This document shows positions 1-64,000 of a DNA stretch of 64,000 nt, piece by piece. The stretch's first letter is position 1, and each line of letters opens with the position of its first letter. The notes beneath the pieces are model-generated. The model saw only the letters and a program-made list of their open reading frames with translations. It was not told where the DNA came from and searched no databases. This DNA comes from Pyropia yezoensis (taxonomy: Eukaryota > Rhodophyta > Bangiophyceae > Bangiales > Bangiaceae), in assembly GCA_009829735.1 (NCBI GenBank), contig CM020618.1, forward strand, positions 1,063,096 to 1,127,095, given 5' to 3'. Made by a program: the position numbers and the translations under genes.

Positions 1-57
1 GGGCCTGAATAGGACCGACTTGTTGTGGAGGGCGTAGGTCTCACAGTCAAAGATCCT
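1..57 (-). pseudogene. Left piece of the gag gene of outer element A0
   Basis: These bases match the gag of element A1 near 7899-7962 on the minus strand, with about 11 bases missing. The match stops at 57, where an LTR begins, and resumes at 9442. The last five bases, ATCCT (53-57), recur at 9442-9446. This is therefore the downstream half of a gag gene split by the insertion of A1. The rest of A0 lies left of the window. Confidence 0.8.
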
Positions 58-526
58 TGTGGCAAAAACCACTCGCACACACAGTACCCAAGTTGGGGCG
101 GTGTGCGAGGGCTGCCTCCCGTGTCGGGGGAACCGGAAGAAGTGCAAGTCGCACACACTCTATCCCTGTTGTGGGGCAATCCCCCCACGGACAAAACAAG
201 AAGATGGTGTGTGGTCCAACAGTTTCTTGGTCGGGACGGGGGACGCAGGGCCAAGCCCGCTGTCCCTCCCCTTATCCCCCCAGGGTCCACTCAGAATCTC
301 GCCACTCAGAATCTCCCACCCCAGCACCTGCCCACCGGGCCACACGAAAATTCAAGACGATAAATGCAGAAAACCCTCAAATCCAGGTTGGATTTACTAC
401 TAAGCTAACTATCCCGAACTTAGGGAATATGGACCCAAATGCAGGGGGAGGAACGGATCAGGCTAGTGGCCTGCCGCCCCTTGCATGGCACGTGTTGCCC
501 CCTACCTGGGGGTCAATACTGCCACA
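58..526 (-). repeat. 3' LTR of element A1
   Basis: This 469-bp repeat begins TGTGGCA and ends TGCCACA, a perfect 7-bp terminal inversion. It is nearly identical to 8974-9441 and 10457-10925. Inside it a 14-base unit, CCACTCAGAATCTC, is repeated in tandem near 289-318. Relative to the element the LTR reads on the minus strand. Confidence 0.93.
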
Positions 527-539
527 CTCCCCTCTCCTC
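527..539 (-). other. Polypurine tract of A1
   Basis: The minus strand reads GAGGAGAGGGGAG directly against the 3' LTR. That is the expected position and composition of the RNase H-resistant primer for plus-strand DNA synthesis. Confidence 0.8.
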
Positions 540-872
540 AGTTCCGACCGACCCGGTCGGCCCTGTGAGGGGGTGCGTAAACGCACGTCTCGGCGTTGGG
601 GGGGGGGGGACGCGACTTGCTGTCCCCCCTTGAGTACGTAACGCGGATGTGGAGGCGGTCACGTTGGCCGCCCCTCTCCTCAAGCTTGCCCACTTGGCAG
701 CTTGCTCTCCTCGGTTCACACCTCACCACCACCACCACTTCTCCTTCACCTTACACGGGGCCACCCCACGCTGGGGAGGCCACCCGTTTACCCACGATCC
801 GAGTCCCCCTCAACTCGAGGCGGGTCTCGTGCCGCGATAGCCAGGACGTCTCTCCCCAACTTGGGGAGAGCC
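540..872 (+). other. Upstream region of the antisense ORF of A1
   Basis: No gene is seen here. The stretch contains a run of G at about 597-609 and, at 850-870, a perfect inverted repeat (stem CTCTCCCCAA, single-base loop) ending two bases before the ATG at 873. If the antisense frame is transcribed, its promoter and 5' leader must lie here or in the LTR. I see no clear TATA box. Confidence 0.4.
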
Positions 873-2816
873 ATGGCGACTCCGGGAGTGGAGACGGACT
901 CTCTCGATGAGCGTATGGAGGACACCTCCTACGGTGCAGCGCCTGCCGGGACTTCCGGCGGGGGCTCCGCGATCGCTCCGGGGGGTGGGACTCCCGCGTC
1001 ACCCGGCTTTGGGTTGACGGCAGGATCTCCCCCGGAGGCGGGACAAGTTGTCCCGCGTGAGGCCTTGGGGCGGTGGTTTTACCCCGCTTGGCCTCTGTAT
1101 GAGGAGGGGTTGACTGTTCTTCGCTGTGGCCGACTCGGCGCAGCGATGGGTCGGGTATGGGACCGCCTACGGGAGAAGTATCCCCGTAGGGTCGGGTTCC
1201 CTGCCGGCTTCAGGACGGACCAGTTTGCCTTCCTGGACGACGAGGAGGTCGAGGACGTGCAGCGGGCCAAGGCCATGGTGGACCGCGGGGGAACTATCCC
1301 GGGTCCCGGCGACTTGCCGACCTTCACTTGGGACGCGGTGGCAACTCGCCCCCCGTACCTTCACGAGGCCGATCCGCACACTCATCACTTTGATGTGCGG
1401 ATGGAGAAGGACTTCCGGCGAGGTCCCTACTTGGTGACCTCGGCTCAACTTGAGTTTCCTCAGCAGTCTGCTGCCAGTAAGGAGCAATACTACCCGAAGA
1501 AGCCCGAGTGGTGGCCTCAAGTTGAGGTCCCCTACGGGTTCCCGGCATTGTTGCCACGGTTGCTTGACCACTTCGGCTCCGTCATGTTGACGGCTGGCCC
1601 TGTTCATCTGGTGTGGGCCATGTTGGCCACCCAGTGGCTCCTCGAGGTCATGTCGACCTGGGTGTCATGTGTTCAGCGGCGGGGGATGCTCTGGCATCTC
1701 CCCCTCCGGCTCATCCAGGGTTTGGAACAGCTCACCCCTCAGCTAGTTGCTGAGGGGTGCTCGTCAGGACAACTCACTCTACTTGAGGAGATGCTCCGCC
1801 TCCACAAGTTTATCGAGTGGGAGAGCATTGAGCACAAGTTGCGCCGCCCCACTCGGGGGCCCAAGGACGATGGCGCACTTCGCCAGTTCGTGTGGGTCGC
1901 TCGTGAACTTCACGACGGCCGGGTGGTCCTACGAGAGGGGTTGGGCATCGGGGACTACCCGTATGCCCCGGGGGTGGATCGTCACACTGCGCCACCCCCG
2001 GACAAGCCCATAGTTATGGCTGTGCCCTCATATGATGACCATATGACTCAACCTACTGCGGGGGCCCCAAGTCGGGGTCGCAGTTACACCCGGGTACCGC
2101 CACCTCGGCGTGCCCCTCCGCTTCCTCCTGTTCCTTTCCAGCCTCACGGGAACATCCCGATCAGCGTGGCCGTGGAGTCATCCACACCGGTGTCTCCCAA
2201 CTTGGGGGCCACCCTCCTGACGGTATACCCCAAGTTGGTGTTACCGCCCACGCCTCTAACCTCAGAGATGATGATCACCACGTTGGTGCGCACCATTTCC
2301 TGGTTGGCCGCGTCGACCGCAACCCTCCAAAGTTCCGAGACTCCTCAACTTGAGGAGCGCGTTCGTACTGCAGTGGCGACCGCGAGTTGCGAGTCGGTGG
2401 CGGAGTTTATGACGGCCGAGTTGGCTCGCATTGGGGCTATTATGCCCCAGCCAACCCCACTTGGGCGTGGCAAGCGTCGTGCGAGCCGGGCATACTCGCC
2501 TCCTCGCCGTCGTCGCCGTCACTCGCGGCGCTCTCCCTCCGTGTCGGAAGACGAGTTGTCTTACTCCGTCTCGGAGTCCTCTACCCCATCGGAGACGGAG
2601 TCTGTCCAGCGTCTGCGTCGCAAACTTGCGCGCAAGACCAGGCAGAAGAGTAGCCACGGTCGGCGCCACTTGCGCGACCGTGAGGGGCGCGACGGTTCCG
2701 ACTTGGAGCCGCCGCCCCTTCCAACGAGTGGAGACCGTTATCGGCGTGGGTCTCGCCGCTCGCCTCCACGTGAGGGCGAGGGCCGTGGAGTGGGAGAGTC
2801 TAGCATGCGTGCCTAG
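873..2816 (+). CDS. Antisense ORF of family A (aORF-A), unknown function
   Basis: This 647-residue frame lies on the strand opposite to gag and pol, between the pol stop and the 3' LTR. The frame is open from 702, but ATG 873 (context gagccATGG) is the likelier start because the codons before it encode low-complexity sequence. The N-terminal 60 residues are Gly/Pro-rich. A globular part follows (about 65-400), with a helical stretch around residues 225-330 containing FGSV and LWHLP motifs that recur in the antisense frames of families C and D. The C-terminal 150 residues are Arg/Ser-rich with likely nuclear localisation signals. I see no signal peptide, membrane segment or enzymatic motif. 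Antisense ORFs are known in some plant gypsy elements, but I recognise no family here. A nuclear, nucleic-acid-binding role is inference from composition. Confidence 0.75.
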   Translation: MATPGVETDSLDERMEDTSYGAAPAGTSGGGSAIAPGGGTPASPGFGLTAGSPPEAGQVVPREALGRWFYPAWPLYEEGLTVLRCGRLGAAMGRVWDRLREKYPRRVGFPAGFRTDQFAFLDDEEVEDVQRAKAMVDRGGTIPGPGDLPTFTWDAVATRPPYLHEADPHTHHFDVRMEKDFRRGPYLVTSAQLEFPQQSAASKEQYYPKKPEWWPQVEVPYGFPALLPRLLDHFGSVMLTAGPVHLVWAMLATQWLLEVMSTWVSCVQRRGMLWHLPLRLIQGLEQLTPQLVAEGCSSGQLTLLEEMLRLHKFIEWESIEHKLRRPTRGPKDDGALRQFVWVARELHDGRVVLREGLGIGDYPYAPGVDRHTAPPPDKPIVMAVPSYDDHMTQPTAGAPSRGRSYTRVPPPRRAPPLPPVPFQPHGNIPISVAVESSTPVSPNLGATLLTVYPKLVLPPTPLTSEMMITTLVRTISWLAASTATLQSSETPQLEERVRTAVATASCESVAEFMTAELARIGAIMPQPTPLGRGKRRASRAYSPPRRRRRHSRRSPSVSEDELSYSVSESSTPSETESVQRLRRKLARKTRQKSSHGRRHLRDREGRDGSDLEPPPLPTSGDRYRRGSRRSPPREGEGRGVGESSMRA

Positions 2817-2927
2817 TTGGCAGCTGCCTTTGTTGTGAGAGTGTGAGGGTTAGGGCTGTAGTTTAAAGCCACTCTGCGTACCACTTCGACTTGAAGCACT
2901 CTCTTGGCACTGTTGCTCGGCCTTTCC

Positions 2928-5900
2928 TCACGTTGAGGGAGGGCTGTTAGGGTCTATCTCGTTCCGGGCACAGTACGCCCGGACCTTCTCAGCAGGAAGG
3001 TCCTCCACATACTCCCACGTATCATCCTTGGCTTTGTAGCCAAACCAACGCACCCTCAACATGAGGCGGTCAGTATCCTCATCCCAGCCGTGGTCGATGA
3101 ACTTGTCGAACACGTACTCCTGCGGGCCCTGTTTGGCTGCAGGCAGCGAGGGCAGGCGCCACGTTTTCAAAGCACGCGCCCAAGCTGGGTCGCCTGCAGG
3201 CGGTGGTGCAACTTTGACCACGTCCTGTCCGTTCACTGTGCGGACCCCATCGTCACTTTCGATGGTGAAGCGCCGCCCATCAGTACGAAGGACCTGGTAC
3301 GGCCCCTTCGTCTGGAACACCAACTTACCCCCAGTTGGGGTGTGTGAGTGGACCAATACCCAGTCACCCTGCTCGGGGACATGCTTGGCGTTGCGCACCT
3401 TTTTGTCAAAGGTACGCTTGTAGCGCTTTTGTGCTTTGTCCATCTCAGCCCTGACTTTAGGGATGAGGTTTTCAAGCCTAGCAGCGAACTCCGCCTTACT
3501 CTCAGTAGGAGTGGGCGTACTGCCACCATCCTCCCTAGTTGGGAGCGGCCGCCGCACGGCAATAGACCGCACGCGACGGGGGGTCACAAAAGCGAGGGGT
3601 ACTTCCCCGGTAGATGAGTGAACCTGCGAATTGTAGGCAGTGGTCAGAATAGAAATGTATTGGTCCCACGTCTTCACGTGCTCACTCACATAATGGCGCA
3701 GCTGCCTAACAATAGTTTTGTTGAAGCGCTCCACCTGCCCATTAGTTTGTGGGTGGTAGGGGGTGGCATAGTTTGCCTTAACCCCCAACATATCCAGCAC
3801 TCCTTGAAACAGTACAGACGCAAATTGCGGTCCATTGTCCGATAGTGTACTATCCGGAATGCCATACGCGGCAACCCAGTGATCTAGGAAGGCTGACACG
3901 ACCGACATGGCCGTGATCTCTGCCAGTGGGATCGCTCGCGTAAGTTTCGTGAAGCGGTCACAGATGACCAGGAGGTACTGGTTGCCCTCCTCGGTCACTG
4001 GCAGTGGCCCAAGGATGTCCATCGCCAACGCGGCGAAGGGCTCCTTGGCCGGGAACAATAGCATAGCCGTAGTAGGCCGCCGTTCCATCAGACGGTTCTG
4101 TGCACAACTTGTGCAGGCAGCCACCCAACTGTAGATGTCCACCACCATGGACGGCCAGTAGTACCTGGTCCTCAGGGTCTGGTACAGTTTACTAGACCCC
4201 AGGTGTCCACCCGTGGGAGCGTTATGCTCCCTCTCAAGGATACTGTCCTTGAGGGATGCGGGGACGACAAGTTGTTCGGTCCCCTGGAATACCCCCCTCC
4301 TCATGAGGAGGCCATCGTCTCCCAGGAAGAACCGCGTCTCCGCCACTGTATCCAGGGTATCCCTCTGCGACTTGCAGAAGGGATCCTCGGCCTGGGCCTT
4401 CACTACTTCGTCCAGGGACAGGGGCAAGTACTTCTTGTTCCCTGGCGCCTCGGGATTCAACGCCTGACCCGAGCGCGTGACTACCCCCACGATGGGGATG
4501 TCCTCATCGACTGGGGTGGTGTCCAGTCCCTCGGTAGGTACCCGAGAGAGGCCGTCGGCAAGGGCATGTTGCCTGCCAGGTCGGTACTCAATATCAAAGT
4601 TGAAGGGTGCAAGTCGCACCCTCCACCGGTTGAGACGAGTGTTCGTACAGTCCGTCTTGAAGATGAACTGCAACGCGCGGTGGTCACAGCGGATGAGGAA
4701 CTTCTCACCCTCTAGGTAGTGACGAAGTGACGTCACCGCCCATACCACTGCGAGTCCTTCCAACTCGGTGACTCCGTAGTTCTTCTCGGCCGAGTTTAGC
4801 CCCTTGCTGAAGTATCCCACCGGCAAGTACTCCTTGTCCGGCTGTTGCTGAAGCAACACACAACCAAGTTGGTCGTAGCTAGCGTCCACATCCAGGATGT
4901 AGTGGCCTCCCAACCTGGGAATAGCCAGGATAGGGGGCTTCAGCAGAAGGTCCCGAAGAGTCTCAAAGGATTCCTGCTCCACCCGACTTGGGGGAGGCAG
5001 GTTCTTCGGTAGCGTTGAGCTCACTAACTCATTCAACGGCTTCGCCACTTTGGCGAAGCCCTTAGTGAAACGTCGGTACACGTTACACATCCCGAGGAAG
5101 CTCCTCATCTGGGTCTGGGTCCGGGGGTACTGAGCCTTGCGGATGGCCCTCAAGTTTTTCTCGTTGACACTGAGACGCCCCGGACGGACAACATGTCCCA
5201 AGTACTCCACCTCTTGAGTGAAGAGGTGGCACTTACTCGCCTTCAGTGACACTCCGGCGTCAGCAAGTAGCTTGAACACCTGGCCAAGATGGCCAATGTG
5301 TTCCTCCGGACTTCGGGAGAACACAATGATATCGTCTAGGTACACGAGACAGATCTGCCACCGTACTCCGGCCAGAATCATGTCCATAGCGCGCTGGAAA
5401 GTTGCCGGCGCGTTACACAGGCCAAACGGTAGACGCTTGCACTGGTAGGTACCACAGTGACAGGTAAAGGTAGTTTTATGCCTGTCCACCGGGGCAATGG
5501 GAATTTGCCAGTACCCCGCGTTACAGTCCAGGGTAGAGAACACGTTTGCCTCCCCCAGAGAGTCCAGACAGTCATCCATCCGAGGTAGGGGATAACTATC
5601 CTTCACCGTGCTCTCGTTGAGCTTACGGTAGTCGATACAGAACCGGGGGGTCCCATCAACTTTGGGGACGATCACCACCGGACTCGCCCACTCGGCGTTG
5701 CTGGCCTCGATCACATCGAGGGCCTCCATGCGAGCAACTTGCTCCTTAACGAGGGCCCTTGAACGGGGTCCCCCCCTATACGGTTGTTGGCGTATAGGGG
5801 GCGCACCGGGTTTCAACTCGATCCGGTGTTGGGTAGCTCTCATGAGTCCCAATTGACCATCCCACAACTTGTGATATTGGTCCAAGAGGCGTTCAACTTG

Positions 5901-6911
5901 AACCCTCAACCTGGGTGGAACACCCTCCATGTTTACCTGGGGCCGAGGAGAGGCGGCCGACTTGGCTTGATGCTTCTCCTTTCCGGACTTCGGGTCGCTA
6001 CTTGCGCCCGCGCTGAGGGTGACCGCTACTACCGGTCCCTCGTGTTGGTCGATATAGCCGAACTTGGCCCCCGACTTGAAGAACTTGGGCGACGAGCTCA
6101 GGTTCATCACCTGGATCCTCCACGGGACTCCGGCTTTGGAGTCCATCGTGCCCAGGGCAACATGCACTTGGTGCTTGCGAGCAAGACGGGGGTTAGGGTG
6201 CACCAACCCGTTCCCCGCATAATCAGTTACAACATCCACGTGCGCCACCGAGTTGGGGGGCAACGTGACTTTACGGGCTAAACGCAGAGTAGCAGTAAAC
6301 CCTTCCCTCACAGAACAAACAGGCTTCGACTGTGAAACTGTCACAGGAGCCACAGACTTTCCCTTACCAAGGATGGGGATAGTCTCCCCATTCATCAACT
6401 TGACCCAGTACTCAGGGCCACAAATCAAAGGCACTTGTGTTACGACATAAGGGGTACCCAGAAGCAGGGGTACCGATATATTCTCAACTACACCATAGGT
6501 CACGTCGACCTCATGGGTCCCCAACCGAGTTGGTAGGGTCACGGCACCAACGATGGGAAGTACCCCACCATTGATATCGATCAGATGGTCAGCTTTAGAC
6601 TTCCAGCGTTGGAGCCTCATCCCCTTTGGTAATAGCGACTTGCGTATCAAGGAGGCTCCTGACCCGGTATCAAGTACGATACGGGCACAACAGGCGCGGC
6701 CGGGGGCAAGTTGCACCCGTCCAGCCACCTGGAAGTTCTCACCCGTCAGCACCGCGATGACCCGACGTGGGTTTACGTTCTTGGGAAGTCCCACCCGAGG
6801 TGGGCGGACTCCCTTAGGTCGCCGCAGTATCCGACACGGTTGGTTCGTCCTCTTGGCCCACTTGGCCGAGGCTGCCGTTGTGAGCTTCGGACGACCAGCT
6901 CCAACGGTCAT
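2928..6911 (-). CDS. pol: Pol polyprotein of element A1
   Basis: This 1327-residue frame is open from ATG 6911 and lies in the -1 frame relative to gag, so a Gag-Pol fusion through 6914-6920 is the likely product. Domains in order: aspartic protease with DTGSG at about 81-85; reverse transcriptase with YLDD at about 525; RNase H starting near 670; integrase with an HHCC zinc region at about 900-940, then the D, D and E catalytic residues in MDILGPL (about 963), SDNGPQF (about 1021) and VERFNK (about 1058). A chromodomain-like tail (RVRWFGYKAKDDTWE) sits at about 1270-1315. All key residues are present and the frame has no break. The ATG overlaps the gag stop as ATGA, so reinitiation is an alternative to frameshifting. 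Confidence 0.95.
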   Translation of the reverse strand: MTVGAGRPKLTTAASAKWAKRTNQPCRILRRPKGVRPPRVGLPKNVNPRRVIAVLTGENFQVAGRVQLAPGRACCARIVLDTGSGASLIRKSLLPKGMRLQRWKSKADHLIDINGGVLPIVGAVTLPTRLGTHEVDVTYGVVENISVPLLLGTPYVVTQVPLICGPEYWVKLMNGETIPILGKGKSVAPVTVSQSKPVCSVREGFTATLRLARKVTLPPNSVAHVDVVTDYAGNGLVHPNPRLARKHQVHVALGTMDSKAGVPWRIQVMNLSSSPKFFKSGAKFGYIDQHEGPVVAVTLSAGASSDPKSGKEKHQAKSAASPRPQVNMEGVPPRLRVQVERLLDQYHKLWDGQLGLMRATQHRIELKPGAPPIRQQPYRGGPRSRALVKEQVARMEALDVIEASNAEWASPVVIVPKVDGTPRFCIDYRKLNESTVKDSYPLPRMDDCLDSLGEANVFSTLDCNAGYWQIPIAPVDRHKTTFTCHCGTYQCKRLPFGLCNAPATFQRAMDMILAGVRWQICLVYLDDIIVFSRSPEEHIGHLGQVFKLLADAGVSLKASKCHLFTQEVEYLGHVVRPGRLSVNEKNLRAIRKAQYPRTQTQMRSFLGMCNVYRRFTKGFAKVAKPLNELVSSTLPKNLPPPSRVEQESFETLRDLLLKPPILAIPRLGGHYILDVDASYDQLGCVLLQQQPDKEYLPVGYFSKGLNSAEKNYGVTELEGLAVVWAVTSLRHYLEGEKFLIRCDHRALQFIFKTDCTNTRLNRWRVRLAPFNFDIEYRPGRQHALADGLSRVPTEGLDTTPVDEDIPIVGVVTRSGQALNPEAPGNKKYLPLSLDEVVKAQAEDPFCKSQRDTLDTVAETRFFLGDDGLLMRRGVFQGTEQLVVPASLKDSILEREHNAPTGGHLGSSKLYQTLRTRYYWPSMVVDIYSWVAACTSCAQNRLMERRPTTAMLLFPAKEPFAALAMDILGPLPVTEEGNQYLLVICDRFTKLTRAIPLAEITAMSVVSAFLDHWVAAYGIPDSTLSDNGPQFASVLFQGVLDMLGVKANYATPYHPQTNGQVERFNKTIVRQLRHYVSEHVKTWDQYISILTTAYNSQVHSSTGEVPLAFVTPRRVRSIAVRRPLPTREDGGSTPTPTESKAEFAARLENLIPKVRAEMDKAQKRYKRTFDKKVRNAKHVPEQGDWVLVHSHTPTGGKLVFQTKGPYQVLRTDGRRFTIESDDGVRTVNGQDVVKVAPPPAGDPAWARALKTWRLPSLPAAKQGPQEYVFDKFIDHGWDEDTDRLMLRVRWFGYKAKDDTWEYVEDLPAEKVRAYCARNEIDPNSPPST

Positions 6912-6920
6912 TCGTTTCCC
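6875..6920 (-). promoter_or_regulatory. -1 ribosomal frameshift signal at the gag-pol junction of A1
   Basis: The minus strand carries the heptamer GGGAAAC (6920-6914) in the gag phase G GGA AAC, the classical X XXY YYZ arrangement. Slippage to GGG AAA enters the pol frame. After a 6-base spacer (GAATGA, containing the gag stop) a stem forms between CCGTTGGAGCT (6907-6897) and AGCTC-A-CAACGG (6886-6875), that is 11 base pairs with one bulged A. Spacer length and stem strength fit known -1 frameshift stimulators. The function is inferred from sequence. Confidence 0.8.
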
Positions 6921-8854
6921 GCCGACTTGGCGTCCGAATCTGAGGGCGAAGGGGACGACGACGAGTCCGAGGACGACGTGTCCGCCCCCTCCGTCGAGGG
7001 TGTGGCGACCGCCACCACTGGTCGAGACCCACCCTCGCGGCGTGAACGCACTTCGTTCGTAGCCGACTTCTTACTCGCATTCCTAACAAGCTGTTGGATG
7101 CGTTTACTCAACTTGGGGCAATCATATGCCCAGTGACCATCGGAGTTGCAGTTCCAACACCGATGATCAGTTCCCGGAGGGGTCTTCCCAACTGGGGAAG
7201 ACGACGAGGTACCTTGGGAAGTTCCCACGGCAGCTACCACCCTCTCCTTGCGGATTCGGCGTGCCTCTCGCAACTCTCTGGCCTGGCGCGCCTCTTCCCG
7301 TTCCTTGGCCAACTCGGCCTGACGCTCCTGGCGTTGTTCTTCCCGCAACTTGCGGTAGGCCTCGCCTCTGCGGTAGGCGAACCTAGCCAACTCGGCCAGG
7401 GTCGCCCGGGCAGTGTTATGCTCCCGGGTCTCCATCCGGACTGACCAGTGGAGTCCTTCCACAAACCGACTCTTCACCACAGCTTGTGGATGAAGAAACC
7501 CACAAAGATTGTTGAGCTTACGGACTCGCTCCGCAAAGGACAACTCGTCCTCCGCCTCTTCCTGATGGGCTTGCGTAAACTCCTCGACTTGAGAAGCCAA
7601 CGCCGCTTCATCAACCATGGCCCTCAACAACCAGTTGACGAGCTCCAAATAGGACGTCACCTCCCCAGCGCCTCCACTTGAGGAGCTGGGCATGACGGAC
7701 ATAAGTTCTGTCCGCAGGTCTCCCTTCGTAAACTCCTGTAGCATGTAAAAAGCCATGCCTTCACTTATGGCATTGTCGTCACAGGCTTTTGTGAAACGAC
7801 GTAGGAACTCAAAGACACGGAGGGGGGGAGTTCCATCCCACTCCGCTCTGTGCCCAAAAGAATGAAGTGCATTCTTCTTGGCACGGCCCATAGCTCGGGC
7901 CTGGTCAGGACCATACGCCACCGACTTGTTGTGGAGAGCGTAGGTCTCACAGTCAAAGATCCGCTGGTAGACCGGGTTGGCTACCTGAATCTTGGGCGGC
8001 ACCTCACGTTGAGGGAACAGCCGCTGTGGCACTGGGGTAAGTCCACCCTCAGTGCCTGTAGTCTGGTACGGCGAGCTTGGTGTAGCCGCCGGCGTTTCCG
8101 AGGGGAACTCCCCCGTGAAGGGCGTACGCCCCACCGCGTATGGTGTGGCTCCCTCGTTGGGAGTCACAGGTGTCGCCCCCAGTTCGGGGCGACCCGAGAT
8201 AGGCGTGGGGAGGGATTCCCCCTGCGCCTGTGGGCTCGAAAGCCCCAATCCGGTCTGGACATTCAGGCCATCTGGCAAACTCGCTACAATCTGATTCAGA
8301 ATAGTATTCGTCATCGTGACCACCAGGTCCGGCAAAGTCTGCCGCAACACATTGGTCGCCTCCCGACGGACAGTTTCCGCGAGGAGTGGATTGACGACTC
8401 CAGTTGAGTCTCGGTCCGCCTCCGGGAGTCCACCTGAGGGGTAACCACGTTCCTCAGGGGTCTCAACCGGGGGCATGGGCGCGAGCCCATCGCCGACCAA
8501 CGGAGGTCCGCCGTCCTCCGAAAGCCTAGTTGGCGATGGCTCCATGCCAAAGTTGGCTCCAACCCGAGTGGAACTCGCGGGGACAGTCCTCACCCCTTGG
8601 GACGTTCCCGTTGAGTATACCACGCGGTGGCCAGACTTCGGCCCACCCACGTCAGAAGTGTCACCCGAGTGAACTCCCGACTGAGTCGGGGTGGCCTGTT
8701 GCCCGCCCGCACTTCCAGTCCTGCTGGCTTGAGGGACCTCTAGTCCCTCTGCGACCCCAGGTAAACCCACCTGTGTCTCACCAGTATTCAAAGGCACTGA
8801 AGTACGTGCGTCACCCGTGTACTCCCCGGACGACGGGGGGTCCGAGCTAGCCAT
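6908..8854 (-). CDS. gag: Gag polyprotein of element A1
   Basis: This 648-residue frame starts at ATG 8854 (residues MASSDPPSSGEY); the open frame extends eight codons further but without an ATG. The N-terminal half is Pro/Gly/Thr-rich. A capsid-like helical region lies around residues 300-480. A charged, Glu/Arg-rich probable coiled coil covers about 500-540. A CCHC zinc knuckle, CWNCNSDGHWAYDC, follows at about 565-578, and a Ser/Asp-rich tail ends in GNE. Gag forms the virus-like particle and its knuckle binds genomic RNA. It ends in TGA inside the ATGA overlap with pol and carries the slippery heptamer in its last codons. The leader to the primer-binding site is only about 100 bases. Confidence 0.93.
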   Translation of the reverse strand: MASSDPPSSGEYTGDARTSVPLNTGETQVGLPGVAEGLEVPQASRTGSAGGQQATPTQSGVHSGDTSDVGGPKSGHRVVYSTGTSQGVRTVPASSTRVGANFGMEPSPTRLSEDGGPPLVGDGLAPMPPVETPEERGYPSGGLPEADRDSTGVVNPLLAETVRREATNVLRQTLPDLVVTMTNTILNQIVASLPDGLNVQTGLGLSSPQAQGESLPTPISGRPELGATPVTPNEGATPYAVGRTPFTGEFPSETPAATPSSPYQTTGTEGGLTPVPQRLFPQREVPPKIQVANPVYQRIFDCETYALHNKSVAYGPDQARAMGRAKKNALHSFGHRAEWDGTPPLRVFEFLRRFTKACDDNAISEGMAFYMLQEFTKGDLRTELMSVMPSSSSGGAGEVTSYLELVNWLLRAMVDEAALASQVEEFTQAHQEEAEDELSFAERVRKLNNLCGFLHPQAVVKSRFVEGLHWSVRMETREHNTARATLAELARFAYRRGEAYRKLREEQRQERQAELAKEREEARQARELREARRIRKERVVAAVGTSQGTSSSSPVGKTPPGTDHRCWNCNSDGHWAYDCPKLSKRIQQLVRNASKKSATNEVRSRREGGSRPVVAVATPSTEGADTSSSDSSSSPSPSDSDAKSAGNE

Positions 8855-8953
8855 GTTGGCTAACGATCCGTATGACACGGTCCAAGTCCACCGTTCCTCT
8901 GAGACAGAGGGCCCCCTACACCCGGGTGCACCCGGAGGTAAAGTTTACCTCTG

Positions 8954-8971
8954 TCCCCTGCTGCTCCACCA
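8954..8971 (-). other. Primer-binding site of A1
   Basis: The minus strand reads TGGTGGAGCAGCAGGGGA two bases after the 5' LTR. It begins with the TGG complementary to tRNA CCA ends. The complement has the layout of a T-stem plus acceptor stem plus CCA (CCCTG, CTGCTCC, A, CCA). I cannot name the tRNA. The same site is used by families C and D in this window. Confidence 0.8.
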
Positions 8972-8973
8972 AA

Positions 8974-9441
8974 TGTGGCAAAAACCACTCGCACACACAG
9001 TACCCAAGTTGGGGCGGTGTGCGAGGGCTGCCTCCCGTGTCGGGGGAACCGGAAGAAGTGCAAGTCGCACACACTCTATCCCTGTTGTGGGGCAATCCCC
9101 CCACGGACAAACAAGAAGATGGTGTGTGGTCCAACAGTTTCTTGGTCGGGACGGGGACGCAGGGCCAAGCCCCGCTGTCCCTCCCCTTATCCCCCCAGGG
9201 TCCACTCAGAATCTCGCCACTCAGAATCTCCCACCCCAGCACCTGCCCACCGGGCCACACGAAAATTCAAGACGATAAATGCAGAAAACCCTCAAATCCA
9301 GGTTGGATTTACTACTAAGCTAACTATCCCGAACTTAGGGAATATGGACCCAAATGCAGGGGGAGGAACGGATCAGGCTAGTGGCCTGCCGCCCCTTGCA
9401 TGGCACGTGTTGCCCCCTACCTGGGGGTCAATACTGCCACA
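8974..9441 (-). repeat. 5' LTR of element A1
   Basis: This 468-bp copy of the A LTR (TGTGGCA ... TGCCACA) differs from 58-526 by only a few bases, mostly homopolymer length. It should contain the promoter for the gag-pol transcript running leftward. No convincing TATA box is visible. Confidence 0.93.
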
Positions 9442-9446
9442 ATCCT
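9442..9446. repeat. Target-site duplication of A1 (right copy)
   Basis: ATCCT here matches 53-57 on the other side of A1. Joining the flanks across one copy restores the uninterrupted gag reading seen at 7955-7975. Confidence 0.85.
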
Positions 9447-10338
9447 CTGATAGACCGGGTTGGCTACCTGGATCTTGGGCGGCACCTCACGTTCAGGGAA
9501 AAGCCGCTGAGGCAATGGGGTGAGTTGACCCGCAGTACCTGTTGTCTGCCGCGGCGAGCTTGGTGTAGCCACCGGCATTCCCGAGGGGAACTCCCCCGTG
9601 AAGGGCGTGTGCCCCACCGAGAATGGTGTGGCTCCCTCGTTGGGAGTCACAGGGGTCGCCCCCGGTGCGGGGCGACCCGAGACAGGCGTAGGGAGGGATT
9701 CCCCCTGCGTCTGAGGGCTCGAAAGCCCCACCCCGGTCTGGACATTGAGACCATCTGGCAAACTCGCCACAATCTGATTCAAAATACTATTCGTCATCGT
9801 GACCACCAGGTCCGGCAAAGTCTGCCGCAGCACATTGGTCGCCTCCCGACGGACAGTTTCCGCGAGGAGTGGATTATCGGCTCCAGTTGAGTCTCGGTCC
9901 GCCTCCGGGAGTCCACCTGAGGGGTAACCATGATCCTCAGGGGTCTCAACCGGGGGCATGGGCGCGAGCCCATCGCCGAACGGACGGAGGTCCGCCGTCC
10001 TCCGAAAGCCTAGTTGGCGACGGCTCCAGGCCAAGGTTGGCTCCAACCCGAGTGGAACCCGCGGGGACAGTCCTCTCACCTTGGGACGTTCCCGTTGAGT
10101 GTACCACACGGTGGCCAGACTTCGGCCCACCCACATCAGAAGTGTCACCCGAGTGAACTCCCGACTGAGTCGGGGTGGCCTATTGACCGCCCGTACTCCC
10201 AGTCCTGCTGGCTTGAGGGACCTCTAGTCCCTCTGCGACCCCAGGTACACCTACCTGTGTCTCACCAGTATTCAAAGGCACTGAAGTACGTGTGTCACCC
10301 GTGTACTCCCCAGACGACGGGGGGTCCGAACCAGCCAT
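9447..10338 (-). pseudogene. gag: N-terminal part of the gag gene of outer element A0
   Basis: This minus-strand sequence matches the first part of the A1 gag, including its ATG (10338-10336) and residues DPPSSGEYTGD. It is inactive for two reasons: A1 interrupts it at 9442, and an in-frame TAG stands at 10182-10180 about 52 codons after the start, where A1 has an open codon. A long open frame continues after the stop to the insertion point, so decay is mild. Confidence 0.85.
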
Positions 10339-10456
10339 GTTGGATAACGATCCGTATGACACGGTCCAAGTCCACCGTTCCTCTGAGACAGAGGGCCCCC
10401 TACACCCGGGTGCACCCGGAGGTAAAGTTTACCTCTGTCCCTGCTGCTCCACCAAA

Positions 10457-10925
10457 TGTGGCAAAAACCACTCGCACACGCGACACCCAAGTTGGGGCGG
10501 TGCGCAAGGGGTGCCTCCCGTGTCGGGGGAACCGGAAGAAGTGCAAGTCGCACACACTCTGTCCCTGTTGTGGGCAATCCCCCCACTAACAAACAAGAAG
10601 ATGGTGTGTGGGCCAACAGTTTCTTGGTCGGGACGGGGGAAGCGAGGCCAAGCCCCACTGTCCCTCCCCTTATCCCCCCAGGGTCCCCTCAGAATCTCGC
10701 CACTCAGAATCTCCCACCCCAGCACCTGCCCACCGGGCCACACGAAAATTCAAGACGATAAAATGCAGAAAACCCTCAAATCCACGTTGGATTTACTACT
10801 AAGCTAACTATCCCAAACTTAGGGAATATGGACCAAATGCAGGGGGAGGAACGGGTCAGGCTAGTGGCCTGCCGCCCCTTGCATGGCACGTGTTGCCCCC
10901 CTACCTGGGGGTCAATACTGCCACA
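10457..10925 (-). repeat. 5' LTR of outer element A0
   Basis: This is the third copy of the A LTR, 469 bp, TGTGGCA ... TGCCACA. A primer-binding site lacking one C of the A1 form lies at 10438-10454, so this is the 5' LTR of A0. Its right flank is not retroelement sequence but the interior of a transposase gene. Confidence 0.92.
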
Positions 10926-11276
10926 CAGGACAGTGAACAGCTCGTCCTTCGTCTTGGGGATGGGGGGCCCGCCTGCGGTGCTGGTTAGTCCCTGGTTGAC
11001 CTTTTCGGCGATTTCCGCCGTTGAGGCGAAAGGGTTGCCGTCTACCACCCGGCGGAGCCCGCGCAGCTCTCGAGGGCTGAGGAGCTTCGTCCGACCTCGG
11101 TTGTCCTGGCGCGCAGTGGCCGCCGCCCGCCGCGCGTTGGCTGCGTGGTAGCTGAACACCGTCTTGGAGATGCCGAGCGCGGTGGCGATGGCCCCATTGG
11201 ACTTCTTGTTCGTGACCGTGGTCTTGATGGCGCGGACTTTCTGGGGGCATAGGGGGGTCATGCCCTTGCCCCCCAT
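10926..11276 (-). pseudogene. Tc1/mariner-like transposase, N-terminal fragment
   Basis: About 117 residues read from ATG 11276 to the A0 LTR. They form two successive helix-turn-helix units. The first has the pattern IATALGISKTVFSYH. After a basic linker (RGRTKLLSPRELRGLRR) the second has NPFASTAEIAEKVNQ. This paired arrangement is that of the DNA-binding region of Tc1-family transposases. The DDE/D catalytic part is missing because A0 inserted here; it may lie beyond the left end of the window. Without the catalytic part the family call is probable, not certain. Confidence 0.65.
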
Positions 11277-11740
11277 TGTGCTTTTTTTTTTTTCTTCGCT
11301 GGGAGAGAAGCTATGGGCGCTTCTTTATAGCACCATGCCCCGCCACGCTGCGCCCAAGTGACTGCAATGCGCCAGAGCGGCACCACTGAGGCCGCTTTTT
11401 GGATCTTGTCCGTGGTCGATTTGGTGTAAAAAGTGACCCGTCAGGGTGGGCAAGTAATTTTTGGTACCAACTGTACTGTACATGAGCATCTCAAGTCTAA
11501 GTAACCACTCTGCAAACGTACCTCTCGAATTGAGTGTCGGGGCTTGAAGAGCCCAGTTGCCGATCACGCGTGCGCTAGCTTCTTTTTGACGGCACATCAT
11601 AGCACGCTTGCTGCCGCTTCCCCCACCTCACGCCGACTCCCCCGCCACCTCCCCTTACTCACCCTCCTGCGGATCTTGTTCGTGCTTACCGCCGCCGGCT
11701 GGGGATTGCGTCGGCGCCCTGTCCCGCGGCCGCCGCCACC
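11277..11740. other. Non-coding stretch with a candidate Tc1 terminal inverted repeat
   Basis: No gene is seen. The minus strand from about 11480 to 11431 reads TACAGTACAGTTGG and continues with CAAAAATTACTTGCCCACCC, resembling the outer ends of Tc1-like transposons, which often begin TACAGT next to a TA target. It lies about 200 bp outside the transposase start, the right place for the 5' terminal repeat. The partner repeat is not visible. A T-rich run lies at 11283-11292. From 11481 to 11740 I see only GC-rich DNA, the likely 5' region of the gene at 11741. Confidence 0.35.
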
Positions 11741-11901
11741 ATGTCGGGACTGGGCATGTGGTTCCGCCGCTCGTGGGCATCTGAGCCGGTAGTCGGCTTC
11801 TCGATCCTCCTGGGTGTCGTCGGTGCGTCTTGGTCGCTTTGCTCTATTTTTTTTCTTCTTTTGCTTCTGTCCCGTGCTGTTTGGTGTTCTTCTTTTCAGT
11901 C
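11741..11901 (+). CDS. Probable complex I subunit NDUFA3/B9-like, exon 1 and intron (partial)
   Basis: A Kozak-perfect start (gccgccaccATG) at 11741 opens a 27-residue exon containing FRRSWASEPVVGFSILLG. It resembles the N terminus of the small single-membrane-pass NDUFA3/B9 subunit of mitochondrial complex I, where an aromatic, basic stretch is followed by W-x-x-EP and a hydrophobic helix. The exon ends at about 11822 before a GT. A pyrimidine-rich 77-nt intron runs to TTTTCAG at 11893-11899, and the next exon is lost in the gap. With so short a match the name is tentative, but the start, splice sites and hydrophobic segment make a host gene convincing. Confidence 0.5.
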
Positions 11902-12401
11902 NNNNNNNNNNNNNNNNNNNNNNNNNNNNNNNNNNNNNNNNNNNNNNNNNNNNNNNNNNNNNNNNNNNNNNNNNNNNNNNNNNNNNNNNNNNNNNNNNNN
12001 NNNNNNNNNNNNNNNNNNNNNNNNNNNNNNNNNNNNNNNNNNNNNNNNNNNNNNNNNNNNNNNNNNNNNNNNNNNNNNNNNNNNNNNNNNNNNNNNNNNN
12101 NNNNNNNNNNNNNNNNNNNNNNNNNNNNNNNNNNNNNNNNNNNNNNNNNNNNNNNNNNNNNNNNNNNNNNNNNNNNNNNNNNNNNNNNNNNNNNNNNNNN
12201 NNNNNNNNNNNNNNNNNNNNNNNNNNNNNNNNNNNNNNNNNNNNNNNNNNNNNNNNNNNNNNNNNNNNNNNNNNNNNNNNNNNNNNNNNNNNNNNNNNNN
12301 NNNNNNNNNNNNNNNNNNNNNNNNNNNNNNNNNNNNNNNNNNNNNNNNNNNNNNNNNNNNNNNNNNNNNNNNNNNNNNNNNNNNNNNNNNNNNNNNNNNN
12401 N
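11902..12401. other. Assembly gap (500 N)
   Basis: Five hundred N. The left side is a host gene and the right side is the inside of element D2, so the gap hides the end of the host gene and the 3' part of D2. Confidence 0.99.
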
Positions 12402-14995
12402 GGGGGTCGAGTCGAGACAATGCGTCTCCGAGATGGTGGGTTGACCCAGCCTTATACACGGTACGGTAGTCGTGCTCGGCCATCTTCAGCCTCCATCGGG
12501 CTAGCCTCCCATGGCTATCGGAATCCTTGTCACCAAGGTTGAGGAGCCATCGTAGGGGTTCGTGGTCGGACCTCACGATGAACCTGGAGCCCTCCAGGTA
12601 TGGACGGAGCAGTTGCACTGCCCATATAACTCCGAGGCATTCACGCTCGGTGGCACTATAGTTACGCTCAGCCGGGTTGAGTGTCCGGCTGAAGTACCCT
12701 ACCGGACGTAGGTCCGGGATAACGTTATCGGTGCGATCAACGTCTCTCCCTGTAGCAGGGTGCATCCACTTGGGTGTCGCACGCATCGACATCGATGACG
12801 AAGGTACCCCGTCTGTGCGGTAACGCAAGGACGGGTGGGGCTAGTAGGGCTCGCTTCAGCGACTCGAATGCCTCCTCTTCGCTAGTCGAAGGGGGTGGAG
12901 TACCTTGGGCAAGGTACTGCTCGTAAGAACCGTTAACGGTTTAGCTATCCGAGCGAAAGTCCTTGACGAACCGTCGGTATACGTTGCACATTCCCAGGAA
13001 GCTCTTGAGCTGCGTCTGGGTGTTAGGGAACCGGGCGTCCCGGAGTGCCCGGGTATTGGCTTCGAGTACCCCTAGTTTACCAGGGGTTATCTTGTGACCC
13101 AGATACTCGACCGTTTGTTGGAAGAAAGCGCACTTCTTCAGACGCAGAGTTACCCCGGCGTTCCTCAAGAGGGTGAGTACCTCGTCAACATGTTGCACAT
13201 GGTCATCCATGTTACGCGAGAAGACGATGACGTCATCGAGGTACACTAGGCAGGTACGCCACTTCACCCCTGACAGCATAATGTCGATAGCCCGCTGGAA
13301 TGTAGCGGGGCGTTGGACAATCCGAAGGGCATCCTTAGGAACTCGTACACTCCACTGTGACAGACGAACGCCGTCTTTGGGATATCCTCGTCCGCCACTG
13401 GGATCTGCCAGTATCCGGCATTGCAGTCGATGGTGGTAAGCACCGTAGCTTCCCCCAGGGAGTCGATGCATTCATCCATCCTTGGTAAAGGGTATGAGTC
13501 TATCTTGGTAACCAAGTTGAGGCGTCGATAATCGATGCAAAACCGAGGGGTTTGATCCTTCTTCGGTACGATAACGACTGGGGCACCCCACTCCGACATC
13601 GAAGGTCGTATCACCTTCGCTTCGCTCATCCTCTTCACTTCTCCATCAAAGATCTCTCGTTGCATAGGTCCCGCTCGGTGCGGTTGTGACCGGGCGGGTC
13701 GTGCGCCTGGTACCAGTCTATACGATGTTGGGTGCCCCAATGGTCCCCAAGGCCCCGCCTGTCCACATGACGTCATGCTTTCTTAGCATCCGTCGTACCT
13801 CTTCGGCTACCGAAGGGGGAAGGTGGTCGAGGTTAGCCTCGGCCAAGGCCTTCAGTGCTTCTTGGTCCTTTGGCGGCATGTCCGCCGAAGCCGCCGATGG
13901 GCTAGGCTTCCCGTCATCGGGTTGCTGTCGCTCGGTGGTCTCGGCGACCGCCAGCACCTCAAGTGGTTCCACTTGACCTTCCTTGTCAGGGGTAAGGATA
14001 TCTCCTTCGTAGAGCTCGGCAATCCCGAGGATAGTTCCCTTCGGGAGGGTGACTGCCTTACGGCGATAGTTCGCCATCACTAGGAGGGACGACCCTCCTG
14101 CTGGGAGGTCTATGAGACCGTTGGCCATGGTCAACCCATGGCGCTTGTACGTCCGCAGGTTAGACCGGACTCTGCAGATGCCTGCGAGGTCGCAGTTAAC
14201 CGGGAGGACTGTCTCCGACAACGCTCCAAAGCGAGTTCGCTTGGCCAACCGAAGTGTCTTCGGCTCGACGCTTGCGTACACCTCAGCCACGTTAACGTGG
14301 CTCCCTTGTAGCGTCAGGTCCCTGACGATAGCCGTATGTCCTCGCTTCGTCCCGTCGGCTTCTTGAAGCTCGACGGTCCTCCGGCCTGGCCGGATTGGCA
14401 TCCAACGTGAACGTTGATGAAGGTGCACCCCAGTATGCAGGGCACCGATAGCGTTTCACATACCAGGAAGTCAACTTCCGTGGTGAGATCCCCGATGGTA
14501 ACCTGCAGCGACATCGCTGCGGTCGTACGAATGAGTCGACCATTCGCATCCTTGATAGTGGGTCCCCGAGTCACTCTGACTCCGGAAGCCACTTGTCCGG
14601 GAGGGTATCCTTCCGGATAAGGTTGGGTCCAGCCCTGTATCCAGTAGAGGGTAGTACGATCGTGTCGACTGGGGGTCAACCCCAGTGTGGCTGATACCTT
14701 GAAGTTCTCCAAGGTGAACAGCACATGTCCTACACCGGATATCCGGTGTAGCTCGGGCATCCTGAACTGGGCCCTTCTCTGGTTCCATGTGACGGGCTTC
14801 CGTCCTCTCCTCCCGTTATCGGGGGATTCTCATCATTCCCCTGACTCCGTGTCGTCGGGGCCGGAAGGTGTACCCGGGGATTGATGCGGCGCCGGCTCAA
14901 ACGCGCTCGCCGTGGGGCTTTCCCCGCGGTACTCCGGGGTGGCTTGCTGGGGTTATCCCAGCGCCCCCGGTCATCCCTCCTCTGACTCGTTTCCG
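12402..14995 (-). pseudogene. pol: Pol of element D2, frameshifted
   Basis: On the minus strand this reads protease, reverse transcriptase and RNase H of family D, closely matching 61312-63900 on the plus strand. Recognisable pieces include CIDYRRLN, NAGYWQIP and YLDDVIVFSR of reverse transcriptase (about 13780-13200) and the RNase H segment TERECLGVIWAV (about 12650). The frame breaks several times (near 13310, 12940 and 14400), mostly by single-base differences from D3, and the protease DTGA region is disrupted. Integrase and everything downstream fall in the gap. These may be real decay or sequencing indels. Confidence 0.85.
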
Positions 14996-16912
14996 CCCTT
15001 GGTAGGGTGCTGTCCGCCGGGACATCCGGCTGAGGAGGTGCCTCCTCGACGGCCAGTACTCCACCTGGAGCTGGCTGCCTACCCGGTGCCGGTCCGGGTG
15101 CTCTGGCGGGATAACCCCGGTGGATGCCTTGCGTTGCGCCGCTGCCCGCCGAGACTCCTCGGGGATGAGTGGGCAGGAAGACACCCAGTGCTGGGGATCC
15201 CCGCACAGCATACATCCGGACGTGCCGGTCCCGCTTGAGTTCGCATCGGGGTAGCCCCGTAGCTGCGGTTGCCTCCCTCGGGCGCCCGAGTGCCTGCTCC
15301 CTGGTAGGCCTTGGGTCCTTGGGTCAACCGGAACATGGACTCCCCCAACCGGTTGGGTCGGCCCGCAATCTGCGGAGGTGCCTCCGTATGTACTGCCCAT
15401 GTAGGCAGGGGCTGGTGAGGGTTACCCGTCACGGGGCGTACCCCGTAGTCCGCACATACGGGACGCGCCGTCCCGTCCCTTCGTTGACCTGGAACTGGGT
15501 CCCAGCCGGGGCTATGTACGCTACCGTACCATGCTCATCAATCACCGGCGTCGCCGGTAGCAACAGGTGGCCCTGTTGGTCGACTAGAGGTTCATCCTCA
15601 CCAATAGGGGGATGTTCGGTCGCCACCAGTACTGGTGCGGCCTTACGTTCCACCTTCTCTTGCCTCGGTACCGGGGTAAGACTGGGCTTGCCACCCTCAC
15701 CCTTGGGCTTCGGGGCCAAGGCACACTCCGGGTGTAGAACCCGGTAGGCGTCCCCTAGGGACTTGCACATATGCATCAGTCGACTGAAGTTCGTCCGTGC
15801 CGTGTTGGCGCCCCGTGCGGATATCCGCACGTAGTTGGGTACTCCTGCGAACAGGATGGCCCGTAGCTCCCCTTCTCCGAGGAGCTTCCCCAGCTCGTAG
15901 TCGAGCTCTTGGATCCGGCGTCCAAACATCTCCTCATCCTCCCAGGACTGGGCGGTGGCAGTGCGAAGGGCCCGATAGTGGTCCTCGCACTTGTCCTCAC
16001 TGAGGTAGCTGCTCAGCAGCTCCTTCAATATCCCACGGTAATCCATGGGGGTGGCCGCGACCCTCATTCCCGGCATCGGGGATGCCTGGCGAAGAATGCC
16101 TCGCACCCGTTCATCAACAAAGAACGGGAGGATCTCCAGGGCCAGCCCCTCGTTAACGAGCGCCTTGTCTGCGGCTGCCTTGAAGCTAGTCAAGAAGCCG
16201 ATGACTGCCAACGGGCGTCCGTTCGGCCCCCCGAACATAGGGACTCCCTTCATAAGGGTCTGCATAGAGCGGATCGCCCGATGCGACGTATTACGCATCG
16301 ATTCCGATACGGTGGTAGAGCGGTCCTCCAAACGATAACGTTCCGGAGTAAGAACCGACCGGAAGACCTCGTTGACGATCTCCGTGTCAGCGTCCTGGAT
16401 ATCCAGTCGCTTAGCCAGTTGATGAGCGAACTCATCGGACTCCATCCGCTTCAGTAGGCTCGCAGTTACCTGCGCGGTCATAGCTTCCACCACTGAAGAT
16501 GGTCCTTCAGGCGTCGGCACCTCGGGAACCCGAGTTGCCTGGCCTCCTTCGTCGTGGGGGTACTGTGAGAGGGTACTTCCTCCCCCATTAACCGACTCTC
16601 CACCGGCGTAAGTATCCGCCGGGTCGTGTCCGCGGAGTCCGCTTCGGGTGCTCCGAGCGTATCGCTCCGTGTGACTCCGTTCCAACTCTGCCGACGAGTC
16701 GGATCCATACCCCATTGTGTCCGGGGTTGTCCAGGAGTAGCAACACCGGAGTTGACCCTGGTGGACTCCGAAAGTAGTCCGGCCGGTTCGAACCGTACCG
16801 GTGTGGGAGGAACACGACGGGGTCCCGTCGTGTGGCGTGTTGACATCAACACTGCCATCGTGTCCTCCGTCCGGTGGCGAGCGTCGAGTCCGGAAAACCG
16901 GGCCTCGATGCG
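14990..16912 (-). pseudogene. gag: Gag of element D2, 5' end cut off by element B
   Basis: A 498-codon open frame (16925-15429, its first codons falling in the B LTR) encodes the middle of family D gag, including the capsid-like helical stretch around LKRMESDEFAHQLAKRLD. One frame break near 15430 separates it from the C-terminal part (about 15400-14990), which has a CCHC knuckle at about 15200 and the GNE end. The N terminus is lost where the B1 LTR begins at 16913. At the gag end the heptamer is GCGGAAAC, one G short of the G GGA AAC site of D3, so frameshifting would be impaired if the base is truly missing. Confidence 0.8.
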
Positions 16913-17831
16913 TGTGAGGACCCACCTAAAACCGGGGAGCCCTCAACGTACTCGTGGGAGTGTCAGCGGGCCTTGCGAGCCAATGGGGCGGCGGGGCACG
17001 GGGAAGAGGACGGTGGTCTCGACGGGGGTGGGTCTGGGGAAGAAGATGGGCGCGACGTCGGTGGGGATCGAGGGTACAAAAGGTAAACAGTGTCTTTGGT
17101 CTGTGTCTGTGGTTGCCCCTCTCATCTCCCCGGTGGCGCCGACATCCACGCACTATATACTCGCGTCGGCGCACCCGAGGTGCCCCAAAGCATGCGTTTC
17201 CCCATCGCACCGCCGGTAGGCACAGAACGGTCCAAAAACAAAGCATGTCTCTCAGATCAAAGCATGGGCGGGCGTGCGCACTAAAGGAGTGCAGCCCCAG
17301 TTTGCCCGAAGCGAAGGAGGTCCCGTGGATGGCGCCCAGCGCGCCCCACCAGCCGGCTCCACACGCCCGTCGGCCAGAAGGTCCGACTGGCTGTAAGGGC
17401 CAGCAAGGCCAAATTCAATCAATCCAGAAGCCGGCGAGCCAGTCATATCGCACTCAGCCGCCAGCGAGGATGTGCGGTGTCCTCAGTGTCGGTGAATCAT
17501 GTGACTGGTCCTTGATGCCAGCTTTCAAGCAGCGCAGAGAATAAAATTCAGGCAGCACAGACGGGGATGTCCGCCCGTGGTTGGTGGACGATGTCACTCG
17601 CTCCTCGCTGTCGAGTTTCGACGTCCATGACAGGGTTCCGACAGTGCGTTGACGGCGGCTTTCGTGCGGTCGGCCGACGTCCGCAAAATGTCAGGGATAC
17701 AGCGTGGTGTCGCCCAGGGTAGTGGGGAATTGATGTGTCTTGGGGGAGTTACCGGGGCCGGACATGTAAGGAGAGGTCCCAGTCCATATCCCCTGGGTTC
17801 CGGGTGGGGATTTAAGGGGCAAATCCTTACA
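16913..17831 (-). repeat. 3' LTR of element B1
   Basis: This 919-bp repeat matches 23560-24480 with a few substitutions and homopolymer differences. On the minus strand it starts TGTAAGGA and ends TCCTCACA, imperfect 8-bp inverted termini. A TATA-like sequence, TATATAG, lies on the minus strand at about 17159-17153, some 670 bases into the LTR, a plausible promoter position. Confidence 0.9.
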
Positions 17832-17844
17832 CCTCCCCCCCCTT
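17832..17844 (-). other. Polypurine tract of B1, overlapping the pol stop
   Basis: The minus strand reads AAGGGGGGGGAGG directly before the LTR. Its first two bases are the last two of the pol stop codon TAA (17845-17843), so pol runs right up to the plus-strand primer. Confidence 0.85.
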
Positions 17845-20800
17845 AGGACGCGCGTCGAAGAAACGCGTCTAAAACTTCAGGGGCGTTCACAAGGTCTTGC
17901 TTTGTCAGCCAAGAGTTCTCGCTGATGTCGCAGCCTTTCCATTTGACGAGGTACTGCAGTCGTCCACGGCGCTTTCGTGACCGTATAATGGAGTCCACTT
18001 CATACTCGACCGAGCCATCCGGAAATGTAACCGGGGGTGGAACGGGAGGAAGTCGACCATACGGATCAGCGCGGTACGGCTTCAGGAGGCTGGCATGGAG
18101 GGCGTTGTGAACTTTGCGATCGAGGACAGCTTGAGGAAGATCGAGACGGAACGTGACGTCATTGATGCTCTCCGTGACTTTGTAGGGTCCGGAGTATTTG
18201 GGCATCAGCTTACGAGCGCCTTGAAAAGCGTCGGGCAAGAGGTTCTTAGTGCTGAGGAGTACGTGGTCGCCCACAGCGATTGTGCATGGTCGGCGATGAC
18301 GGTTTGCGTACGCCGCGCGCGTCTCATTGGCGCTCTTGATGGCGGCGATAGCCGTCTTTTGAGCATCGTGGAGGCTGGATAGCCAATCCGACACAGCAGG
18401 AAGATTTGAGTCCCTGCTGTCGAGGATGTCCATAGGCACGGTCCTTGGTTCAAACCCGTAGTTCAAGAAAAATGGAGAGTACGTGGTTACGGCATTAGGT
18501 GACCGGTTGTACGCAACTTCCGCGCCAACGAGGACAAGATCCCAGTCGCCTTGATGATGGTTGACGAAGTTTCTGAGGATTTCTTCAATTTTCTTGTTCA
18601 TAATCTCAGTTTGGCCGTCCGTCTGCGGGTGGTAGGCCGATGAGGCTTTGATCTTGACCTTGAGGATCTTTGTCAGTGACCGCCAGAAGTTGGAGAAAAA
18701 GATGGGGTCGCGGTCACAGACGACTTCTTGAGGTAGGCCGTGGTTGCGATAGACGTGATCGTGGTAAAGCTGAGCTGTGACCGGCGCTGTACATTCCGGC
18801 TTCATTGGTGCCAGGCGAATCATCTTGGTGAGTCGGTCAACAACGACATAAATGCCGTTGTGGCCTCGTGGTGTCAGTGGCAGTGGGGTGATAAAGTCCA
18901 TGGAGACACTTGCCCATCTTTGGCTTGGGGGTTCGAGTGGTTTGAGATGACCCAGAGGTGAATGAGTGCTAGCCTCGTTCCGCTGGCACGAATCACATGA
19001 TTGTACGTATCTTTGGATGTCCTGCCGCATAGATTTCCAGTAGTAATTGGAAGCAACGGCCTTGGTGGTTTTCTTCACTCCCATGTGCCCTTGGCACGGG
19101 GCGTCATGGTAGTCGTGGAGGAGTCTTTGACGTAGAGTACCAGCGGAGATGCACGTACGGTCACCTCGTTTCAACAACCTCATATGAAACCGGTAGGGAG
19201 ATACCGGGTCCTTGGCTAGGTCGGCAAATTCGGGGTCCGCTTTGTACTCTTGTTCTAGGGTGGCAAGGTCTTGATCACTTTGGTTGATGGTCATGAGGTT
19301 GTTGATTTCAGTTTTCTTGAGGGTTTCGTCAATGGTCTTGGTCAGCACGCGACTAAGGAGATCTTGGTTGGGTTCGTGCTTGTCAGGGGCATCTTGGGGT
19401 TGCCTGGAAAGGGCATCAGCTACGGCGTTGGAGATGCCTTTGATCGGGACAATCTTGAACTGGAATTGGTCCAGAAGTTCAAGCCACTTGACTTGGCGGT
19501 CGTTCAGCCTTTCTTGGGTTCGCAGGTATCTCAGGGACTCGTGGTCGGTATGGACCTCAAAGGGTCTTCCGTGGAGGTAGCAGCGCCAGTGCCGGATGGC
19601 TTGGACCACTGCGAGCAGCTCACGTTCGCGGATGCTGTAGCGTTGTTCGTGGATATTCAAGGTCAGGGAGAAGAATGCCACTGGACGCCGTCCCTTTCCG
19701 TCGTCTTGTTCGAGGACTGCGCCAATAGCATACCCGCTGGCATCAGTAGACACGTAGATGGGATATCGTTTGTCAAACGGCCTTAGTACCGGTGCACTTG
19801 ATGTCAGAGTCTGCAGCTGCTCGAAGGCTTTTTGGGCGTCCGGCGTCCACTCAAAGTCGACCTTCCCCGTCAACCTCGTAAGAGGGCTTGCAACTGCGGC
19901 CATTCCCTTGATAAATGGGCGATAGAAGTTGACCATACCGAGGAAGGACTGCACGTCCTTCTTGCTCTTGGGGGTTGCCCACGTCCGAATGGCTTGGACC
20001 TCCTGGTCCTCCATGGAAAAGCCTGCGTCAGATATGACGTGGCCGAGGTAATCGACAGTGGATCGAGCGAATTGGCACTTACTCGCCTTGGCGTAAAGCT
20101 TGTGGTCTCGTAGCTTGGCCAGGGTTTTTCTCAGGTGCTTGAGATGATCCTCGTAGGTTTCGCTGTAGACCAAAATGTCGTCTAAGTAGACGCAGATGAA
20201 GTCGTACATGTAGGGTCTGAACACATCGTTCATCAAGTTCATGAAGACTGCGGGGGCGTTCGTCAGTCCGAAGGGTAGCACAGTAAACTCGTAGAATCCA
20301 TACTTGGTCCGGAACGCCGTCAATGGGATGGTGTCAGGGTCCAGCCGGATCTGGTGGTAGCCAGAGCGGAGGTCAATCTTCGTGAAATACTTGGCCTTTC
20401 GTAGTTGATCAAAGATGTCATCGATACGTGGTAGAGGATACGCATTCTTGATGGTGGCCTTGTTCAATGCTCGGTAGTCGATGCACATCCGCCAGCCGCC
20501 GTCCTTCTTCGCCGCAAATAGAACGGAGGAGCCCCACGGTGAGGCACTTGGCTGGATGAATCCCTTCCGAATCAGGGTCGCAAGTTGCGTCTTGAGTTCA
20601 TCGAGTTCCCACTCGGAGAGGCGGTAAATACCGCTGCGACGTGGTTCAGCGTCGTCGGTCAGCTTGATGCTAAACTTGTGACTACGCTCGGGAGGGAGTC
20701 CGTCCGGGAGCTCAGCCGGGAAGACGTCAGCGTACTCCTTGAGAATCTGTTGGACTTCATTTTTGTCTTCAGCTTCTCCCATAATGATGGAGTTGATGTC

Positions 20801-21379
20801 AAAGCTGCTTGAGGGGTCTTCAGACTGCAGGTAGATGGCGAATACAGGGGTCCTTTGGATGAGGTCACGTGCGAGTCGTTGCCGGCTAATGAGGCCCTCC
20901 GGTTTCTTGAGGGAGGCGGTGATAGAAATATTCTTGTGGATGAACTTAAAGGATATCTTGTTCTTCTTGTTGTTGATCTTGGCGCCCTTGTCATCGCGCC
21001 ATTTCTTACCGAGGATAACGTCGTACGCACTGAGGTCGCATACGGCGAACCGTAGTCGTTCTTGGTAAAGGCCGATGTGAATCTCTAAGGGTTCAATGGT
21101 TTCAGCGAGTACATGGGAACGTCCATCGGGCATGTTTGCCGCGAAGTCCGTTTCAGTGGTCTTGACATTCAGGGTTTTCATGAGGCGCCTGGAGACGACG
21201 TTGATGGGAGACCCGTCGTCGAACAGCACCTTTACAACATGGCCATTGACAGAAGCAGTAGAAAGCAGTAGCCCGAGACGCGGGCCTTCAAAGGGTGATG
21301 ATTTGTTTTCCGGAACCAAAGGAGCATCTTTCACCGTTGTTGACGACGGTTGCTGCTTCAGTTCCGCTGGCCTTTTGGG
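17843..21379 (-). CDS. pol: Pol polyprotein of chromovirus B1
   Basis: The frame is open over about 1179 codons from the slippery site at 21379. No ATG opens it (the first start-like codon is GTG at 21334), so it should be made as Gag-Pol by -1 frameshifting. Counted from 21334: protease with LFDDGS at about 37-42 (an unusual variant of the D-T/S-G motif); reverse transcriptase with YLDDILVYS at about 381; RNase H; integrase with HHCC (HMGVKKTT ... CDSCQ), D in MDFIT (about 810), D in VCDRD (about 871) and E in GQTEIMNKK (about 905); a GPY-type module (YSGPYKV); and a chromodomain (VDSIIRSRKRRGRLQYLVKW) at about 1108-1155. Chromodomains of this class steer integration to particular chromatin. 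The frame is intact. Confidence 0.93.
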   Translation of the reverse strand, partial: PKRPAELKQQPSSTTVKDAPLVPENKSSPFEGPRLGLLLSTASVNGHVVKVLFDDGSPINVVSRRLMKTLNVKTTETDFAANMPDGRSHVLAETIEPLEIHIGLYQERLRFAVCDLSAYDVILGKKWRDDKGAKINNKKNKISFKFIHKNISITASLKKPEGLISRQRLARDLIQRTPVFAIYLQSEDPSSSFDINSIIMGEAEDKNEVQQILKEYADVFPAELPDGLPPERSHKFSIKLTDDAEPRRSGIYRLSEWELDELKTQLATLIRKGFIQPSASPWGSSVLFAAKKDGGWRMCIDYRALNKATIKNAYPLPRIDDIFDQLRKAKYFTKIDLRSGYHQIRLDPDTIPLTAFRTKYGFYEFTVLPFGLTNAPAVFMNLMNDVFRPYMYDFICVYLDDILVYSETYEDHLKHLRKTLAKLRDHKLYAKASKCQFARSTVDYLGHVISDAGFSMEDQEVQAIRTWATPKSKKDVQSFLGMVNFYRPFIKGMAAVASPLTRLTGKVDFEWTPDAQKAFEQLQTLTSSAPVLRPFDKRYPIYVSTDASGYAIGAVLEQDDGKGRRPVAFFSLTLNIHEQRYSIRERELLAVVQAIRHWRCYLHGRPFEVHTDHESLRYLRTQERLNDRQVKWLELLDQFQFKIVPIKGISNAVADALSRQPQDAPDKHEPNQDLLSRVLTKTIDETLKKTEINNLMTINQSDQDLATLEQEYKADPEFADLAKDPVSPYRFHMRLLKRGDRTCISAGTLRQRLLHDYHDAPCQGHMGVKKTTKAVASNYYWKSMRQDIQRYVQSCDSCQRNEASTHSPLGHLKPLEPPSQRWASVSMDFITPLPLTPRGHNGIYVVVDRLTKMIRLAPMKPECTAPVTAQLYHDHVYRNHGLPQEVVCDRDPIFFSNFWRSLTKILKVKIKASSAYHPQTDGQTEIMNKKIEEILRNFVNHHQGDWDLVLVGAEVAYNRSPNAVTTYSPFFLNYGFEPRTVPMDILDSRDSNLPAVSDWLSSLHDAQKTAIAAIKSANETRAAYANRHRRPCTIAVGDHVLLSTKNLLPDAFQGARKLMPKYSGPYKVTESINDVTFRLDLPQAVLDRKVHNALHASLLKPYRADPYGRLPPVPPPVTFPDGSVEYEVDSIIRSRKRRGRLQYLVKWKGCDISENSWLTKQDLVNAPEVLDAFLRRAS

Positions 21380-22236
21380 CAGTCCTTTGCCAGGTGCCCC
21401 TTTTCGCGACAGCGGAGGCAGAGTCCCTCGCGCATACAGCGCTGGCGCTCCTCGGGCGTGAGCTTCTCGACCTTGATGCTGGAAATGTCCATGGGGACGA
21501 CACCCGTCGCAGACGGCTTCTCAGAGGTGCTGCTGAGGTTGTTCGTGAAGCGCGAGGCTCCAGCCTTGGCATCTTCTACGCGCAGGGCGTCTGTCATTAG
21601 AGGCTCGAGTTCAGTGTAGTTCTTGAGGCACAGTGCCTGCCAGATGTCCCGCTTCAGACCTCGCGTGTAGCGGTCAATCATTTCCGCTTCAGTGATGTCT
21701 GGGATGTCCACGACGACGCTCAGGAAAGTCTTGTTAAACGTCCCGACGTCCTTAATCTGTCGCCATGCGTGCAGCTTGTCCCGTGCCGCCTGCGTCTTGT
21801 TCAGGGGACTAAAGCGCCGGATGAGTGCAGCACGGAAGGCGTCCCAGCTCGAAACGTCTGTAGTCTGACTATAGGTATGCCACCAGTTGAACGCTTCTCC
21901 ATCGAGATAGGTGCAAGCGACACGACACGCTTCGGCGGGTTCACTCAGCCGGACGTAGGAGTCCGTGTGGGAGCACCACGCTTCAATGGTCCCGGGTTTG
22001 CCAAAGAAAAGCCCGGGCTTGTTCGGCCGCGCGGGTTTTGCGTTCTCGCGGGCTGCTTTCGCCTTGGTCTCGGCGAGCTGCTGCTTCGTGTCTTCCAATT
22101 CCACCTTGTGTGCCTCGAGCTCGTCACGCATTTGCGTCACAAATGTCGTAAGCTGATTCCATGCCTCGACACTGGGGGTGCCGGATGTCGACCCAGAAGT
22201 GACCGGGGTTCCGCCAGCAATACTCGTGGGGTCCAT
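21358..22236 (-). CDS. gag: Gag of chromovirus B1
   Basis: This 292-residue frame starts at ATG 22236 (MDPTSIAGG). After a short Thr/Ser/Gly-rich start there is a probable coiled coil (about residues 30-65, rich in Glu, Lys and Gln) and a retrotransposon gag domain with the pattern WHTYSQTTDVSSWDAFRAAL, then ALIRRF and a conserved DIPDITEAEMIDRYTRGL stretch. A CCHC knuckle, CLRCREKGHLAKDC, lies close to the C terminus. The size is typical of chromovirus Gag. It ends at TGA 21358. Confidence 0.93.
   Translation of the reverse strand: MDPTSIAGGTPVTSGSTSGTPSVEAWNQLTTFVTQMRDELEAHKVELEDTKQQLAETKAKAARENAKPARPNKPGLFFGKPGTIEAWCSHTDSYVRLSEPAEACRVACTYLDGEAFNWWHTYSQTTDVSSWDAFRAALIRRFSPLNKTQAARDKLHAWRQIKDVGTFNKTFLSVVVDIPDITEAEMIDRYTRGLKRDIWQALCLKNYTELEPLMTDALRVEDAKAGASRFTNNLSSTSEKPSATGVVPMDISSIKVEKLTPEERQRCMREGLCLRCREKGHLAKDCPKGQRN
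21373..21379 (-). promoter_or_regulatory. Candidate -1 frameshift site of B1
   Basis: Minus-strand CCCAAAA lies in the gag phase C CCA AAA, a valid X XXY YYZ heptamer, 12 bases before the gag stop. A shift to CCC AAA continues without a stop into the pol frame. I did not identify a clear downstream stem. Confidence 0.6.
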
Positions 22237-22579
22237 CGTTTCCAGGAGTTAACTCCAGAATTTACAATTTCACAGGACAAAGCGCCCTGGACTTACAAGA
22301 AATGCCCAGTCGAACTCCGGATAGATTTGTGTAAGAAATTTGGTCAAGCAACGTAGTGGCGCGCGACAATTGGTCAAGTGCCGAGAGATCGCGGTGACGA
22401 GATCAAGAGCGTGCAACACTATTTCGTTAAATCCAATCACAAGCAAATCGCTCGAGGGCGCGCAATCGGATTTTCGATCGGCTTCCGCGCTCGGGCCCGA
22501 GTCGGGCTCGTCGGATTCTCACGCGGGGGGGAGATCAGAGGGGGAAAATCGGGCTCTCGCGGTAGATCAATGGAGGTTG
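22237..22579 (-). other. Spacer between the zinc-finger ORF and gag of B1
   Basis: No gene is seen. The minus strand contains TTGTAAGTCC at about 22300, a good 5' splice-site match, so the leader may be spliced. The segment is AT-richer near gag and GC-rich near 22500. Confidence 0.3.
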
Positions 22580-23323
22580 TCAATCGGTGCCCCGCGCCAG
22601 CTGGCGGTCGTGCGCCTTGCCACGCAAGTGGCTTTCAAATTGAACCACCGAATCAAATTCACGCCCACAGGGATCGCAGCTTGGGAGAGTGGAAGGGCGG
22701 TTGACAGTATTGCGATGCCGACGTGAGTTGCGATGGTCGCGCAACACCGATAGGCTGTTGCACGTCACACCGCAGGGCTTACACTGGTGTGTGCCCAGTG
22801 GGATGCCGCGGGCCTTGGCGATTCGGCGCTGTTCGCGCTGTTCCACCGCCCGCGCGGTGGTCGGCTTAATGTGCCCAATCAGCGGGGGGGGCGGCGCGAT
22901 GAAACGGCGCGCCGGTTCCTGCGGGGGTAGCAGCAGGCGCCGGTTCGTCCGGGCCGCTGTGCCCGCCGAGGCAGGGCCCTTGCCCTTGCCCGAGAGGGGG
23001 GGCTTGGGGGCGGTCCGCCCCAGCAGGGATAGGTGCGGGGGGGCCGCCTGGGTGGAGGTGGAGAAGGCGCCCGCCGGGGGGCTGCGTGCCCCCGGGTGGT
23101 GGTGCCCTCCCACGGGGCCGCGTGCCGACGGACTGCCGCGTGCCGACGAGCCGCGCGCTGTACCAGTGCCGCGGATCGTCGGGGGTGCGCGGGTCGTCGG
23201 GGGTGCGCGGGTCTCAGGGTTTCCACGTGACGTGGCCACCGTGTTGCGGGCCGTCGTGCCGGAGGATGCCGACGCGGCCGCCACAGCCGAGGAAGAATAT
23301 TCGGAACCTGATTTGGAACTCAC
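22580..23323 (-). CDS. ORF upstream of gag encoding two U1/JAZ-type zinc fingers
   Basis: This 247-codon open frame lacks any ATG; an in-frame TGA stands three codons before its first GTG. The N-terminal 150 residues are Pro/Ala/Arg/Gly-rich with repeats such as TRAPPT. The C terminus has two fingers with exact C-x2-C-x12-H-x5-H spacing: CKPCGVTC ... HRNSRRH and CDPCGREF ... HLRGKAH. This spacing is that of U1-like/JAZ/matrin fingers, which bind RNA or double-stranded RNA. A pyrimidine tract (TTTTTCTTTTT) and ATCCCAG stand just upstream on the minus strand, so the frame may be a spliced exon. It lies between the B1 5' LTR and gag, and could be an extra element gene or captured host sequence. 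Confidence 0.6.
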   Translation of the reverse strand: MSSKSGSEYSSSAVAAASASSGTTARNTVATSRGNPETRAPPTTRAPPTIRGTGTARGSSARGSPSARGPVGGHHHPGARSPPAGAFSTSTQAAPPHLSLLGRTAPKPPLSGKGKGPASAGTAARTNRRLLLPPQEPARRFIAPPPPLIGHIKPTTARAVEQREQRRIAKARGIPLGTHQCKPCGVTCNSLSVLRDHRNSRRHRNTVNRPSTLPSCDPCGREFDSVVQFESHLRGKAHDRQLARGTD

Positions 23324-23559
23324 TGGGATTCAACAATCGGTTGACCAAAAAGAAAAATTCCGTGACATCAAGCGCGATGGCAGTGTCAGGGAAATATTCT
23401 TTCGGTGTGATTCGTGGAACCCACTGCGTTCGTATTACAATGCCCGTGGCAAGCCGAACGCAGGGGGCAACACGACGTCACAATCGCAGGGAGGTCCAAA
23501 TCACGCACGGAATCGTAGTCACCGCCAGGTAGAAAGTCGAACAATCGGAAGCTACCACA
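23324..23559 (-). other. 5' leader of B1 with a possible primer-binding site
   Basis: Two bases inside the 5' LTR the minus strand reads TGGTAGCTTCCGATTG, beginning with the expected TGG. Its first seven bases agree with the complement of an initiator-methionine-type tRNA end (CTACCA), but the rest does not obviously match, so the assignment is weak. No ORF is seen. A possible 3' splice site lies at 23324-23360. Confidence 0.35.
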
Positions 23560-24480
23560 TGTGAGGACCCACCTAAAACCGGGGAGCCCTCAACGTACTC
23601 GTGGGGGTGTCAGCGGGCCTTGCGAGCCAATGGGGCGGCGGGGCACGGGGAAGAGGACGGTGGTCTCGACGGGGGTGGGTCTGGGGAAGAAGATGGGCGC
23701 GACGTCGGTGGGGATCGAGGGTACAAAAGGTAAACAGTGTCTTTGGTCTGTGTCTGTGGTTGCCCCTCTCATCTCCCCCGGTGGCGCCGACATCCACGTA
23801 CTATATACTCGCGTCGGCGCACCCGAGGTGCCCCAAAGCATGCGTTTCCCCATCGCACCGCCGGTAGGCACAGAACGGTCCAAAAACAAAGCATGTCTCT
23901 CAGATCAAAGCATGGGCGGGCGTGCGCACTAAAGGAGTGCAGCCCCAGTTTGCCCGAAACGAAGGAGGTCCCGTGGATGGCGCCCAGCGCGCCCCACCAG
24001 CCGGCTCCACACGCCCGTCGGCCAGAAGGTCCGACTGGCTGTAAGGGCCAGCAAGGCCAAATTCAATCAATCCAGAAGCCGGCGAGCCAGTCATATCGCA
24101 CTCAGCCGCCAGCGAGGATGTGCGGTGTCCTCAGTGTCGGTGAATCATGTGACTGGTCCTTGATGCCAGCTTTCAAGCAGCGCAGAGAATAAAATTCAGG
24201 CAGCACAGACGGGGATGTCCGCCCGTGGTTGGTGGACGATGTCACTCGCTCCTCGCTGTCGAGTTTCGACGTCCATGACAGGGTTCCGACAGTGCGTTGA
24301 CGGCGGCTTTCGTGCGGTCGGCCGACGTCCGCAAAATGTCAGGGATACAGCGTGGTGTCGCCCAGGGTAGTGGGGAATTGATGTGTCTTGGGGGGAGTTA
24401 CCGGGGCCGGACATGTAAGGAGAGGTCCCAGTCCATATCCCCTGGGTTCCGGGTGGGGATTTAAGGGGCAAATCCTTACA
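23560..24480 (-). repeat. LTR shared by B1 (as 5' LTR) and B2 (as 3' LTR)
   Basis: This 921-bp copy of the B LTR ends against the B1 leader on its left. On its right lies a polypurine tract (24481-24493) and the end of another pol frame. Only one LTR separates the two internal regions. A TATATAG on the minus strand occurs at the same place as in 16913-17831. Confidence 0.88.
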
Positions 24481-24491
24481 CCTCCCCCCCC

Positions 24492-27287
24492 TTAGGACGC
24501 GCGTCGAAGAAACGCGTCTAAAACTTCAGGGGCGTTCACAAGGTCTTGCTTTGTCAGCCAAGAGTTCTCGCTGATGTCGCAGCCTTTCCATTTGACGAGG
24601 TACTGCAGTCGTCCACGGCGCTTTCGTGACCGTATAATGGAGTCCACTTCATACTCGACCGAGCCATCCGGAAATGTAACCGGGGGTGGAACGGGAGGAA
24701 GTCGACCATACGGATCAGCGCGGTACGGCTTCAGGAGGCTGGCATGGAGGGCGTTGTGAACTTTGCGATCGAGGACAGCTTGAGGAAGATCGAGACGGAA
24801 CGTGACGTCATTGATGCTCTCCGTGACTTTGTAGGGTCCGGAGTATTTGGGCATCAGCTTACGAGCGCCTTGAAAAGCGTCGGGCAAGAGGTTCTTAGTG
24901 CTGAGGAGTACGTGGTCGCCCACAGCGATTGTGCATGGTCGGCGATGACGGTTTGCGTACGCCGCGCGCGTCTCATTGGCGCTCTTGATGGCGGCGATAG
25001 CCGTCTTTTGAGCATCGTGGAGGCTGGATAGCCAATCCGACACAGCAGGAAGATTTGAGTCCCTGCTGTCGAGGATGTCCATAGGCACGGTCCTTGGTTC
25101 AAACCCGTAGTTCAAGAAAAATGGAGAGTACGTGGTTACGGCATTAGGTGACCGGTTGTACGCAACTTCCGCGCCAACGAGGACAAGATCCCAGTCGCCT
25201 TGATGATGGTTGACGAAGTTTCTGAGGATTTCTTCAATTTTCTTGTTCATAATCTCAGTTTGGCCGTCCGTCTGCGGGTGGTAGGCCGATGAGGCTTTGA
25301 TCTTGACCTTGAGGATCTTTGTCAGTGACCGCCAGAAGTTGGAGAAAAAGATGGGGTCGCGGTCACAGACGACTTCTTGAGGTAGGCCGTGGTTGCGATA
25401 GACGTGATCGTGGTAAAGCTGAGCTGTGACCGGCGCTGTACATTCCGGCTTCATTGGTGCCAGGCGAATCATCTTGGTGAGTCGGTCAACAACGACATAA
25501 ATGCCGTTGTGGCCTCGTGGTGTCAGTGGCAGTGGGGTGATAAAGTCCATGGAGACACTTGCCCATCTTTGGCTTGGGGGTTCGAGTGGTTTGAGATGAC
25601 CCAGAGGTGAATGAGTGCTAGCCTCGTTCCGCTGGCACGAATCACATGATTGTACGTATCTTTGGATGTCCTGCCGCATAGATTTCCAGTAGTAATTGGA
25701 AGCAACGGCCTTGGTGGTTTTCTTCACTCCCATGTGCCCTTGGCACGGGGCGTCATGGTAGTCGTGGAGGAGTCTTTGACGTAGAGTACCAGCGGAGATG
25801 CACGTACGGTCACCTCGTTTCAACAACCTCATATGAAACCGGTAGGGAGATACCGGGTCCTTGGCTAGGTCGGCAAATTCGGGGTCCGCTTTGTACTCTT
25901 GTTCTAGGGTGGCAAGGTCTTGATCACTTTGGTTGATGGTCATGAGGTTGTTGATTTCAGTTTTCTTGAGGGTTTCGTCAATGGTCTTGGTCAGCACGCG
26001 ACTAAGGAGATCTTGGTTGGGTTCGTGCTTGTCAGGGGCATCTTGGGGTTGCCTGGAAAGGGCATCAGCTACGGCGTTGGAGATGCCTTTGATCGGGACA
26101 ATCTTGAACTGGAATTGGTCCAGAAGTTCAAGCCACTTGACTTGGCGGTCGTTCAGCCTTTCTTGGGTTCGCAGGTATCTCAGGGACTCGTGGTCGGTAT
26201 GGACCTCAAAGGGTCTTCCGTGGAGGTAGCAGCGCCAGTGCCGGATGGCTTGGACCACTGCGAGCAGCTCACGTTCGCGGATGCTGTAGCGTTGTTCGTG
26301 GATATTCAAGGTCAGGGAGAAGAATGCCACTGGACGCCGTCCCTTTCCGTCGTCTTGTTCGAGGACTGCGCCAATAGCATACCCGCTGGCATCAGTAGAC
26401 ACGTAGATGGGATATCGTTTGTCAAACGGCCTTAGTACCGGTGCACTTGATGTCAGAGTCTGCAGCTGCTCGAAGGCTTTTTTGGGCGTCCGGCGTCCAC
26501 TCAAAGTCGACCTTCCCCGTCAACCTCGTAAGAGGGCTTGCAACTGCGGCCATTCCCTTGATAAATGGGCGATAGAAGTTGACCATACCGAGGAAGGACT
26601 GCACGTCCTTCTTGCTCTTGGGGGTTGCCCACGTCCGAATGGCTTGGACCTCCTGGTCCTCCATGGAAAAGCCTGCGTCAGATATGACGTGGCCGAGGTA
26701 ATCGACAGTGGATCGAGCGAATTGGCACTTACTCGCCTTGGCGTAAAGCTTGTGGTCTCGTAGCTTGGCCAGGGTTTTTTCTCAGGTGCTTGAGATGATC
26801 CTCGTAGGTTTCGCTGTAGACCAAAATGTCGTCTAAGTAGACGCAGATGAAGTCGTACATGTAGGGTCTGAACACATCGTTCATCAAGTTCATGAAGACT
26901 GCGGGGGCGTTCGTCAGTCCGAAGGGTAGCACAGTAAACTCGTAGAATCCATACTTGGTCCGGAACGCCGTCAATGGGATGGTGTCAGGGTCCAGCCGGA
27001 TCTGGTGGTAGCCAGAGCGGAGGTCAATCTTCGTGAAATACTTGGCCTTTCGTAGTTGATCAAAGATGTCATCGATACGTGGTAGAGGATACGCATTCTT
27101 GATGGTGGCCTTGTTCAATGCTCGGTAGTCGATGCACATCCGCCAGCCGCCGTCCTTCTTCGCCGCAAATAGAACGGAGGAGCCCCACGGTGAGGCACTT
27201 GGCTGGATGAAATCCCTTCCGAATCAGGGTCGCAAGTTGCGTCTTGAGTTCATCGAGTTCCCACTCGGAGAGGCGGTAAATACCGCT
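24492..27287 (-). pseudogene. pol: Pol of element B2, broken by homopolymer indels and a gap
   Basis: The sequence is almost identical to the B1 pol from its stop back into reverse transcriptase. A 670-codon stretch (26504-24492) carrying RNase H, integrase and chromodomain is open. It is then broken by single extra bases in homopolymers near 26480 (T run), 26772 (T run) and 27210 (A run), each absent from B1. The gap at 27288 removes the protease and gag. The pattern suggests sequencing error or a very recent duplicate. Confidence 0.85.
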
Positions 27288-27787
27288 NNNNNNNNNNNNN
27301 NNNNNNNNNNNNNNNNNNNNNNNNNNNNNNNNNNNNNNNNNNNNNNNNNNNNNNNNNNNNNNNNNNNNNNNNNNNNNNNNNNNNNNNNNNNNNNNNNNNN
27401 NNNNNNNNNNNNNNNNNNNNNNNNNNNNNNNNNNNNNNNNNNNNNNNNNNNNNNNNNNNNNNNNNNNNNNNNNNNNNNNNNNNNNNNNNNNNNNNNNNNN
27501 NNNNNNNNNNNNNNNNNNNNNNNNNNNNNNNNNNNNNNNNNNNNNNNNNNNNNNNNNNNNNNNNNNNNNNNNNNNNNNNNNNNNNNNNNNNNNNNNNNNN
27601 NNNNNNNNNNNNNNNNNNNNNNNNNNNNNNNNNNNNNNNNNNNNNNNNNNNNNNNNNNNNNNNNNNNNNNNNNNNNNNNNNNNNNNNNNNNNNNNNNNNN
27701 NNNNNNNNNNNNNNNNNNNNNNNNNNNNNNNNNNNNNNNNNNNNNNNNNNNNNNNNNNNNNNNNNNNNNNNNNNNNNNNNNNNNNNN
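27288..27787. other. Assembly gap (500 N)
   Basis: Five hundred N between the inside of element B2 and unassigned DNA. The gag and 5' LTR of B2 must lie in it, so its true size is probably larger than 500. Confidence 0.99.
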
Positions 27788-28159
27788 TCACAACAGTGCC
27801 TCAGACCATCATCACCGAAAAAGTCACACTCACCGGCGCTGCGCGAGTTTCGAGCCGCACCGCAGTGTCCAACTTCTTCCGATGGTGATCTCTCGGTGTT
27901 CCTGTCCGCTACACGGGTGTACAGCGCTGGGCGTGATTAATATACCCAGAAACGACCAAAAACTGGCGCTGTGGTGGTCCCAGGCACGAAGTATCCAGAC
28001 TCATGATCGAGGTGTGGTTACCGCGAAGCAGACGGGCGGCGCTATACCACTCTGCATGCAAAAAATGGACCTTGGAGAATGAGTGCAGTGGGCAGGGGTA
28101 ACAAGCAGACTTCGGCAGCGGCTGCGGGGAAGCCAGGCGGCCGGCGTCGAGGAGGAAAG
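27788..28159. other. Unassigned DNA between the gap and element C1
   Basis: These 372 bases match none of the four element families here. No credible ORF, tRNA or repeat is seen. The last five bases before the LTR are GAAAG, one side of a possible target duplication of C1. Confidence 0.5.
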
Positions 28160-28729
28160 TGTGGTATAAAACTCGATCCTCTCAGACACGTGTCAATATC
28201 CCTCGGGGGAAAGGGACAGGTAACGCAGAAAGGGGAACTACGAGAATGGTATGCCTGTTGTCTCACGTGCCTGCTTGCAGGGCAAACAGATACGCACGGT
28301 AGTGCACACGGGGAAGAGGAAAGCAAACGCGCAGTTGTTTTTTCCCTGAGGGCGCGGGCCGAGGGCGCTCGCTGTCCCTCTTAACGTGCATCTGGGGGAA
28401 CCCCGGCACGTTGGCCCGGTAGCCCCCCCATAACCCCGAGTGGCCCCGACCCGAGTCTAACCTCGTCAGGTCGGGGGCCACTATCACTACTAATTCTATT
28501 CCCACTCACTAATCTCACACTCAAATTCTCTCAAATCAAGTCCCTCACAAATATGCAAAAACACATCAGAAATCCCTCTCTCGCGTGTGGATAGCGTAGT
28601 CCACCGCATCCCAGTGCCGGGCACGGGCCACGGCCGCCAACCATCGCCACACGGCGGGCGTGTTCTGGCACCTGGTGCCCTCTGGTTGCAGTCCCGGGTC
28701 GGCGCCAAGTCGGGGCCAGGGATGCTACA
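28160..28729 (-). repeat. 3' LTR of element C1
   Basis: This 570-bp repeat matches 33103-33677 (inverted) and 49472-50045. In element orientation it starts TGTAGCATCC and ends TATACCACA. A polypurine tract, CTAGGGAGGGAGCTA on the minus strand, lies at 28730-28744. Confidence 0.9.
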
Positions 28730-28916
28730 TAGCTCCCTCCCTAGTCCGGCACGTCCTCGGGCCGAAACCAGGTGCCACCGTGCACAGCCTCGAGCACGTC
28801 CACACCGGTGCCGAGGTCGAGCGTCTTCACCCGGTCACGATCACCTGCCCCGATTCTGCCCCTCCCCCCCTCCGCTCCTTCACCTTGGCCCTCTCGTTCC
28901 CCGGAGTCTGGACGGT

Positions 28917-29098
28917 ATGTCCAGTTCCGAGATCCAAGCTGGGCCCGTGGTTCGGCGGCGAGTGTTGCGGAGGAGAACTCGGGTCGTCGTGCCCCTCTCC
29001 TGCCTCCGGTTCCTCGGATGTCGGTGCCGGCGCCGGTCGCCACGGCGGGGACGGATCGAGTTCCCCCGGCTTCCGCGATGCACCGGTCGAGGCCCCCC
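28917..29098 (+). pseudogene. Remnant of the antisense ORF in C1
   Basis: The plus strand begins with the same start as the antisense ORF of C2 (MSSSEIQAGP) and stays recognisable for about 60 codons. It then jumps directly into the C-terminal part of pol at the sequence AGACCCTC. C2 has that octamer at both 39685-39692 and 41809-41816, so the intervening 2124 bp were lost between two 8-bp repeats. Confidence 0.7.
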
Positions 29099-32000
29099 CG
29101 GAGGGTCTTGGTTGGCCCCGTCCTCTTGGTCCTCCTCCGTGTCCGACTCCAGAATCTTGCCGGCTCTGGCCACGGGAGTGCCCTCAATCCCGTTCCGTCG
29201 CGTGTAGGCACAGACGTCCGCGATGGGTAGCCGGTTTGAGGGTTCCCATGTATCATCTGCCGGGTTGAAACCGAACCAGCGTACTCGCAGGTACAGGCGT
29301 CCATCTCTCCAGGCATGGTCGACAAACTTGACGTAGACAAATTCCCGACCTTCTTCTTGGATAGCCAGGGTATCGCAGTCCGCTTACGCCGGGTCAAGTC
29401 CCGTTGGCTTGGCGGTGGAGCTCGGGTGACATGGTCGCTGCTCACCCGGTACGGAGAGCCATCCACGTCTAGAAGGAAGGTCCAGCCATCCGTATTGAGA
29501 ATCTCATAAGGTCCATCCGTCTTAGAGTCCAGCTTCCCCCGGGTCTTGCTATGGTTGTCCACAAAAACCCAGTCGCCACCACCCAGTTCCTTGTTCTTTT
29601 CCCGGACACCCTTGTCATAGTCCCGCTTGTATCGCTCCTGGGTCTTTGAGATTGACTCCTTGACTCTTGGGAGCAGGAGCTTTAGTTGTTCCAGGAACTC
29701 ATCCTTTGCCTTGGGACCTGACTTCAGTGCAGGCTGGAGACCATCCGGTATTCTTTCAGGGAGAAGTTGGTCAGCCGCCTTGGGGTGACAAAGTCGAGTG
29801 GAGCGACTCCCGTTGTCCGGTGAACTCGGGAGTTGTAGGCTAGAGTGAGGACAGCCAGGAGCTCGTCCCAGTCTTCTTGGTGCTCCTCCACGTAGTGCCG
29901 TAGCATGTCCACTAGGGTCCGGTTGAATCGTTCCACCTGGCCGTTCGTTTGAGGGTGGTACGTCGTGGTGTACAAGTTCTTGATGCCCATCAGGTCACAG
30001 ACTCCTTGGAAGAACAGGGATGCAAACTGGGGACCGTTGTCGGTTAAGACGGAGTCTGGAGGGCCGTAGGCAGCTATCCAGTACTCGCAGAAGGCCGACG
30101 TGACATCCAGAGCCGTGATGGTTCTCAACGGGATTGCTCGAGTGAACTTGGAGAACCGGTCACAAATGATGAGCAGGTATATGTTGCCACTGGAGGTCTC
30201 AGGTAGGGGCCCCAGGATGTCCATGCTTAAGCTTGCAAAGGGCTCCGCCGCAGGGAATAGGCGTAGCTTAGAAGTCTTCTTCCTCTGGGACAACCGGTTC
30301 CTTGCACAAGAAATACAAGCCTCCAGGCACTTATGGACGTCACTGGCCATGGTTTCCCAGTAATAATGTCGTCTCATGGAAGCATACATCCGATTGATAC
30401 CAGGATGCCCGGCCTGGGGAGACGAGTGCTCCAGGCGTAGGATGTCAGTCCGTAGGCTCCGGGGTACGTAGACTTGAGTTGCCCCATCGAAGGGTGACAC
30501 CCGTACCAGGAGTCCGTCTGTAGACTCGGAGAAGCGACTGTTCCGGTTCAGGTCCATTTGGTGGCGAAGCTCCAAGCATTGAGGATCCGTCAGTTGTGCC
30601 TCCAGCATCCGGTGAATGGTCACCGGTTGATGAGCTTCAGGTGTCTCATACAGGGGAGCGTGCCAGCCACGTCCGACATTCGGGAGGATGAAGCAAGGTA
30701 TTTCCTCCGGGATAGGACCGGTATCGGCTGCAGGAGTCTCCAGCCGGGACATGGTGTCGGCGCAGTGGTGCTCCCTCCCTGCTCTGGTGCACACCTTGTA
30801 CTTGAACTCCGAAAGGCGTAGGCGCCACCGGGCGACCCTTCCTTGACTGCTGTCCATGCATAGCAGCCACCTTAGACTGGCGTGGTCCGTCCGGATGAGG
30901 AACTCTTGTCCTTCAAGATATGGACGTAACAGGAAGCAAGCCCAGACGACCGCCAAGCACTCGCGCTCGGTCGTGGAATAGTTTCTTCTCGGCTGGAGTC
31001 AAGACGCGACTGTAGTAGCCTATCGGGAGGAAGTGCCCATCAGGTTGCTGCTGGAGTAGTGAGCACCCCACCTGGACGCCACAGGCGTCAGTCTCCAGAA
31101 CAAACTGACCCTCCCGCTTGGGTAACGCCAGTACTGGGAGTGGTGGTCAGGCCGCTTCTTGAGCTCTTCGAAGGCTGCTGTCTGCTTCTCGTCGAACACC
31201 GGGAGTTGTGCTGGAAGCTTCTTGCTAGTAAGCTTGGTCAATGGCCGGGCAATCAGAGCGTAGTCTCGTACGAACCGGCGGTAGACGTTGCACATACCCA
31301 GGAAGCTCTTGAGTTCCGTCTGGGTTTTAGGTTGCCGTGCATGCCGGAGGGCCTTGATGTTCTTCTCATTGACTCGGAGCTCCCCCGGACTCAGCACGTG
31401 CCCCAGGTACTCCACCTCAGTCTCAAACAGGTGGCACTTCTCGGCCTTGAGGGTAACTCCAGCCTTGGACAGGAGGGCCAGGACCTCTCGAAGGTGCTCC
31501 AGGTGTTCCGCTGGGGTCTTGGAGAAAACAATGATGTCGTCCAGGTAGACCAAACATGTTCTCCACCTTAGCCCCGACAGGATGATGTCGATGGCTCTCT
31601 GGAAGGGTTGCCGGGAGCATTAGTGAGACCAAAAGGGAGACGCTTTGCACCGGAACAGTCCCATGTGGCACGTGAAGGTAGTCTTGTCCTTGTCCTCGTC
31701 AGCCAGAGGGATCTGCCAGTAACCGGCATTACAATCCAGCGTCGAGAAGAGGGTGGCATCCCAAGAAAGTCGAGGCAATCATCCATCCGGGGTATCGGGT
31801 ATACATCCTTGACTGTCATCTCGTTCAGGCGTCTGTAGTCAACGCAGAAACGGAAGTGACCGCCAGGTTTTCGGGACGACTACCACCGGGAAAGCCCACT
31901 CGCCATCAGACGGCTCGATAACATCCATCTTGAGCATCTTGTTAACCTGCTTCTCAATCTCATCCCGGCGATGAGGTCCAGCCCGGTATGGGTGCATGTG

Positions 32001-33102
32001 CACTGGTTTGGCATCTGGCTTGAGTTGAATCCGGTGTAGGGTGGCGTCCATCTTGCCCAGCTCTCCGGACCACAGGTGCCGGTATTCCTGGAGAAGCTTC
32101 TCCAGTGCCTCCTTCAAGTCGGGAGGGACGTTTTCTTGGTTGACCTTCGGCATCCCGGGCGGTGCTTGTTCGGGCTTCGGAGTAATACGGCCAGCCTGCT
32201 CTTGTTCCGGAGATACGTCTAAGGCCGTCAAGTTGGATGCCAGCTCTTGTTGCAGGTTGAAGAGGTCTTCCTTGCTCATAGCGCGGGCGGACCCCCGGTA
32301 AGGCTCTGCTGTACCAACTCGAGTGCCCTTGGCGAGGGTTATTGGCTTCCGGCTCACGTTGACGATCAGCACCGAGAACGGGGTGTGCCTCTCCACCTTC
32401 TTGTGGTGTCCGTGGGCTAGGTATAATCGGTGTTTCGCCAGAAATTCCTTGCGTCCGTAGATCAGGCATTGACCTGCAGTCCGGGTCGTGACTTGAACCT
32501 TGGTCTCCGAGCGAGGAGGTAGGAGCACCGGTTTGATGAGGGTCAAGGTAGAGGGTGGGATGCGTTCCTTCTGGTTCTTGGCCACACGAACCTTGGTGTC
32601 CAGGTGCTCCAGCACTGGGTGACACAAACCCATGGTTGAACTGCACCTTTCCTTCTCCGGGTAGGATGCTCTTGACATGCTGCTTCTGGAAGTCCCAGCC
32701 TAGGATGAGGGGGACTGATAAGGTCTTGACTACTAGAAAGGGAAAAAGCATTGGTTCATTGTTGACATAGATGGCGACGGGAAGACGGCCAAGCGGTCGT
32801 AGGGTTTGACCTGATGCGTCCACAATCCGGGTCTTGGTAGGCGCTCTCCAGGCATGTCGACGCCAGCCCGGAGGTAACAGGTTCTCAGTGATGACGCTTG
32901 GTCCGGCTCCCGTGTCGACCACCCGGCGTAACAGCTTGGGGAGGCTATCCCCCACACGCATACGAGCATTAATCTTGAGGTTTTTCCTTACGCAGGACGA
33001 GCAAGGTCCCCTTGAACAAACAGGGTGTCCAGGCGGCTACCGGTTGAGCAGGTAACTGCCGTCCTTTCTCCCCGGCACGCAAGGGGAGAACAGGTAGAAG
33101 TA
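29091..33102 (-). pseudogene. pol: Pol of element C1, frameshifted
   Basis: The minus strand carries protease (VVDTGAGPSVI near 32900), reverse transcriptase (YLDDIIVFSK near 31540), RNase H and integrase (30956-29724) and a chromo-like tail, all close to C2. Frame breaks occur near 31840, 31750, 31610, 31150, 30985, 29740 and 29360. Most are one-base differences in short homopolymers compared with C2 and C3. The normal pol stop was removed by the deletion, so the frame runs on into the antisense-ORF remnant. Confidence 0.85.
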
Positions 33103-33677
33103 TGTAGCATCCCTGGCCCCGACTTGGCGCCGACCCGGGACTGCAACCAGAGGGCACCAGGTGCCAGAACACGCCCGCCGTGTGGGCGATGGTTGGCGGC
33201 CGTGGCCCGTGCCCCGGCACTGGGATGCGGTGGACTACGCTATCCACACGCGAGAGAGGGATTTCTGATGTGTTTTTGCATATTTGTGAGGGACTTGATT
33301 TGAGAGAATTTGAGTGTGAGATTAGTGAGTGGGAATAGAATTAGTAGTGATAGTGGCCCCCGACCTGACGAGGTTAGACTCGGGTCGGGGCCACTCGGGG
33401 TTATGGGGGGGCTACCGGGCCAACGTGCCGGGGTTCCCCCAGATGCACGTTAAGAGGGACAGCGAGGCGCCCTCGGCCCGCGCCCTCAGGGAAAAAGACA
33501 ACTGCGCGTTTGCTTTCCTCTTCCCCGTGTGCACTACCGTGCGTATCTGTTTGCCCTGCAAGCAGGCACGTGAGACAACAGGCATACCATTCTCGTAGTT
33601 CCCCCTTTCTGCGTTACCTGTCCCTTTCCCCCGAGGGATATTGACACGTGTCTGAGAGGATCGAGTTTTATACCACA
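33103..33677 (+). repeat. 5' LTR of element C2
   Basis: This 575-bp LTR starts TGTAGCATCC and ends TATACCACA. It is inverted relative to 28160-28729. No clear TATA box is seen in its first two thirds. Confidence 0.92.
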
Positions 33678-33681
33678 TATT

Positions 33682-33699
33682 TGGTGGAGCAGCAGGGGA
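33682..33699 (+). other. Primer-binding site of C2
   Basis: TGGTGGAGCAGCAGGGGA begins four bases after the LTR (17 or 18 bases shared with A1 and D3 at the corresponding place). Families A, C and D, with unrelated LTRs, thus use the same tRNA primer. Confidence 0.8.
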
Positions 33700-33887
33700 T
33701 TGGAGTGTTTGAGAAGAGACATTTGGGAGCAGCGGTTGCGTTTGTTCCTATTCTGTCTTTTTCTGTGGTTTGGGAATTATTTGCACCCGTTCACGGGAAC
33801 CCCATTCCTGGCTCTCCAACCCCTCTCTTGTGGTCTTGCGATCTTTGGACACGCAGGTAACTGGACTGTGGCTGTCAAGAGACCAAC

Positions 33888-35650
33888 ATGGCTACCCTCC
33901 CTGGCACGACGGTGCCCGAAGGGGTAGACCCCGCGTCCCTTGACGCATCCCTGGTCACCGCGGGGGACGGTGCCCAACTCGGCGTTCTCCCTACGGGTGA
34001 AGCAGACCTGGGCGTGACATCCGGTAGTGGACTGGAGTCTACAGGCGGCCAAGTACCGCCTGCTCCCGTTCCTCCGGCTGTTCCTCCTGTGGGAGCCACC
34101 CCGGGGTCAACGGCGTTTGAGTCCGCTCGCAGCAGACGTCTCCCTCCTGTCGGTTCTACTCTTCAACCTCCAGGGATAGCCCCTGGTGTGTTCACTCCTG
34201 GACCCACACATGGCAGCTGGGTGTATACACCTCTTCCTGTGGGCACTAGCAGTGCCAGAGGCACCGCTATGACTGGTTCTACGGGTCTTCCTGAGACTTC
34301 GACTCCTGGGACCGGCCAAGCTTTTCCTCCCCTTGCGTCCTATGGGGCGGGGAGCTCCAAGACCGGTGACCGGAGCAGCCGTAGGCGTCGGCGTCGTCGC
34401 CGCCGCTCTAGCACCAGCGAGACCAGTTCCTCCAGCTCTGAGGAGGGATATGACTGGGATGCATCTCCCGGTCCTACCCGGCGCAGGCTAGTCGAGTTCG
34501 ACTTCCCTGCCCACCAAGTGGGAGATGCCACCCTGAACAAGGTCACGTATTGGGGTAACTACCGGCTGGAGAACCAAGACCAAGGTTACACCCGGAAGAT
34601 GGCCAAGAAGATGGCATCCCTGAACCGGCGAATGCAGCCGAGCTTTGGGGGGCATCCTAAGTTTTCCGGGAAGAGACCGGCGCTTATCTTTGCCTTCCTG
34701 CGCCGGTTTGTCAAGGCATGCAATGACAACGATGTGTCCGAGGGCAAGGCTCTCTATCTCCTGGTTAACTTCATGACCGGAGAAGCGGAACAGCGGTTTT
34801 GCACAGGTTCTACCAGACTCTGCCGGGCACATTGTTGGACGTACCGTCGCGAGTTATCCGGAGGCGGTCAACTGGCTCCTGTCCAACTACGCAGACGCGG
34901 ACTCCCTGCGTAAGGCAGTCGGTAGGCTGAACCGGGCAACCATGGAGAGACAAGAGACTCCAGAGGCGTTCGCCCGTCGTGTCCGGGAGATGAGCGATGC
35001 TTGTGGCAACGTTTTACCCTGAGGACAGGCTCAAGATGATCTTCTCGGAGGGCTTCCTGAATATCTTCAAGTGGATGCGGAGAACTACAACCAGGAACAT
35101 CAAGAACATACCTTCCAGCAGTTGATGGCCTATACCCAGGGCAAGCACCGGCAAGCCAAGGCCCTCCAGGCTCCTATGGTATCAACCCCCAAGCCGTTGT
35201 CGCGAGTTCGTCCCGGACCCGACAAGTATAAGGGAGGAGATAACCCTGTACCGGTACTCGCAGTTGGCGAGGCCTCACCCATGGAGTCAAGGGACAAGTG
35301 GGGCGGCTTCGTTTTCTAAGGAGCAACCTTCCTGGTCGCCCCCAAGCAGATCAGGAACCAGCGGTTCCGGTCTTGCTGGCTGTGCCAGAAGGAGGATCAT
35401 ATGTCCTACCAGTGCCCGACCATTCCCGAGGATCTCCAGGAGAAAACTCAAGCGTCAAGGACTGGTGTTTGCAAAGGCGGTCAACTGGGCTGACCGGCGG
35501 GCACCCTCCAAGATGGACAAGGCACAGGTACATGCCATCCGAGTGGCAACCTTACAGAGCATCACGGAGGCTCTGGCAAGGGAAGCTCCTACGGACTTTG
35601 ACCTGGAGACCGAAACCTCTAAGGACTCCTCGGAGCCGGGAAACGAGTAG
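33888..35650 (+). pseudogene. gag: Gag of element C2, with frame breaks
   Basis: ATG 33888 (context accaacATGG) opens the frame. The N terminus is Pro/Thr/Gly-rich, followed at about residues 160-185 by an Arg run and a Ser-rich acidic stretch. A capsid-like region contains FAFLRRFVKACNDNDVSEG, clearly related to the A1 gag at the same place. A CCHC knuckle, CWLCQKEDHMSYQC, lies near 35380 and the protein ends in GNE at TAG 35650. Frame breaks near 34800, 35015, 35320 and 35450 are single-base differences from C3, where 389 codons of the same region are open. They may be sequencing errors. Confidence 0.85.
35638..35644 (+). promoter_or_regulatory. Candidate -1 frameshift site of C2
   Basis: GGGAAAC stands in the gag phase G GGA AAC, followed by GAG TAG. 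Slippage gives GGG AAA CGA GTA and enters the frame leading to protease. The sequence and its distance to the stop match A1 and D3. In C3 the site reads GGAAGC and is lost. No clear downstream stem was found. Confidence 0.65.
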
Positions 35651-38600
35651 GGCAGGCGCTCTCCCCAAGTGTCTTCCCGAATCTCCAACGGCAGGGTACT
35701 TCTACCTGTTCTCCCCTTGCGTGCCGGGAGAAAGGACGGCAGTTACCTGCTCAACCGGTAGCCGCCTGGACACCCTGTTTGTTCAAGGGACCTTGCTCGT
35801 CCTGCGTAAGGAAAACCTCAAGATTAATGCTCGTATGCGTGTGGGGGATAGCCTCCCCCAAGCTGTTACGCCGGTGGTCGACACGGGAGCCGGACCAAGC
35901 GTCATCACTGAGAACCTGTTACCTCCGGGCTGGCGTCGACATGCCTGGAGAGCGCCTACCAAGACCCGGATTGTGGACGCATCAGGTCAAACCCTACGAC
36001 CGCTTGGCCGTCTTCCCGTCGCCATCTATGTCAACAATGAACCAATGCTTTTTCCCTTTCTAGTAGTCAAGACCTTATCAGTCCCCCTCATCCTAGGCTG
36101 GGACTTCCAGAAGCAGCATGTCAAGAGCATCCTACCGGAGAAGGAAAGGTGCAGTTCAACCATGGGTTTGTGTCACCAGTGCTGGAGCACCTGGACACCA
36201 AGGTTCGTGTGGCCAAGAACCAGAAGGAACGCATCCCACCCTCTACCTTGACCCTCATCAAACCGGTGCTCCTACCTCCTCGCTCGGAGACCAAGGTTCA
36301 AGTCACGACCCGGACTGCAGGTCAATGCCTGATCTACGGACGCAAGGAATTTCTGGCGAAACACCGATTATACCTAGCCCACGGACACCACAAGAAGGTG
36401 GAGAGGCACACCCCGTTCTCGGTGCTGATCGTCAACGTGAGCCGGAAGCCAATAACCCTCGCCAAGGGCACTCGAGTTGGTACAGCAGAGCCTTACCGGG
36501 GGGTCCGCCCGCGCTATGAGCAAGGAAGACCTCTTCAACCTGCAACAAGAGCTGGCATCCAACTTGACGGCCTTAGACGTATCTCCGGAACAAGAGCAGG
36601 CTGGCCGTATTACTCCGAAGCCCGAACAAGCACCGCCCGGGATGCCGAAGGTCAACCAAGAAAACGTCCCTCCCGACTTGAAGGAGGCACTGGAGAAGCT
36701 TCTCCAGGAATACCGGCACCTGTGGTCCGGAGAGCTGGGCAAGATGGACGCCACCCTACACCGGATTCAACTCAAGCCAGATGCCAAACCAGTGCACATG
36801 CACCCATACCGGGCTGGACCTCATCGCCGGGATGAGATTGAGAAGCAGGTTAACAAGATGCTCAAGATGGATGTTATCGAGCCGTCTGATGGCGAGTGGG
36901 CTTTCCCGGTGGTAGTCGTCCCGAAAACCTGGCGGTCACTTCCGTTTCTGCGTTGACTACAGACGCCTGAACGAGATGACAGTCAAGGATGTATACCCGA
37001 TACCCCGGATGGATGATTGCCTCGACTTTCTTGGTGATGCCACCCTCTTCTCGACGCTGGATTGTAATGCCGGTTACTGGCAGATCCCTCTGGCTGACGA
37101 GGACAAGGACAAGACTACCTTCACGTGCCACCTGGGACTATTCCGGTGCAAGCGTCTCCCTTTTGGTCTCACTAATGCTCCGGCAACCTTCCAGAGAGCC
37201 ATCGACATCATCCTGTCGGGCTAAGGTGGAGAACATGTTTGGTCTACCTGGACGACATCATTGTTTTCTCCAAGACCCCAGCGGAACACCTGGAGCACCT
37301 TCGAGAGGTCCTGGCCCTCCTGTCCAAGGCTGGAGTTACCCTCAAGGCCGAGAAGTGCCACCTGTTTGAGACTGAGGTGGAGTACCTGGGGCACGTGCTG
37401 AGTCCGGGGGAGCTCCGAGTCAATGAGAAGAACATCAAGGCCCTCCGGCATGCACGGCAACCTAAAACCCAGACGGAACTCAAGAGCTTCCTGGGTATGT
37501 GCAACGTCTACCGCCGGTTCGTACGGGACTACGCTCTGATTGCCCGGCCCTTGACCAAGCTTACTAGCAAGAAGCTTCCAGCACAACTCCCGGTGTTCGA
37601 CGAGAAGCAGACAGCAGCCTTCGAAGAGCTCAAGAAGCGCCTGACCACCACTCCAGTACTGGCGTTACCCAAGCGGGAGGGTCAGTTTGTTCTGGAGACT
37701 GACGCCTGTGGCGTCCAGGTGGGGTGCTCACTACTCCAGCAGCAACCTGATGGGCACTTCCTCCCGATAGGCTACTACAGTCGCGTCTTGACTCCAGCCG
37801 AGAAGAACTATTCCACGACCGAGCGCGAGTGCTTGGCGGTCGTCTGGGCTTGCTTCCTGTTACGTCCATATCTTGAAGGACAAGAGTTCCTCATCCGGAC
37901 GGACCACGCCAGTCTAAGGTGGCTGCTATGCATGGACAGCAGTCAAGGAAGGGTCGCCCGGTGGGGCCTACGCCTTTCGGAGTTCAAGTACAAGGTGTGC
38001 ACCAGAGCAGGGAGGGAGCACCACTGCGCCGACACCATGTCCCGGCTGGAGACTCCTGCAGCCGATACCGGTCCTATCCCGGAGGAAATACCTTGCTTCA
38101 TCCTCCCGAATGTCGGACGTGGCTGGCACGCTCCCCTGTACGAGACACCTGACGCTCATCAACCGGTAACCATTCACCGGATGCTGGAGGCACAATTGAC
38201 GGACCCTCAATGCTTGGAGCTTCGCCACCAAATGGACCTGAACCGGAACAGTCGCTTCTCCGAGTCTACAGACGGACTCCTGGTACGGGTGTCACCCTTC
38301 GATGGGGCAACTCAAGTCTACGTACCCCGGAGCCTACGGACTGACATCCTACGCCTGGAGCACTCGTCTCCCCAGGCCGGACATCCTGGTATCAATCGGA
38401 TGTATGCTTCCATGAGACGACACTATTACTGGGAAACCATGGCCAGTGACGTCCATAAGTGCCTGGAGGCTTGTATTTCTTGTGCAAGGAACCGGTTGTC
38501 CCAGAGGAAGAAGACTTCTAAGCTACGCCTATTCCCTGCGGCGGAGCCCTTTGCAAGCTTAAGCATGGACATCCTGGGGCCCCTACCTGAGACCTCCAGT

Positions 38601-39739
38601 GGCAACATATACCTGCTCATCATTTGTGACCGGTTCTCCAAGTTCACTCGAGCAATCCCGTTGAGAACCATCACGGCTCTGGATGTCACGTCGGCCTTCT
38701 GCGAGTACTGGATAGCTGCCTATGGCCCTCCAGACTCCGTCTTAACCGATAACGGTCCCCAGTTTGCATCCCTGTTCTTCCAAGGAGTCTGTGACCTGAT
38801 GGGCATCAAGAACTTGTACACCACGACGTACCACCCTCAAACGAACGGCCAGGTGGAACGATTCAACCGGACCCTAGTGGACATGCTACGGCACTACGTG
38901 GAGGAGCATCAAGAAGACTGGGACGAGCTCCTGGCTGTCCTCACTCTAGCCTACAACTCCCGAGTTCACCGGACAACGGGAGTCGCTCCACTCGACTTTG
39001 TCACCCCAAGGCGGCTGACCAACTTCTCCCTAGAAAGAAATACCGGATGGTCTCCAGCCTGCACTGAAGTCAGGTCCCAAGGCAAAGGATGAGTTCCTGG
39101 AACAACTAAAGCTCCTGCTCCCAAGAGTCAAGGAGTCAATCTCAAAGACCCAGGAGCGATATAAGCGGGACTATGACAAGGGTGTCCGGGAAAAGAACAA
39201 GGAACTGGGTGGTGGCGACTGGGTTTTTGTGGACAACCATAGCAAGACCCGGGGGAAGCTGGACTCTAAGACGGATGGACCTTATGAGATTCTCAATACG
39301 GATGGCTGGACCTTCCTTCTAGACGTGGATGGCTCCTCCGTACCGGGGTGAGCCAGCGACCATGTCACCCGAGCTCCACCGCCAAGCCAACGGGACTTGA
39401 CCCGGCGTAAGCGGACTGCGATACCTGGCTATCCAAGAAGAAGGTCGGGAATTTGTCTACGTCAAGTTTGTCGACCATGCCTGGAGAGATGGACGCCTGT
39501 ACCTGCGAGTACGCTGGTTCGGTTTCAACCCGGCAGATGATACATGGGAACCCTCAAACCGGCTACCCATCGCGGACGTCTGTGCCTACACGCGACGGAA
39601 CGGGATTGAGGGCACTCCCGTGGCCAGAGCCGGCAAGATTCTGGAGTCGGACACGGAGGAGGACCAAGAGGACGGGGCCAACCAAGACCCTCGGGACGAG
39701 ACGAGCTCACCCGCAACGGATGCGGAACAAGAGGATTGA
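35645..39739 (+). pseudogene. pol: Pol of element C2, with frame breaks
   Basis: Protease has VVDTGAGPSVI near 35880. Reverse transcriptase follows (NAGYWQIP near 37070, YLDDIIVFSK near 37245), then RNase H from about 37700, integrase with HHCC near 38360-38490, MDILGPL, LTDNGPQF and VERFNR, and a chromo-like tail (RVRWFGFNPADDTWE) near 39510. A 617-codon stretch (37239-39092) is open. Breaks near 36135, 36925, 37225, 39035 and 39340 are one-base changes relative to C3. The true stop is TGA 39737-39739. All catalytic motifs are preserved, so the breaks may be technical. Confidence 0.88.
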
Positions 39740-39884
39740 GAAGAAGGGAACGGGTATATCAAGGAGAACACGCAATGCAAGCATGGAACAATCAAGGAAA
39801 CCAAGCACCCGCTCGAGCAACCCTTCTCTCCGCCTCTTCCCTCCTCGCTTCTCCCAAGACCCTCACCCTCCTTGCCTCCAACTA

Positions 39885-42002
39885 CTACTCTCGGCGCGGA
39901 CGCTGAGCCGAGGGAGTATCCTCCGGCGCTGCCCCCGCGGTACGACGGGAACCGGAGGAAGACGGGATGACGTAGTGCGGTGGACGCGGCGCATCCCGGT
40001 ATGACGCCATCGGAGTAGTACCAGTAGTTGCCGGTGGCTCCCGCTCATCCAGATATGTCCGTCGGCGCCGCTGGAAGCCCGTGAAGGTCTCTGACCACTG
40101 CTGGGCCAAGCCATGCCGCGTCAAAGTCGCCAGGAGTTCGCCAACCACCGGGTTGTTCGACATCTGACCGCTGTCCGCGCAAGCAAACACCCGGTCGACC
40201 ACGTCGTTCAAGACACTGGCGTAAGTGCCCAGCACCAGAGAAGACCCGACGCCTTCAACCTGCACCGGAAGACGACCCAGCTTGTCTTCAATCATACCGA
40301 CGTCGTACTGGTCGCATGTTGGACCACCTTGGTTCAGGTACCAGTCAGGCACCCGGAAGCGGGTAAGGCGCAGAGTCGGCGCCGGAATCTCGAACCGGCC
40401 CGAGGATGACACTACCGGACGGTCCACAACGGCCCCCGAGACCGGAGTGCCCAACTCCAGCGGAGGCACAGCGCCGCCGGCGTTGGAAGAAGGCGTCCGG
40501 GGTAGAGCGACCGGAGTAGTCGGCGACCGCACGGCCACTCCCAGACTCGCCGCAGACAAGCGCGGTGCCGGAGGAGCTTGAAGTACCGGCACAGCAGGAA
40601 CAGGGCGCGGACGCGCCGGTGACGGTTCAGGCGAGGCAACCGGGGCGACAGGGGCAACAGGAGGAAGCGGAGCCGCCGCAGACGCCCGACCGACCGCCGC
40701 GGCCCATCCCGACTCCCGCACCGGCGGCCCAACTGGCAGAAGATCAAGGGCGGCCGGAGCAGGAAAGCTACCTAGCTGCGGCCACGCCGGAAGCGGCGTC
40801 GCCAGCTGCACCTTAGCCGGAGAAGACTGGTAGACCACCTGCGCCCAACCGTAGCCATCCCGACGCGGGCGGTTCTGGTCGGCAATCGCGTTCAAGAAGC
40901 TCCGGTCATGCACCGGTACCAGACGCCGGAAGTCGATCATCGCCTGGAAGAGCTCCTTGTACTCCTCGTCCTCGCTGCACAGGAAGTCGACGGTCAACTT
41001 GTCGACAATCCAGACCATCAGGAGGTCGGGGAGAAACCAAAGCCGGTTGGACACCAAGACCTCGTGAAGCCAGTGGTTGGCCGCCAAGACTGTCATCTCG
41101 GACGTGTACATCATGTACGGGATTGAATGGAAGAAGCCCTTGATCGACGCCTGAGTCAAGGCGTCCAAGAAGTACCAGGTGCAAGGGATGCTGGAAGGAG
41201 CAAACCCGACCGGGATCTCGACTTCCTGCTGCTGCGTGATGACCTTGGGGTAGTATGCCGCCCGGTTGGCCTTGTCCAGCTTCCAGAACTCCTGATGATT
41301 GCAGCTCACATGAAGTCACGCTGACGCCCGCGTCGCTCACCCTGCTCCCGTGCCGGCGACAACTTGGAGTATTTCCGGGTCAAGAAAGGCGGCTCCAGAG
41401 CGACCATGCTCGGACGGGGGTCGCAGTTCAAGCTTCCCGACCCCTTGAGCGCCTCGTCCCAGACCTTGAGCGCCCGGTGGACGTACCCTTCCTCCTCCGG
41501 CCACCGGAGAACGGACGCGGACACGCGACGCTCGGTCAAGGGTAGATCCAGTACCAGTGCGAAGGGGAGATCCTCCAGACGAGCAACCCAAGAGGAACCC
41601 GAGAAGCTCTGAGAGCGGTCTTGTGCCAGGCGCATCTGGTCCGCCGTATGAAGACGTGCCTTGTCCATCTCGGTCAAGACCCCCGCGCTGGAGTTCCTTG
41701 CGCCAGAGGTCCATGCAATCCTGCTGGCACTGGGCCGCGCCGGCGTTGCCAACCACCGTGGAGTAACGCCGGGCCGCCAGAGGGTCCTGCCCAAGGAGCA
41801 TCTCCGGGAGACCCTCCGGGGGGGTCTCGACCGGGTGCATCGCGGAAGCCGGGGGAACTCGATCCGTCCCCGCCGTGGCGACCGGCGCCGGCACCGACAT
41901 CCGAGGAACCGGAGGCAGGAGAGGGGCACGACTACCCGAGTTCTCCTCCGCAACACTCGCCGCCGGAACCACGGGCCCAGCTTGGATCTCGGAACTGGAC
42001 AT
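39885..42002 (-). CDS. Antisense ORF of family C (aORF-C), unknown function
   Basis: This long frame lies on the strand opposite to C2 gag and pol, between pol and the 3' LTR. The largest open piece is 474 codons (41309-39885). It appears to continue upstream through two frame breaks (near 41307 and 41690) to ATG 42002 (MSSSEIQAGP), giving about 700 residues. The N terminus is Pro/Ala/Val-rich. The middle has AYYPK, VEIPVGF and LWFLPDLL in the same order and spacing as YYPK, VEVPYGF and LWHLPLRL of the family A antisense ORF. A Pro-rich linker follows, then a helical C-terminal part. No enzymatic motif, signal peptide or membrane segment is seen. I do not recognise a family. Confidence 0.7.
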
Positions 42003-42043
42003 CCGTCCAGACTCGGGGAACGAGAGGGCCAAGGTGAAGGAGC

Positions 42044-42063
42044 GGGGGGGGGGGGGGGGGGGG
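42044..42063 (+). repeat. Poly-G tract of 20 bases
   Basis: An uninterrupted run of 20 G lies in C2, 130 bases before the 3' LTR. The corresponding place in C1 has only a short run. It is a replication or sequencing slippage hotspot and lies just upstream of the antisense start. Confidence 0.9.
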
Positions 42064-42192
42064 CAGAATCGGGGCAGGTGATCGTGACCGGGGTGAAGAC
42101 GCTCGACCTCGGCAGCGGTGTGGACGTGCTCGAGGCTGTGCACGGTGGCACCTGGTTCGGCCCGAGGACGTGCCGGACTAGGGAGGGAGCTA

Positions 42193-42307
42193 TGTAGCAT
42201 CCCTGGCCCCGACTTGGCGCCGACCCGGGACTGCAACCAGAGGGCACCAGGTGCCAGAACACGCCCGCCGTGTGGCGATGGTTGGCGGCCGTGGCCCGTG
42301 CCCGGCA
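42193..42307 (+). repeat. 3' LTR of element C2, cut by the gap
   Basis: The first 115 bases of a C LTR (TGTAGCATCC ...) follow a polypurine tract, CTAGGGAGGGAGCTA, at 42178-42192. The rest is in the gap. Confidence 0.88.
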
Positions 42308-42807
42308 NNNNNNNNNNNNNNNNNNNNNNNNNNNNNNNNNNNNNNNNNNNNNNNNNNNNNNNNNNNNNNNNNNNNNNNNNNNNNNNNNNNNNNNNNNNNN
42401 NNNNNNNNNNNNNNNNNNNNNNNNNNNNNNNNNNNNNNNNNNNNNNNNNNNNNNNNNNNNNNNNNNNNNNNNNNNNNNNNNNNNNNNNNNNNNNNNNNNN
42501 NNNNNNNNNNNNNNNNNNNNNNNNNNNNNNNNNNNNNNNNNNNNNNNNNNNNNNNNNNNNNNNNNNNNNNNNNNNNNNNNNNNNNNNNNNNNNNNNNNNN
42601 NNNNNNNNNNNNNNNNNNNNNNNNNNNNNNNNNNNNNNNNNNNNNNNNNNNNNNNNNNNNNNNNNNNNNNNNNNNNNNNNNNNNNNNNNNNNNNNNNNNN
42701 NNNNNNNNNNNNNNNNNNNNNNNNNNNNNNNNNNNNNNNNNNNNNNNNNNNNNNNNNNNNNNNNNNNNNNNNNNNNNNNNNNNNNNNNNNNNNNNNNNNN
42801 NNNNNNN
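42308..42807. other. Assembly gap (500 N)
   Basis: Five hundred N between two inverted C elements. The rest of the C2 3' LTR, the C3 3' LTR and most of the C3 antisense ORF must lie here, so the true size should exceed 500. Inverted near-identical repeats explain why assembly failed. Confidence 0.99.
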
Positions 42808-43270
42808 GCCTGACTGGTACCTGAACCAAGGTGGTCCAACATGCGACCAGTACGACGTCGGCATGATTGAAGACCAGCTGGGTCGTCTTCCGGTGCAGGT
42901 TGAAGGCGTCGGTCCTCTCTGGTGCTGGTACTTACGCCAGCGTCTTGAACGACGTGGTCGACCGGGTGTTTGCTTGCGCGGACAGCGGCCAGATGTCGAA
43001 CAACCCGGTGGTTGGCGAACTTCTGGCGACTTTGACGCGGCATGGCCTGGCCCAGCAGTGGTCAGAGACCTTCACGGGCTTCCAGCGGCGCCGACGGACA
43101 TATCTGGATGAGCGGGAGCCACCGGCAACTACTGGTACTACTCCGATGGCGTCATACCGGGATGCGCCGCGTCCACCGCACTACGTCATCCCGTCTTCCT
43201 CCGGTTCCCGTCGTACCGCGGAGGTAGCGCCGGAGGACACTCCGCGGCTCAGCGTCCGCGCCGAGAGTAG
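42808..43270 (+). pseudogene. C-terminal part of the antisense ORF in C3
   Basis: The plus strand matches the last 155 codons of the C2 antisense ORF (PDWYLNQGGPTC ... RPRRE, stop TAG 43268-43270). It contains one base deletion near 42920 and one near 43250. The N-terminal part lies in the gap. Since pol ends at 43415 on the other strand, the two genes converge with a spacer of about 145 bases, as in C2. Confidence 0.7.
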
Positions 43271-43414
43271 TAGTTGGAGCAAGGAGGGTGAGGGTCTTGG
43301 GAGAAGCGAGGAGGGAAGAGGCGGAGAGAAGGGTTGCTCGAGCGGGTGCTTGGTTTCCTTGATTGTTCCATGCTTGCATTGCGTGTTCTCCTTGATATAC
43401 CCGTTCCCTTCTTC

Positions 43415-46400
43415 TCAATCCTCTTGTTCCGCATCCGTTGCGGGTGAGCTCGTCTCGTCCCCAGGGTCTTGGTTGGCCCCGTCCTCTTGGTCCTCCTCCG
43501 TGTCCGACTCCAGAATCTTGCCGGCTCTGGCCACGGGAGTGCCCTCAATCCCGTTCCGTCGCGTGTAGGCACAGACGTCCGCGATGGGTAGCCGGTTTGA
43601 GGGTTCCCATGTATCATCTGCTGGGTTAAAGCCGAACCAGCGTACTCGCAGGTACAGGCGTCCATCTCTCCAGGCATGGTCGACAAACTTGACGTAGACA
43701 AATTCCCGACCTTCTTCTTGGGATAGCCAGGGTATCGCAGTCCGCTTACGCCGGGTCAAGTCCCGTTGGCTTGGCGGTGGAGCTCGGGTGACATGGTCGC
43801 TGCTCACCCGGTACGGAGAGCCATCCACGTCTAGAAGGAAGGTCCAGCCATCCGTATTGAGAATCTCATAAGGTCCATCCGTCTTAGAGTCCAGCTTCCC
43901 CCGGGTCTTGCTATGGTTGTCCACAAAAACCCAGTCGCCACCACCCAGTTCCTTGTTCTTTTCCCGGACACCCTTGTCATAGTCCCGCTTGTATCGCTCC
44001 TGGGTCTTTGAGATTGACTCCTTGACTCTTGGGAGCAGGAGCTTTAGTTGTTCCAGGAACTCATCCTTTGCCTTGGGACCTGACTTCAGTGCAGGCTGGA
44101 GACCATCCGGTATTCTTTCCAGGGAGAAGTTGGTCAGCCGCCTTGGGGTGACAAAGTCGAGTGGAGCGACTCCCGTTGTCCGGTGAACTCGGGAGTTGTA
44201 GGCTAGAGTGAGGACAGCCAGGAGCTCGTCCCAGTCTTCTTGGTGCTCCTCCACGTAGTGCCGTAGCATGTCCACTAGGGTCCGGTTGAATCGTTCCACC
44301 TGACCGTTCGTTTGAGGGTGGTACGTCGTGGTGTACAAGTTCTTGATGCCCATCAGGTCACAGACTCCTTGGAAGAACAGGGATGCAAACTGGGGACCGT
44401 TGTCGGTTAAACGGAGTCTGGAGGGCCGTAGGCAGCTATCCAGTACTCGCAGAAGGCCGACGTGACATCCAGAGCCGTGATGGTTCTCAACGGGATTGCT
44501 CGAGTGAACTTGGAGAACCGGTCACAAATGATGAGCAGGTATATGTTGCCACTGGAGGTCTCAGGTAGGGGCCCCAGGATGTCCATGCTTAAGCTTGCAA
44601 AGGGCTCCGCCGCAGGGAATAGGCGTAGCTTAGAAGTCTTCTTCCTCTGGGACAACCGGTTCCTTGCACAAGAAATACAAGCCTCCAGGCACTTATGGAC
44701 GTCACTGGCCATGGTTTCCCAGTAATAATGTCGTCTCATGGAAGCATACATCCGATTGATACCAGGATGCCCGGCCTGGGGAGACAAGTGCTCCAGGCGT
44801 AGGATGTCAGTCCGTAGGCTCCGGGGTACGTAGACTTGAGTTGCCCCATCGAAGGGTGACACCCGTACCAGGAGTCCGTCTGTAGACTCGGAGAAGCGAC
44901 TGTTCCGGTTCAGGTCCATTTGGTGGCGAAGCTCCAAGCATTGAGGGTCCGTCAATTGTGCCTCCAGCATCCGGTGAATGGTTACCGGTTGATGAGCGTC
45001 AGGTGTCTCGTACAGGGGAGCGTGCCAGCCACGTCCGACATTCGGGAGGATGAAGCAAGGTATTTCCTCCGGGATAGGACCGGTATCGGCTGCAGAGTCT
45101 CCAGCCTGGACATGGTGTCGGCGCAGTGGTGCTCCCTCCCTGCTCTGGTGCACACCTTGTACTTGAACTCCGAAAGGCGTAGGCGCCACCGGGCGACCCT
45201 TCCTTGACTGCTGTCCATGCATAGCAGCCACCTTAGACTGGCGTGGTCCGTCCGGATGAGGAACTCTTGTCCTTCAAGATATGGACGTAACAGGAAGCAA
45301 GCCCAGACGACCGCCAAGCACTCGCGCTCGGTCGTGGAATAGTTCTTCTCGGCTGGAGTCAAGACGCGACTGTAGTAGCCTATCGGGAGGAAGTGCCCAT
45401 CAGGTTGTTGCTGGAGTAGTGAGCACCCCACCTGGACGCCACAGGCGTCAGTCTCCAGAACAACCTGACCCTCCCGCTTGGGTAACGCCAGTACTGGAGT
45501 GGTGGTCAGGCGCTTCTTGAGCTCTTCGAAGGCTGCTGTCTGCTTCTCGTCGAACACCGGGAGTTGTGCTGGAAGCTTCTTGCTAGTAAGCTTGGTCAAG
45601 GGCCGGGCAATCAGAGCGTAGTCCCGTACGAACCGGCGGTAGACGTTGCACATACCCAGGAAGCTCTTGAGTTCCGTCTGGGTTTTAGGTTGCCGTGCAT
45701 GCCGGAGGGCCTTGATGTTCTTCTCGTTGACTCGGAGCTCCCCCGGACTCAGCACGTGCCCCAGGTACTCCACCTCAGTCTCAAACAGGTGGCACTTCTC
45801 GGCCTTGAGGGTAACTCCAGCCTTGGACAGGAGGGCCAGGACCTCTCGAAGGTGCTCCAGGTGTTCCGCTGGGGTCTTGGAGAAAACAATGATGTCGTCC
45901 AGGTAGACCAAACATGTTTCTCCACCTTAGCCCCGACAGGATGATGTCGATGGCTCTCTGGAAGGTTGCCGGAGCATTAGTGAGACCAAAAGGGAGACGC
46001 TTGCACCGGAACAGTCCCATGTGGCACGTGAAGGTAGTCTTGTCCTTGTCCTCGTCAGCCAGAGGGATCTGCCAGTAACCGGCATTACAATCCAGCGTCG
46101 AGAAGAGGGTGGCATCACCAAGAAAGTCGAGGCAATCATCCATCCGGGTATCGGGTATACATCCTTGACTGTCATCTCGTTCAGGCGTCTGTAGTCAACG
46201 CAGAAACGGAAGTGACCGCCAGGTTTCGGGACGACTACCACCGGGAAAGCCCACTCGCCATCAGACGGCTCGATAACATCCATCTTGAGCATCTTGTTAA
46301 CCTGCTTCTCAATCTCATCCCGGCGATGAGGTCCAGCCCGGTATGGGTGCATGTGCACTGGTTTGGCATCTGGCTTGAGTTGAATCCGGTGTAGGGTGGC

Positions 46401-47507
46401 GTCCATCTTGCCCAGCTCTCCAGACCACAGGTGCCGATGTTCCTGGAGAAGCTTCTCCAGTGCCTCCTTCAAGTCGGGAGGGACGTTTTCTTGGTTGACC
46501 TTCGGCATCCCGGGCGGTGCTTGTTCCGGCTTCGGAGTAGTACGGCCAGCCTGCTCTTGTTCCGGAGATACGTCTAAGGCCGTCAAGTTGGATGCCAGCT
46601 CTTGTTGCAGGTTGAAGAGGTCTTCCTTGCTCATAGCGCGGGCGGACCCCCGGTAAGGCTCTGCTGTACCAACTCGAGTGCCCTTGGCGAGGGTTATTGG
46701 CTTCCGGCTCACGTTGACGATCAGCACCGAGAACGGGGTGTGCCTCTCCACCTTCTTGTGGTGTCCGTGGGCTAGGTATAATCGGTGTTTCGCCAGAAAT
46801 TCCTTGCGTCCGTAGATCAGGCATTGACCTGCAGTCCGGGTCGTGACTTGAACCTTGGTCTCCGAGCGAGGAGGTAGGAGCACCGGTTTGATGAGGGTCA
46901 AGGTGGAGGGTGGGATGCGTTCCTTCTGGTTCTTGGCCACACGAACCTTGGTGTCCAGGTGCTCCAGCACTGGTGACACAACCCATGGTTGAACTGCACC
47001 TTTCCTTCTCCGGGTAGGATGCTCTTGACATGCTGCTTCTGGAAGTCCCAGCCTAGGATGAGGGGGACTGATAAGGTCTTGACTACTAGAAAGGGAAAAA
47101 GCATTGGTTCATTGTTGACATAGATGGCGACGGGAAGACGGCCAAGCGGTCGTAGGGTTTGACCTGATGCGTCTACAATCCGGGTCTTGGTAGGCGCTCT
47201 CCAGGCATGTCGACGCCAGCCCGGAGGTAACAGGTTCTCAGTGATGACGCTTGGTCCGGCTCCCGTGTCGACCACCGGCGTAACAGCTTGGGGGAGGCTA
47301 TCCCCCACACGCATACGAGCATTAATCTTGAGGTTTTCCTTACGCAGGACGAGCAAGGTCCCCTTGAACAAACAGGGTGTCCAGGCGGCTACCGGTTGAG
47401 CAGGTAACTGCCGTCCTTTCTCCCGGCACGCAAGGGGAGAACAGGTAGAAGTACCCTGCCGTTGGAGATTCGGGAAGACACTTGGGGAGAGCGCCTGCCC
47501 TACTCGC
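43415..47507 (-). pseudogene. pol: Pol of element C3, with frame breaks
   Basis: The minus strand reads protease, reverse transcriptase, RNase H, integrase and a chromo-like tail. Open pieces are 47000-48076 (gag end through protease), 46979-45927, 45911-44982, 45231-44407 and 44353-43415. The last ends in EQED at the natural TGA. Breaks near 46975, 46150, 45915, 45105 and 44410 are mainly one-base indels. Integrase motifs LTDNGPQF and VERFNR are preserved. Confidence 0.86.
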
Positions 47508-49256
47508 TTCCGGCTCCGAGGAGTCCTTAGAGGTTTCGGTCTCCAGGTCAAAGTCCGTAGGAGCTTCCCTTGCCAGAGCCTCCGTGATGCTCTGTAAGGT
47601 TGCCACTCGGATGGCATGTACCTGTGCCTTGTCCATCTTGGAGGTGCCCGCCGGTCAGCCCAGTTGACCGCCTTTGCAAACACCAGTCCTTGACGCTTGA
47701 GTTTCTCCTGGAGATCCTCGGGAATGGTCGGGCACTGGTAGGACATATGATCCTCCTTCTGGCACAGCCAGCAAGACCGGAACCGCTGGTTCCTGATCTG
47801 CTTGGGGGCGACCAGGGAAAGTTGCTCCTTAGAAACGAAGCCGCCCCACTTGTCCCTTGACTCCATGGGTGATGCCTCGCCAACTGCGAGTACCGGTACA
47901 GGGTTATCACCTCCCTTATACTTGTCGGGTCCGGGACGAACTCGCGACAACGGCTTGGGGGTTGATACCATAGGAGCCTGGAGGGCCTTGGCTTGCCGGT
48001 GCTTGCCCTGGGTATAGGCCATCAACTGCTGGAAGGTATGTTCTTGATGTTCCTGGTTGTAGTTCTCCGCATCCACTTGAAGATATTCAGGAAGCCCCCG
48101 AGAAGATCATCTTGAGCCTGTCCTCAGGGTAAACGTTGCCACAAGCATCGCTCATCTCCCGGACACGACGGGCGAACGCCTCTGGAGTCTCTTGTCTCTC
48201 CATGGTTGCCCGGTTCAGCCTACCGACTGCCTTACGCAGGGAGTCCGCGTCTGCGTAGTTGGACAGGAGCCAGTTGACCGCCTCCGGATAACTCGCGACG
48301 GTACGTCCAACAATGTGCCCGGCAGAGTCTGGTAGAACCTGTGCAAACCGCTGTTCCGCTTCTCCGGTCATGAAGTTAACCAGGAGATAGAGAGCCTTGC
48401 CCTCGGACACATCGTTGTCATTGCATGCCTTGACAAACCGGCGCAGGAAGGCAAAGATAAGCGCCGGTCTCTTCCCGGAAAACTTAGGATGCCCCCCAAA
48501 GCTCGGCTGCATTCGCCGGTTCAGGGATGCCATCTTCTTGGCCATCTTCCGGGTGTAACCTTGGTCTTGGTTCTCCAGCCGGTAGTTACCCCAATACGTG
48601 ACCTTGTTCAGGGTGGCATCTCCCACTTGGTGGGCAGGAAAGTCGAACTCGACTAGCCTGCGCCGGGTAGGACCGGGAGATGCATCCCAGTCATATCCCT
48701 CCTCAGAGCTGGAGGAACTGGTCTCGCTGGTGCTAGAGCGGCGGCGACGACGCCGACGCCTACGGCTGCTCCGGTCACCGGTCTTGGAGCTCCCCGCCCC
48801 ATAGGACGCAAGGGGAGGAAAAGCTTGGCCGGTCCCAGGAGTTGAAGTCTCAGGAAGACCCGTAGAACCAGTCATAGCGGTGCCTCTGGCACTGCTAGTG
48901 CCCACAGGAAGAGGTGTATACACCCAGCTGCCATGTGTGGGTCCAGGAGTAAACACACCAGGGGCTATCCCTGGAGGTTGAAGAGTAGAACCGACAGGAG
49001 GGAGACGTCTGCTGCGAGCGGACTCAAACGCCGTTGACCCCGGGGTGGCTCCCACAGGAGGAACAGCCGGAGGAACGGGAGCAGGGGGTACTTGGCCGCC
49101 TGTAGACTCCAGTCCACTACCGGATGTCCCGCCCAGGTCTGCTTCACCCGTAGGGAGAACGCCGGGTTGGGCACCGTCCCCCGCGGTGACCAGGGATGCG
49201 TCAAGGGACGCGGGGTCTACCCCTTCGGGCACCGTCGTGCCAGGGAGGGTAGCCAT
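47497..49256 (-). pseudogene. gag: Gag of element C3, with a frame break
   Basis: A 389-codon open frame from ATG 49256 to 48087 gives the clearest reading of family C gag: a Pro/Thr-rich N terminus, an Arg run, an acidic Ser stretch, then a capsid-like domain with FLRRFVKACNDNDVSEG. One extra base near 48090 breaks it, and the knuckle part (CWLCQKEDHMSYQC near 47770) continues in another frame. At the junction the heptamer of C2 is changed to GGAAGC and the gag stop is lost. Confidence 0.86.
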
Positions 49257-49449
49257 GTTGGTCTCTTGACAGCCACAGTCCAGTTACCTTGTCCTGCGTG
49301 TCCAAAGATCGCAAGACCACAAGAGAGGGGTTGGGGAGCCAGGAATGGGGTTCCCGTGAACGGGTGCAAATAATTCCCAAACCACAGAAAAAGACAGAAT
49401 AGGAACAACGCAACCGCTGCTCCCAAATGTCTCTTCTCAAACACTCCAA

Positions 49450-49467
49450 TCCCCTGCTGCTCCACCA
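49450..49467 (-). other. Primer-binding site of C3
   Basis: The minus strand reads TGGTGGAGCAGCAGGGGA, four bases from the LTR, as in C2. Confidence 0.8.
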
Positions 49468-49471
49468 AATA

Positions 49472-50045
49472 TGTGGTATAAAAACTCGATCCTCTCAGAC
49501 ACGTGTCAATATCCCTCGGGGGAAAGGGACAGGTAACGCAGAAAGGGGAACTACGAGAATGGTATGCCTGTTGCCTCACGTGCCTGCTCGCAGGGCAAAC
49601 AGATACGCACGGTAGTGCACACGGGGAAGAGGAAAGCAAACGCGCAGTTGTCTTTTTCCCTGAGGGCGCGGGCCGAGGGCGCCTCGCTGTCCCTCTTAAC
49701 GTGCATCTGGGGGAACCCCGGCACGTTGGCCCGGTAGCCCCCCCCATAACCCCGAGTGGCCCCGACCCGAGTCTAACCTCGTCAGGTCGGGGGCCACTAT
49801 CACTACTAATTCTATTCCCACTCACTAATCTCACACTCAAATTCTCTCAAATCAAGTCCCTCACAAATATGCAAAAACACATCAGAAATCCCTCTCTCGC
49901 GTGTGGATAGCGTAGTCCACCGCATCCCAGTGCCGGGCACGGGCCACGGCCGCCAACCATCGCCACACGGCGGGCGTGTTCTGGCACCTGGTGCCCTCTG
50001 GTTGCAGTCCCGGGTCGGCGCCAAGTCGGGGCCAGGGATGCTACA
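49472..50045 (-). repeat. 5' LTR of element C3
   Basis: A 574-bp C LTR: TGTAGCATCC ... TATACCACA on the minus strand. It differs from 33103-33677 by few bases, so C2 and C3 inserted recently. Right of it is host DNA. Confidence 0.92.
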
Positions 50046-51041
50046 GGGTGGTGGTGAAGGACTGCGGGGGGATGGTGTGGGTACATGACACAAACGGCGC
50101 CAACCCACGCCGCGTGCTGCGCGGCACCGCATGTGCACAAGTGCACAGAGGTGCGTGGGAGCGCTCGGCAAGAGGGGCCGCAGAACACTCAAGGAGGGGC
50201 GTCCGGAGCACCAGCACCCTGGCTCTGCCCGAGTTGTGGGAGAGGGGGGGACCAGCCCTGACACTCCGGCGCAGAGGGGGCCGCGGGCGCCCTCCCATGG
50301 GCCCACGGGCGTGGAACATGCCTGCGCCCAAACTGTGCGAGGAGGGGGGCCCCGCCGCGTTGGGACCGGTGGGGGCGGCCTCAGAACGTGGTGCTCGCGC
50401 GGGGAGCCATGCCGAGATTCCACATGAGGCTGCCGCGCCTCGCCACACCAAGATTCCACATACGCGGATGTGCGTGCTCCAGCAACAGTACTTTTCAAGA
50501 AAGACCGAGGAAATTGCAAGTACTTGCTTGGTGAACGGCAAACTTCGAACGACGTTCGCCGTCTATTCGCCGTCCAATCATGTCGCAGCGCCGGAGAACG
50601 TGCGGCTCAGAGCTATTCAAGCTTCCCGTGCCCGACCCTCCAATTGACCAATCAGCGCCCCTATTGACGTCAAGCTGAGGGCGACTGTGAGCACGAATCG
50701 ACGTTAAGGGTGTCCATCTCGTATAGTAGCTTCGCTAATAAATGGATGAAATTGAGTCGATTTGAAAACCTGTGACTCCCGACAAAATATCGTAGAGGCT
50801 TGTGCCAGATACCTATTAAAACCAGCTGTAGAAAAGTGAAGTTTTGAGGTATGGGCAAACCAGCACGGGCGGGGCGACACGCCGGTGCATCCCGCTGCCT
50901 GCGTGGACCCAATGGCCTCTGCCGATTGCCATGGGCACCCGCACGTCACCGCGGTCGCCACCGCGTGACGCGTCGGCGACTGGCGGCGGTGGCCGCCACG
51001 GTGGCGCCGGCCGGCCCCCCCCTCCCGTGCTGCTGCCGGCC
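50046..51041 (+). promoter_or_regulatory. Host intergenic DNA and likely promoter of the RMI1-like gene
   Basis: I see no gene from 50046 to about 50560. That part is GC-rich and contains a 10-base direct repeat GATTCCACAT (near 50415 and 50450). Two CCAAT motifs (about 50572-50578 and 50648-50654) and the palindrome TTGACGTCAA (50664-50673, a CRE/bZIP-type site) stand 370-470 bases before the start codon at 51042. The DNA between 50700 and 50850 is AT-rich compared with the rest, as expected of a promoter or 5' UTR. Confidence 0.45.
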
Positions 51042-53527
51042 ATGGCCGACACGGCCGGCCTTCGCGCCGCGCTCGGCGCCCGCATTGGCGCGTGGGGGGT
51101 CCGCGAGGACCTGCTGGCGGGCCTCCTCCGCGGGGGGGTCCCCGCCGCTGCCGAGGCGGTCCTGGCAGCAGACCTGACCGACGTGTGTGTGCGTTGGGGG
51201 CTGTTGTCGTCGTGTGACGAGAGAAGGGGGGGGGGAGGGGGAGATGGGGCGCTCTGGGCGTTTTGGTGGAGTGCGCTCTTGTTTTGATGCCTGGCTCCGA
51301 GCTGCCGTTTGGCCTGCTGCTGCGCTGGCGGGACGGGCAAAGGACTGACGTCGTGGCCTCGTACCGTGCTCACCTTGTCTTTTGTTTTTCTCTGTGCGGG
51401 GGCTTGCCCACTCTCGGCACCGCCTGTCTTGTTCATGTCAAGCGACTCCATTTCCCCTCAACTGGCATGGACTCCGCCTCTACAGCCGTCAGGCAGCCTG
51501 CCGTGGGACGTTTCCCGTGCTCATCGACTAAGCATCCCCAAAGACGTGCTGCTGCAGGTGGAGGATGTCATCAACGTGGCGTCCGAGGCCCCCGCCAGGC
51601 GGGGGCCACGCCCTGTACTCTCAAAGTGCTCCTCACCGACGGGCAGCAGCACCTGGTTGGGGTTGAACACACCCCCTTGGGTGGCATCCTGGGCATCACG
51701 ACGATGCCGGGTACAAAGGTGCTTCTCCGTGCCGGCGCCCGTCTCCACAGAGGAGTGGCCCTCCTGACACCATCCGTCTTGAGGCTGTTGCACGCGTCAA
51801 CCACCAACGTGTGGGGGGACGGGTACGACGCGGAGGTGGAGCGCGCGTTGGCGGCGTCCCCGTTTGTGCCGCCCCACCTGCGGCGCTTTGGGGGAGACGG
51901 CGCACCAGGTGCCGCTGCGAATGGGGGGGGCGTCGCGGGTAGTGGCCGAGGGGGGGGGACAGGGGGAAGGGGGGGGGGGGGGGCCGCACGCGGGGGGGTG
52001 GGGCGCCTTCCTGGTCGGGGGCGTGGGGCCGGTCCCCTGCGTGGGCTGGGGGGCATCTCGGATATGCCCACTGAGGCAGAGGACGGCGATGATGACGCTG
52101 CGGGACTGGAGGCGCTGGCACAGTACGAGGCGTCGGTGGCAGCCGCAGCCGCTATGGGGGGGGGGCTTGCAGGCGGCGCAGGGGTTGGCGCCGCCGCCGG
52201 AGCGGGCACCGGTGCTGGCGCTGGTGGCACCGCCGGTGCCGACACCATGAGTGATGACGAGGCGATGGCCATGCTGGCCGCCGACCTGGACCAAGCGGAA
52301 GCTGCGGCGCCGCCGCCGCCGCCGCGGCCGCCACCGGCTTTGCAACCGGCGGCGCCTGCTGACGGCATGTTGGTGGACGTAGACGAGGTGGTGGTGGACG
52401 TGGAGGACGAGGCCGCTGCTGTGGCGGCCGCAGCGCCAGGCCGCGCCCGCCAACCCGGGCCGCGCCGCCCGCTCGGGGGCGCGTCGGCCAGGTCGCCCGC
52501 TGGGAGCCTCGATGATGATGGCGTTGGCGAGGACGCGGAGCTGGCGGAGATTCGCCCCCGCCGCACCGCCCCGCGCCGCCGCCGGTGCGCGTACGGCCCT
52601 GATGGACGACGAGGCCGTGGGGGAGGGCGGCAGCGAGTCGGCCGAGGAGGGCAGTGACGTGGTGCACGTGCTGTCTCCCGATGCCCGGCCGCACCGCGTC
52701 CGCCGGACCGGGCTGCGCCACGGCGTTGGCGGCGCGCTGGCTGGTTCGCCTGGCGGGCCCGTCGACGACGAGGACGCAGCGGAGGACGGGATGCCACCAG
52801 ACGGGTTCCTCAGCCGCACCCAGGCGCGCCGCCGTCGTGCGCGTCGGCTGTTTATGGACGACGACGAGGAAGAAGAGGGCGGCACCGAGGCAGGCGGGAG
52901 GGGAAACCCAAACAGTGGCGCCCCAGACGTGGTGGACGTACTGTCTGCCGACGAGGCGCCCCGCCGCTGCGCGGCCGCCGACGCGACGGGGGAGGAGCCG
53001 TCCATGGGGAGCCCCCCGCCCCCCCCCCCCTCTGGCGGAGCCCCCCCCCTCCCCCCCTCCATCCCGGCCACGCCCTTTCGGCTGCTCCGCGACCTCCCCG
53101 CCGGGGCCACCGCCGCCCCCGACGGCATCTACCGGTGGTGGTGCAGCACGCGGCGCTGCGCCCCGCGCGACGCGGGTGACGGTTCGGCTGCTGCTCGTGG
53201 AAGACGGGTCGGCGGTGCGGCCGGTGCGGGTGGCGGGCGCGCTCCGCGACCGGCTGCTCAATGGCCTCCCCCGTCGTGGCGGCGCTCCAGTCGCGGGAGC
53301 GCGCCGCGCCGGGCAGCGCGGCGGCCGCCGTCAGGGGCATTGGCTACCTGTCGGGCTTCCTCCGCGCCGGCGCGGGGGGGTGGGGGCGGGCGCGGGCGCG
53401 GCGGCGGCCGCCGCCGCCGCCGCCGCCGCCGACACGACCATCCCCGTGACCGCCGCGGGCGCCGGGGTGGTCACCCCCGCTGATGTGCGCGCGTACGTGC
53501 TGGGGGTGGCGGCACGGCTGGACAGTG
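51042..53527 (+). CDS. RMI1: RMI1-like protein (RecQ-mediated genome instability protein 1), 3' end in gap
   Basis: Exon 1 (ATG 51042 to 51182) encodes a helical N terminus. A 303-nt GT-AG intron (51183-51485, ending CTCTACAG) keeps phase 0 and joins it to SGSLPWDV. The following residues LLQVEDVINV, LLTDGQQHLVGVEH and PGTKVLLRAGARLHRGVALL match the order of the RMI1 N-terminal oligonucleotide-binding fold. A frame change near 51600 within this fold is probably a one-base sequencing error. A long low-complexity Gly/Ala/Asp region follows, with three acidic VVxV motifs. A second fold near 53170 (VTVRLLLVEDGSAVRPVRVAG) fits the C-terminal RMI1 domain, reached through further frame changes in GC runs near 52550, 53160 and 53260. 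RMI1 works with a BLM-type helicase and topoisomerase III to dissolve Holliday junctions. No stop is seen before the gap. Confidence 0.7.
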
Positions 53528-54027
53528 NNNNNNNNNNNNNNNNNNNNNNNNNNNNNNNNNNNNNNNNNNNNNNNNNNNNNNNNNNNNNNNNNNNNNNNNN
53601 NNNNNNNNNNNNNNNNNNNNNNNNNNNNNNNNNNNNNNNNNNNNNNNNNNNNNNNNNNNNNNNNNNNNNNNNNNNNNNNNNNNNNNNNNNNNNNNNNNNN
53701 NNNNNNNNNNNNNNNNNNNNNNNNNNNNNNNNNNNNNNNNNNNNNNNNNNNNNNNNNNNNNNNNNNNNNNNNNNNNNNNNNNNNNNNNNNNNNNNNNNNN
53801 NNNNNNNNNNNNNNNNNNNNNNNNNNNNNNNNNNNNNNNNNNNNNNNNNNNNNNNNNNNNNNNNNNNNNNNNNNNNNNNNNNNNNNNNNNNNNNNNNNNN
53901 NNNNNNNNNNNNNNNNNNNNNNNNNNNNNNNNNNNNNNNNNNNNNNNNNNNNNNNNNNNNNNNNNNNNNNNNNNNNNNNNNNNNNNNNNNNNNNNNNNNN
54001 NNNNNNNNNNNNNNNNNNNNNNNNNNN
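53528..54027. other. Assembly gap (500 N)
   Basis: Five hundred N between the RMI1-like gene and the middle of a family D pol gene. The 3' end of the host gene and the upstream part of D1 are missing. Confidence 0.99.
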
Positions 54028-56328
54028 CACCCAGACGCAGCTCAAGAGCTTCCTGGGAAGGTGCAATGTATACCGACGGTTCGTCAAGGACTTCGCTCGG
54101 ATAGCTAAACCGTTAACGGTTCTTACGAGCAGTACCTTACCCAAGGTACTCCAACCCCCTTCGCCTAGCGAAGAGGAGGCATTCGAGTCGCTGAAGCGAG
54201 CCCTACTATCCCCACCCGTCCTTGCGTTACCGCATAGACGGGGTACCTTCGTCATCGATGTCGATGCGTGTGATACACAAGTGGGATGCACCCTGTTACA
54301 GGGAGAGACGTTGATCGGTACCGATAACGTTATCCCGGACCTACGTCCGGTAGGGTACTTCAGCCGGACACTCAACCCGGCTGAGCGGAACTATAGTGCC
54401 ACGAGCGTGAATGCCTCGGAGTTATATGGGCAGTGCAACTGCTCCGTCCATACCTGGAGGGCTCCAGGTTCATCGTGAGGTCCGACCACGAACCCCTACG
54501 ATGGCTCCTCAACCTTGGTGACAAGGATTCCGATAGCCATGGGAGGCTAGCCCGATGGAGGCTGAAGATGGCCGAGCACGACTACCGCACGGTGTATAAG
54601 GCTGGGTCAACCCACCACCTCGGAGACGCGTTGTCTCGACTCGACACCCCGAGCGGGGATACCCGCCCGGTGGACGAGGACATCCCGGTGGTACCGGTGT
54701 GCATGGTGGGTAATGCTACCCAGGGTATGGCTGACCATACCATGGCACACCTTGCGTGCCCATTGACCCTCGCGGACTTCCGCGAGGCACAGGCCAACGA
54801 CGATGACTGTAGACGTCATCGTGCTAACCTCCTGGCCGGTACGGCCGGCATCTTCTCCGAGAACGAAGACGGACTCATATACCGGCGGGCACCCGCCGAT
54901 GGACGACATCAAGTCGTGGTTCCCGTGTCCTTACGGCAAGCCGTCATGGAACGAGAACATGAGAACCCTACAGCCGGACACCCGGGGGGTTCACGTATGT
55001 TCGCAGCAATGCGAAGGTTCTTCTACTGGCCAGCGATGGCCGTCGACGTGGTCGACCACATAAGGGGATGCCACCCCTGTGCACGTAACCGCATGAGCCT
55101 ACATAGGCAGGCGTCTGCCATGAAACTGTTCCCACCGGATGGGCCCAACGAGCAAGTCGCTATCGACATACTCGGGCCACTTCCGATAACGGAAGAAGGG
55201 AACAGGTACGTCCTGGTCATGTCTGACCGATTCACTAAGCTGTCAAGAGCGGCAGCCATCCCGAATGATACGGCATACACGATCATGAACGCAGTGGTTG
55301 ACCACTGGATCAGTGCATACGGAGTCATGAAGCAACTCCTCTCCGATAACGGAGCAAACCTTACGTCGGCATTCTGCACTAAGGTCCTGGGCATGTTCGG
55401 TATCGAACCACGTCGGGCATCCGACTACCACCCGCAGTCCAACGGGCAGGTGGAGCGGTTCAACCGCACCATCGTCAAGATGCTACAGTGCTACGTGGCA
55501 GAGCACACGAACACTTGGGACAGGCTTCTGTCCGTACTCACCCTGGCATACAATGCCAGGCCACATCGGAGCACAAACATTGCTCCGCTGGAGTGGGTCA
55601 TGCCACTAGGCGTCGGTAACCTGACGCTGCCACCCGGCAGGTGCACTCGGTATGATACACCGAAGGGCCGACCCGCCGAACGCATCCACCTAGCTTGGTT
55701 GGCCAAGCTATCGTGGATGATTCCTAAGCTCAAGGGTGCCCTTGACAGAACACAACTTCGGTACAAGAAGAACTTCGACGCCCGGCTACGGGTGCGCAAC
55801 GCAACCCTGGTAACAGGTGACTGGGTCTATATCAGACACCAGAAGTTCCGAGGGAACAAGCTTATGCAACCGGTCAAGGGACCGTACCAGTTCTTACACA
55901 GAGATGATCACTCTGTCATGCTGCTCTCCGATACGGAGATACAACGCATCAACATCAATGATGTGACACCTGCTCCGAAGCCGGAACAGCCTCAGCCGGT
56001 ACCGGCCGGGTTGCTACATGAAGCTCTTACAACCCACCGGTCAGATGACCCGGTGGGACCGGATGGGATTCCATACCAAGTAGAGAGCGTGGTCGGACAC
56101 ACCGACCCGGACCTACCAGGACCCTGGTACGTCAAGGTTATGTGGGTTGGATACGACTCACCCACCTGGGAACAGGCGGCAAATATACCCCGCCAACTCC
56201 TCATGCCTTACATGAGGCGACGACGCCTACTCCAACAACCCAACCGACACCGACTTCGGCTGTTGGGCGGTGAGGCTTGTACCTACTCAGTAGGGTGTCA
56301 CATGGTTACGGCAGACTTAGGTTTCTAA
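54028..56328 (+). CDS. pol: Pol of D1: RNase H, integrase and chromo-like tail (5' part missing)
   Basis: The first 370 bases carry the end of reverse transcriptase and the start of RNase H, broken by a missing C near 54402 (present in D3). From 54433 a 631-codon frame is open: RNase H end (RSDHEPLRWLL), integrase HHCC (ENPTAGHPGG ... CHPCARNR), IDILGPLP, LSDNGANL and VERFNRT, then a chromo-like module (YVKVMWVGYDSPTWE) near residue 580. The D, D and E residues are present; the second motif is DNGAN rather than the usual DNGPQ. It ends at TAA 56328, inside the first of four hairpin repeats. Confidence 0.88.
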
Positions 56329-56408
56329 GTCAAATCAGACTTAGGTTTCTAAGTCGAACCAAGCTTAGGTAACTAAGTAGAGCCAAGCTTAGGTAACTAA
56401 GTGAATCC
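56314..56408 (+). repeat. Four 24-bp tandem repeats, each a hairpin, at the end of D pol
   Basis: The period is 24 bp. Copies 1 and 2 contain GACTTAG-GTTT-CTAAGTC (stem 7, loop 4). Copies 3 and 4 contain CTTAG-GTAA-CTAAG (stem 5, loop 4). Each pair is joined by a short variable linker. The pol stop codon is in the first loop. Confidence 0.9.
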
Positions 56409-56714
56409 TGAACCTTAATAAGTTAACTTAAAAGGTAAAGGCTAACTCCGATGATATTGAAGTAACTAGAAAGCTTACAAGGGAGGATAACCTCCCCAAG
56501 CCAAGACACAAAGTAAGGGAGGATGACCTCCCCAAGCAAGAACCAACCGGAAGAAGTTGGACGGGAGGCAAGGCACCACTGAGCCAGAAGGGGTACTCCC
56601 CAGGGCAGCAAACAGAGGCAAGCAATGCCCCCAAAGGGGATGAGTTTATACTCACTACTACCCGGCCACCATAAGGGTCACCGCGGCCCTCTCCCGCACT
56701 CACAATAGCGCTCC
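56409..56714 (+). other. Spacer between pol and the antisense ORF of D1
   Basis: No gene is seen. It holds two copies of a 21-base repeat (56481-56501 and 56517-56537; GGGAGGATAACCTCCCCAAGC and a one-base variant), each with the inverted core GGGAGG/CCTCCC. Both convergent genes may end their transcripts here. Confidence 0.6.
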
Positions 56715-58500
56715 TCAGTGGGTAGACCCACTGCCCGAGGGAGGCCACTCACGCGTAATCGCGTATACCTCCGTGCTCCACCGGTCGGCAACCTCACGAC
56801 GGTCAATCTCCCGAGTTCCCTCGATGCATAGCTGAACGAGGGTGCTGCGGCCAGCCTCCACGTCCTCCAGAGCTCTCTGGAGGCGGTCAAGCACGCCACC
56901 GAAGCAACGCGCTCACCCAACCAGCGCAGCACCTGGGGAGATTTCCCCCCAGCTGACAGAGAGACCCCCACGCATTGCGCGGGTAACAAGGGCGTCAACG
57001 CCCTCGTACCAGAGACGGGGACCCCCGTCATGTAGGACAGGGGCGGGAGGTGACACTGGCGCAGCCAGAGGAGCCACATGAGCCGACACGGCCACCACCG
57101 GAGCCGGTGGCGCCTGATATGAGGCCCGGTAGGACCCCACCGAAGGGGCTCCACCGTAACCCCGGCGGGGCTCCGCCCGACGACGGGACACCTCACGCTC
57201 CCCACCCGCAGAGCCCCACTCTCGGGGACGACGGCCAACCGCCGCCGGTATCGGGTTACCGAACCACGGGGCAAGGACCTGAAGAGGGTCATGGATAACC
57301 ATGGGAATACCCAGGTCAGCAACAGCCTCGGTGGACGCCCACCCATGGCAACTGGGCTCACCCGGCTGAGTACGCCGGATACGCAACGAGTGACGAGGCA
57401 AGGGGTAAGCCCCAGCCTGCGGATCCCGGTACAGGGGAAGGGCCAACACCCCAGCCCAGTTCACGGCATCGTGAACAGCCAGCAGGGCCTCGAACTCCCG
57501 GGCCAACCCGGTCTTGGCGGCTATCAGGTCCACGCCCAACTGCGCGATGTGCCGAAGGACACCCGTCGGAAGATGAAACAGGCGCCCCTGCCGGCGGACG
57601 GACAGCAAGATGGAGGAAGCCTGCCCGAGGGTAACCTCAAGGGTGAAGGTACCCTGCAACGGGTGGACCGGCCGTGAGGCCAACACACTCCCGAAGTATC
57701 GGAGACAGGAACCGGTGTCAAACCGGAAAGCAGGGGCGGGTTCCCCACCCCTCCTGCCACAGAGGCGGGCGCACGGGAGTGTATACCCGGCGCACGACCG
57801 TTGCCGGTCTGCAACGCCACACGTTATATCGGTGCGGAACGCATCCGCCATGAACACCCTGGTTACGTCGCCAGCTCGACGCCGACTTCAAACTCGCCAT
57901 AGGCGGGTAGGGAGCCGTCAACGACAGATACGGGGAAACCCCCGGGTAATAATCGAAGTCGGGATACCGACCGGTGTCGCCCACCGTCTCCCAAACGCAA
58001 CCGGCTCCGCCGCCGCCGCGATCCCCCGTGCACTAGCCGGGTAGTCAACCTCCCGCGGCAACGCGGGAGCAATCAGGTCGCATACCCCGAAGGCGGGGTC
58101 AGGGTAGACCTCACCCCCGCCCCACCTGGGTGCGCCAGAGCTGAGCATGCCGGTCGTCCGGCTGACTCAGGATCCAATGGTGTTCACCCGCACCGCGTTC
58201 GGCCTGGTTGACCAGCCGCACCAACTCCCGCTCCCAACTCGGGTCCACCTTGACGCGCCGGGAGGACTCTCCACGGGGATGGGGCAGGTGGAAGTCCACC
58301 CGCATCCGCCCATCGGACTCCATTGACTCTTGCACAGTCAGGCCGCGAACCCGAGCCACCAAGTCGGAACATCGACATGGCGGGTTGACCCGCCCGCCAC
58401 GGCGACGCCGCCACCCAACGGGGCAACCCGGGCAGGACCAGGGAAGAATCGGGGGCGCCGGGGAAGCCCCACCGGCAGATGGACCGGTGCCGGAGGTGCA
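56715..58500 (-). pseudogene. Antisense ORF of family D (aORF-D), frameshifted
   Basis: On the strand opposite to gag and pol, between pol and the LTR, a coding signal continues through several frame breaks (near 56950, 57850, 57990, 58120 and 58330). The longest open piece, 57857-56913 (314 codons), contains YFGSV, PVH and a GRLFHLPTGVLRHIAQL stretch. They occur in the same order and spacing as HFGSV, PVH and GMLWHLPLRLIQGLEQL of the family A antisense ORF. After a break the end reads LDRLQRALEDVEAG to TGA 56717-56715. The start is uncertain. As the only D copy in the window it cannot be decided whether the breaks are real. Confidence 0.6.
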
Positions 58501-58548
58501 CGGGGCCGAGGAGGAAGAAGAAGGGCGGGCGCCCGCCCGGAGTAACTA

Positions 58549-58913
58549 TGTAGCAATATGGTTGTCCGTATTGTGACCCTAATATTAGGGGGGGCTACTT
58601 CTAATCCTTAACTTTCAATTTGAGAGTCCGTACTGAACACGGTATCTATAAGTTTACGTATGACCAGAGGGACTTGCATCTTGGGGTGGAGGGTAGTTAG
58701 TAGTGTCTCCGAGGGTTTATAACGAGGGGGCCGGTGGCGAATCCACCGCCGGCCAAGGTAGAACAACAAACCCCTCCCATTTGGGCTCCCATCTTGGTCC
58801 CGTGGCTTGCGCTCCAAGGACAGCAACCTTGGCCTCCCGGTGACGTTGGTGCCGATCCCCCTTGGTGAGTGTTCCCTGAGAGTGGACGTGCGACGGATTC
58901 CTATTGTGCTACA
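58549..58913 (+). repeat. LTR of family D (3' LTR of D1 and 5' LTR of D3)
   Basis: This 365-bp LTR begins TGTAGCA and ends TGCTACA, perfect inverted termini. It contains CCCTAATATTAGGG, a 14-bp palindrome, near 58575 and a TATA-like TTTATAA at about 58716. A purine-rich tract (58509-58528) and a 16-bp palindrome of G and C stand just before it, but no polypurine tract touches the LTR. Confidence 0.88.
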
Positions 58914-58914
58914 T

Positions 58915-58932
58915 TGGTGGAGCAGCAGGGGA
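58915..58932 (+). other. Primer-binding site of D3
   Basis: TGGTGGAGCAGCAGGGGA one base after the LTR, identical to that of families A and C. Confidence 0.8.
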
Positions 58933-59140
58933 CGGGTTTCCGTCACCCTTGTGGTGACGCCGTCTTCGGCCCTGGGCACACGGATAGGGATCCGGTCCTT
59001 TTCTTGTACTCGTGGTGTTGCGACCTGATCGATTGTGTTGAGCTTCTACCTGTGACTGGTGACCTACTGTTACTCTCCCCAATCTACCCCCTCGCTCTCG
59101 TATTCGTGGTGATCGTTGCGTCGGTTGACTGATTGTGACT
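58933..59140 (+). other. 5' leader of D3
   Basis: About 200 bases without an ORF between the primer site and the gag start. This is where packaging signals would be expected; none can be named from sequence. Confidence 0.5.
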
Positions 59141-61324
59141 ATGTCTACCCAAGAGACGGGGAACGTTCAAGATGACGGATCGGCGTCGACGCCGACTCCG
59201 GAGGTGACTACGGGAACCGGGATCGGGAACCCGATCGATAACATTGAGACGCCAATGCTTTCCGGTGCCGGATCGACGTTTGGCACGGCTCCGACGGCAG
59301 GAGGCGGGGGCCCGCCTCAACTGTCGTCGACCGACCTCACTCCCGCCGCCTCCTTCACCAGGGGATTCCCTGATGGCATCATTGGCCCGCATCGAGGCCC
59401 GGTTTTCCGGGCTCGACGCCCGTCAAGATCGGACGGAGGACGCAATGGGCAGTGTTGATGTCAACACGGCACACGACGGGACCCCGTCGTGTTCCTCCCA
59501 CACCGGTACGGTTCGAACCGGCCGGACTACTTTCGGAGTCCACCAGGGTCAACCCCGGTGTTGCTACTCTGGATAACCCCCGGACACAATGGGTATGGGT
59601 CCGACTCGTCGGCAGAGTTGGAACGGAGTCACACGGAGCGATACGCTCGGAGCACCCGAAGCGGACTCCGCGGACACGACCCGGCGGATACGTACGCCGG
59701 GGGAGAGTCGGTTTTTGGGGGAGGAGGTACCCTCTCGCAGTAACCCCCACGACGAAGGAGGCCAGGCAACTCGGGTTCCCGAGGTGCCGACGCCTGAAGT
59801 ACCATCTTCAGTGGTGGAAGCTATGACCCGCGCAGGTAACTGCGAGCCTACTGAAGCGGATGGAGTCCGATGAGTTCGCTCATCAACTGGCTAAGCGACT
59901 GGATATCCAGGACGCTGACACGGAGATCGTCAACGAGGTCTTCCGGTCGGTTCTTACTCCGGAACGTTATCGATTGGAGGACCGCTCTACCACCGTATCG
60001 GAATCGATGCGTAATACGTCGCATCGGGCGATCCGCTCTATGCAGACCCTTATGAAGGGAGTCCCTATGTTCGGGGGGCCGAACGGACGCCCCGTTGGCA
60101 GTCATCGGCTTCTTGACTAGCTTCAAGGCAGCCGCAGACAAGGCGCTCGTTAACGAGGGGCTGGCCCTGGAGATCCTCCCGTTCTTTGTTGATGAACGGG
60201 TGCGAGGCATTCTTCGCCAGGCATCCCCGATGCCGGGAATGAGGGTCGCGGCCACCCCCATGGATTACCGTGGATATTGAAGGAGCTGCTGAGCAGCTAC
60301 CTCAGTGAGGACAAGTGCGAGGACCACTATCGGGCCCTTCGCACTGGCACCGCCCAGTCCTGGGAGGATGAGGAGATGTTTGGACGCCGGATCCAAGAGC
60401 TCGCCTACGAGCTGGGGAAGCTCCTCGGAGAAGGGGAGCTACGGGCCATCCTGTTCGCAGGAGTACCCAACTACGTGCGGATATCCGCACGGGGCGCCAC
60501 ACGGCACGGACGAACTTCAGTCGACTGATGCATATGTGCAAGTCCCTAGGGGACGCATACCGGGTTCTACACCCGGAGTGTGCCTTGGCCCCGAAGCCCA
60601 AGGGTGAGGGAGGCAAGCCCAGTCTTACCCCGGTACCGAGGCAAGAGAAGGTGGAACGCAAGGCCGTACCAGTACTGGTGGCGACCGAACATACCCCTAT
60701 TGGTGAGGATGACCCTCTAGTCTACCAACAGGGCCACCTGTTGCTACCGGCGACGCCGGTGATTGATGAAACGGTACGGTAGCGTACATCGCCCCGGCTG
60801 GAACCCAGTTCCAGGTCAACGAAGGAACGGGACGGCGCGTCCCGTATGTGCGGACTACGGGGTACTCCCCGGTGACGGGTAACCCTCACCAACCCTTGCC
60901 AACATGGGCGGTGCGCACGGAGGCACCTCCGCAGATTGCGGGCCGACCCAACCGGTTGGGGGAGTCCATGTTCCGGTTGACCCAAGGACCCAAGGCCTAC
61001 CAGGGAGCAGGCACTCGGGCGCCCGAGGGAGGCAACCGCAGCTACGGGGCTACCCCGATGCGACCTCAAGGGGGGACCGGCACGTCCGGGTGTATGTTGT
61101 GTGGGGATCCCCAGCACTCGGTGTCTTCCTGCCCACTCATCCCCGAGGAGTCTCGGCGGGCAGCGGCGCAACGCAAGGCATCCACCGGGGGGTATCCCGC
61201 CCGAGCACCCGGACCCGCACCGGGTAGGCAGCCAGCTCCAGGTGGAGTACTGGCCGTCGAGGGGGCACCTCCTCAGCCGGATGTCCCGGCGGACAGCACC
61301 CTACCAAGGGCGGGAAACGAGTAA
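59141..61324 (+). pseudogene. gag: Gag of element D3, with frame breaks
   Basis: ATG 59141 (MSTQETGNVQ) is the likely start. The N terminus is Thr/Gly/Pro-rich. The capsid-like region (59860-60530) matches the open frame of D2. A CCHC knuckle, CMLCGDPQHSVSSC, lies near 61100, and the protein ends in GNE at TAA 61322-61324. Breaks near 59370, 59750, 60100, 60280, 60500 and 60770 are mostly single-base indels against D2. The last 158 codons (60848-61324) are open. Confidence 0.85.
61312..61318 (+). promoter_or_regulatory. Candidate -1 frameshift site of D3
   Basis: GGGAAAC in the gag phase G GGA AAC is followed by GAG TAA. Slippage gives GGG AAA CGA GTA AGA and continues into pol, which also has an ATG at 61333. 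A stem CCGGGG/CCCCGG can form further downstream (61339 and about 61370), farther away than in A1. Confidence 0.68.
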
Positions 61325-64000
61325 GAGGAAGGATGACCGGGGGGCGCTGGGGTTACCCAAGCAAGCCACCCCGGAGTACCGCGGGGAAAGCCCCACGGAG
61401 AGCGCGGTTGAGCCGACGCCGCATCAACCCCCGGGTACACCTTCCGGCCCCGACGACACGGCGTCAGGGGATTGATGACCAACCTCCAAGGTTGGGAGGA
61501 GAGGACGGGAAGCCCCGTCACGTTGAACCAGACAAGGGCCCTGTTCAGGATGCCCGAGCTACACCGGATATCGGTGTAGGACATGTGTTGTTTACATTGG
61601 AGAACTTCAAGGTATCAGCCACACTGGGGGTTGACCCCCAGTCGACACGATCGTACTACCCTGTACTGGACACAGGGGCTGGACCCAACCTTATCCGGAA
61701 GGATACCCTCCCGGACAAGTGGCTTCCACGAGTCAGAGTGACTCGGGGACCCACCATCAAGGACGCGAATGGTCGACTCATTCGTACGACCGCAGCGATG
61801 TCGCTGCAGGTTACCATCGGGGATCTCACCACGGAAGTTGACTTCCTGGTATGTGAAACGCTATCGGTGCCCTGCATACTGGGGTGCACCTTCATCAACG
61901 TTCACGTTGATGCAATCCGGCCAGGCCGGAGGACCGTCGAGCTTCAAGAAGCCGACGGGACGAAGCGAGGACACACGGCTATCGTCAGGGACCTGACGCT
62001 ACAAGGAAGCCACGTTAACGTGGCTGAGGTGTACGCAAGCGTCGAGCCGAAGACACTTCGGTTGGCCAAGCGAACTCGCTTTGAGCCGTTGTCAGAGACA
62101 GTCCTCCCGGTTAACTGCGACCTCGCAGGCATCTGCAGAGTCCAGTCCAACCTACGGACGTACAAGCGCCATGGGTTGACCATGGCCAACGGTCTCATAG
62201 ACCTCCCAGCAGGAGGGTCGTCCCTCCTAGTGATGGCGAACTATCGCCGTAAGGCAGTCACCCTCCCGAAGGGAACTATCCTCGGGATTGCCGAACTCTA
62301 CGAAGGAGATATCCTTACCCCTGACAAGGAAGGTCAAGTGGAACCACTTGAAGTACTGGCGGTCGCCGAGACCACCGAGCGACAGCAACCCGACGACGGG
62401 AAGCCTAACCCATCGGCGGCTCCGGCGGACCTGCCGCCAAAGGACCAAGAGGCCTTGAAGGCACTGGCCGAGGCTGACCTCGACCACCTTTCCCCTTCGG
62501 TAGCCGAAGGGGTACGACGGATGCTAAGAAAGCATGACGTTATGTGGACAGGCGGGGCCTTGGGGACCATTGGGGCAACCCAACATCGTATAGACCTGGT
62601 ACCAGGCGCACGACCCGCCCGCTCACAACCGCACCGAGCGGGACCTAATGCAACGAGAGATCGTTGATGGAGAAGTGAAGAGGATGAGTGAAGCTAAGGT
62701 GATCCGACCTTCGATGTCGGAATGGGGTGCCCCAGTCGTTATTGTGCCGAAGAAGGATCAAACTCCTCGGTTTTGCATCGATTATCGACGCCTCAACTTG
62801 GTTACCAAGAAGGACTCATACCCTTTAGCAAGGATGGATGAATGCATCGACTCCCTGGGGGAGGCTACGGTGTTTACCACCATCGACTGCAATGCCGGAT
62901 ACTGGCAGATCCCGGTGGCGGACGAGGATATCCCCAAGACGGCATTCGTCTGTCACAGTGGAGTGTACGAGTTCCTAAGGATGCCCTTCGGATTGTCCAA
63001 CGCCCCCGCTACATTCCAGCGGGCTATCGACATCATACTGTCGGGGGTGAAGTGGCGTAACTGCCTAGTGTACCTCGATGACGTCATCGTCTTCTCGCGT
63101 AACATGGATGACCATGTACAACATGTTGACGAGGTACTTACCCTCTTGAGGAACGCCGGGGTAACCCTGCGTCTGAAGAAGTGCGCCTTCTTCCAACAGA
63201 CGGTCGAGTATCTGGGCCACCAGATAATCCCTGGTAAGCTAGGGGTACTCGAAGCCATACCCGGGCACTCCGGGATGCCCGGTTCCCTAACACCCAGACG
63301 CAGCTCAAGAGCTTCCTGGAAGGTGCAATGTATACCGACGGTTCGTCAAGGACTTCGCTCGGATAGCTAAACCGTTAACGGTTCTTACGAGCAGTACCTT
63401 ACCCAAGGTACTCCAACCCCCTTCGCCTAGCGAAGAGGAGGCATTCGAGTCGCTGAAGCGAGCCCTACTATCCCCACCCGTCCTTGCGTTACCGCATAGA
63501 CGGGGTACCTTCGTCATCGATGTCGATGCGTGTGATACACAAGTGGGATGCACCCTGTTACAGGGAGAGACGTTGATCGGTACCGATAACGTTATCCCGG
63601 ACCTACGTCCGGTAGGGTACTTCAGCCGGACACTCAACCCGGCTGAGCGGAACTATAGTGCCACCGAGCGTGAATGCCTCGGAGTTATATGGGCAGTGCA
63701 ACTGCTCCGTCCATACCTGGAGGGCTCCAGGTTCATCGTGAGGTCCGACCACGAACCCCTACGATGGCTCCTCAACCTTGGTGACAAGGATTCCGATAGC
63801 CATGGGAGGCTAGCCCGATGGAGGCTGAAGATGGCCGAGCACGACTACCGCACGGTGTATAAGGCTGGGTCAACCCACCACCTCGGAGACGCGTTGTCTC
63901 GACTCGACACCCCGAGCGGGGATACCCGCCCGGTGGACGAGGACATCCCGGTGGTACCGGTGTGCATGGTGGGTAATGCTACCCAGGGTATGGCTGACCA
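61312..64000 (+). CDS. pol: Pol of element D3: protease, reverse transcriptase, RNase H (continues past the window)
   Basis: The protease has LDTGAGPNLIRK near 61670. A 444-codon frame (61333-62667) covers protease and the linker to reverse transcriptase. A one-base insertion near 62646 (absent in D2) moves the rest to 62648-63370, which has CIDYRRLN, NAGYWQIP and YLDDVIVFSR near 63070. A missing A near 63256 breaks it again before RNase H (TERECLGVIWAV near 63665, intact here but broken in D1). The window ends after the RNase H-integrase linker. Confidence 0.88.

Follow-up and report, generated by a model that had tools for sequence, protein, structure and literature searches.

An LTR retrotransposon of the red alga Pyropia yezoensis raises a simple question: is the 647-codon reading frame that lies open on the strand opposite to its gag and pol genes a protein-coding gene, and do related elements share it? 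Accessory genes antisense to the main genes of LTR elements have been described chiefly from flowering plants, where they are not known to have a function. The element, of a Ty3/gypsy family here called A, occupies positions 58..9441 of the window (the whole 64,000-nucleotide stretch of DNA analysed), with gag-pol on the minus strand. Its two LTRs are 99.2% identical, its termini read TGTGGCA..TGCCACA, and a 5-bp target duplication, ATCCT, is found at 53-57 and 9442-9446. A purine-rich tract directly adjoins the 3' LTR (58-526, minus strand), and a TGG-containing PBS-like sequence at about 8957-8973 adjoins the 5' LTR (8974-9441, minus strand). The gag gene (6911-8878, minus strand) encodes a CCHC zinc knuckle (Pfam PF00098, E = 1.8e-5). 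The pol gene (2931-6911, minus strand) has, in Pfam, matches to RT, RNase H and integrase in that order, then a weak chromodomain match below the cut-off, and a very weak protease match. The antisense gene (873-2816, plus strand), a single open frame of 647 codons plus a stop, is situated between pol and the 3' LTR. Its stop codon is 111 bp from that of pol, so that the two genes stand tail to tail with zero overlap. Beside the element, window positions 7959-9441 and 9442-10925 form a direct repeat, 93.9% identical, of A-family LTR and internal region, and an additional A-family LTR copy lies at 10457-10926. The window also contains four stretches of exactly 500 N (11902-12401, 27288-27787, 42308-42807 and 53528-54027), which are either gaps or withheld sequence.

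The initial annotation had reported long antisense frames at the same place in two further gypsy families of the window, C and D. This observation holds, with the qualification that both window copies are frame-broken and that the frames are open in copies elsewhere in the genome. The antisense gene of C (39888-42002, minus strand) has two frame changes and is read in the pieces 41676-42002, 41309-41683 and 39888-41309; it matches at 99% an intact protein of 705 aa encoded by copy L030. The pol region of C (36597-39610), recognized by tblastn with pol A and by Pfam, is on the plus strand, opposite to the antisense gene. The antisense gene of D is a frame-broken relic (about 56718-58371, minus strand) whose best pieces are 78% and 64% identical to the open 815-aa frame of copy L059, and the pol region of D (54029-56328) again lies on the opposite, plus strand. 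As a contrast we used family B, whose chromovirus-like pol is found at 17846-21334 on the minus strand. Its chromodomain scores 51.5 bits, compared with 19.5 bits for A and 22.3 bits for C, both under the Pfam cut-off of 25.1. The LTRs of the three families carrying the frame had been described as unrelated, and the LTR or LTR-side regions that we tested between families were indeed without a DNA match.

To see how far the arrangement extends, we surveyed nine stretches behind other pol genes in the 107.5-Mb genome (its 11 contigs include three of 43.6, 34.3 and 29.4 Mb); the stretches were picked from the best 150 RT matches, which favours high scores, and other families may differ. A homologous antisense frame was found in L063, which defines family E and is extended by L065, and in L064 and L068, which define family F; in the F-like L067 the antisense gene is reduced to its first part. 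By contrast, no homologous frame was found in the four family B copies examined (L062, L069, L070 and L071, 3.5 kb each near the end of pol). In L070, positions 1449-1893 weakly match the E gene and run parallel to the B pol; this match probably belongs to a neighbouring element and perhaps to a further family. In another case, L066/L072, a D antisense gene runs in the same direction as an F-type pol; we rejected a chimera of a D element with an F-type pol, since a D element inserted inversely just behind the end of the F pol explains the arrangement, and L072 is accordingly treated as F in the RT tree. The aORF-3R arrangement, an open frame that runs antisense to gag-pol and sits between pol and the 3' LTR, is established for A by both LTRs and the target duplication, for E by the 3' LTR, and for C, D and F by position behind pol.

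Do these frames encode one protein family? When the window was searched in six frames by tblastn with the A protein, the two best matches were D (E = 5e-7) and C (E = 8e-5), and the third-best reached only 2.5. Full-length blastp gave E = 2e-10 for A-D and E = 2e-8 for A-C, and when A was compared with a set of 115 ORFs, all 200 aa or longer, its six top non-self matches were two antisense genes from D and one each from F, F2, C and E. The similarity is mapped in A to a conserved core of approximately residues 156-345 (1338-1907, plus strand), as defined by blastp with C, D, E and F. None of 1000 shuffles per pair reached the observed score for A-C, A-D, A-E, A-F or E-F, and two did so for D-F. 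The remaining direct comparisons fell below significance against 1000 shuffles: 20 reached the score for C-D, 57 for D-E and 60 for C-F, while the C-E pairwise search returned zero matches. Identity between families in the significant pairs is 22-31%. The profile-profile similarity on which the claim of a shared protein depended was borne out for A and D by hhalign (probability 70, E = 5e-6) but not for C, whose profile consists of one sequence and was linked to neither. We nevertheless assign C to the family because it is linked via A by blastp and by the combined A+D profile, which scores C at E = 4.7e-4, higher than all 1000 shuffles of C. The ordered motifs YYPK, VEVPYGF/VEIPVGF, FGSV and PVH, followed by the aromatic-x-LP motif (LWHLP, LWFLP or LFHLP), were likewise found in the translations. 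We are highly confident that the frames of all five element families are members of a single, conserved family of antisense protein genes.

The antisense frames are mostly open and evolve as coding sequence. Among the best 150 matches by score, the searched part is stop-free in 150 of 150 for A and in 148 of 150 for both C and D. For F, 23 of 24 copies at 97-100% identity are stop-free, stops being more frequent in older copies. The E search of the genome returned six matches in total, all stop-free, and for six of the eight E-type RT matches listed, an antisense core without stops is found on the other strand, 4-5 kb downstream; the other two RTs (C1:34399532 and C3:6259568) have no antisense match in the E search. 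We then counted variants among copies, each once, using 19 of 20 loci for A (excluding L009, the window itself) and 28 of 30 for C (excluding the window copy L029 and the reference L030). Because the copies were the best 150 by score, dN is likely to be underestimated in the searched cores, and we accordingly quote omega outside the core for A (0.25, from 151 variants distributed 29/23/99 over the codon positions) and C (0.37). For D, the L059/L061 comparison gave 0.32 by variant counting and 0.27 by NG86; running counter to this trend, the close copies L059 and L066 gave 0.72 from 29 differences. In none of 1000 shuffles was the observed synonymous count reached for the A, C or D set. Two pairs of more diverged versions were also compared, E1/E2 (elements L063, L065, L073, L079, L080 and L083-L086) and F/F2 (L064, L068, L074 and L075). 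Across 517 codons, F/F2 has a dS of 1.02, a dN of 0.19 and an omega of 0.185, and 242 of its 415 differences fall at third codon positions; across 942 codons, E1/E2 has a dS of 0.46 and an omega of 0.19. The antisense frame is thus a protein gene under purifying selection, as the initial annotation required for A, C and D, and omega is below 1 in all five families.

These results bear on two simpler explanations. One is that the frame is open by chance in GC-rich DNA, or is the mirror of a sense-strand gene. Shuffled GC-rich DNA does yield long frames, the longest having 336 codons for A, 390 for C and 451 for D, and the D sense strand has a stop-free stretch of 372 codons. The real frames of 647, 705 and 815 codons, however, exceed those of all 300 shuffles each, and the similarity of A to each of the other four families withstands 1000 shuffles. 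Nor did we find a sense-strand function that would account for the open frame: the sense frames carry 7-25 stops, and in both F/F2 and E1/E2 the antisense frame alone is stop-free among the six (gap columns were removed before the other five were read). One sense frame has an omega of 0.34-0.35 in E1/E2 and F/F2, yet it contains 8 and 15 stop-bearing codons, and such a value is expected where its third positions face antisense third positions. In our reading, the results already refute this explanation, whose probability we regard as negligible. The other holds that it is the antisense RNA that matters, through double-stranded RNA regulation, rather than a protein. Such regulation is discussed for plant elements (PMC7264820), but the codon-position pattern of the antisense frame, together with its omega of less than 1 in five families, leaves this view a very slim chance, and the transcripts of tail-to-tail genes may not even overlap.

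How old is the gene? RT identity is 58-78% among A, C, D, E and F (the C entry being a merge of two broken pieces) and 36-41% between these families and B. In an unrooted RT tree with three B sequences, the five families are set apart from B with 100% support, whereas the order in which D, E/F and A/C branch has weak support (39-87). This is most simply read as an antisense gene that the five families inherited from a shared ancestor. Alternatively, each family could have captured the same host gene independently, and the weak resemblance of one family to another (22-31% identity where the pair is significant) might be taken to favour separate origins. Against this, the place and orientation of the gene are identical in five families, and RT puts these families in one group. 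We also searched the whole genome with the F core, and the best 150 matches listed comprised, by hand count, 66 F-type sequences, two E-type sequences (E = 3e-6) and 82 sequences that are 24-28% identical, with E values from about 6e-7 up to 3e-4. Four of these 82 overlap listed A places, and all 20 further ones sampled match A at 94-99% identity; with these 24 of the 82 checked as A-type, no hit among the 150 was recognized as a host gene. Independent capture is therefore highly improbable, and we favour descent from one ancestral antisense gene.

The antisense proteins are about 630-950 aa long. Their N-terminal and linker parts are variable and often Pro-rich, while a core of about 160-200 aa is conserved, with the aromatic-x-LP motif in A, C and D; this core is predicted to be helical in AlphaFold models whose confidence (mean pLDDT 34 and 33) is too low for structural conclusions. 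Toward the C-terminus, A, E and to a lesser degree F have Arg/Ser-rich stretches, which C and D are without: the richest 80-aa windows contain 37 R+S residues in A, 59 in E and 31 in F, compared with 25 in the Gag of A. In none of the six antisense proteins tested, however, does the number of RS/SR dipeptides leave the range seen in shuffles, so we take these stretches as a mere hint of a nuclear or nucleic-acid-related role. Pfam hmmscan at E 10 reported nothing for A, C, D, the P. vietnamensis D protein, F2 or the 806-aa part of E; two sub-threshold matches were set aside, DUF6214 for the window D fragment (E = 0.015) and one for F (E = 0.36). The profile from alignment A3, which combines A, C and D, had no match in PDB, and, as expected, query A had none among phage records. 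An Env-like accessory ORF, which would be in sense orientation behind pol, is excluded by the antisense orientation of the frame.

As a first guess at function, the protein may be a nuclear or regulatory accessory protein. On this view the third gene of the element, which faces pol tail to tail from the other strand just inside the 3' LTR, would be transcribed from a putative antisense promoter near that LTR. Its product would be translated separately from gag-pol and would work in trans, most probably inside the nucleus, either regulating the expression of the element or counteracting host silencing, in line with the role proposed for the antisense proteins of plant Retand and Grande elements. 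The two pointers to the nucleus are the analogy with plant antisense ORFs (PMC7264820, PMC11963269) and the Arg/Ser-rich stretches. We hold the proposed mechanism, from antisense promoter to trans-acting nuclear regulator or anti-silencer, tentatively, as a suggestion that may well prove wrong. An ancestral antisense gene combined with such a nuclear or regulatory role is nonetheless our best explanation overall, and one that we slightly favour. The protein might instead serve replication rather than regulation, joining Gag or the pre-integration complex in assembly or nuclear import. Purifying selection and the many near-identical copies suit a replication protein, and the Arg-rich stretches of A, E and F could bind nucleic acid. 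By its antisense orientation, however, the protein cannot belong to the Gag-Pol polyprotein, and the examined B copies are without the gene. The Gag of A is outside the nine best matches of the A, C, D and E proteins, and its score with F, 27.3 bits among 115 decoy ORFs, is inside the best-shuffle range of 26-33 bits. We consider a particle partner rather unlikely, and a nuclear or regulatory accessory protein remains our working interpretation.

Grande, RIRE2, Retand, PvRetro13 and Boty have been reported to carry an ORF antisense to their main genes, placed between pol and the 3' LTR, and the same sources (PMC7264820, PMC11963269) state that TRP28 is present in 97% of Retand clusters and that the Grande antisense protein is nuclear-localised. 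The antisense ORFs of plant Retand, Grande (gene23) and RIRE2 are thus in the same position as the algal gene. The plant Retand ORF has a Transposase_28 domain (TRP28, PF04195), which was not detected in the algal proteins: at the sequence level, PF04195 gave 0 candidates in the whole genome at E 10, and hmmscan of the antisense proteins at E 10 gave none. Retand is described as a non-chromovirus confined to eudicots and Liliopsida (PMC11963269), whereas the algal lineage has a weak chromodomain and lives in a red alga. The fungal element Boty resembles the algal elements by description only, as having an antisense ORF between pol and the 3' LTR (PMC7264820), and the deltaretroviral genes HBZ and APH-2, antisense accessory genes of a reverse-transcribing element, by arrangement only (PMC11963269). 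Our searches of the open-licence literature, at the level of titles and the beginnings of abstracts, turned up no paper on antisense genes of this kind in red algae. HBZ is a bZIP protein, and Pfam reported no bZIP domain in the algal antisense proteins. From these sequence comparisons, the algal gene appears to be a separate protein family within the known aORF-3R kind. An independent or very old red-algal counterpart, if this is what it is, would make the antisense-gene arrangement a recurrent or an ancient solution.

Comparison of E1 with E2 revealed that the antisense gene is a divergence island between pol and the LTR. The two versions are 99.3% identical in RT, 99.6% from RT to integrase and 98.2% in the 3' LTR, but only 83-86% in the antisense gene, with 90.9% in the pol tail and spacer. 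The dS values differ accordingly, at 0.014 in RT versus 0.46 in the antisense gene; in F/F2 they are 0.34 and 1.02. As omega is well below 1, the island looks like the result of recombination that imported a diverged version of the gene, not of decay or fast adaptive change. A more specific reading is that the gene encodes an anti-silencing factor in an arms race with the host and is swapped as a cassette, diverged antisense versions being combined with the same pol and LTR. The contrast in identity within E1/E2, and the higher dS in the gene than in RT in both pairs, are what such swapping would leave. Omega, on the other hand, is 0.12-0.28 in all seven blocks of E1/E2, without a sign of positive selection, and the pol tail and spacer have diverged too. 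Plain recombination among related elements predicts the same pattern, and the contrast comes from two pairs only. We regard cassette exchange of an arms-race factor as unlikely on present evidence. Similarly doubtful is a broader proposal, in which the red-algal gene would be ancient and unrelated to TRP28, in which conflict with host silencing would cause its versions to be swapped as a cassette among otherwise nearly identical elements or to stay diverse, and in which it would form a third convergent case beside the flowering-plant elements and the deltaretroviruses. For the island itself we retain recombination among diverged gene versions.

The gene family is not confined to P. yezoensis. 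A search of the protein database with the D protein, and with this query only, found six relatives in Pyropia vietnamensis (P0008-P0013); searches with A and with alignment A1 gave a single same-family protein and no P. vietnamensis match. Seven of the eight proteins from the D search were used in alignment A3, P0013 being excluded. The initial annotation had proposed that one homologous protein is an old component of this lineage rather than a single capture, and blastp, the A+D profile and the shuffles agree with it, now for at least five families and, in the case of D, for a second species. Together, the five families, the second species for D and the divergence island form a comparative set that can separate roles in regulation, in anti-silencing and in the particle. 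The six P. vietnamensis proteins are annotated as hypothetical proteins; being relatives of an element protein, they may be element genes filed as host proteins.
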